Positions 1 through 27,749 of a stretch of 27,749 nucleotides of DNA are shown here, piece after piece. Position 1 is the first letter of the stretch. Each line of letters begins with the position of its first letter. The stretch is taken from the IMG/VR virus record IMGVR_UViG_3300030388_001463, positions 1 through 27,749 of that record; one strand, written 5' to 3'. The translations under genes were made by a program, and so were the position numbers. Source of the stretch: a virus. Under the pieces are notes generated by a model that saw nothing but the letters and a program-made list of their open reading frames with translations, searched no databases and was not told the origin of the DNA.

Positions 1-79
1 GCTCGTTTTCTACAGTTAGATTATATTTAGCCTCTTCTTCAGGAATCCATATAATTTCTAATTCTTCAGTGTCGGGCAT
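1..79 (-). CDS. Partial small acidic protein of unknown function, cut by the left edge
   Basis: The reading frame starts at ATG 79-77 and runs off the window after 26 codons, beginning MPDTEELEIIWIPEEEAKYN. A purine-rich GGAAAAGAAAC precedes the start and can act as ribosome binding site. The start lies inside the end of the preceding small gene (58-189), as in many overlapping junctions here. The visible part is strongly acidic. I do not recognise it, and its length and function cannot be judged from this fragment. Confidence 0.5.
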   Translation of the reverse strand, partial: MPDTEELEIIWIPEEEAKYNLTVENE

Positions 80-189
80 GTTTCTTTTCCATTTTTTTTA
101 TTAAAACTATCAAACATTAAATTACTCATTAGATTCCGAAAATGCGTTATAGGACTCATTACTGTTTTTGTCAGTTGTTTTTTAGCCAT
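58..189 (-). CDS. Small basic hypothetical protein, 43 aa
   Basis: This short frame starts with MAKKQLTKTVMSPITHFRNL and ends at TAG 60-58. Its start is two bases after the stop of the 133-aa gene (192-593), and GAAGGA lies about seven bases upstream, so translation initiation looks real. The protein is lysine-rich, with no transmembrane segment or recognisable motif. It is one of several very small genes at the downstream end of the leftward early operon, a usual place for host-takeover or accessory proteins. That role is a guess from position only. Confidence 0.5.
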   Translation of the reverse strand: MAKKQLTKTVMSPITHFRNLMSNLMFDSFNKKNGKETCPTLKN

Positions 190-191
190 AA

Positions 192-593
192 TTATTCCTT
201 CATCTGTGATGCATACGGATCAGTTGATAGCATGCGTTGTTTTTTATCAGGTTGTACACCAAGTATAATATCTTCTACATTTTTGTGAAAATAATTAACC
301 ATCTGCCCAATAATATTGTCTTGTGATAACGTGTCGGCTAGGTCTTTTAAATCTTCACCATGTTGTAGACAACGTGAGATCAGTTTACCTGATGCTCTTA
401 GCTCGCGATCAAGATAAGAATCGGTTGGTTTAATCTTTACCCAAAATGCCAACGGCGTTACCCCATTATTATCTGCGGTGTAATTTACAATACCTACCAC
501 TTTACGGTCATCTATATTTTGAGTAAAAGTTGTACTCATCATCCGATCTGGAATCTTTGCTCTCACTATCGTATCTTCCTTATTTAAAATCAT
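192..593 (-). CDS. Hypothetical protein, 133 aa; weak resemblance to a ribonucleotide-reductase TSCPD domain
   Basis: A soluble protein with no signal peptide or membrane segment. Its middle reads like an alternating beta region (VVGIVNYTADNNGVTPLAFWVKI) followed by a helix with GKLISRCLQHGEDLKDL. This order resembles the TSCPD accessory domain at the C-terminus of some B12-dependent ribonucleotide reductases, where a phrase like 'GrLiSlaLrsG' follows a beta-rich part. No cysteine-rich TSCPD signature is present, so this is only a lead. The start ATG at 593 overlaps the end of the membrane-protein gene (580-795) by 14 bases. The next small gene begins two bases after its stop, so it is part of the same leftward operon. 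Confidence 0.7.
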   Translation of the reverse strand: MILNKEDTIVRAKIPDRMMSTTFTQNIDDRKVVGIVNYTADNNGVTPLAFWVKIKPTDSYLDRELRASGKLISRCLQHGEDLKDLADTLSQDNIIGQMVNYFHKNVEDIILGVQPDKKQRMLSTDPYASQMKE

Positions 594-795
594 TTTCGTG
601 TTCCTCGATAAATTGCCACAGTTTAATATTCGTATCTTTCACCTGTTCAATTTCGTGCCACATCGTATCTATAGTATGGTTTAGTTTACCTATATATCGA
701 ATATTTACAACCAAAAGTGCTAAACAAAAATACCAGACAATCAGCAATAAAGCTGTGTTAATGTACTTGCCCAGCGGCGGTGAGTATTCTTCCAC
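580..795 (-). CDS. Small single-pass membrane protein, 71 aa, GTG start
   Basis: The frame opens at a GTG (795-793) preceded by GGGAGAAT about seven bases upstream, a better ribosome binding site than any internal ATG has. Residues of about 12-33 (INTALLLIVWYFCLALLVV) form one clear transmembrane helix, followed by a charged, probably helical tail of some 38 residues. With a short hydrophilic N-terminus the topology could be either way. The gene overlaps both neighbours. A function in the host membrane, such as superinfection exclusion or a regulatory role, is possible but not shown. It is far from the lysis genes, which argues against a holin. Confidence 0.65.
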   Translation of the reverse strand: MEEYSPPLGKYINTALLLIVWYFCLALLVVNIRYIGKLNHTIDTMWHEIEQVKDTNIKLWQFIEEHENDFK

Positions 796-922
796 TTACA
801 TTCTCCCAATAGTTTTTCATTAATATTTCATAATTACGTTTCCACATTGTGCGCATGCGTGGACAAGTTGCTTGTGTAAACATGTCTCGACAATTGTTAA
901 TGCGTTTAATTGCTATTACCAT
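758..922 (-). CDS. Small basic hypothetical protein, 54 aa
   Basis: The frame starts MVIAIKRINNCRDMFTQATC and ends at TAA 760-758. A strong GGAGG lies about ten bases before the ATG. The protein is rich in arginine, methionine and aromatic residues, with two cysteines about ten residues apart (C11 and C20), and has no membrane segment. Its last 13 codons overlap the start of the membrane-protein gene in another frame. I do not recognise a family. The good ribosome binding site and the fit between the flanking genes are the main support. Confidence 0.5.
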   Translation of the reverse strand: MVIAIKRINNCRDMFTQATCPRMRTMWKRNYEILMKNYWENVSGRILTAAGQVH

Positions 923-950
923 CCGTACTCATCCTCCGGGTTTAGTGGCA

Positions 951-1229
951 TCACTCTTTACCTACTTCCGGCAAGGTTTCCCCTGACCATTTAATTTTTG
1001 ATTCTCTACCACCTTCTACGTTCTTTCTTGTGTCTTCTATTGGTAGAAATACATAACCACTATGTGTAGTTACTTTCTTACCCATATGTAAAAATTCAAC
1101 CTCACATTGTGGGCAATCTATTTCTTTACCACCATCACCAACAGTTGCAATTACTGGTGCAATTTTAATAAAACCGTTGCCATCACAGCGTGGGCATATT
1201 GTTTCAACTAGCTTTGGCACGTTTTCCAT
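951..1229 (-). CDS. DnaJ-type zinc-finger small protein, 92 aa
   Basis: The N-terminal half carries CPRCDGNGF at about residues 12-20 and CPQCEVEF at about residues 39-46. These match the CxxCxGxG and CxxC halves of one zinc-binding site of the DnaJ central domain. There is no J domain and no second CxxCxGxG pair, so this is a lone finger rather than a co-chaperone. The C-terminal half is hydrophilic and unassigned. The start overlaps the end of the ribbon-helix-helix-like gene by 26 bases. As I recall, the SAR116 phage HMO-2011 has a partial DnaJ central domain in its DNA polymerase; here the finger is a separate gene two genes downstream of the polymerase. A role in protein or nucleic-acid contacts is inference. 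Confidence 0.75.
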   Translation of the reverse strand: MENVPKLVETICPRCDGNGFIKIAPVIATVGDGGKEIDCPQCEVEFLHMGKKVTTHSGYVFLPIEDTRKNVEGGRESKIKWSGETLPEVGKE

Positions 1230-1377
1230 TTTTCTTTTTAGTTTCTTTAATCAACATGAATTCAATAACTTTTTGTATGCTTACCGGCACTTCAAAACGT
1301 TTTTTAGCTAATGATTCCAATTGGTTATGAGTATCCACGGATACTGATACTGATTTAAATTTACTTATATCTGGCAT
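1204..1377 (-). CDS. Ribbon-helix-helix-like small DNA-binding protein, 57 aa
   Basis: The frame starts at ATG 1377-1375 with AAGGAA at good spacing upstream and ends at TGA 1206-1204. Residues of about 6-14 (KFKSVSVSV) form an alternating beta strand, followed by two predicted helices (THNQLESLAKKRF and VSIQKVIEFMLIKETK), then a lysine-rich tail. That is the strand-helix-helix order of CopG/Arc-type repressors, which dimerise through the strand and read DNA with it. It is the first gene after a recognisable promoter with an adjacent palindrome, which suits an autoregulated repressor. The fold call comes from pattern only. Confidence 0.65.
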   Translation of the reverse strand: MPDISKFKSVSVSVDTHNQLESLAKKRFEVPVSIQKVIEFMLIKETKKKNGKRAKAS

Positions 1378-1413
1378 TATTTATTCCTTCTTTTTTGTGT
1401 TATACTATGGGAT

Positions 1414-1441
1414 AATATAGTCATTTTATTTCATTTGACAA
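1414..1441 (-). promoter_or_regulatory. Sigma70-like promoter for the small-gene cluster
   Basis: Read leftward, TTGTCA (5/6 to TTGACA) is followed after 16 bases by TATATT (5/6 to TATAAT). Transcription would begin near 1407, about 30 bases before the ATG of the ribbon-helix-helix-like gene. It lies in the only sizeable non-coding gap of this end of the window, just after the DNA polymerase gene. Confidence 0.6.
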
Positions 1442-1442
1442 G

Positions 1443-1467
1443 AGTTTATTATAATTTATTATAAACT
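1443..1467. promoter_or_regulatory. Palindrome and tandem 10-mer beside the promoter; candidate operator
   Basis: The arms AGTTTAT (1443-1449) and ATAAACT (1461-1467) form an inverted repeat. Read leftward, the inside also holds two adjacent copies of TTATAATAAA. The site abuts the -35 element of the promoter at 1414-1441. Ribbon-helix-helix repressors typically bind short tandem or inverted repeats, so this is a plausible operator for the protein encoded directly downstream. Its very high A+T content means a chance origin is possible. Confidence 0.4.
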
Positions 1468-1487
1468 ATCTTCTCACCTTCATATGT

Positions 1488-1510
1488 CGGATGCTATTTC
1501 TTAGTATCCG
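1488..1510 (-). terminator. Hairpin just after the DNA polymerase gene; possible terminator or processing site
   Basis: CGGATACTA and TAGCATCCG can pair around a 5-base loop (AGAAA on the minus strand) with one mismatch in nine pairs. It begins eight bases after the polymerase stop codon. No run of T follows on either strand, so it is not a classical intrinsic terminator. It may protect the mRNA end or attenuate read-through before the next promoter. Confidence 0.4.
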
Positions 1511-1518
1511 GCATTACT

Positions 1519-3375
1519 TTAGTGTATATCTCCCCAATTAGTACCTTCTTCAAAGTCTACTTTGTTAGGTACCCTTAACTCAACTGCTGCTTCCATAATA
1601 TTAATTATTTTTTCTGCTTGTTCTGGTGACTCTACTGATATGTCAAGTTCATCATGTACTTGTATATGCGGTATGATACCTTCTTGGTATAAAGCCAACA
1701 TAGATTGTTTTGTCATATCTGCAGCACTACCTTGAACCAGTTTGTTTAAAGCTTTGTAGGTAAATGCACGTTTAATGCCCGGGCCATGTTCCCTTAACGC
1801 ATCTGCATGTGGCAATGGTTTCTTAATCCCAAAACCATGTGGCTCCCACAAATCAAAATGACATAAGCGTCCACCTATCGTTCTAATTTTACCGCTATCA
1901 TCAGCGCGCCGTGATACTTGCTCAGATAACATTTTAACAAATGGTGCTTTCTGATGGTAGGTACGAATCAAATCTTCTGCGGCTTCTTTTAGTAAGCCTA
2001 ACTCCGCCATCAATTTGTTTTTACCCATGCCATACATTAAACCTAAGTTAATGGTCTTGGCTTGTTTCCGTTCGATGCCGGCCATGTCTGCAATCATCTG
2101 ATGGAAGTCAGCTTCCCCAGCATTGTACTGATCAACAATAGTTTGTGAACCTTCTAGCTTTAACAGTGATGCAAAGTGCACCACAATTCTTGGCTCTTGT
2201 TGTGAATAATCAAAACAACCCCAAGTATGATTCTTTTCTGGTACAAACAACGCTCTAATCTTTGGTCCTAGATCTTTATTCCGCGCTGGGATCTGTTGTA
2301 GGTTGGGGTTACTATAACTAAAACGACCGGTTACAGTTCCCCCATCGTCCGACCGGATCTGGTTGATATCAGCATGGATACGACCTTTGTGTTCATGCTT
2401 AATAATAGTGTCAATAAAAGTTGTATGGGCTTTGTTAATTTCTCGCGCATGCGCAATTGCTTTCGGCAAATCGTGAGGGTGCGTTGATAAAAAGTTTTTG
2501 GTAAAACTTGGCGCACCTTTCTCCGTTCTATCGTACGGTAATTTAACTTTATCAAAGGCTTTCGCTATGGACGCTGCCGCCCATATCTCAACATCAAAAC
2601 CAACTAGTTTTTGTATCCCCTTATAGATATCTTTTTCCTCTTTGATCAATTCTTGTTTAAGGATGTTGGCTTGCTCAACGTTAACACGAACGCCTTTGAA
2701 CTTCATATCTATTAAACAAGGGAATAAGTTTGTCTCGAGATTAAACACGTCCCATAAGTCCTGTTTACTAATCTCGTGTTGTAATGCGTGCCATAACTTT
2801 AAGGTCACCACAGCATCTTGTTCGGCATACTCACCTACTAATGGTGCGGGTAGTCGCCACATCTCAGCTTTAGGATCTACACCCCAAGCTTTGGCGGCTT
2901 CTTGTAAAATCTTTTCGTTCTTACCCATGCCTACATATTGTTTACCGAGGGTGTTAAGGGCATAACCCCAACGGTTTTCGTCAATTAAAGATGCGGCAAT
3001 TAAAGTATCAATGATACCACCACGAATATAAAAACCCATAGAACGTATCCAAGACACATCATACATTGCATTGTGAAATATTTTTGTTGCATCTGTATGC
3101 AAAACTTCTTCAAACCAATCTAAAACTAATGCTCGGTCCATGTTGCCTCCGCCTTCGTGCGCTATTGGAAAATACCCGGACCAACCTTCAACTGCTACCG
3201 CTATCCCGACCACTTCACCATTGCCATTGACTGAGCCTGAGCCACTATGCTTTAAGCCTGGATCTCTAGTCTCTAAATCTATGGCTATTTCTTTATGATC
3301 TTTTAAATCTGGTAAATGTGTTGGCGGAATCCATTCGGTTTCCGGCGTAAACATTGGTACTTGTAATGGTCTCAT
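1519..3375 (-). CDS. polA: Family A DNA polymerase with 3'-5' exonuclease domain (Leu at the Pol I 762 position)
   Basis: This is the phage replicative polymerase. The N-terminal part is a proofreading exonuclease: D33 and E35 in AIDLETRD, N102 and D106 in FHNAMYD, and Y183xxxD187 in YAEQD. The polymerase domain has motif A (DYSQQEPR, D389), motif B (RKQAKTINLGLMYG, R436, K440, Y448) and motif C (VHDE, H574-E576), so both activities look intact. In motif B the residue four after the lysine is L444, where E. coli Pol I has Phe762. At 618 aa it is compact and has no 5'-3' exonuclease domain, as usual for phage polymerases. Its ATG overlaps the stop of the DUF3310 gene (ATGA), so translation is coupled, and it is the last gene of the replication operon. 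Confidence 0.96.
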   Translation of the reverse strand: MRPLQVPMFTPETEWIPPTHLPDLKDHKEIAIDLETRDPGLKHSGSGSVNGNGEVVGIAVAVEGWSGYFPIAHEGGGNMDRALVLDWFEEVLHTDATKIFHNAMYDVSWIRSMGFYIRGGIIDTLIAASLIDENRWGYALNTLGKQYVGMGKNEKILQEAAKAWGVDPKAEMWRLPAPLVGEYAEQDAVVTLKLWHALQHEISKQDLWDVFNLETNLFPCLIDMKFKGVRVNVEQANILKQELIKEEKDIYKGIQKLVGFDVEIWAAASIAKAFDKVKLPYDRTEKGAPSFTKNFLSTHPHDLPKAIAHAREINKAHTTFIDTIIKHEHKGRIHADINQIRSDDGGTVTGRFSYSNPNLQQIPARNKDLGPKIRALFVPEKNHTWGCFDYSQQEPRIVVHFASLLKLEGSQTIVDQYNAGEADFHQMIADMAGIERKQAKTINLGLMYGMGKNKLMAELGLLKEAAEDLIRTYHQKAPFVKMLSEQVSRRADDSGKIRTIGGRLCHFDLWEPHGFGIKKPLPHADALREHGPGIKRAFTYKALNKLVQGSAADMTKQSMLALYQEGIIPHIQVHDELDISVESPEQAEKIINIMEAAVELRVPNKVDFEEGTNWGDIH

Positions 3376-3674
3376 TTGTATTCCTCTTTTAATTTATTGA
3401 TAAACCAGATCGCTTTGTCTAGGTCCTCAATGGGTTTGCCTTTATGTTCGTGCCGCCAAATATATTTGACTGCACTGCCTTGTAGATAATATTTAAAACC
3501 GTCACCTTGCATAGAAGCAATAGCATCAATACATTGCACTCCGCCTTTATTGTAGTGAGCCGGGTGGTTAACTGGATCATATTTTTTGTAATTTTCTCTT
3601 GTTATATCTTTAACATCTTTAGTTTTAAAATAACCTTCTTTAGTAAACTCTGGTATTCCAAATTTATTTTTCAT
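3372..3674 (-). CDS. DUF3310 protein (T7 gp1.7-like family), about 100 aa
   Basis: The hallmark is NHPAHYNKGGVQCIDAI followed by FKYYLQGSAVKYIWRHEHKG and DLDKAIWFINKL, the conserved core of the DUF3310 family. T7 gp1.7, a member as far as I recall, has nucleotide kinase activity; most other members are untested. Two starts are possible. ATG 3674 is chosen over ATG 3692 because GAAGAGAG sits just upstream of it and the overlap with the HNH-like gene is then only 11 bases. Position directly before the polymerase fits a role in nucleotide supply or DNA replication, but this is inference. Confidence 0.85.
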   Translation of the reverse strand: MKNKFGIPEFTKEGYFKTKDVKDITRENYKKYDPVNHPAHYNKGGVQCIDAIASMQGDGFKYYLQGSAVKYIWRHEHKGKPIEDLDKAIWFINKLKEEYK

Positions 3675-4296
3675 TTTTATTTCTCTCTTCATGCATTTTA
3701 ATTATTAAATAACAGTCCTTTATTTTCACTGCATTTTTTCTATCGTTAAAACCCCAACTACAAAACACAATGTTGTTTTTAGTGTAACCTATCTCAGGGT
3801 CTAAACAATCTACTGACAATTGGTTTTTAGGGGGTTTATTCCTACCAACTTTAGGTGCTATCTTTCTTTGCATAACAAGCGGCTCACCGGTGTAACCACA
3901 AGTTATACCTTGCTTGGCTTTGTGTTGTGTCCACAACTCAAAAAATTCTTCCTGACTTATTAATTCAATTTTTTTATCTGCATTAATTTCTCTAGCTTGT
4001 TTTTTTCTATAACTTTTAAGTATATCGTGGTACTTATTAACTATAAAACCATTTTCGGTGTTTAAATAAGCTATGTTTTGTACCTGCGCTTTATTGCCTT
4101 TTTTTTTACTTTCTTGTTTGTTCCGCAGTAATTTTGCTAGTCTTTTTTCTTTTGACCAAGTATGATATACAATAGTTTCCTTTGCTCTATTAAATTTTCT
4201 TCCAATATCACATAGTTTCATACCAGAATCATATAATTTTTTAATTTCTTTACTTTCTTTTTCTGTTAAATTCGCTTTGTGTGTTCTATATTTCAT
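3664..4296 (-). CDS. HNH-like endonuclease with N-terminal helix-turn-helix, 210 aa
   Basis: Residues of about 10-48 (LTEKESKEIKKLYDSG, CDIGRKFN, ETIVYHTW) look like a resolvase or homeodomain-type helix-turn-helix. The C-terminal third has CGYTGEPLV, then SVDCLDPEIGYTKNNIVFC and N..RKN, the layout of phage HNH nucleases with the usual phrase 'SvDRiD..kGYt.dNvv'. The typical Arg after VD is Cys here. Both ends overlap neighbours (ATGA with the helicase and 11 bases with DUF3310), so the gene is a settled operon member rather than a recent insertion. It could be a free-standing homing nuclease or a recruited replication/packaging nuclease. Catalytic activity is uncertain. Confidence 0.72.
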   Translation of the reverse strand: MKYRTHKANLTEKESKEIKKLYDSGMKLCDIGRKFNRAKETIVYHTWSKEKRLAKLLRNKQESKKKGNKAQVQNIAYLNTENGFIVNKYHDILKSYRKKQAREINADKKIELISQEEFFELWTQHKAKQGITCGYTGEPLVMQRKIAPKVGRNKPPKNQLSVDCLDPEIGYTKNNIVFCSWGFNDRKNAVKIKDCYLIIKMHEERNKNEK

Positions 4297-5801
4297 AATA
4301 GATAGGCCCTTTCATAATTTTTTGGTTCTATAATGTACAATGCTTTCTTGGCACGAGTGACTGCTACATAAAACAACCGGTGCAGTTCATCTGCATCGCG
4401 ATCACTGTGATCAAGAGCAGATTTAGTAATGTCAGGAAATAATAAAACATTGTCAGCTTCGCCTCCTTTGGCGCCATGTATGGTTGATAATATAATTCTT
4501 GGTTCTCTAAAAATATTTTCTTTCTGTGCTAGCATATTTCTAATGTACATTTCCATACGAGTATTTAAACCAGCAAACGAATCATGCCATGGCTTGTCAG
4601 TTTGTAAACCGTGAGCCGATATGCATGTCTCTAGGTTATATTTTAAATCCGCATCTAATGTTTTTGCGGTGCGATAACCTTTAGTAACATTTTCACCTAA
4701 GTAATAATAAATATTTTTTAACTGTATTGCCCCTAAATCTTCACCTTTACGCAATTGTTCCCAACCATGTATGGCAGCTAATAAGTTTTTATTAACGGAA
4801 GGTTTACCTTTGTAAGAAAAATACCAACCTTGTTGATAACACAATTCATTTATCTGATCTAAAAAATGATGGGCTTGGGTTAGCACTAACCATTCACCAG
4901 ATGACATATCTACTTGTGCAATATCTGCATACCTGTGTAACCTACCTATTTCATCCCGTGGTTTGTATTCTTTATCATAGCGATTCTCTACTTGAGCAAT
5001 AATCTTTTGTGATAGTTCATGTATAGGTCCACCTGGAATTCGATACGATTGATCTAAAACTCTAACGTCGTCAACATCATTGCGGAGGGCAATGAAATGA
5101 TCAACATCGGCGCCGGCCCACTTAAAGATTGCTTGATCATCATCTCCAGCAATGTAAGTTTTGTCGGACTTGGCCCACATACTTCTAACCATGCGCCATT
5201 GCAATGGAGATAAATCTTGTGCTTCGTCGATAAACAAGACATCAAAACTTGGGCTGACATCTTGTGTTGTAAAGTTCTCCAACATATCGTCATAATCAAT
5301 CATACCTTTCTCTTCTTTAAAACGGGTAAGTTCTTGGTTTAATAGAAATAATGTGTCACGTTCAACATCTAAGGTGTGTTTATTATCATCATACACATCC
5401 ATTAAATCCCGTTCCATTACTCTAGCTTTATTAATCAATCGTAAATATTCATTGTCAGAATTAAACACCCCATCATTGTCAGAGTGAAACGACATCTTAA
5501 TAGGTATACCAACTTTCAAACCAAACTCTCTATAGTCTTCCGTCTTCATGACACGCTCTTTTTTTATACCGAGCAATCTAAATGCTAGTGAGTGTAGGGT
5601 TCTAAAATAAATTAAATCTTCTTTTGCATCTAAATTAAATTTCTCTGCAGCCCGACTAGCCGCTTCGTGTGCAGCTTTTCGAGTAAAAGAAAAATAACCA
5701 ATACGCTTTGGATCAACCCCGGCCTTCATAAACTGATCTACCAAATTTAGTAGTGTAGTAGTTTTACCGGTACCTGGTGGACCTAAGATAATTGTTTTCA
5801 T
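4293..5801 (-). CDS. UvrD/PcrA-like superfamily 1 DNA helicase, 502 aa
   Basis: All core SF1A motifs are visible in order: Walker A GPPGTGKT at 7-14; motif Ia YFSFTRKAAHEA; Walker B FIDEAQDLSPLQW near 190; motif III AGDDDQAIFKWAGA; motif IV LDQSYRIP; motif V STIHGAKGGEADNV; and motif VI RLFYVAVTRAKKAL near 475-490. It is shorter than bacterial UvrD (about 720 aa), with reduced 1B/2B insertions, as in many phage helicases. It would unwind duplex DNA 3'-5' (family knowledge) for replication or recombination. The ATG shares one base with the stop of the primase gene (TAATG), and the HNH-like gene overlaps its end. With the primase next door and no DnaB-type helicase in the window, it is a candidate replicative helicase. 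Confidence 0.95.
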   Translation of the reverse strand: MKTIILGPPGTGKTTTLLNLVDQFMKAGVDPKRIGYFSFTRKAAHEAASRAAEKFNLDAKEDLIYFRTLHSLAFRLLGIKKERVMKTEDYREFGLKVGIPIKMSFHSDNDGVFNSDNEYLRLINKARVMERDLMDVYDDNKHTLDVERDTLFLLNQELTRFKEEKGMIDYDDMLENFTTQDVSPSFDVLFIDEAQDLSPLQWRMVRSMWAKSDKTYIAGDDDQAIFKWAGADVDHFIALRNDVDDVRVLDQSYRIPGGPIHELSQKIIAQVENRYDKEYKPRDEIGRLHRYADIAQVDMSSGEWLVLTQAHHFLDQINELCYQQGWYFSYKGKPSVNKNLLAAIHGWEQLRKGEDLGAIQLKNIYYYLGENVTKGYRTAKTLDADLKYNLETCISAHGLQTDKPWHDSFAGLNTRMEMYIRNMLAQKENIFREPRIILSTIHGAKGGEADNVLLFPDITKSALDHSDRDADELHRLFYVAVTRAKKALYIIEPKNYERAYLL

Positions 5802-7327
5802 TAAAAAGGTGACTCCTGATAAGGTACCTGACTAACTTCAGCCATAGTTTCTTTCATAGAATTTATTTTAACTACTCGTGGAGTTTGGTTTTTTAATTCC
5901 ATTCTAATCTCACCAACAAAAATTTCTTTCAATTGTGTAATTAAATTATAAGTTTTAGTCTTATCCATCTCCCAATTATTACGTTTTGCAAATGCATAAA
6001 AGTCTTCCATTCTAAAATAAGAAAAACCTTCATCAGTCCAAGCCGTCTTATTAAGTATGTCATCTTTAGTTCTAGCCTTAGCTCTGTGTACAGTGTAGTC
6101 ATACAATAGATTCTCAATTTGAAATTTAGGATTCAATGATTCTAATGGTTCTGTTTCCTGTAAACCTAACATCAATGGTTTTAAATAAATCTCACGCCAA
6201 TCTTTGGCTTTTGGTATAGGTGAGATAACATTTGCTTGATCTAATACTGCTATCGCAAATAAATTCGGATTGTGTAGTTGTTCAGTTTTTAATTCTATTC
6301 GTTTACCACCTACGTTTAAAAACCATTGTGGTGGATTAGAGTTCATTTTAGATAATGTTTCTAGCTCTGGCATTTGTTCTTCTTCAAAACCAACCCCAAA
6401 CTTTTTAGTTCTACACAAAGCTGGATTGCATACACCACAAATAGGCTGGTCTTTACACCTGTATTTATCGTAACCACGTTTACCAATAGAACCCATTAAT
6501 TGTTTTACTTCTTGAAAACTTAATGGTGGATCCATATACTTTTGATTGTCTTCCATAACTTTATCTTCCCAAGTATCTGGATCAGCTTGCTTTCTAAATA
6601 TAGCTACATTAAATAAACCATTATTTCTTGAACCATCACCAAAACCTTCAGCCGCTAATTTATTTAAACAAGGTGGACCATCTTTAAATGCTTCAACCTT
6701 TTTTATAACTTCTTTAGTTACAACTATTTCATGTACCTGTGCTTCTGTTAAAGCTAACTTATCAAAAGTATTACAAAAATCTTCTAAAGAAATAGCCTTG
6801 CCTTCTGCATCCATAGCATAACGCAATCCTCTTATACCACCATGATAAGGTAAGTTTAAAAAGTTTCCGGTATCACCACGTTCTGCTAATATCTCAGTTT
6901 GTTTTGGAAATATTTCTGATCCTTCAAAACCCAATGCCCCTGACATAACTTTTAATTTTGCTTGCATTAAAGCTGCACTAATAAACTCAGAAGTAAATAA
7001 AAATAAGTGTGCACCACCAGATTTTGATCTAAACATTACCAGTGGGAATTTATGGGACTTAATAGAGGCCGCTAGTTTTTTGTGGTCTAATTTATATTCA
7101 TCTACATCAACACACCCCCAACGACACTCATTGTTTTCGTTTATGGGTATAACGCCAAGTGCTGGGTCCTTACCATCTAAATGGTCTTGCCATAGCTGAT
7201 CTGGTATTGATTCACGTTTAATAAACGCCTTACCTATGGCTTTACCTTTTTCGGTTGTCTCACCAGTTAAAATTAACTGGCCATAAGCACTGTTGTTGCC
7301 TTCAAAAATCTTTCTAAAATTTTGCAT
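5801..7327 (-). CDS. Archaeo-eukaryotic-type (TOTE conflict system-like) primase, 508 aa
   Basis: The N-terminal domain carries the AEP catalytic signature: D74 and D76 in GCVDVDEY, then S103 and H107 in RSKSGGAHLF, then EIFPKQTEI near 138-146 and NLPYHGG near 158-164. This spacing matches primases of the TOTE type, known from conflict elements and from some phages. A four-cysteine cluster, C-x5-C-x2-C-x4-C (RCKDQPICGVCNPALC, about residues 294-310), probably binds zinc or an Fe-S centre. The remaining 190 residues are unassigned and may contact the helicase. It would make primers for the PolA replisome. It overlaps the 80-aa gene by 14 bases and couples by TAATG to the UvrD-like helicase. 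Confidence 0.88.
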   Translation of the reverse strand: MQNFRKIFEGNNSAYGQLILTGETTEKGKAIGKAFIKRESIPDQLWQDHLDGKDPALGVIPINENNECRWGCVDVDEYKLDHKKLAASIKSHKFPLVMFRSKSGGAHLFLFTSEFISAALMQAKLKVMSGALGFEGSEIFPKQTEILAERGDTGNFLNLPYHGGIRGLRYAMDAEGKAISLEDFCNTFDKLALTEAQVHEIVVTKEVIKKVEAFKDGPPCLNKLAAEGFGDGSRNNGLFNVAIFRKQADPDTWEDKVMEDNQKYMDPPLSFQEVKQLMGSIGKRGYDKYRCKDQPICGVCNPALCRTKKFGVGFEEEQMPELETLSKMNSNPPQWFLNVGGKRIELKTEQLHNPNLFAIAVLDQANVISPIPKAKDWREIYLKPLMLGLQETEPLESLNPKFQIENLLYDYTVHRAKARTKDDILNKTAWTDEGFSYFRMEDFYAFAKRNNWEMDKTKTYNLITQLKEIFVGEIRMELKNQTPRVVKINSMKETMAEVSQVPYQESPF

Positions 7328-7556
7328 ACTCTATATGATACTCTTTCTGATACTTTCTAATTTTTTCTTTATTCTTCTCTCTATATTCAGCCTGATAGCC
7401 AGACTCTTTCATTAATCTTTTTTTATATTCAATCCCTTCGGGACTGTCCATAAAATTTTTCTTATTATCACGTAAATTTTTTATAGTATTACGTAAACTA
7501 TTAATTACTTGCTTGCGGTAATACTGTTTCTGATAACTTGTTCTGTCTGTCGTCAT
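7314..7556 (-). CDS. Small basic protein of unknown function, 80 aa
   Basis: The protein is rich in Lys, Tyr, Gln and Arg; YQKQYYRKQVINSLRNTIKN and EYREKNKEKIRKYQKEYH are probably long amphipathic helices. Such sequences occur as spacers in homing nucleases and as nucleic-acid-binding small proteins, but no catalytic motif is present here. GGGAGG lies seven bases before the ATG. It is preceded by a strong hairpin whose loop can pair with this ribosome binding site (7562-7604), so its translation may be controlled. It lies between the SSB-like gene and the primase and overlaps the primase start. Confidence 0.65.
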   Translation of the reverse strand: MTTDRTSYQKQYYRKQVINSLRNTIKNLRDNKKNFMDSPEGIEYKKRLMKESGYQAEYREKNKEKIRKYQKEYHIEYAKF

Positions 7557-7561
7557 GTGAT

Positions 7562-7604
7562 ATCCTCCCTCTTCGGTACCGAGCTGGGGGGATAGCTCGG
7601 TACC
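7562..7604 (-). promoter_or_regulatory. Perfect 11-bp hairpin with loop complementary to the downstream Shine-Dalgarno
   Basis: On the minus strand GGTACCGAGCT (7604-7594) pairs perfectly with AGCTCGGTACC (7585-7575) around the loop ATCCCCCC. The ribosome binding site of the 80-aa gene, GGGAGGAT (7569-7562), could pair with that loop at seven of eight positions. No T run follows the stem, so it does not look like an intrinsic terminator. It fills the only gap in the replication operon between the SSB-like gene and the 80-aa gene. The five-base linker is short for a full pseudoknot over an 11-bp stem, so the tertiary pairing is uncertain. Confidence 0.55.
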
Positions 7605-7615
7605 AGTTGTAATGA

Positions 7616-8389
7616 TTAAAATGGTACGTCGTCTTTAGACTTAGTATCACTTTCACCATGTTTTACTTTCACGGTACCTTTAGCACACGATTCAGCAAAC
7701 TTCTTAGCAGCCCCGTACAGATCTTTATCTTGTACTGGACCCACCTTATTAATAGCCCAACCATACCAAGTTCCCTTGTCATTTGATTGTTGAACTGTTT
7801 TAAGGTTATACACGTGACTATATGCAGCCGGTGTGAACATACCATTCTTGCCTTGAAGCTTGATACTGTTCATCATTGAGTTCCATGATCTACTAACTTT
7901 TAATTGTGTAGATTTCATAGAGATCAACGCCGTTTGCACATCTTCTGTAACAACATAATAAGATGCTGTGGTTTCTAGATAGTTACCATTAGGTAACCTA
8001 TCCTTATAATCACCACTGCTTCTAGTTGTTTCCGTCATAATGCCACTATCAACTGAATGAATAGCAACAGGAGCACTAGAGCCTTCACCTCTATCACTCC
8101 ACTCAATGTACTCGCGCTTATAATGGCACGGTATTACATTAAGTCCCTTCTCACCATCATATGCCACTTTAGTCACGGTATTAAATATCATACCTGCTTC
8201 TGCGCCTTCAACATATTTGGCATCCCGTTTGTTAACTTCCGGGGATAGTTGTGCCAATATTCTTAGGAATGGTAATGCAAAGTCATCACTTGACATATTG
8301 TCCATACCTACATTGGCATCTGCCTCAAACATACCTGCTAGAGCTATACTTGAGTTTTCTTTTTTAGTTACTTGTTTTTCTTGAGTCAT
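7616..8389 (-). CDS. Probable single-stranded DNA-binding protein, 257 aa
   Basis: The main clue is the C-terminus: a charged, flexible stretch (KHGESDTKSKDDVPF) ending in DDVPF. It closely copies the acidic tail of bacterial SSB (DDDIPF), which recruits partner enzymes. The preceding 230 residues are a mixed, largely beta-predicted domain with conserved-looking aromatic positions (WSDRGEGSS, YYVVTEDVQTALISMKSTQL, GTWYGWAINKVGP), compatible with an OB-fold, though I cannot assign a named family. AGGAGA precedes the ATG. It lies upstream of primase, helicase and polymerase. A recombination mediator or another replication protein with an SSB-like tail would be the main alternative. Confidence 0.68.
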   Translation of the reverse strand: MTQEKQVTKKENSSIALAGMFEADANVGMDNMSSDDFALPFLRILAQLSPEVNKRDAKYVEGAEAGMIFNTVTKVAYDGEKGLNVIPCHYKREYIEWSDRGEGSSAPVAIHSVDSGIMTETTRSSGDYKDRLPNGNYLETTASYYVVTEDVQTALISMKSTQLKVSRSWNSMMNSIKLQGKNGMFTPAAYSHVYNLKTVQQSNDKGTWYGWAINKVGPVQDKDLYGAAKKFAESCAKGTVKVKHGESDTKSKDDVPF

Positions 8390-8406
8390 TTTTTATTCTC
8401 CTTGGT

Positions 8407-8967
8407 TCATGATTTCCGGCTTATTTTTGTTTGATCTTTCACAAAAGTGTGAAAGAATTCCGAGGGCATATCGAGTCCGGACTCAATACGCTCCCGGTAG
8501 AGTGCTTTCAAAGTCATAGGTTCTACCTTCTGCTTCTGCGAGGGTTCAAAACCCTCTTGCACTGCAAGGCCTAACAATTGTTCTGCCTTGTTATCTTCGC
8601 CCTTCCCGAACTGTACGGCTACCTCATTTTTAATAAGATCGCCAAGTTCGTTTTCACGAAGCCAGTTATAAGCTGATTCGACTGAGTCTTTTTTTACAGT
8701 ACAGCTATAGGTTTTCTTAACCTCTACACCTGAACCGTCAGCTAATTTCAAAGATACTAACCCTTGCTCTGCGAGCAAATTAGGTATTACCTCTGAAGAA
8801 ATTTTGTCTGCTGCTGCTTTTTTTGCTTTGAGTTGTTGTTCTAAAGAATCTATATCGTTCTCTATACCTTGTAACTCTTGACAAAAAGTAGCTAATGTTT
8901 GTATGTCTGTCTTCTCAATCAACTGTTGTTGATCACCTTCTAAGTCTTCTAATGTTATATTACTCAT
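8407..8967 (-). CDS. Coiled-coil replication-module protein of unknown function, 186 aa
   Basis: ATG 8967 is chosen over the upstream in-frame ATG at 9033. It lies two bases after the stop of the previous gene (TAAAAATG), while 9033 would force a 64-base overlap. Residues of about 20-60 (QTLATFCQELQGIENDIDSL, EQQLKAKKAAADKI) form a coiled coil. A compact domain follows with a beta hairpin (VSLKLADGSGVEVKKTY) and helices. There is no catalytic motif. Neighbourhood with the SSB-like gene suggests a DNA-metabolism accessory role, which is inference. Confidence 0.75.
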   Translation of the reverse strand: MSNITLEDLEGDQQQLIEKTDIQTLATFCQELQGIENDIDSLEQQLKAKKAAADKISSEVIPNLLAEQGLVSLKLADGSGVEVKKTYSCTVKKDSVESAYNWLRENELGDLIKNEVAVQFGKGEDNKAEQLLGLAVQEGFEPSQKQKVEPMTLKALYRERIESGLDMPSEFFHTFVKDQTKISRKS

Positions 8968-8969
8968 TT

Positions 8970-9371
8970 TTATTCTGCTTTCTGATATAAGTCTATTGTT
9001 AGTGGGTAGTAAGTTCTCTCTCTTTTGTCCCACTTCAAAAGATTAAATTGTCCTTGAGTTTGATCACTGACAATAGCTGTTGATAAACCGATAATAGCTG
9101 GGTCACCTGTACATAAAATAAAATCCTTAGATGTAAAGTCACGTAAGTTCTTTTGCATTTTAAATATAAATGGTCCAGAACTAAATATTATTTGTGACAA
9201 AGGTGGTAAACAAATTACCAAATAACCAAACTCAGACGCTCCCAAAATATTTATATTTTGAGGAGGGTGCTGTAGTACGTAAACAAAAGTTTCTTTAGGG
9301 TTCTCTTTTTGAAACGCTAAAAAATCTTGTAAACTTTTTGGTTTATAAAGTTCGAATATTTTATTCTTCAT
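8970..9371 (-). CDS. Hypothetical protein of the early operon, 133 aa
   Basis: The protein starts MKNKIFELYKPKSLQDFLAF. It has a hydrophobic beta-rich middle (LGASEFGYLVICLPPLSQII, SSGPFIFKMQ) but no convincing transmembrane helix or signal peptide. FILCTGDPAIIGLS, about residues 83-96, looks like a buried core strand and loop. GGGTGGGAAG precedes the ATG. It lies between the 64-aa and 186-aa genes in the leftward operon with short gaps. I do not recognise a family or function. Confidence 0.7.
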   Translation of the reverse strand: MKNKIFELYKPKSLQDFLAFQKENPKETFVYVLQHPPQNINILGASEFGYLVICLPPLSQIIFSSGPFIFKMQKNLRDFTSKDFILCTGDPAIIGLSTAIVSDQTQGQFNLLKWDKRERTYYPLTIDLYQKAE

Positions 9372-9390
9372 CTTCCCACCCTTCTAGTGA

Positions 9391-9585
9391 TTAGTTTGTT
9401 GGTTCTTCTTCTGGGTAGACATTATCTTTCCCATTTGTAATATTGCTTACATACGCATCTATTTTTTCATTAGCCGCTGCTAACTCTATTTCTTTACCAG
9501 CAACATTAAGTTCCTGTTGTAAAATTTCCTGATTTAATTTTTGTATTTTGTTAACTAATACATTAATGATTTGTTTATCTTCCAT
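9391..9585 (-). CDS. First gene of the leftward operon: small coiled-coil protein, 64 aa
   Basis: The start is placed at ATG 9585 (MEDKQIINVLVNKIQKLNQE), with AGGAG about eight bases upstream. An upstream in-frame ATG at 9630 lies before the predicted transcription start (about 9610) and has no ribosome binding site, so it is rejected. Residues 5-42 show hydrophobic positions spaced for a coiled coil; the tail is acidic (YPEEEPTN). Probably a small oligomeric early protein; function unknown. Confidence 0.7.
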   Translation of the reverse strand: MEDKQIINVLVNKIQKLNQEILQQELNVAGKEIELAAANEKIDAYVSNITNGKDNVYPEEEPTN

Positions 9586-9607
9586 TTTCTTTCTCCTATT
9601 TTTATAG

Positions 9608-9636
9608 TTGACTTTTAATATAAGTATCATTATATA
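9608..9636 (+). promoter_or_regulatory. Rightward sigma70-like promoter for the SNF2 helicase
   Basis: TTGACT (9608-9613) is followed after exactly 17 bases by TATATA (9631-9636), giving transcription from about 9643 and a leader of some 20 bases before ATG 9665. Its -35 and -10 bracket those of the leftward promoter, so the two cannot be occupied at once. Confidence 0.65.
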
Positions 9637-9644
9637 TATGTCAA
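9617..9644 (-). promoter_or_regulatory. Leftward sigma70-like promoter of the replication operon
   Basis: Read leftward, a perfect TTGACA (9644-9639) is followed after 16 bases by TATATT (9622-9617). Transcription would begin near 9610 and reach the 64-aa gene at 9585, then the coupled operon to the polymerase. It overlaps the rightward promoter on the other strand; TTGAC and GTCAA form the outer arms of a 37-bp symmetrical region. Confidence 0.7.
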
Positions 9645-9664
9645 GAAAGAATATAAGATAATTT

Positions 9665-11110
9665 ATGATAAAACATTACAAGTTTAAAACTAAGCCATAC
9701 GACCATCAATTGGTAGCCTTAGAGAAGTCCTGGGCTCAAAAAACTTATGCTTTGTTTATGGAAATGGGTACTGGTAAGTCCAAGGTCCTTGTTGATAACA
9801 TCGCTATGCTGTATGACCGAGGTGCTATTAAAGCTGCAGTAATCGTGGCTCCTAAAGGTGTGTACAAAAACTGGTTTGATATAGAAATTCCAGTGCACTT
9901 GCCGGACCATGTAGAACACACTAAAGTATTATGGGAACCAACTAATAGTAAAAAAAAACAACTAGAACTTGATACATTATTTGATGGTGGAACTGACCTT
10001 AAGATACTGATTATAAACGTAGAAGCATTTTCTACAAAGAAAGGTCTGGACTTTGCGCATAGTTTCCTTAACATATTCTTAGGGAAAGCCCTTTTAGGAA
10101 TTGACGAATCAACGACAATCAAGAATCCGACAGCTAAACGCACAAAAAGTATTTTAAAAATAGGGAATCTAGCGTCGTATCGAAGAATCTTAACTGGCTC
10201 ACCCGTAACGAAATCACCCCTTGACTTATTCAGTCAATGTAAATTCCTGGACCCTTATCATTTAGGCTATGACTCTTACTATGCTTATCGTAGCCGGTAT
10301 GCACATATGTTAGACAGAAATTTTGGTGGCCGCCGCGTACAAATTGTAGGTAGCTATAGAAGATTAGATGAACTAGCTAAGAAATTAGAAAGTTTTTCTT
10401 ATAGAGTTTTAAAAGAAGATTGTTTAGATTTACCAGAGAAAGTATTTGTTACTAGAAATGTAGAACTAACTGATGAACAGAAAAAACTTTACGCTACTAT
10501 GAAGTCAGCAGCGATTGCTATGATTGAAGGTAAGGTTATGAGCTCGGCAAATGCATTAACACAAATGATGCGACTACATCAGATCACTTGTGGCACTTTT
10601 AAAGCTGACGACGGCACTGTTAGACAGGTACCTAGCAACAGATTAAATGAACTTATGAATGTTGTAGAAGAAACTGATGGCAAGGTAATTATTTGGGCTA
10701 CATATAGAGAAGACATCAGAAAAATAGTCGAAGCTCTAAAAAAAGCTTACGGAGAAGCCTCTACAGTAGAGTATCACGGCGGGGTGGATACTACCCTCCG
10801 GCAAGAGGCAATTGCTCTATTTCAGGACGTTAAGGGCCCTACACGCTATTTTGTTGGAAACACACAGACTGGAGGGTATGGAATCACCCTTACTGCAGCT
10901 AACACTATGATTTACTATTCTAACTCATACGACCTAGAGAAAAGACTCCAATCAGAAGATCGAGCGCATCGTATCGGCCAGACTGGCAGTGTTACTTACG
11001 TGGATTTGATTGCAGAAAAGACTATAGATGAACGTATCGTAACAGCACTAAAGAAAAAGGTAAATATTGCAAATGAAATTATGGGCGAAGATCTTAAAGA
11101 TTGGATCTAA
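9665..11110 (+). CDS. SNF2-type superfamily 2 helicase/ATPase, 481 aa
   Basis: The only plus-strand gene. Motifs in order: YDHQLVALEKSW (Q-like region), Walker A GTGKS with K38, VAPKGVYKNW (motif Ia), motif II DEST at D147, TGSPVTKSPLDLF (motif III), then the second RecA domain with VIIWATYRED, YHGGVDTTLRQEAIALFQ, GGYGITLTAANTMIYY (motif V) and SEDRAHRIGQ at about 430-439 (motif VI). This is the SNF2 signature: an ATP-driven DNA translocase rather than a processive helicase. Phage SNF2-like proteins are usually linked with replication or recombination, but a precise role is unknown. It has its own promoter and meets the M15 peptidase gene tail to tail with a 4-base overlap. The ribosome binding site is weak (AAGAAAG). 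Confidence 0.95.
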   Translation: MIKHYKFKTKPYDHQLVALEKSWAQKTYALFMEMGTGKSKVLVDNIAMLYDRGAIKAAVIVAPKGVYKNWFDIEIPVHLPDHVEHTKVLWEPTNSKKKQLELDTLFDGGTDLKILIINVEAFSTKKGLDFAHSFLNIFLGKALLGIDESTTIKNPTAKRTKSILKIGNLASYRRILTGSPVTKSPLDLFSQCKFLDPYHLGYDSYYAYRSRYAHMLDRNFGGRRVQIVGSYRRLDELAKKLESFSYRVLKEDCLDLPEKVFVTRNVELTDEQKKLYATMKSAAIAMIEGKVMSSANALTQMMRLHQITCGTFKADDGTVRQVPSNRLNELMNVVEETDGKVIIWATYREDIRKIVEALKKAYGEASTVEYHGGVDTTLRQEAIALFQDVKGPTRYFVGNTQTGGYGITLTAANTMIYYSNSYDLEKRLQSEDRAHRIGQTGSVTYVDLIAEKTIDERIVTALKKKVNIANEIMGEDLKDWI

Positions 11111-11568
11111 AAAAGAATCGGGGAATAATTTACTTTGCCTGCTATTCTTTCTGCTTTCAGTATTTGTTTTCTCGAATTTCCCGTCGTACTAGAGCAATGT
11201 ACCCAACCTGAGTTGGGATCACCATCAACATAAAATTCTAATATCAATTGATCGAAGTCACAGTTTGTACTTATCCAAGCTGCAAGCTCCTTGTTATCTA
11301 CAGAATGTATTTCAAAGTCTGCAGCCTCACCCCGGGCGTGTTGTGAGTTAACCGAAGAACCAATAGCCTCGCACAACGTAGGGCTGCGATAGCCTGAGGA
11401 TATCATAACCGGCTTACCAAAATGCTCGCGCACTGGTTGCAGGATAGTTTTCGCTAGGTGAATAAGATTCTCTACATGCTCAGTTGAAGGTTCATTATGA
11501 ATTCCTTTACGAGTTGCAGTTTGTGATTTAGTTAATTCGTTTAGTGTAAAATTATTTGATAAATTCAT
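11107..11568 (-). CDS. M15-family peptidase endolysin, 153 aa
   Basis: The fold signature of peptidase M15_3 (D-Ala/L-Ala-D-Glu type carboxypeptidase) is clear: VMISSGYRSP, then SQHARGEAADFE giving zinc ligands H77 and D84, and GWVHCS giving H124. It would cut the peptide stems of host peptidoglycan at lysis, or early during entry. There is no signal peptide, so export needs the holin. Its start shares a base with the stop of the membrane protein upstream (TAATG). The stop overlaps the convergent SNF2 gene, so this is the last gene of the late operon. Confidence 0.92.
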   Translation of the reverse strand: MNLSNNFTLNELTKSQTATRKGIHNEPSTEHVENLIHLAKTILQPVREHFGKPVMISSGYRSPTLCEAIGSSVNSQHARGEAADFEIHSVDNKELAAWISTNCDFDQLILEFYVDGDPNSGWVHCSSTTGNSRKQILKAERIAGKVNYSPILF

Positions 11569-11789
11569 TATAACAATCCTATTAATCCTTCAATAACAAT
11601 TAAACCAACGGCCCCCACCGTAGTTAAAACAACCCAATAGATTTTATCTATCTTGCCACCCAATTTCTCCACGTCTCTGTGCACATGTAAAACGTCTTGC
11701 TTTAAGTTTTCTACTTCTCTTTTCACCCCAGTTATATGTCCTTGTATTGAAATTATATGTTCGCGTTCTGTTTTAGGTTCCATTTCCAT
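11568..11789 (-). CDS. XhlA-like holin accessory: coiled coil with C-terminal membrane anchor, 73 aa
   Basis: Residues 8-48 are a continuous amphipathic helix (HIISIQGHITGVKREVENLK, LHVHRDVEKLGGKIDKI), and residues of about 49-73 (YWVVLTTVGAVGLIVIEGLI) form one C-terminal transmembrane helix. This architecture is that of haemolysin XhlA-type proteins, which act in phage lysis. It sits directly before the M15 endolysin and both junctions are TAATG overlaps, which supports a lysis cassette. Whether it forms the hole itself or only assists cannot be told; no second holin is visible in the window. Confidence 0.72.
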   Translation of the reverse strand: MEMEPKTEREHIISIQGHITGVKREVENLKQDVLHVHRDVEKLGGKIDKIYWVVLTTVGAVGLIVIEGLIGLL

Positions 11790-14700
11790 TATACAGTTCC
11801 CCTCTGTCTTTGTCGAATAAGTTGTTCGTCTCTATCTAATAAAGCACTTTCCGTAGATGTCAATCCCGTTGCTTGATCTACTACACCTGCTGCTGGTTGC
11901 GCTGCAGCTACATCAACTGGTTTTGATTCAGGCAGCGGTGCTACTGGTGGTGGCGCTTGAGATATTTCTTGCGTTGTAACAGGAGCTTCTACTGCAGATT
12001 GTTGCTCAGGTTTTTTATTTTGTTCTTCAAATTTTTCAAAAGATAAATAATCCCATTTATTTTTTTCAGACTCTAAAGCACCAAATGGATGAAAATAAGA
12101 AAAACCATAACTTCTTGCATCAGGATCGTTTCTTTTTATTTTGGTATATCTACCTTCAAGACCGCCTCGGCCCCAAGAAACAGCTCTATATCTACCAGAC
12201 ATAATTGCACCAACTGTTAATTTTGATAAACCACGACCAGAAAGAACGGTGATAATTTTAGCGTCAGTCATAAATCTATTTGCCCGTAAGTTTTTTACCA
12301 TTTTATAAAATTCATATTGTTGCCTAAAAGCTTGTTCATTTTGAACTCTATATTCCTTTACGATTTGTTCTGGTCCTCTTTGTCGCCAATCTTTTGCACT
12401 ATAAAAGCCTCTACCCATTTTAGGTTGAACTAAGCTTCTTGCAAACTCTCCCATTTTATAATCAAAATTAGCTGGTATATCTATTTTTACATCCGATCCA
12501 CCAAGTAGTTTTATTATTTCAGAATTTAATTCTATAGGCTGCCCTGATCCAGATACATCTCCTTGTAATGCGTTAAAGATTCTTTTACCCGTGCTAACAA
12601 TACCAGGTTCAATAGTAGTAAAAAAATGTGCCATGGCTTTGTCAAACTTTTCACTGTCTAACATACCTTCATTCCAAATAACACTACCTTCACGGGTTTT
12701 TCCATTTTTAGCTTCTTGAAAAGCCTCTAAACCAATTGGTATACTTAAAAAAGTTCCAGTTGTTGCATCCCACAAAGGACTAATTGTTTTAAACATACTT
12801 TCAAAAACATTTGTTGGTATTTTACTAGGGTCTAGTTTTCTATTAGCATCATAAAAAATTTTTAATTTTTTTAATTCTTTTCTTCTAGCTTGCATTTCTT
12901 CAGAAGAAGGATCAATACCTTGGTCTATTAAAGTTAAATATTCTTCTCTTTTATTAGCTAAATTAGTATCTACATTAGCTCTTTCATTAGACGCCATTAA
13001 AGAATTAGCTGATGAAATAAGTATGTCGTATGGATTAAACCTAGATAAATCAAACACTGTAAAAACACCATTTTTAATATTACTAGTAGGCACTAAAGTA
13101 CTGTTTTTCATATAGTCTGGTGCAAAAAATTGTTTAAAAGAATCTACGTTAGTCTGTGTAACATTAGTCATAGCATATCCAATTCCTTGTACTCCTTGAT
13201 TAAGGGCACCTAAAGTAATTGCTTGCCCCGCTAAACTTCGGTAACCCATTTCTCTAAGACCAACATTATCCGAAGCAATATGTTTCATAGCTATACTACT
13301 AGTTGCAAAACCAGTTCTTAATATTTCAGCCGTAAAAGATACAAAATTACCTAAAGGTAATTTTCTTAATGCTTTAATTACTTCAGGTACTTTACTATAA
13401 GTAGGGTATGTTTCTCTTAGTAATATTGCAGCCGCTTCTTCTATACCATCTTCAAAAGTTTTAATACTACCGGTATTTATATTTCTTGTACCTATATCAA
13501 CACCATGTGTGTTTTTCAGGTAAGAAGAAATTTCATCAAAGTTTTTAAACACGCCTTTTAATTGTGACATATAAAATTCATGGCCATACCATTTCCAAAC
13601 GTTATCACCTCCTGCATATATTCTTGTAGCTTGTTTATAAAATTTAGAATTGTTAGCAGCTTTTGCTAAATCTCTAAATGATTTAAAACTACCTTTTTTT
13701 AAATCTTCTAAAATTGCATTAAGTTCTGAAGCTACAATATTTTCATCTAAAACACCTAGTTCAACTTTTCTTTGAGTTCTTTTTATTAAACTAGCTTCAT
13801 CAACAGTTTTACCTGCACCAAATATATCATCCATTATAATTTTAAAAGAATCTGTTACCGAAGCACCCCCACCAATATGACCATTAAACATAGGAAAAGC
13901 ACCTGCACTTAAAAAATTACGAGTTTGTGTAGCAGGAGAGAATACCGTCTTACCTGTTTGCACTGCTGCCTTATAGGCAATAAGGCCTTGATACATTTCA
14001 ACTTGTAATAAACTATCCAACACACCACCGGTACCTAAAAAAGTATTAACCATTTCTTTAGAACCATATAAACCAACCGGACCACCTTTAGAGGTTAATG
14101 CTTCTGATTCTAACAATCCAAGACCAGGAACCCTACCTATTGGTAAAGGCTCAATTATTCCTGCCGCTGTTGCTTCTGCTCTAGTTTCAAATAAGTAACC
14201 ATCACGTAAACCTTGCTTAGCAGTTTCGCGCCACGATCTTAAATTAGAAGTTTGCGTTACTAAACTACCTGCAGTAGTCATAACAGAATTACGTAAATTA
14301 TTTTCTTGACCTAATAATTCTCTAAGAACTTTTGGTAGTTCTTCTCCAGTGTTAATAATAATATCATCGTTTCTAACAAACTCTTTATTAATTCTATTTA
14401 AAACATCTAGAGGGTCCCTGCCTTCTGTTTTACCTAAAGCAATAATACTATCTACATTTTGCTGTGCAAAATTTCTAATTGCTTGTTCACCAGGTAAGTC
14501 ACTGCCTTTTAAAGCTACCTCCCTTAAGTCTTCATTCTTTCTAATTATATTAACCATAAAATCTACCGCGTTATTTACTACTTCTGGTGAAGCTTTGTAT
14601 GCTGCATTATTAAAAGTAGCAAAAGACATTCTCATATATTTATCTAAATTAGATTCTATACTTTCCCTTAAACCTCCGCCCATAGGTAGTTCAGATGCAT

Positions 14701-17700
14701 ATGTTTTTTTAATATCATCAAATGTATTTTTTAAAGCTTGAGCATATTCTTGTAACTCTTCAGGTAGTTGTGATTTTTTTAAACCACCCTGTAAAAATTC
14801 TAAAACTTGGTCCATAAAATATTTTTCTCCCGCTGGAGAAGTAGTACTTTTATTGTATCTATTTTCAAAACCTTTAGCTAAGTCATAAGAACGTTTTTGT
14901 ATAGCATCTAAATAACTTTCAATTTCTTTAGATTTAGAAGTAATATATCTCTCTGCACCGCCATCTAAATAGAATTTATTAACTGCTTGGTTACCACTAT
15001 CTCGAAACCATTTTAAAAAATTATCAACTTTTTTAAGTCCTTTTTTTAAAGGGTCTTTAGAAGTAACGTCAAATAATCTCCAATCTTTATAATCAGGTAA
15101 CTGACCAGCAACTCCTTTTTTAAAAGACGCAGCAAAAGCTCCTTTACCGCCTAATACACCAGCACCTATTCTAGCAATAATATCTTTACCTAATAATGAG
15201 GCTACATCTAAACCACCCCTTGCCAAACCTTGCCCAATGTCTTTAACCACTGGGGTATTAGCAGCAAGATAAGTGCCACCTTTTAAAACAGCTCCAGTAG
15301 CTTTAACTCCTACACCACCAAATGCTAAAGCAGGTTTTAATAAAACATTTTTACCTATAGCACCCAATGCCGGACCTACAATTGGAAACACACCTCCTAT
15401 CATAACACCCTCTGCACCAAACCTTAATCTGTTTTTAAAGTTAGCTTTAACTAAATCTATACCAGATAAGTCATCTGTTTTTTCTAATTTACCTACTAGT
15501 TTAGAACTTAACAAAGGATCATCAAACATAGTAGACAAAGTATTATATGGACCTGACGCAATAAAATCACCAATACCAAAAGCAACTCCTAAACTACCGG
15601 AACGTTTAGAAATATTAGATATTTCTGTAATTAAGGGTTTATAACCTTTACCATATGTTTTATGAGTAAAAGCACTATACTTTTTAGTTGATACTAATTT
15701 TCTTAATACATTAGTAAATTTAATAGCAGCGCTTCCTGGTATACCGTATTCTATAGCAATTGATCCTATTTTACCTAAAAATGTTTCTGGTTCAGACAAA
15801 TCTGCTTCTGAAAATTGACGTCTAACCTCATCGGTAAATTCTGTTTTAATTACACTCTGGCCTTGAATTTTACTAGGTATATAGTCTATGGCGTTAACAA
15901 TAGTATCAGTAATACCGGCAGCTAAGTCAACAACACTAAACATTAAACGTTTAGCCCCACTAGCTTGTGCACGGTTAAACTCACTTATCATACTTATAAA
16001 TTCTTGTTCTTTAGGTGTCTCTTGAACACCACCAAACGAATATTTATATTTACCAGCTCCTTTAGCACGTTCATACATATCATATGTTTTTGGAAAATAT
16101 TTTTCCATTTCAATATTATTTTCCGTACCACTACGTATACCATTATATAAAAATTCTATTATTTCTAGAGCAGGAACTTTTGGTCCTGCCGTTGCTTGGG
16201 TAACAGCAGGGTTTTGTGTTATTAATAAAGGTAATTCAGAAAGTTTAAATCTTGTAGGTTGTTTTGGATTAAGTTGTTGTGTAAGAATTTTTTCCATATT
16301 TTTTTGTTGTAACTTTAAATTGTCATAATAAGGTTCAGTTAACAATGAAATTTTTGAAACCCTATCTTCATATATTTGTCTAATATCTTTTTGTACTGGG
16401 TTTAATGCTTGTGCAACAGCATACTGTATAGTACCAGGAATTGTAGAAGGTTTTATTGGATCAATGTCCGACTCTTTAAAAATATCATAATCAGTTCGCA
16501 CTCTATCACCGTCAGCATAAAAAGTTCTTGATATTGGTGTGCCACCCATAGAGTTGCCTTGCTGGACAAACTCTTCTAAAGTTAAAGGTAATTTATTATT
16601 TTTATTTTTTGGTATTTCAAAAGCAAAACCAGCTTCATCTGCTTCCCCAACTAAATCCATTCCAAAATTTTTATATTTTTCAATATTACTTTTACCATAA
16701 TAACTTGTAACTTTTTTACTATCCATAACTTTAGCCACAGTACCTTTTATTGCAGGATTCTTTTTTATAGCCGCATCTAACATTTCATTATATATTTTAA
16801 TAAATTCCTTTTTTGTTAAGTCACCATTTTTATATTTGCCTATCTGCGCAGACAATCTGCCTTGTAGTTGTGGTAAAATTAATTCATTTGTTCGTCTAGT
16901 TACAGGAACTATAAAATTTGTGTAAGAAGGCATTTTATAAATAAAACCAGTTGATAAAGCTACAGGCTCATGAACTCCTAAAGAACTAAGATCATCTCCT
17001 TTCGTTCCAAGTTTAGATCTAGCCTTTTTTACTAATGTTTGATAAGAGATAGGTCTAGATAAAGTTTGATTTATAAAATCTTCAGCAAAAGTACGTAAAG
17101 TTTTAGAGGCTGGAGAATTAAAAGGAGCATTAGCCATTTCGTTTAAAAGTTTTGTTGCTTGTTTTGTATTTTTTCTTAAACCTACAAAAGGATCATCAAC
17201 AAAAGTTCCTGCCATACGAGCGGTTTGATCACGAGGAATTAAAACTTTTTGTCCGTTTATTTTTTGTAAAACCCTAAGTATCGCATTATTAAATTGTGCC
17301 GCCGTCATATCTAAATTAGTAAAGTCTGCGTAGTCAGGTAATCTACCGGAGTTTAATGCCTCATTAAATTTTTTATTTGTTCTTAATATATTTATATTAT
17401 TTGCTGTTTTTGTAGTAATGGGTGATTGTCCTCTGTTTTTGTAAATATCTTCTATTTTTTTAATATCTTTTTGCGTAGGGTCTTTGTAAGAAACACCTAT
17501 CTTTCTATTAGGGTCTGAAACGGGTTTTAATATTGTTTTTAAATTTTCATAAAGATTAATTTTGTTTTGACTAGGTGCAAATTTTCTTGGGTCTATTGGT
17601 GTAAAATTTGGTATTTTATTTGATAATAATTTATTTAATTCAGAAGTATTTATTTTTTTTGTACTAGCTGCACCAAGACTACTAGGTTTAGTATTAGCTG

Positions 17701-18385
17701 TATTTAAAAACAAAGAACCAGCATCTGGTTCATCTAAATATTTTAAATCACTTAATAACTCTCCTGTTTTTTTTCCGGCAAACGCACCACCTTTCATTAG
17801 ACCACTACCTGCAGCTCTAAATAAAATATCTTCTATTGGCATCGAAGCTGCAAGTGCTCCAAAATAACCAAGGCTAGCCATCTGATCATGTTTTCTTATA
17901 AAAGCATTAGCCTCATCTACAGTCATGTCAAATTTTGCTGCCATCTCTTCGTCAACCACATAGTCTCGACGTAGCCTACCAATGTTTTCCATGGTAAATA
18001 CATCGTCAAGAAATTCACCAGGTAGATCATTAGGAAGGATAGCTGCTAGTTGAGCGGTATCTGCAAGCGCATTAGTAGCGCCTCTACTAAATCTACCATA
18101 ACCACTTTCACCAGATAACTTACTCGCCATTGCTGGATCAGCGCGCATATTTTTTTGTCTTATAAATTCGTTAAGGGTGGGTTCGTGGTTAAGATAAAAC
18201 TCACGGTCTTTACCCGTAATTCTATTTATGCCATCTTCATTAACTACAATTTTATTTATATAGTCTTCGTAGGTTGTAGGAAAATTATCGTATCTGTATT
18301 CAGGATCAGTCATACCCTTATATGTTTCCACATAAGGTCTAACCATTGTTTGAAGTATGCCTTCTTTTTTTGGCGTGTCAGCCAT
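11789..18385 (-). CDS. Giant internal virion (ejection) protein, 2198 aa
   Basis: By position after the tail and core genes and before lysis, and by size, this resembles the long internal proteins of podoviruses that are ejected into the host (compare T7 gp16, about 1300 aa). Most of the chain is predicted helical and polar. Residues of about 980-1050 are glycine/alanine-rich and hydrophobic (GGVFPIVGPALGAIG, ALAFGGVGVKATGAVLKGG), possible membrane-inserting helices. Near 1478-1505 is FSPATQTRNFLSAGAFPMFN, a phrase like one I associate with large phage polyvalent proteins. The C-terminal 85 residues are rich in Pro, Gln and Ala and probably disordered. I see no transglycosylase, peptidase or polymerase motif. 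It shares a base with the holin-like gene (TAATG) and starts two bases after the 398-aa gene. Confidence 0.8.
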   Translation of the reverse strand: MADTPKKEGILQTMVRPYVETYKGMTDPEYRYDNFPTTYEDYINKIVVNEDGINRITGKDREFYLNHEPTLNEFIRQKNMRADPAMASKLSGESGYGRFSRGATNALADTAQLAAILPNDLPGEFLDDVFTMENIGRLRRDYVVDEEMAAKFDMTVDEANAFIRKHDQMASLGYFGALAASMPIEDILFRAAGSGLMKGGAFAGKKTGELLSDLKYLDEPDAGSLFLNTANTKPSSLGAASTKKINTSELNKLLSNKIPNFTPIDPRKFAPSQNKINLYENLKTILKPVSDPNRKIGVSYKDPTQKDIKKIEDIYKNRGQSPITTKTANNINILRTNKKFNEALNSGRLPDYADFTNLDMTAAQFNNAILRVLQKINGQKVLIPRDQTARMAGTFVDDPFVGLRKNTKQATKLLNEMANAPFNSPASKTLRTFAEDFINQTLSRPISYQTLVKKARSKLGTKGDDLSSLGVHEPVALSTGFIYKMPSYTNFIVPVTRRTNELILPQLQGRLSAQIGKYKNGDLTKKEFIKIYNEMLDAAIKKNPAIKGTVAKVMDSKKVTSYYGKSNIEKYKNFGMDLVGEADEAGFAFEIPKNKNNKLPLTLEEFVQQGNSMGGTPISRTFYADGDRVRTDYDIFKESDIDPIKPSTIPGTIQYAVAQALNPVQKDIRQIYEDRVSKISLLTEPYYDNLKLQQKNMEKILTQQLNPKQPTRFKLSELPLLITQNPAVTQATAGPKVPALEIIEFLYNGIRSGTENNIEMEKYFPKTYDMYERAKGAGKYKYSFGGVQETPKEQEFISMISEFNRAQASGAKRLMFSVVDLAAGITDTIVNAIDYIPSKIQGQSVIKTEFTDEVRRQFSEADLSEPETFLGKIGSIAIEYGIPGSAAIKFTNVLRKLVSTKKYSAFTHKTYGKGYKPLITEISNISKRSGSLGVAFGIGDFIASGPYNTLSTMFDDPLLSSKLVGKLEKTDDLSGIDLVKANFKNRLRFGAEGVMIGGVFPIVGPALGAIGKNVLLKPALAFGGVGVKATGAVLKGGTYLAANTPVVKDIGQGLARGGLDVASLLGKDIIARIGAGVLGGKGAFAASFKKGVAGQLPDYKDWRLFDVTSKDPLKKGLKKVDNFLKWFRDSGNQAVNKFYLDGGAERYITSKSKEIESYLDAIQKRSYDLAKGFENRYNKSTTSPAGEKYFMDQVLEFLQGGLKKSQLPEELQEYAQALKNTFDDIKKTYASELPMGGGLRESIESNLDKYMRMSFATFNNAAYKASPEVVNNAVDFMVNIIRKNEDLREVALKGSDLPGEQAIRNFAQQNVDSIIALGKTEGRDPLDVLNRINKEFVRNDDIIINTGEELPKVLRELLGQENNLRNSVMTTAGSLVTQTSNLRSWRETAKQGLRDGYLFETRAEATAAGIIEPLPIGRVPGLGLLESEALTSKGGPVGLYGSKEMVNTFLGTGGVLDSLLQVEMYQGLIAYKAAVQTGKTVFSPATQTRNFLSAGAFPMFNGHIGGGASVTDSFKIIMDDIFGAGKTVDEASLIKRTQRKVELGVLDENIVASELNAILEDLKKGSFKSFRDLAKAANNSKFYKQATRIYAGGDNVWKWYGHEFYMSQLKGVFKNFDEISSYLKNTHGVDIGTRNINTGSIKTFEDGIEEAAAILLRETYPTYSKVPEVIKALRKLPLGNFVSFTAEILRTGFATSSIAMKHIASDNVGLREMGYRSLAGQAITLGALNQGVQGIGYAMTNVTQTNVDSFKQFFAPDYMKNSTLVPTSNIKNGVFTVFDLSRFNPYDILISSANSLMASNERANVDTNLANKREEYLTLIDQGIDPSSEEMQARRKELKKLKIFYDANRKLDPSKIPTNVFESMFKTISPLWDATTGTFLSIPIGLEAFQEAKNGKTREGSVIWNEGMLDSEKFDKAMAHFFTTIEPGIVSTGKRIFNALQGDVSGSGQPIELNSEIIKLLGGSDVKIDIPANFDYKMGEFARSLVQPKMGRGFYSAKDWRQRGPEQIVKEYRVQNEQAFRQQYEFYKMVKNLRANRFMTDAKIITVLSGRGLSKLTVGAIMSGRYRAVSWGRGGLEGRYTKIKRNDPDARSYGFSYFHPFGALESEKNKWDYLSFEKFEEQNKKPEQQSAVEAPVTTQEISQAPPPVAPLPESKPVDVAAAQPAAGVVDQATGLTSTESALLDRDEQLIRQRQRGTV

Positions 18386-18387
18386 AG

Positions 18388-19584
18388 TTAAGCTACCTGT
18401 GCAGGCAGCTGTAAATCAGCGTTATACCTTTGATTGAATCTTCCTATATCTTCTTGGGTTTGTATTTGTGCAAAATCAATTAAAGCCTGTTCGCTAGTTG
18501 CAATTAATCTAATAACATCATCAGAAACTTCTCTTGGTAATCTTGCCCTTAGTTCTTCAAAAGATAAAGGTGAAGATCCGGTGTTTGCTTGCGCTTGCAT
18601 AACAGGTGGAGAACCGGGATCAGGATTAGGACCACTACCTGGCTCATAAGGTCCAGTGTTAGTAGTCATAGTGCTGCCATTAGCATAACCAATACGACCA
18701 CCATCTGCTTCCTCAACACGTTTTTTTTCAGCACTAAGATCAGTACCTTGTAGTATTCTTTTTTCTTGCTCAAATAAAATTTTCTTTCTTCTAAAAAATT
18801 CTATTGAATACTTTTCATAGTTTGTATCGTTAGGTAAAGGCACATCCTCTAAACCAAGCGCACCCAAAGTTTCTGTTTCTGCTTGGCTATTTAACGTCAT
18901 TTGACTTAAATCACCAAGCACTGCGTCTTTAGGTAAATTTAATTCTAGAGCACCATACATTTTATTAATAGATAAAGTTATTAAATTATTTAATCTAGCA
19001 AATTCTGAATCATAATTTCCAGCACTAGGGTCAAGGCTATTTATTTGTGCTGATAATTCAATATATCCTTTTTCAATTTCATCATATTTTTCAAATTGAC
19101 GATCAATTTTAAATACTTTACTGTCTTGTAGTTCTTGCGCAGCGCCACCTTCGTAAGCTGCTGCTGCTATACCTAGTTGAGTTTCTCTTTGACTTTGATC
19201 AAAAGCTGCTCGACCCATGTCATATTTTGTTTTTGCATCCGTTCTTGAATCAGCAGAGGTTGCTAAATCTTTTCCTAAACCACTTAAAGCTGGTCCAACT
19301 GCTGCTAGTGTACCTTTAAGACCCGAGCCACGACCCTCAGCGCCAAGCATTTCGCCACCTGCTGCTGCTATTCGTAACCAATCCGCAGCACTTAAACCAG
19401 ATTTTGGTTCAGCAACATCATATGTTGCACCGCTCATAATATCTTCTGACTCAGTTCTAAACTTTTCAACAGCATCACCTTTTTTATAATTTTGTCTCGG
19501 TTGTGCAAAGCCAGAAATAATACCACTATTAGTATTTGGCGAACCACCCATTCTAAACATCGGTCTTCTTAATGGTTTACTCAT
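18388..19584 (-). CDS. Putative internal virion protein, 398 aa, with GGRIGYANG motif
   Basis: The protein opens with RRPMFRMGGS, a motif echoed in the 624-aa protein (RPNFNYG). Its centre (residues of about 100-290) is helical. At 295-303 it carries GGRIGYANG, shared with the 624-aa protein, followed by a Gly/Pro-rich linker (PYEPGSGPNPDPGSPP) and a final helical segment (LPREVSDDVIRLIATSEQAL). There is no enzyme motif. It lies between the 317-aa and 2198-aa genes, coupled by TAATG upstream. I infer a core or ejection-complex component; a scaffolding or head-tail role is not excluded. Confidence 0.65.
   Translation of the reverse strand: MSKPLRRPMFRMGGSPNTNSGIISGFAQPRQNYKKGDAVEKFRTESEDIMSGATYDVAEPKSGLSAADWLRIAAAGGEMLGAEGRGSGLKGTLAAVGPALSGLGKDLATSADSRTDAKTKYDMGRAAFDQSQRETQLGIAAAAYEGGAAQELQDSKVFKIDRQFEKYDEIEKGYIELSAQINSLDPSAGNYDSEFARLNNLITLSINKMYGALELNLPKDAVLGDLSQMTLNSQAETETLGALGLEDVPLPNDTNYEKYSIEFFRRKKILFEQEKRILQGTDLSAEKKRVEEADGGRIGYANGSTMTTNTGPYEPGSGPNPDPGSPPVMQAQANTGSSPLSFEELRARLPREVSDDVIRLIATSEQALIDFAQIQTQEDIGRFNQRYNADLQLPAQVA
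18676..18702 (-). repeat. GGRIGYANG motif copy (398-aa protein)
   Basis: Encodes GGRIGYANG. The DNA is nearly the same as the copies at 20831-20863 and 21734-21763 in another gene, differing mostly at third codon positions, which suggests protein-level selection or old duplication. Confidence 0.7.
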
Positions 19585-20537
19585 TATCCAAATCCTTTAT
19601 TAAATGCACCAGCGATACCAGCGATACCAGTTCCAGTACCTAAGATAGTTTGTAAGGTACTAGGTGGCGTTGCTTGTGAAGTGCTGTATTGAGTTGACGC
19701 ACCGATACCACCCATTAGTGGTGCAAATTGTTGTCCCGCAAAACCAATCCGTTGTTGCTCTTCGTAAGCTGCTTCACGATTAGCTGTAGCTTGTGCATCT
19801 AGTTGTGATTGTCTTAATGCTTGTTGTTGCTGACCCATGCCCATAAGCTGTGCTGACTGTTGTTGTTGTAATCCTGGAACTAGTGTTGCTAAACCTTGTT
19901 GGTTTTGCATACCTGCTTGTGATGCTGCTTGTGCTTGTGCAAAATTCTGTGCTCTTAAATCTGCTTCCATTTGTGTTGCGCCTAAAGTTGTTTGTGCATC
20001 ATACACTCCACGTTGAACCCCTTCACGACCACCACCAAAAGCGCCTGCAGCTATTGCTGAATCAGCAATAGATTGTCTACCTTGAGCTCGTTGATTTTGA
20101 TAAGATGCTTGAGTGGCATCAATAACTTGTTGTTGGTATGGCGACATATACGGATCCATAGCTGACGTTACGCCAGCACCAGTTACTTGGCCTGTAGTTG
20201 GATCAACTCCAGCTAATCTTTGTGATTCATCTAAGAAAGGTTGAAAGGCACCTATGCCTGAACCTTGACCAACGCCAGATGCTAATCCTGTGGTTGGGTC
20301 ATAAGATACATTACCAAGCCCTGCTTGGTTTGCTTGTGATTGTATTCCAGCTTTTTGAAAAGCTGATAACCCTGCAACTGAGGGTGCAAATTGACTAGTG
20401 TCAACTGCTTGGCCTAAAACCCCTGGAGTAACAACTCCAGTAGCTTGATTTTTGCTACCAAATAATTTATCTGTATATACTTTACCGGCCTGTTCGATAA
20501 ATTCGGCGGGACGGGTTCTGGTAATTTCTTCAGCCAT
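19584..20537 (-). CDS. Gln/Ala-rich putative internal virion protein, 317 aa
   Basis: The middle (DPYMSPYQQQVIDATQASYQ, then IADSAIAAGAFGGGREGVQR) resembles, as I recall, sequences found beside portal and ejection genes of marine podoviruses, where a 'MNPY...' helix and 'GAFGG.R' recur. Residues of about 190-270 form a long Gln-rich amphipathic helix (GLQQQQSAQLMGMGQQQQAL). The C-terminus is glycine-rich with a hydrophobic patch (IAGIAGAFNKGFG). Start and stop share bases with neighbours by TAATG on both sides. Role inferred: DNA transfer or inner-core protein, comparable in position to T7 gp14/gp15. Confidence 0.65.
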   Translation of the reverse strand: MAEEITRTRPAEFIEQAGKVYTDKLFGSKNQATGVVTPGVLGQAVDTSQFAPSVAGLSAFQKAGIQSQANQAGLGNVSYDPTTGLASGVGQGSGIGAFQPFLDESQRLAGVDPTTGQVTGAGVTSAMDPYMSPYQQQVIDATQASYQNQRAQGRQSIADSAIAAGAFGGGREGVQRGVYDAQTTLGATQMEADLRAQNFAQAQAASQAGMQNQQGLATLVPGLQQQQSAQLMGMGQQQQALRQSQLDAQATANREAAYEEQQRIGFAGQQFAPLMGGIGASTQYSTSQATPPSTLQTILGTGTGIAGIAGAFNKGFG

Positions 20538-22411
20538 TAAACTGTTGCCTCCATCTGTTCTTGTAGGTCATACAAAGCTCTAGCCCCAGCTCTTGGGTCT
20601 GCTTTACCGGTTAAGGCTTTACCTATACCAGCAACTGCTCTGTCATTCAAGACAAACTCGTCTTTTCCGACCATTGCCGGTACATCATCTGCTCGTGGCT
20701 CGGTGCCAAGTTCTATAAAACCTCCGGGTCTTAAATCCATTTGCATGCCTGGTGGCATATTTGGTGCAATCGGATCACCTTGTGGTGTTTGTCTACCACT
20801 ACCATAATTAAAGTTAGGTCTATCCGGCATACCACCATTAGCATAGCCAATACGGCCACCGTTAGACATACTTTGAAGTTGAGAGAAAGGTCCACCACCC
20901 ATAATACCCATATTAGTACCTAATAATTCTTGAAGAGTACCTCCGGTAACACTTGGTTGAAAATTTCCTCCACCATTATTATTAGCAGGGACTAAAACTT
21001 CTTGAGGTTTAAATTGACTACTTACATTACTTTGAATGTCTTGGGTAGCACCATCTAAACCAGTTTTAACTGCGTTCATAATATTTCCTACCATACCACT
21101 TTGATTGGAATTACCACCACCATATCCTGGTGTAGTTGGCATCCTCATATTGGAATCCATACCTCCTCCAAGAATACCTCCAAGACCCGCAAGAGGTCCC
21201 ATTCCGGCAAGGTTAGTTGCTGAAGGTTGTTGTTGAGGTTGTACCCCGCCACCATAATTAAAATTAGGTCGGTTTATCATACCACCCATAGCTCTACCTG
21301 GACGAACATATCTACCTAAATCACTATAATAGTCTTGAAACATTTGTGCTTTTTGTTCAGCCTCAGCTGCAAATCTAGCATTCATTTCATCACGTTTTTG
21401 TCTTTCTGATTTTCTAACATCTTCCATAGTTCTGTCAGCATATAAAGAATTTATTTCTTTATCTAATAATTTTTCCATTAAACTAATTTCGCCATCGTTT
21501 TCTGAATCTCTACTTCTGTCAGCAGTTCTTTTACGCATGTCAATTATTTCATTTAATTTAGTTTCTAACTTTTCTATTTTTTCGCTGCTATAGCGGTTCT
21601 CGTTTATATAAGTACCAACTTGTGTTTCTGGATTTTCTTTATAAAACTCTGTCATGTTTAAACTGTCACGGTCTCTATCACCATATACATCACCCGCGTA
21701 ATCTTCAGGAATCATGTTACTATAATTTTGTGAACCATCAGCAAAACCAATACGGCCACCGTTAGCTAAACTAGGGTTTTCTAAATCACTATTATAGTAG
21801 GACATAAATTGATTAAAGTCTGCTTCGCTGGCTTCTGGGTTAGAACCATAGTAATAGCTACGTGCATAGGCTAAAGACTCTTCATAGCTTAGACCTTGTT
21901 GTCTAGCGTTTTCTGCAGCACGGGCCGCTAGGTCTCGGCTAAATCTTTCCACTTCATTATAACCAAGTTTTGGTGCTGCTTGCACACCAATAGTAGAAGC
22001 ACTTGCCATAGAAATAGGCTCGTCAAGAGGAGCACTAGCAAATGATCTAGCTCCTTCTATTATTTTATCTTTAGTTTTTAAATCTCCAAAAGCAGTTTTA
22101 TAGTCCGTGCCTTCTAATAATTTACCATCGGCTCCCGTTAAAGATTTAGCAATAGGAGCATTTCTAGCTGCTCCAAAAATACCTGACATTAAGGATGATT
22201 CTAATCGAGTTCTGTCACTAGTTAATTCTTGAGTTCCAGCATCAGCAAGAAACGCGCCTATACCTTGTCCCAACATACCTGTACCACCAACACCAAACAT
22301 ACTTGCTATCATCGGTCCACCAAAAATAGAAGCCAGCGCCGGTAAGAAGGGTGCTGCCTCTTTAGGTATTGCCTTCCTAATTTTCTTTTTAATTTTACTA
22401 AAAAATCCCAT
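20537..22411 (-). CDS. Glycine-rich virion protein with GGRIG repeats and a DDVPAM C-terminal motif, 624 aa
   Basis: The N-terminus is basic (MGFFSKIKKKIRKAIPKEAA), then a hydrophobic glycine-rich stretch (FGGPMIASMFGVGGTGMLGQ) that may insert in membranes. NGGRIGFADG occurs at 217-226 and NGGRIGYANGG at 517-527. The related RPNFNYG occurs near 378 and 530. A long charged helix lies at about 255-365. The end carries GGFIELGTEPRADDVPAMVG, then KDEFVLNDRAV, similar to the 'DxVPAMLxxGEFVxxxxAV' phrase I recall from tape-measure and other phage structural proteins. The function is unproven. Context suggests an injected or tail-core protein. Confidence 0.65.
   Translation of the reverse strand: MGFFSKIKKKIRKAIPKEAAPFLPALASIFGGPMIASMFGVGGTGMLGQGIGAFLADAGTQELTSDRTRLESSLMSGIFGAARNAPIAKSLTGADGKLLEGTDYKTAFGDLKTKDKIIEGARSFASAPLDEPISMASASTIGVQAAPKLGYNEVERFSRDLAARAAENARQQGLSYEESLAYARSYYYGSNPEASEADFNQFMSYYNSDLENPSLANGGRIGFADGSQNYSNMIPEDYAGDVYGDRDRDSLNMTEFYKENPETQVGTYINENRYSSEKIEKLETKLNEIIDMRKRTADRSRDSENDGEISLMEKLLDKEINSLYADRTMEDVRKSERQKRDEMNARFAAEAEQKAQMFQDYYSDLGRYVRPGRAMGGMINRPNFNYGGGVQPQQQPSATNLAGMGPLAGLGGILGGGMDSNMRMPTTPGYGGGNSNQSGMVGNIMNAVKTGLDGATQDIQSNVSSQFKPQEVLVPANNNGGGNFQPSVTGGTLQELLGTNMGIMGGGPFSQLQSMSNGGRIGYANGGMPDRPNFNYGSGRQTPQGDPIAPNMPPGMQMDLRPGGFIELGTEPRADDVPAMVGKDEFVLNDRAVAGIGKALTGKADPRAGARALYDLQEQMEATV
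20831..20863 (-). repeat. NGGRIGYANGG motif copy (624-aa protein, second)
   Basis: Encodes NGGRIGYANGG, followed by MPDRPNFNYG. The RPNFNYG segment also occurs about 430 bases upstream in the same gene, where it is followed by glycine-rich sequence. Confidence 0.7.
21734..21763 (-). repeat. NGGRIGFADG motif copy (624-aa protein, first)
   Basis: Encodes NGGRIGFADG, with conservative changes Y to F and N to D relative to the other copies. It lies in a turn-rich region after a helical segment. Confidence 0.7.
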
Positions 22412-22493
22412 GGATAACCTTATACAATATAATATTAAGCAAGGTGCCTAGGCTTGGGTGAAGACGATTATTGAATTTACTACGTTTTACCAT
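22398..22493 (-). CDS. Possible tiny protein, 31 aa
   Basis: The gap between the 82-aa and 624-aa genes (22412-22496) holds a frame MVKRSKFNNRLHPSLGTLLN that continues to a TAG inside the 624-aa gene. It is basic with a hydrophobic C-terminal half. There is no clear ribosome binding site, so it may be chance. It is the only coding candidate in this gap; AAGG before the 624-aa start is the only other signal seen there. Confidence 0.25.
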   Translation of the reverse strand: MVKRSKFNNRLHPSLGTLLNIILYKVIHGIF

Positions 22494-22496
22494 AAA

Positions 22497-22745
22497 TTAC
22501 AAGTCCGATTCTGCTCCAATTGCTGGCATTTTTGCAACTTTAATATAGACGCTGCGTGACAGGTGTTCTTGTTTAGTCTCTGTTTCTGGGTTGTCTACAT
22601 CAGTTTGACCGTGGTCATCTGACTCATATTCTTGGCCCGTTACAGTGTTCTTTAATAATACTTCAGAATCAACTTTAACTTGAGCAACTTTAACGTCACC
22701 CTCGTATAAATAGCCTATTGATCCTGGTTCTTTAAATGTTGGCAT
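22497..22745 (-). CDS. Small acidic structural or accessory protein, 82 aa
   Basis: The start MPTFKEPGSIGYLYEGDVKV is preceded by a near-perfect AAGGAGGT, one of the strongest ribosome binding sites in the window, so the protein is probably abundant. The sequence alternates short beta strands (VKVAQVKVDSEVLLKNTVTG) with an acidic loop (ESDDHGQTDVDNPETETKQE). It has no membrane or enzyme motif. Lying among tail genes, it is probably a minor virion component. I do not recognise the family. Confidence 0.65.
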   Translation of the reverse strand: MPTFKEPGSIGYLYEGDVKVAQVKVDSEVLLKNTVTGQEYESDDHGQTDVDNPETETKQEHLSRSVYIKVAKMPAIGAESDL

Positions 22746-22754
22746 ATGACCTCC

Positions 22755-23081
22755 TTAGTCTCTGCTTATTTCCAAAAATGACATAACAACATGTAATCTA
22801 TTTGCTGTTGCTGCCGTTACTTTTATAATCTCACTCTCATCTACAATCAATGGTTGTTTTAATAGTTCTTCTGTACCCAAAGCATCTACTGCATATAATT
22901 TAAATAAACTTGTTACAGCACTAGCTTTAGTAACTGTTACCGTAATAGTGTCATCACTAGAAGAATCATTTGATACTAGTATAGATTTTATTATTGTTAC
23001 TGTTGCAGCAGGAGCTGTATACAAAGTAGTTACATTAGTATTAACTAAATCTGCTTTTGCAACTTTATATCTATTGGCCAT
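22755..23081 (-). CDS. Beta-rich small virion protein, 108 aa
   Basis: The protein (MANRYKVAKADLVNTNVTTL) is dominated by Thr/Val/Ala strands (TVTIIKSILVSND, DDTITVTVTKASAV, IIKVTAATANRLHVVMSFLE), like small tail or head-decoration proteins with a jelly-roll or Ig-like fold. Its ATG follows the stop of the 54-aa gene with no gap (TAAATG), so it depends on coupled translation. The exact structural role is unknown. Confidence 0.65.
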   Translation of the reverse strand: MANRYKVAKADLVNTNVTTLYTAPAATVTIIKSILVSNDSSSDDTITVTVTKASAVTSLFKLYAVDALGTEELLKQPLIVDESEIIKVTAATANRLHVVMSFLEISRD

Positions 23082-23246
23082 TTAATTTATAAACCAGTTT
23101 ATTTGTTCTTGTTCTTCTTTTAAAGATTGCTGAAACGTAGAATTTAATTGATCTACAATTCCAGTAATAGTTTTGTTAATTTGTCTTTGTGTACTAACAT
23201 CGTATTCAATTTTTGGTTCTGGTACTCTAACAATTATTTTACTCAT
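23082..23246 (-). CDS. Small helical protein between tail genes, 54 aa
   Basis: This frame is MSKIIVRVPEPKIEYDVSTQ followed by an amphipathic helix (RQINKTITGIVDQLNSTFQQ) and EEQEQINWFIN. The ATG shares a base with the stop of the 720-aa gene (TAATG), and the next gene starts directly after its own stop. These tight junctions are good evidence that it is translated. It is probably a small coiled-coil structural or chaperone protein; no family recognised. Confidence 0.65.
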   Translation of the reverse strand: MSKIIVRVPEPKIEYDVSTQRQINKTITGIVDQLNSTFQQSLKEEQEQINWFIN

Positions 23247-25408
23247 TATCTAGCTCCATCTGGTTTTACGTCTAAGAGAAAAGTTCCAAATCTCCAACTT
23301 TGTTCTACACCAGTATTCTCAATTTTAAAGTTAACATATCTACCTCTTGCTCTAGTGTCTACCTTTTCTGTTGCAGCAGTTATAGTAAACGGACTATATG
23401 TCGAAGTTGTATCTGTATTAGATGGAAAATCTTTAATAGCCAAAGTAACATCAGCGTTACCAACTAATGTTTTAAAGTCAGGTATAAATCTACTAACTGA
23501 TACAAACAAGCCACCTTCACTGTTTTGAACATTTAAATCATAGTCATATGAAGTTATAAAAGAAGTAACCGGAGTAACTGAACCATCTTCATTAGTTTGA
23601 TCGGTACCTATTTCATGTTCAAAATATTTAGTTTGACCTAATCCTGTCTCACCTAAGACTGCTGGAAAAGTACCAGTTAAGGTTGTGTCAAATTTAGTTG
23701 CATAAGGTTTTTGATAAATGTTAGCATCCATCCATGAACTACGTGGCTCATTAGATAAGGACCAAATACCACCTGGAACTTGAGCCGACTCTGCATAATT
23801 ATAGGTTACGGCTTTGTTATTAAAATCATTGTCTGTTGGATACCACCAAGTTATTTCCGAAAACAAATTGTTTAAACCGGCAGTCATTTGTTGACCTTTA
23901 GTCGTGTCTATATTATCAAATACCTCATCTTCTACTGAACAAGGTAAAGTTTTAACCGTACCATCATACATTAAGAAACCTTTAGAACTCATCCAATAAG
24001 CTACCCCATCTACTTCTACTGCTGCATTTTTACCAATTAAACCACAGTTGGTACCAACTTGTTCTATACCAAATATAAAAGGCGCTCCAATAAATTTCAT
24101 TGAATAGAGTGCATTATCGGTCCAAATTAAAATAGATTCTTTAGCTTTTAAAGCTCCAATAATTTTAGTACCATCTTGAATTCTTAAAGTACCGGCAGTG
24201 TTAGTTGAAGTTGGAGTATAGCTATTTATTTCTTCTTGTGCCGAAAATCTAATAAACATGTCATCTTGACTACTGGTAGTACCTATAGTTGTTTCTGTAC
24301 CTAAGTGTATTAAAAACCTAGTGGTAGGTGAAATAAGCGTGATCCTCGATGCTGTGGGATTGTTGCTAGTTGCAAAACCAGTAGTAGCAGTGGCCGCTCT
24401 AATAGTTAAAGGGCTCGCGGCTGAAGGGTTCCAGGTAAAGGTAGCACCATTAGCAATTGTTGCTATAAGCACTTCACCAAAATTATCTAAGGACCATAAA
24501 CCTGGTTCTAAAGTTGTTTGGTTAGCTGGTAGTGCTGTGCCCCAACCACTAAAATCAGTAGCATTGATAACAGTAGCACCAGAACTGTGGGCTGCAGCAG
24601 TGGTACCTAAAGCGCCTCTAGTTGCACTGGTCATAGTATTGGTACCTTTGCCAGTATAAATAATTAATTCGTTAGCAATGGCTAAAGTACCTGCAGTAGG
24701 AAAGCCAGAGTTAGATGTGACTGGAATAGTAGTTACACTATTATTAATACCTGAAGATAACGTATTTGTTAAAGCGGTAGATAAGTCTCCACCCCAAGAT
24801 CCAACACCCCAACCATAACCATAAGTTTGTTTTTGGGGTCCAACTTTTGCATATATATTTACCGTAGCTGAACCACCAGTTGAAATAGTTGCTTGTGCTG
24901 CAGCCGATGAAGTAATGGTAAAAGTAGTTGCGCTAGGTACAGTATTGACCATAAACACTTTGTTCTCAAAAAGATTAGCATTAAGGCCAGTACCACTTGG
25001 CATTGTTACTGCATCAAGTTCAATAATATCTTCTGCGGCTAAACCATGTGCTGATGAGGTAGTAATTGTTATAGCTGTTTTAGTATTTATAGTGGCTATG
25101 GTTGCACTGGTTTGTTGTAGGTCAGTATCAAAAGGTGTAATATCAAATAATTGACCTTCAAAATATAATAGTAAAAATTTATCAGTACCAAGGGCAATAT
25201 ATCTATTGCCAGTAATATCTAAAAAAGGATGTTGTGAACGAACTACACCAACAATACTATCACTAAGTAACGAAGACCACCCACCCACTTTTTCTGGTAG
25301 ACCATAACGAAACCTAATATTATTACTATCTACCCAACGGTTTTCTGCACCTTTAGTAGTGTTCTGTTTATCTATTCCTGGTAAAATTTTAAAGTCAAGG
25401 AGAGCCAT
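23246..25408 (-). CDS. Large tail / DNA-stabilisation protein (P22 gp10-like), 720 aa
   Basis: The N-terminus (PGIDKQNTTKGAENRWVDSN, then IRFRYGLPEKVGGW) matches, as I recall, the start of phage tail-nozzle or packaged-DNA stabilisation proteins of the P22 gp10 kind, a beta-propeller-like tail hub. Beta-rich repeats follow. An inserted region of about residues 90-190 (TKTAITITTSSAHGLAAEDI ... TTFTITSSA) resembles an Ig-like adhesion insert; another lies at about 205-275 (NNSVTTIPVTSNSGFP ... TSATRGALGTTAAAHSSG). The C-terminal half has WYPTDNDFNNKAVTYNY and VDTRARGRYVNFKIEN. There is no enzyme motif. It lies between the fibre genes and small structural genes and is probably a major tail component. 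Confidence 0.72.
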   Translation of the reverse strand: MALLDFKILPGIDKQNTTKGAENRWVDSNNIRFRYGLPEKVGGWSSLLSDSIVGVVRSQHPFLDITGNRYIALGTDKFLLLYFEGQLFDITPFDTDLQQTSATIATINTKTAITITTSSAHGLAAEDIIELDAVTMPSGTGLNANLFENKVFMVNTVPSATTFTITSSAAAQATISTGGSATVNIYAKVGPQKQTYGYGWGVGSWGGDLSTALTNTLSSGINNSVTTIPVTSNSGFPTAGTLAIANELIIYTGKGTNTMTSATRGALGTTAAAHSSGATVINATDFSGWGTALPANQTTLEPGLWSLDNFGEVLIATIANGATFTWNPSAASPLTIRAATATTGFATSNNPTASRITLISPTTRFLIHLGTETTIGTTSSQDDMFIRFSAQEEINSYTPTSTNTAGTLRIQDGTKIIGALKAKESILIWTDNALYSMKFIGAPFIFGIEQVGTNCGLIGKNAAVEVDGVAYWMSSKGFLMYDGTVKTLPCSVEDEVFDNIDTTKGQQMTAGLNNLFSEITWWYPTDNDFNNKAVTYNYAESAQVPGGIWSLSNEPRSSWMDANIYQKPYATKFDTTLTGTFPAVLGETGLGQTKYFEHEIGTDQTNEDGSVTPVTSFITSYDYDLNVQNSEGGLFVSVSRFIPDFKTLVGNADVTLAIKDFPSNTDTTSTYSPFTITAATEKVDTRARGRYVNFKIENTGVEQSWRFGTFLLDVKPDGAR

Positions 25409-25418
25409 TTATAACGCC

Positions 25419-26129
25419 TTAATCTTTCTTAGTTTTAAAAATCCAACCTTTAGTGGAATTTGCATAAACCAATGTAAAAGATTCACCGTTTTCACTTACC
25501 GTTAAGTTTGAAGTAGCGCCATTAATAGGTTGACTGTTACGATTAATAATTAAATTATTAGAATTAAAACTTAATTTTGAATCTATAAAATGTACTTCAT
25601 TACCAACGGCAGGACTTGCTGGTAGTGTTATAGTCACTGCAGTAGAAGCAGTGTCAACAAATATTTGATCACCATTAACAGCGGTGTAAGCTGTGGTTGT
25701 AGTCTGATAACCTTTTTCTACGAAACCATTAACTACATTAGTTCCATCAACTATAACAAACATATTAGCACCAACCGGCATAGTAAGCCCGCTGCCCGAT
25801 GCTGTCTTAATGGTTATAGTATAATGGTTAGAAGTTCGAGTAGTAGCATCTATAACTATGTAAGTTTTTTCTGTTGAATCTGGAAAGATTAAACTTCTAT
25901 TAGCGGTTAAGCTACCTGTTAATTTAATAACTTTATTACGACCATCTGAAGCTGCGCCATTACTAATAGCAACCGTTTGATTGCCAGAAGCTAAACTTAA
26001 AGCGACAAAACCACCAACGGCTTGTTCGACTAAATCTAAATTAGTATTAGTAACTGTACCCCAAAGACCAGCCTTTTCGCCAGTAGTCATTTTTTCTAGT
26101 TTTAATGATGTTGAGAATGATGATGCCAT
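25419..26129 (-). CDS. Tail fibre or tail-associated protein, 236 aa
   Basis: The N-terminus (STSLKLEKMTTGEKAGLWGT, VTNTNLDLVEQAVGG) is a virion-anchoring phrase I recall from short fibre proteins of marine phages. The C-terminal part (YTAVNGDQIFVDTA, ITLPASPAVGNEVHFID, NNLIINRNSQPINGATSNLT, FTLVYANSTKGWIF) is the recurring beta-solenoid-like fibre module. It would attach to the tail and touch the host surface. The gap to its neighbours is about ten bases on each side. The ribosome binding site is weak. Confidence 0.72.
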   Translation of the reverse strand: MASSFSTSLKLEKMTTGEKAGLWGTVTNTNLDLVEQAVGGFVALSLASGNQTVAISNGAASDGRNKVIKLTGSLTANRSLIFPDSTEKTYIVIDATTRTSNHYTITIKTASGSGLTMPVGANMFVIVDGTNVVNGFVEKGYQTTTTAYTAVNGDQIFVDTASTAVTITLPASPAVGNEVHFIDSKLSFNSNNLIINRNSQPINGATSNLTVSENGESFTLVYANSTKGWIFKTKKD

Positions 26130-26142
26130 AATTAATTATATC

Positions 26143-26649
26143 CTATGCTGCTATTTCTGTCCATGTGTTAGTTGCGCCCGGTATTATATCGTTCCACGTA
26201 ATAACCCCAGCACTTGTAGTGGTTATAGTCATACCAGAACCAGTTACTCCAAATTTTGCTTTTGCTACAATAGTTACACTACCAGAACCTGCGGTTACAG
26301 TATTAGTGCCACCGCTATTGATCGAACCACCACGGCCAATAACTTGACCAACCGATGCGGTTAAACCACTGCCAGTTAAAACTACTACCGCTTTAGCAAC
26401 TTCAGTAGTATCACCTGCAGAAACTGTAACTGAACTACCAGTAACAGTGAATACTGCTCCAGCAGCTATTGTTGCCGAGCCACTTGCTGAAGTAACCGCA
26501 CTACCTGTTACACCTACATCAACAAAACCTTTAATAGTTGTATTACCAGCACTAGCTGTTAACGCATTGCCGGTAACCAAAACATAATTTTCGGTATCTC
26601 CAGCGGCTCCAAAACTTAAATCACCAAATGATGCAAAACCTAGAGCCAT
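26143..26649 (-). CDS. Repeat-built fibre-like protein, 168 aa
   Basis: After a short head (MALGFASFGDLSFGAAGDTE), residues 25-134 are five back-to-back 22-residue units of the type VTGSxVTxSxGxxTIxAxAVxV, plus a partial sixth. The protein ends with WNDIIPGATNTWTEI, a terminal phrase I recall from other marine phage fibre proteins. Such Val/Thr/Gly repeats fit a beta-solenoid or Ig-like rod. AAAGGA precedes the ATG. It lies between the 104-aa and 236-aa genes. Probable role: part of the host-recognition apparatus, by inference. Confidence 0.68.
   Translation of the reverse strand: MALGFASFGDLSFGAAGDTENYVLVTGNALTASAGNTTIKGFVDVGVTGSAVTSASGSATIAAGAVFTVTGSSVTVSAGDTTEVAKAVVVLTGSGLTASVGQVIGRGGSINSGGTNTVTAGSGSVTIVAKAKFGVTGSGMTITTTSAGVITWNDIIPGATNTWTEIAA
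26194..26577 (-). repeat. Five 66-bp coding repeats plus a partial sixth
   Basis: The 330 bases from 26577 to 26248 encode five exact-length 22-residue repeats, and 26247-26194 a partial copy. Unit identity is moderate at protein level (VTG, SG/AG and TI positions), so the DNA copies have diverged and the array is old or under diversifying pressure. Confidence 0.65.
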
Positions 26650-26661
26650 AGTTTATTCCTT

Positions 26662-26976
26662 TTAGCTGTCGTTTAATGTCGAAACATCAAAAGAACCATC
26701 AGTAGTTTCTACTACTGCATCAGCAGTCCATACGGTGTACTTTTTATTGTACATATCGTCCCAATGGGCTACGTCAAATAGAGCTAGTATCTCAGCCTTA
26801 GTGTAACCACTAGGGGCTTTAGATGGTGTGTCTATTTTAACATTACCACTAAAGGTATGTGGATGAGTAGTCTTAGTATATTTATATTCAACAGACCATT
26901 CCATTACATGCCCATCAGCATTTTTTTTAGGGATTGCTTTTACCCATGCTTTAGTAGCATCACTTGCGTGTGTCAT
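26662..26976 (-). CDS. Hypothetical tail-region protein, 104 aa
   Basis: The protein starts MTHASDATKAWVKAIPKKNA. It has a strand-rich middle (HVMEWSVEYKYTKTTHPHTF) and a helix near YTKAEILALFDVAHWDDMYN. AAGGAGG lies just upstream of the ATG, inside the end of the S74 fibre gene, so initiation should be efficient. Position next to the spike chaperone suggests a fibre-assembly or receptor-binding accessory. I do not recognise a characterised family. Confidence 0.65.
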   Translation of the reverse strand: MTHASDATKAWVKAIPKKNADGHVMEWSVEYKYTKTTHPHTFSGNVKIDTPSKAPSGYTKAEILALFDVAHWDDMYNKKYTVWTADAVVETTDGSFDVSTLNDS

Positions 26977-26977
26977 A

Positions 26978-27749
26978 TTATAAACCCTCCTTAAGGATTT
27001 GTATTTCTTGTTGTAGAGTTGTAACTGTAGCCGACAACTCTTGTACGGCTTTTACTAAAATAGGGACAATAGCTGTTTCACCTACTTCTTGTTGCCCATC
27101 TTCTCTTTCATACCACATACTAAAACCATCTTTTAATTCAGAGTGTGAATCAATTACAGCTTTTATTTCTTGTGCTATAAATCCGTGATTAAGTTTAGAA
27201 TTTCGATATTGCTCATCAGAACCTTGTTCATAGGCTCTTGACCATTCAGGAACTTCACCTTTAGTTTTCCAGTTATAAGTTACTGGTCTAAGATCATTGA
27301 TAACTGCTAGTCCAGCATCTGAGGTTTCAATGTTCTTTTTAAATCTTTTATCAGATACAGTAGCCCAAGTTACATTACCATTTGCGGCTCTTATATCATT
27401 TGTACCACGACCAAGAGTTGTAAACTCAGCCGCACAAGCTAAATCTGCACCAAGCCCTTGAGCTTGTCCAGAATTTGTAGCAGTAGCATTTGAATTATTA
27501 CCTATAATAGTATTTTGTGCACCATCTACATTAAGATTACCAGCTTGAAAACCCACATAAGTGTTCTCACCACCAGTAGTGGTTGCTCCGCCAGCACTCA
27601 TTCCCAAAGCCGTATTTTTATCAGCCGAAGTCAAAGCATCGAGTGAGTAGTTACCTACAGCAACATTTTGTTCACCACCATTGATTGCACCACCTAGTGC
27701 CCCTGTTCCAATAGCCATATTGTGGTTTTCAGTATCAGCAGCATCATAT
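26978..27749 (-). CDS. Partial tail spike/fibre with C-terminal peptidase S74 intramolecular chaperone
   Basis: The frame stays open to the window edge: ten codons (YDAADTENHN) precede the first visible ATG at 27718, so that ATG is internal and the gene continues beyond. The N-terminal visible part has repeats of about 17 residues of the YadA-head/Hep_Hag type (MAIGTGALGG, VAVGNYSL, TALGMSAGG, TYVGFQAG), a trimeric beta-roll. The C-terminal 125 residues are an S74 domain beginning SDKRFKKNIE, with the catalytic Ser codon at 27353-27355 and the Lys partner just after. It contains LNHGFIAQEI and ends in a coiled coil (ELSATVTTLQQEIQILKEGL). The domain trimerises the fibre and then cuts itself off. 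Confidence 0.9.
   Translation of the reverse strand, partial: YDAADTENHNMAIGTGALGGAINGGEQNVAVGNYSLDALTSADKNTALGMSAGGATTTGGENTYVGFQAGNLNVDGAQNTIIGNNSNATATNSGQAQGLGADLACAAEFTTLGRGTNDIRAANGNVTWATVSDKRFKKNIETSDAGLAVINDLRPVTYNWKTKGEVPEWSRAYEQGSDEQYRNSKLNHGFIAQEIKAVIDSHSELKDGFSMWYEREDGQQEVGETAIVPILVKAVQELSATVTTLQQEIQILKEGL

Follow-up and report, generated by a model that had tools for sequence, protein, structure and literature searches.

What does a leucine at the position of E. coli Pol I Phe762 tell about a phage, and how does a family A DNA polymerase work with it? Both questions are raised by a polymerase gene in the window, by which we mean the whole stretch of viral DNA analysed (27,749 bases). 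An earlier note on this DNA had placed a leucine at the 762 equivalent and pointed, correctly, to the virioplankton literature that ties Phe, Tyr and Leu at this position to different lifestyles. The gene and its motifs lie as follows.

1519..3375, minus strand: family A DNA polymerase (PolA), 618 amino acids, with a 3′-5′ exonuclease and a polymerase domain (Pfam, PHROG 17, AlphaFold2 model, Foldseek to 7pbk and Klenow)
2188..2211, minus strand: motif A, DYSQQEPR (D389-R396), with Q393 = 709, E394 = 710 (steric gate) and P395 = 711 (codon 2191-2193) (alignment; coordinates computed from the ORF start)
2029..2070, minus strand: motif B or O-helix, RKQAKTINLGLMYG (R436-G449) (sequence, alignment, AlphaFold2 model)
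2044..2046, minus strand: Leu444 codon, TTA, at E. coli position 762 (sequence and alignments)
1648..1656, minus strand: motif C, HDE (H574-E576), with the catalytic Asp (alignment; coordinates computed from the ORF start)

The product matches DNA_pol_A (PF00476; E = 2.7e-61, 208 bits against a cut-off of 34.3), DNA_pol_A_exo1 (PF01612; E = 2.2e-13) and PHROG 17 (E = 2.7e-114), and no 5′ nuclease domain was found by Pfam in its 618 residues. The key residues of family A are present: D389, E394, R436, K440, Y448 and D575 are the equivalents of E. coli Asp705, Glu710, Arg754, Lys758, Tyr766 and Asp882. An AlphaFold2 model built from 21 sequences has a mean pLDDT of 90.1, and its residues 436-448 form a single helix, as expected of the O-helix. 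The best solved-structure matches of the model in Foldseek were phiVC8 DpoZ (7pbk, TM 0.78-0.81) and Klenow (1d8y, TM 0.78-0.80).

The phmmer alignment to Klenow sets Leu444 opposite Phe762. No gap interrupts the pairing of R436, K440, L444 and Y448 with E. coli residues 754, 758, 762 and 766, either here or in a repeat with a five-sequence profile. At the level of aligned sequences, Leu444 is thereby confirmed as position 762; sequence alignment carries this assignment, as the Foldseek matches came without a residue-by-residue superposition. The interval formerly given for motif B, 2029-2066, starts correctly but ends short by R436 and one base of K437 (the true end is 2070). The motif is read from the minus strand, and the plus strand there has two stops in the frame of the first base.

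Among 80 close relatives fetched, the catalytic motif residues are kept in 79, and all 79 have Leu762; the dropped relative also has Leu at 762, but Asn at 758. A sequencing slip as the source of Leu762 is ruled out by these relatives, the dropped one included, and an alignment slip by the gap-free stretch R436-Y448. A cellular Pol I was likewise ruled out, because the protein has 618 residues without a 5′ nuclease hit, and all 35 cellular PolAs read (the best-scoring matches, not a random draw) combine Phe762 with Leu or Met711. We take Leu762 to be a character that became fixed in this lineage long ago, not a switch of lifestyle. The leucine-type polymerase of the window is a fresh member of an already published type and, as such, ordinary.

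Klenow of E. coli Pol I has motifs A, B and C and the exonuclease domain in common with the window PolA (24-26% identity in the structural matches), but carries Phe762, Ile709 and Leu711. DpoZ of phiVC8, a 2-aminoadenine phage polymerase (PDB 7PBK), has the family A fold and is the best structural match. The text of PMC8599892 describes L455 and F459 in its helix O, with F459 replacing the conserved Tyr, and by our own reading of that text, L455, four residues before F459, takes the place of 762. The phiVC8 type thus has Phe at the 766 place, whereas the window has Tyr766, and the Bm1 group, taken as phiVC8 relatives, has Val711, whereas the window has Pro711. The Bm1-like PolAs (Burkholderia phage Bm1, L094, and L428-L438) have Leu762 and no Pro711; in Bm1 itself, the 766 place is occupied by Phe, and polA adjoins a gene with the annotation 2-aminooxy adenylosuccinate synthetase. 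The Bm1-like phages are probably 2-aminoadenine (DpoZ-type) phages.

The identity of the window phage was approached through the genes around polA.

3372..3692, minus strand: DUF3310 protein (PF11753, E = 1.8e-17)
3664..4296, minus strand: HNH-type endonuclease with an N-terminal HTH (phrog_3118, E = 6.6e-11; HTH_38 below cut-off)
4293..5801, minus strand: UvrD-type SF1 helicase (PF00580, E = 3.9e-31)
5801..7327, minus strand: AEP-type primase (PF22548, E = 4e-11; phrog_21866, E = 8e-91)
9665..11110, plus strand: SNF2-type SF2 helicase (PF00176, E = 2.9e-20; best phage matches psg01, HTVC027P, DSL-LC04 and HTVC023P)

The AEP primase, UvrD helicase, HNH endonuclease, DUF3310 protein and PolA form a replication block, with the SNF2 helicase on the opposite strand. 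The nearest PolAs among 50,697 phage records are those of 023Pt_psg01 (69% identity), HTVC027P (57%), HTVC023P (52%) and DSL-LC04 (50%). A structural protein at 23246-25408 has the same four phages as its top relatives, as PolA and the SNF2 helicase do. The PolA tree joins the window first to psg01 (100/98) and next to HTVC027P (100/96); HTVC023P belongs to the broader QEP clade, and other phages lie in between. The HTVC023P-type pelagiphages (HTVC027P, HTVC023P and 023Pt_psg01) share with the window the primase-helicase-PolA order, Leu762 and the QEP motif A. In contrast, the window has an HNH gene (3664-4296) between the UvrD helicase and DUF3310, at a place where the annotated records of psg01, HTVC027P and HTVC023P show no gene of its size.

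No nucleotide-level match to window positions 1-12000 was found in the phage collection, and the host is therefore read from protein kinship only. HTVC023P-type phages have a mean genome of 58.8 kb according to the text of PMC9599517, in which genome searches started from PolA; against this mean, the 27,749 bases of the window are about half a genome. An exact terminal repeat of 9-200 bases was not found in the window. A further comparison is offered by the Leu762 Group II of virioplankton PolAs, in which, as the text of Nasko et al. (2018, PMC6302109) states, UvrD is a neighbour in 68% and SNF2 in 45%, and UvrD never occurs without SNF2. The window has Leu762 and the SNF2-like and UvrD-like helicases near polA in common with this group, and no tested feature differs; the likeness comes from the residue and the neighbourhood, not from a joint tree. 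Scans of 20 ORFs against Pfam and of 20 against PHROGs, out of 55 listed in this approximate half genome, revealed no ribonucleotide reductase.

Considering these relationships, we assign a probability of about 0.85 to the reading that this PolA is the replicative polymerase of an HTVC023P-type marine phage of Leu762 Group II, which is most likely obligately lytic and whose protein kinship suggests that its host is probably SAR11. The polymerase would work with the phage's own AEP primase and its UvrD and SNF2 helicases. Deoxynucleotides would probably be taken from the host, since a ribonucleotide reductase was not seen among the scanned ORFs, and the enzyme would be active in a Leu762 background with motif A (Gln709-Glu710-Pro711) remodelled around the steric gate. 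Elsewhere in the window, positions 11789-18385 on the minus strand encode a protein of 2,198 residues with no PHROG match. Only its residues ~1210-2035 have weak relatives, in nine phage records, one of which (among the eight listed) is annotated as an ADP-ribosyltransferase; it is probably a virion-internal protein.

The lytic assignment bears on the proposed meaning of the leucine. That Leu762 phages are mainly temperate is a published idea (Schmidt 2014, as cited in the texts of PMC6302109 and PMC13228545), and the earlier note had linked the residue to slower or temperate phages. Two phages of a common host, Pelagibacter HTCC1062, run in the opposite direction: HTVC027P has Leu762 without an integrase match and is described in the text of PMC12753301 as obligately lytic with a latent period of ~18 h, whereas HTVC022P has Tyr762 and an integrase and is described there as temperate with a latent period of ~15 h. 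Comparison with PolAs of phages of known lifestyle, which the earlier note had called for, therefore leaves the step from Leu762 to temperate unsupported. A slower phage is compatible with the two latent periods, although genome size and much else differ between these phages. Bradyrhizobium phages that have Leu762 and act as virulent are reported in the text of PMC12656738, whose authors leave lysogeny open.

The remark that no integrase is visible holds for the window, with no match to PF00589 or PF00239 in what is about half of a genome; the same two families gave none in HTVC027P, HTVC023P, psg01 and DSL-LC04 (0/4). In a set of 27 named phage records, 0 of 9 Leu762, 3 of 15 Phe762 and 1 of 3 Tyr762 phages had a tyrosine or serine integrase domain. 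A further 50 larger viral records were hand-picked by length and group from ~90 longer ones, and 48 of these were readable at 762; the two others end before this position, have no integrase and were left out of the residue counts. In this hand-picked set, the Leu762 records with an integrase numbered 0/26 for QEP, 2/7 for IEP (Hetaeria-like) and 0/3 for DpoZ-like enzymes, against 4/8 for Phe762 and 4/4 for Tyr762 (together 8/12). The Tyr762 rows derive mostly from a single seed alignment whose first entry is the temperate Unn; the Tyr integrase count is thus inflated, and the set, being seeded from a temperate pelagiphage, is no fair sample of Tyr762 phages. Absence of an integrase refers throughout to the two Pfam families, which a plasmid-like or transposing temperate life would escape.

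An integrase could sit in the missing half, because the window is a 27.7-kb fragment without an exact terminal repeat. In that case, the published association would hold, and Leu762 would mark a phage that is temperate, or slow and pseudo-temperate. A Leu762 PolA is indeed found beside an integrase at four of six places in bacterial genomes, and two of seven Hetaeria-like Leu762 records carry one (L491 and L487, the other five having no PF00589 match). However, these integrase-linked enzymes are of other lineages (Ala, Gly or Val at 711, or the Hetaeria-like I-E-P) and stand outside the window's clade where they were placed, whereas the window's own type has no integrase in its 26 larger records or its four named relatives, and the temperate pelagiphage HTVC022P is a Tyr762 phage. 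We consider a temperate window phage very improbable. Since a Leu762 lineage beside integrases exists separately from the window's clade, residue 762 alone does not decide lifestyle; lifestyle tracks lineage, and a lytic Leu762 phage is the better reading of the window.

The bacterial genomes were overlapping draws of 60 and 398 from one phylum, from which six places that carry a phage-type PolA were read. Leu762 is present in all six, in five by motif match and in L597 by alignment, confirmed by reading its sequence as far as Leu762. Four of them (G067, G224, G312 and contig 71 of G057) have a PF00589 match no more than ~4 kb from polA, one on a 4.95-Mb contig. Because these genomes hold 7-27 PF00589 matches each, we estimate the chance of one falling within 4 kb at a few per cent per genome. 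The prophage-type Leu762 PolAs have I-E-A, I-E-G or Q-E-V as motif A. In a tree with cellular PolAs as the outgroup and without the long branch L598, the other five cluster together (support 100), apart from the window's clade. The integrase-adjacent Leu762 lineage, with Ala, Gly or Val711, consists of L596 (G067:C19), L608 (G224:C1), L609 (G312:C66) and L598 (G057:C71). In L597 (G095:C10, a 1005-residue frame), an insert of ~350 residues interrupts motif B two residues past Leu762; it opens intein-like with Cys-Leu-Ser-Pro-Asp-Thr and is a candidate intein. No proven provirus of the window's type was found among 37 loci from the genome-contig scan, because their titles are those of MAGs or single-cell genomes and the contigs are mostly of phage-genome length or less. 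Two contigs of an Anaerolinea MAG (L439 and L440, 112 and 81 kb) encode a PolA 93% identical to that of Pseudomonas phage PSP2. They are likely contigs of YuA-like phages that were binned with the MAG, and possibly one phage twice.

A second residue usually accompanies the leucine. In the isolate alignment, motif A is Q-E-P in seven of nine Leu762 enzymes, whereas Phe762 and Tyr762 enzymes have, for example, I-E-Y or L-E-L. For larger counts, 548 PolA places were read, including the window again (L001, left out), and eight of the 547 rows were removed for lacking the Asp of motif A, the Lys of motif B or the Asp of motif C. In the remaining 539 rows, Pro711 occurs in 375 of 386 with Leu762 and in none of 153 others. 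Since some contigs had been fetched by two scans, the rows were reduced to 462 distinct polymerase stretches, with Pro711 in 322/333 Leu762 sequences against 0/129 others. Without scan A1, whose search pattern included motif A, the counts are 245/256 and 0/129, and among 94 representatives at 70% identity they are 58/66 and 0/28. The 11 Leu762 sequences without Pro711 have Val711. When the 94 representatives were divided into eight clade groups, which keep the big clade from dominating, Pro711 was the best of 377 other columns covarying with 762; it is present in 100% of three Leu762 groups and in 0% of the DpoZ-like and the four non-Leu groups.

More generally, a 72-row set has Pro, Val, Ala or Gly at 711 in 43 of 43 Leu762 rows, and Leu, Tyr, Phe or Met in 26 of 29 others. 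A small residue at 711 does not alone imply Leu762, because Val711 occurs in 22 of 129 non-Leu762 sequences of the larger set. As a universal partner of Leu762, Pro711 is refuted by the prophage-type and DpoZ-like rows, and we regard it as a strong partner in some lineages. We found no mention of the link in literature listings or in the running texts of PMC13228545, PMC9069017 and PMC6302109, but it may be in print elsewhere.

In family A, the aromatic ring at 762 packs against the incoming nucleotide's sugar and assists Glu710 in excluding ribonucleotides, as described in the texts of PMC13228545 and PMC9324360. The corresponding Tyr526Leu change in T7 cost 97% of the activity and left the phage without plaques (text of PMC13228545, a 2026 preprint), whereas five of eight native Leu762 enzymes extended primers (text of PMC9069017). 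Native Leu762 enzymes should therefore hold some substitute for the ring, and the preprint singles out the changes by which natural Leu762 enzymes compensate as an important line of work. The available text of two Thermus phage papers yielded nothing on Leu762. In the AlphaFold2 model, residue 390 closes the motif A strand and residues 393-404 form the next helix, which would put Pro395 (711), the neighbour of Glu394 (710), near the beginning of this helix. In such a position, a proline would fix the backbone that bears the steric gate; a ternary structure of an enzyme of this kind was looked for in vain.

Trees built without the trait columns give ~4 changes each for Leu762 and Pro711. The AU test rejected a single clade for all Pro711 rows (p = 0.016) and, marginally, a union of the main clade with the VD13 clade (p = 0.046). 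It did not reject a main clade from which its associated Phe762 clade was excluded (p = 0.41); the tested groups were named after the tree was seen. The independent pairs, two on supported branches and four on all branches, are too few for a sign test.

Two accounts of the pairing have to be weighed against these results. Common descent only, with both residues fixed in a few old polymerase lineages and no functional linkage between them, has about even odds in our judgement, as the independent origins are few, the union of the main and VD13 clades is only marginally rejected, and the main clade without its grouped Phe762 clade is compatible with the data. It does not readily explain why Pro711 stands out among columns of equal ancestry, why it adjoins the steric gate, or why the Phe762 clade grouped with the main Leu clade (BP63, VpKK5 and R5C) lacks it. 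We tentatively propose, at somewhat short of an even chance, that Pro711, together with Gln709, helps to compensate for Leu762 and holds the steric gate against a sugar that no aromatic ring packs. The near-complete association among distinct sequences, the rank of the column, the complete presence in three Leu762 groups, the rejected one-clade origin and the modelled helix starting at this very site all point to such a role. On the other side, about four changes per state leave two to four independent pairs, which cannot reach significance; the DpoZ-like (Val711, 11 rows) and prophage-type (Ala, Gly or Val711) Leu762 lineages manage without Pro711; and, with AU groups named post hoc, common ancestry could account for much of the pattern. 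Under the compensation proposal, a remodelled motif A would keep native Leu762 polymerases active, with Pro711 (often with Gln709) possibly taking over part of the ring's positioning of the sugar, and a generally small residue at 711 permitting Leu762; we hold this, too, as a conjecture that may well fail.

Residue 762 serves to guess phage lifestyle from metagenomes, and the guess can be reversed, as in the same-host SAR11 pair. Inferring a temperate life from Leu762 alone is therefore unsafe for the abundant marine lineage, given that the comparison includes two phages of one SAR11 host. The 711-762 pairing is the part of the case worth a bench test, and Pro711 beside the steric gate is a concrete candidate for the compensation that the text of PMC13228545 calls for. 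If the proposal is true, the pair of residues 711 and 762, and not 762 alone, would sort the types of phage PolA, and the versions with a non-proline residue at 711 would include prophage and 2-aminoadenine lineages.

What the first reader, a model, noticed from the sequence alone, without database searches (positions are those of the whole stretch)
18676..21763. A short GGRIG(Y/F)A(N/D)G peptide recurs in two unrelated virion proteins
The peptide occurs once in the 398-aa protein and twice in the 624-aa protein. It is accompanied by a second motif, RP(N/M)F(N/R)(Y/M)G, at the N-terminus of the 398-aa protein and twice in the 624-aa protein. The rest of these proteins shows no similarity that I can see. 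I recall similar glycine-rich phrases in uncultured marine phage proteins but know of no described function. A shared short motif in otherwise different core proteins suggests a docking, sorting or proteolytic-processing signal, perhaps for packing ejection proteins inside the head.
Basis: partly seen in the sequence, partly recalled or inferred. Interest (0 to 1): 0.62.

Follow-up and report, generated by a model that had tools for sequence, protein, structure and literature searches.

The report
Shared tag on phage cargo proteins
A nine-residue protein motif recurs in otherwise unrelated proteins that marine phages appear to pack in their heads and inject into bacteria; it is real, almost confined to viruses, not described in the open-access papers searched, and most likely a loading tag, though nothing yet shows what reads it.

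Summary
GGRIG[YF]A[ND]G occurs once in the 398-aa and twice in the 624-aa protein, with RPxF..G copies; profile comparison finds nothing else shared but 13 motif columns. In 84,980 bacterial and archaeal species genomes only 43 exact matches occur (mostly porins and wrong frames), none in the viral context.

In viral contigs, and in two complete HTVC023P-type pelagiphages, the motif sits at two places: the ejection cassette (the window) and the genes between terminase and an SU10-like portal. In 156 loci chosen without regard to the motif it is found only there. Some carriers are recognisable injected-effector ('polyvalent') proteins (ART-PolyVal, InPase, Ntox15; PcfJ in a relative). It lies inside proteins, at termini, and at junctions where separate genes were fused, sometimes just before a Tat-signal-like segment.

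Best reading: a short tag that gives proteins a place in the virion (0.42). Rivals: fusion linker without a reader, or processing site. No reader, virion proteome or cleavage data were available, so function is inferred.

The parts
18676..18702 (-). GGRIGYANG copy in the 398-aa protein, just before its Pro/Gln-rich stretch and conserved C-terminal domain
   Evidence: both glycines (residues 295-296) invariant in 8 homologues, GGRI/GGRV in 7
21734..21760 (-). GGRIGFADG, first copy in the 624-aa protein
   Evidence: kept in all 8 orthologues
20834..20860 (-). GGRIGYANG, second copy in the 624-aa protein
   Evidence: followed by an insertion of about 98 aa in L174, and the region is missing or altered in L176 and L177
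19546..19566 (-). RPMFRMG, N-terminal RPxF motif of the 398-aa protein
   Evidence: [KR]RPMFRxGG starts most homologues
21251..21271 (-). RPNFNYG, first RPxF copy in the 624-aa protein
20801..20821 (-). RPNFNYG, second RPxF copy, 4 residues after the second GGRIG copy
18388..19584 (-). 398-aa carrier; positional homologue of HTVC027P gp84
19584..20537 (-). 317-aa DNA ejection protein between the two carriers; no motif here, but the L078 homologue has gained a motif-bearing tail
   Evidence: phrog_4287, E = 1.2e-9
20537..22411 (-). 624-aa carrier; homologue of HTVC027P gp82 through the C-terminal DDVPAM..EFV domain
11789..18385 (-). 2198-aa protein that ends the cassette; no motif; homologue of HTVC027P gp85 'putative structural protein'
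23246..25408 (-). 720-aa virion structural protein used as motif-blind anchor
   Evidence: phrog_3287, E = 4.1e-103

Best explanation
GGRIG[YF]xxG is a short linear tag carried by virion cargo, that is, by proteins loaded in the phage head and sent into the cell with the DNA. It is found in ejection-cassette proteins and in the variable multi-domain proteins encoded between terminase and portal. A conserved head or core component is inferred to bind it during assembly and so recruit proteins that share no fold; new effector domains enter this route when a gene is fused next to a copy of the tag. Shown here: the motif, its conservation, its near-restriction to viruses, its confinement to two gene clusters, its presence in recognisable effector proteins, and its position at module junctions and termini. 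Inferred: that these proteins are packaged, and that a reader binds the tag.
For: At least 120 IMG/VR stretches, all in frame, against 1 for the reversed motif. None of the 43 bacterial/archaeal genome matches has the viral context. 133 of 146 carriers lie in the terminase-portal or ejection setting; in motif-blind loci 66 of 242 genes at cargo positions and none of 891 at other listed positions carry it, still extreme after removing near-identical genes. Complete HTVC027P and 023Pt_psg01 genomes carry it in both clusters and in no other ORF of 100 codons or more. Carriers include ART-PolyVal plus lysozyme, InPase and Ntox15 proteins. Core kept at 78% where flanks keep 28%. Position free: N-terminal, internal, C-terminal, one to four copies.
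Against: No reader identified. No proof that the carriers are in virions. 39 of 74 non-redundant cargo-position genes at the portal lack the strict motif, although most have looser variants. HTVC023P shows no GGR[IVL]G copy in the 82% of its genome examined, including both clusters, so such phages can do without it. The core conservation figure may be inflated because local alignments are anchored by the motif.
Confidence: 0.42

Rival explanations
1. Permissive linker or hinge: a glycine-rich joint at which modules are fused or swapped, perhaps helping the proteins unfold through the portal and tail channel, with no dedicated reader.
For: Insertions of about 98 and 43 aa directly after motif copies and a deletion between RPxF repeats in 624-aa orthologues. 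A free-standing L057 protein starts exactly where fused homologues continue after the motif. Both AF2 models have very low confidence at the motif.
Against: A plain linker needs no near-invariant Arg, Ile and aromatic residue and would not be confined to two gene clusters. Some copies are at natural C-termini and link nothing. Flank composition is no more disorder-prone than random positions.
Confidence: 0.25
2. Proteolytic processing site: carriers are precursors cut at or near GG/RIG in the virion or after injection, freeing modules; in some proteins this would expose a Tat-signal-like N-terminus.
For: Motif at joints between modules that exist as separate genes. Tat-like [ST][KR]RxF[LMI]K plus hydrophobic stretch 4-15 residues after the motif, 37 matches in the set against 1 after shuffling. 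P1 DarA and DdrB show that packaged proteins can be processed (PMC12810830, PMC5512222).
Against: No prohead protease recognised in HTVC027P gp56-gp59 by Pfam or PHROGs. C-terminal copies would release only about 20 residues. Several copies per protein would give many small fragments.
Confidence: 0.2
3. Part of an ancient small structural element shared with tape-measure-like C-terminal modules (FAxGG...DSIPAMLS.GEFV), duplicated and spread, with a purely structural role.
For: DSL-LC04 has FAxGG variants in the same positional homologues. The C-terminal domain of 624-aa-type proteins weakly matches tape-measure PHROGs.
Against: With motifs masked, carriers still fall into 18-19 unlinked groups by single linkage, and about 90 when coverage is required. 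Many carriers lack the tape-measure-like domain.
Confidence: 0.08

Closest known systems
T4 capsid targeting sequence (CTS) of internal proteins and Alt
   Same: A short peptide shared by unrelated proteins that are loaded in the head and ejected (established knowledge)
   Different: The CTS is N-terminal, single and removed by the prohead protease; this motif is found anywhere, in one to four copies, and no such protease was recognised in the HTVC027P genes tested
Polyvalent proteins (Iyer et al. 2017, PMC5512222)
   Same: Some carriers are such proteins by Pfam domain (ART-PolyVal, InPase) and are encoded next to portal and terminase
   Different: The window's 398- and 624-aa proteins have no recognised effector domain; the paper's text has none of the terms 'linear motif', 'conserved motif' or 'linker'
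P1 Dar proteins (PMC12810830)
   Same: Several unrelated proteins co-packaged and co-ejected in a fixed order
   Different: Recruitment is attributed to DarA and Hdf; the passages read describe no shared peptide tag
Tape-measure-like C-terminal module (FAxGG, DSIPAMLS.GEFV)
   Same: The 624-aa family ends in a related domain, and DSL-LC04 has FAxGG in the same genes
   Different: GGRIG[YF] copies are mostly far from that domain, and occur in proteins without it
Tat (twin-arginine) signal peptides
   Same: [ST][KR]RxF[LMI]K plus hydrophobic stretch follows the motif in some carriers
   Different: Internal in all carriers seen but one, often KR not RR, weak Pfam score (0.0091)

Membership tests
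HTVC023P-type pelagiphage ejection cassette | Gene order 624-like, ejection protein, 398-like, large protein, then helicase on the opposite strand | tested here: met
   Window against HTVC027P gp82-gp87 and 023Pt_psg01
HTVC023P-type pelagiphage ejection cassette | Sequence homology of the cassette proteins | tested here: met
   624-aa C-terminus and 2198-aa protein match HTVC027P and 023Pt_psg01 by tblastn; N-terminal RRPMF shared by the 398-aa homologues
T4 capsid targeting sequence | Single N-terminal position | tested here: not met
   Copies are N-terminal, internal and C-terminal, one to four per protein
T4 capsid targeting sequence | Removal by a prohead protease | tested here: inconclusive
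   No protease recognised in HTVC027P gp56-gp59; not every gene was scanned; cleavage itself not testable
Polyvalent proteins | Several disparate effector domains in one chain | tested here: met
   Met for L079 (ART-PolyVal and lysozyme) only; L052 shows InPase alone as an effector domain
Polyvalent proteins | The same for the window's 398- and 624-aa proteins | tested here: not met
   No significant Pfam or PHROGs domain
Virion cargo | Protein present in virions and injected | not testable with these tools
   No virion proteome of these phages found
Tat signal peptide | N-terminal S/T-R-R-x-F-L-K followed by a hydrophobic region | tested here: inconclusive
   Sequence resembles it, but it is internal in all but the L057 protein; export not testable

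The most novel reading that the evidence does not exclude
A previously undescribed, fold-independent delivery ticket of an abundant marine phage group: one peptide, read by one conserved head component, admits both ejection proteins and a changing set of injected effectors, so that fusing a gene next to it is enough to recruit a new effector.
Probability: 0.33. Interest if true: 0.82.

Novelty: new variant of a known kind. Interest (0 to 1): 0.62.

Why it matters
How short-tailed phages choose which proteins to load and inject is poorly understood. A tag that can be searched by sequence would flag likely injected proteins in marine phages whose genes otherwise match nothing, and makes the loading question testable with a peptide, a pull-down or a virion proteome. 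It also gives an annotation rule: a gene with GGRIG[YF]xxG between terminase and portal, or in the ejection cassette, is candidate virion cargo.

Tried and rejected
DNA-level repeat or mobile element: rejected, codons of the copies differ synonymously. Bacterial origin: rejected, the 43 genome matches are mainly porin strands of Variovorax and relatives, GGSIGFADG proteins or wrong frames. Whole-length homology of the two proteins: rejected. Search of cultured phages with a 27-aa motif peptide: no match, too short to be informative. Joint alignment of 86 carriers failed. AF2 of the 398- and 624-aa proteins: mean pLDDT 49.5 and 39.1, motif regions below 50, shallow alignments; not used for fold searches. 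Disorder scale: no difference between motif flanks and random positions, so I do not claim that the motif marks disordered regions. Broad FAxGG pattern: enriched in cargo genes of DSL-LC04, near chance in Caulobacter phage RW and Roseobacter phage CRP-902. Count of protein termini near the motif (49 against 24.6 expected) is partly an artefact of contig ends, so I use only named cases with natural ends. An early ORF script gave wrong coordinates (seen, fixed); its sequences were right.

Full report
What is there. The window is a 27,749-base IMG/VR virus record, 36% GC. Its gene order matches HTVC023P-type pelagiphages: a structural protein (phrog_3287), small genes, a 624-aa protein, a DNA ejection protein (phrog_4287), a 398-aa protein, a 2198-aa protein, an endolysin, a helicase on the other strand, then primase, helicase and DNA polymerase. 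Profile-profile comparison of the 398- and 624-aa families finds only 13 shared columns, the motif itself.

More than chance. Every match lies in frame in a long ORF. The same residues in reverse order gave a single match. In 84,980 species genomes the exact pattern occurs 43 times, mainly in porins of Variovorax and relatives, in GGSIGFADG proteins or out of frame; none has the viral A[DENQ] before the glycines. Across 179 distinct sites the consensus is (A/K/Y)-A-(D/E/N)-G-G-R-I-G-(F/Y)-A-(D/N)-G (that tally includes a few sites from the bacterial loci, and the GGR[IVL]G[FYLM] core was fixed by the search). Codons differ between copies. Homologues at 25-35% overall identity keep 78% of the core and 28% of the flanks; local alignment may inflate the core figure.

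Where it is. Of 146 motif ORFs in 120 loci, 133 lie in one of two settings: beside the terminase large subunit and an SU10-like portal, or in the ejection cassette. Those loci were chosen by the motif, so I fetched 77 portal-anchored and 79 structural-protein-anchored loci without regard to it. There the motif occurs in 44 of 118 genes at portal -1/-2 and in 22 of 124 genes at anchor +3 to +6, and in none of the 891 genes at the other listed positions (sums made from its table). The loci are related to one another, so the counts are not independent; after removing near-identical genes the contrast stays extreme. Both settings belong to the same genomes: HTVC027P has the motif in gp41 and gp42 (terminase gp40, portal homologue gp43) and gp82, with RRPMFRKGG in gp84; 023Pt_psg01 has it in the gene after terminase and in both ejection-cassette homologues; no other ORF of 100 codons or more in these two genomes has it.

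What the carriers are. In the ejection cassette they flank the ejection protein, and in L078 the ejection protein itself has gained a tail with the motif. At the terminase-portal site they are large, variable proteins. Some have domains of injected polyvalent proteins: ART-PolyVal with phage lysozyme (L079), InPase (L052), and the toxin domain Ntox15 (L067); the DSL-LC04 protein at this site has PcfJ. Most marine carriers match nothing in Pfam or PHROGs. That they are packaged is inferred from position and from the polyvalent-protein literature (PMC5512222), not measured.

Behaviour of the motif. It occurs up to four times per protein, near the N-terminus, internally, and about 20 residues from natural C-termini in L057, L115, L008 and L060. 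In the 398-aa family it sits before the conserved C-terminal domain, except in L027, where it is near the N-terminus. In 624-aa orthologues, insertions of about 98 and 43 residues directly follow motif copies, and two orthologues lack the stretch between the RPNFNYG repeats. A free-standing 437-aa protein of L057 starts MNRRAFIQGLIGLASMPAIG; the same module directly follows the motif in fused proteins, with what look like old start methionines at some joints, as in GGRIGLKDG-MNRRTFMK and GGRIGFADGG-MSRRTFLK. That module resembles a Tat signal. Related forms are the N-terminal [KR]RPMFRxGG and the C-terminal GGLxYLMG or GGIARMLGE, and the looser AxGGLMRxGYAxGG.

How it most likely works. A peptide that follows destination and not fold, sits anywhere in the chain, and is kept while its surroundings change behaves like a recognition tag. 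Both carrier sites encode proteins expected inside the head near the portal, so a tag for loading or docking in the head core is my first choice (0.42). A reader-free linker (0.25) explains the junctions but not the near-invariant Arg, Ile and aromatic residue, nor the C-terminal copies. A processing site (0.2) explains the junctions and the Tat-like segment, but no prohead protease was recognised in the head genes tested and C-terminal copies make little sense. A purely structural element is less likely (0.08). None of these is excluded.

Compared with what is known. The proposed function resembles the T4 capsid targeting sequence, but position and copy number differ, so it is not a member. 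Some carriers are polyvalent proteins, but the window's own two proteins cannot be called that on present evidence. No paper in the held library contains the motif strings tested, and no virion proteome of these phages was found there.

Noticed in passing
L005, L015, L044, L050, L054, L067, L083, L087, L121 and others, 4-15 aa after the motif: A Tat-signal-like segment, [ST][KR]RxF[LMI]K plus a hydrophobic stretch, inside terminase-portal proteins; 37 matches against 1 after shuffling. In L057 the same module is at a true N-terminus.
   Followed up: partly
C-termini of many genes upstream of the portal, e.g. L187, L191, L198 and HTVC027P gp41: Conserved C-terminal ends GGLxYLMG[LM], GGIARMLGE, GGLAGLLGE or GGLASLF; 40 in the cargo set. 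Possibly a second signal.
   Followed up: partly
L175:5001-6164, directly after the first motif copy: The 43-aa insertion contains the near-repeat KLLGNFTGPAIGS, which suggests a recent tandem duplication.
   Followed up: no
window 20537-22411, residues about 560-624: C-terminal DDVPAM..EFV domain shared with many marine carriers and with the DSL-LC04 'tail tape measure protein'.
   Followed up: partly
L167:23405-26083 (HTVC027P gp42): Contains what looks by eye like an HNH-type nuclease stretch (NPLEVDH...NLRVIP) and a weak helix-turn-helix match below the Pfam cutoff.
   Followed up: no
window 26978-27718: Tail-spike-like protein with a C-terminal Peptidase_S74 (endosialidase chaperone) domain.
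   Followed up: no
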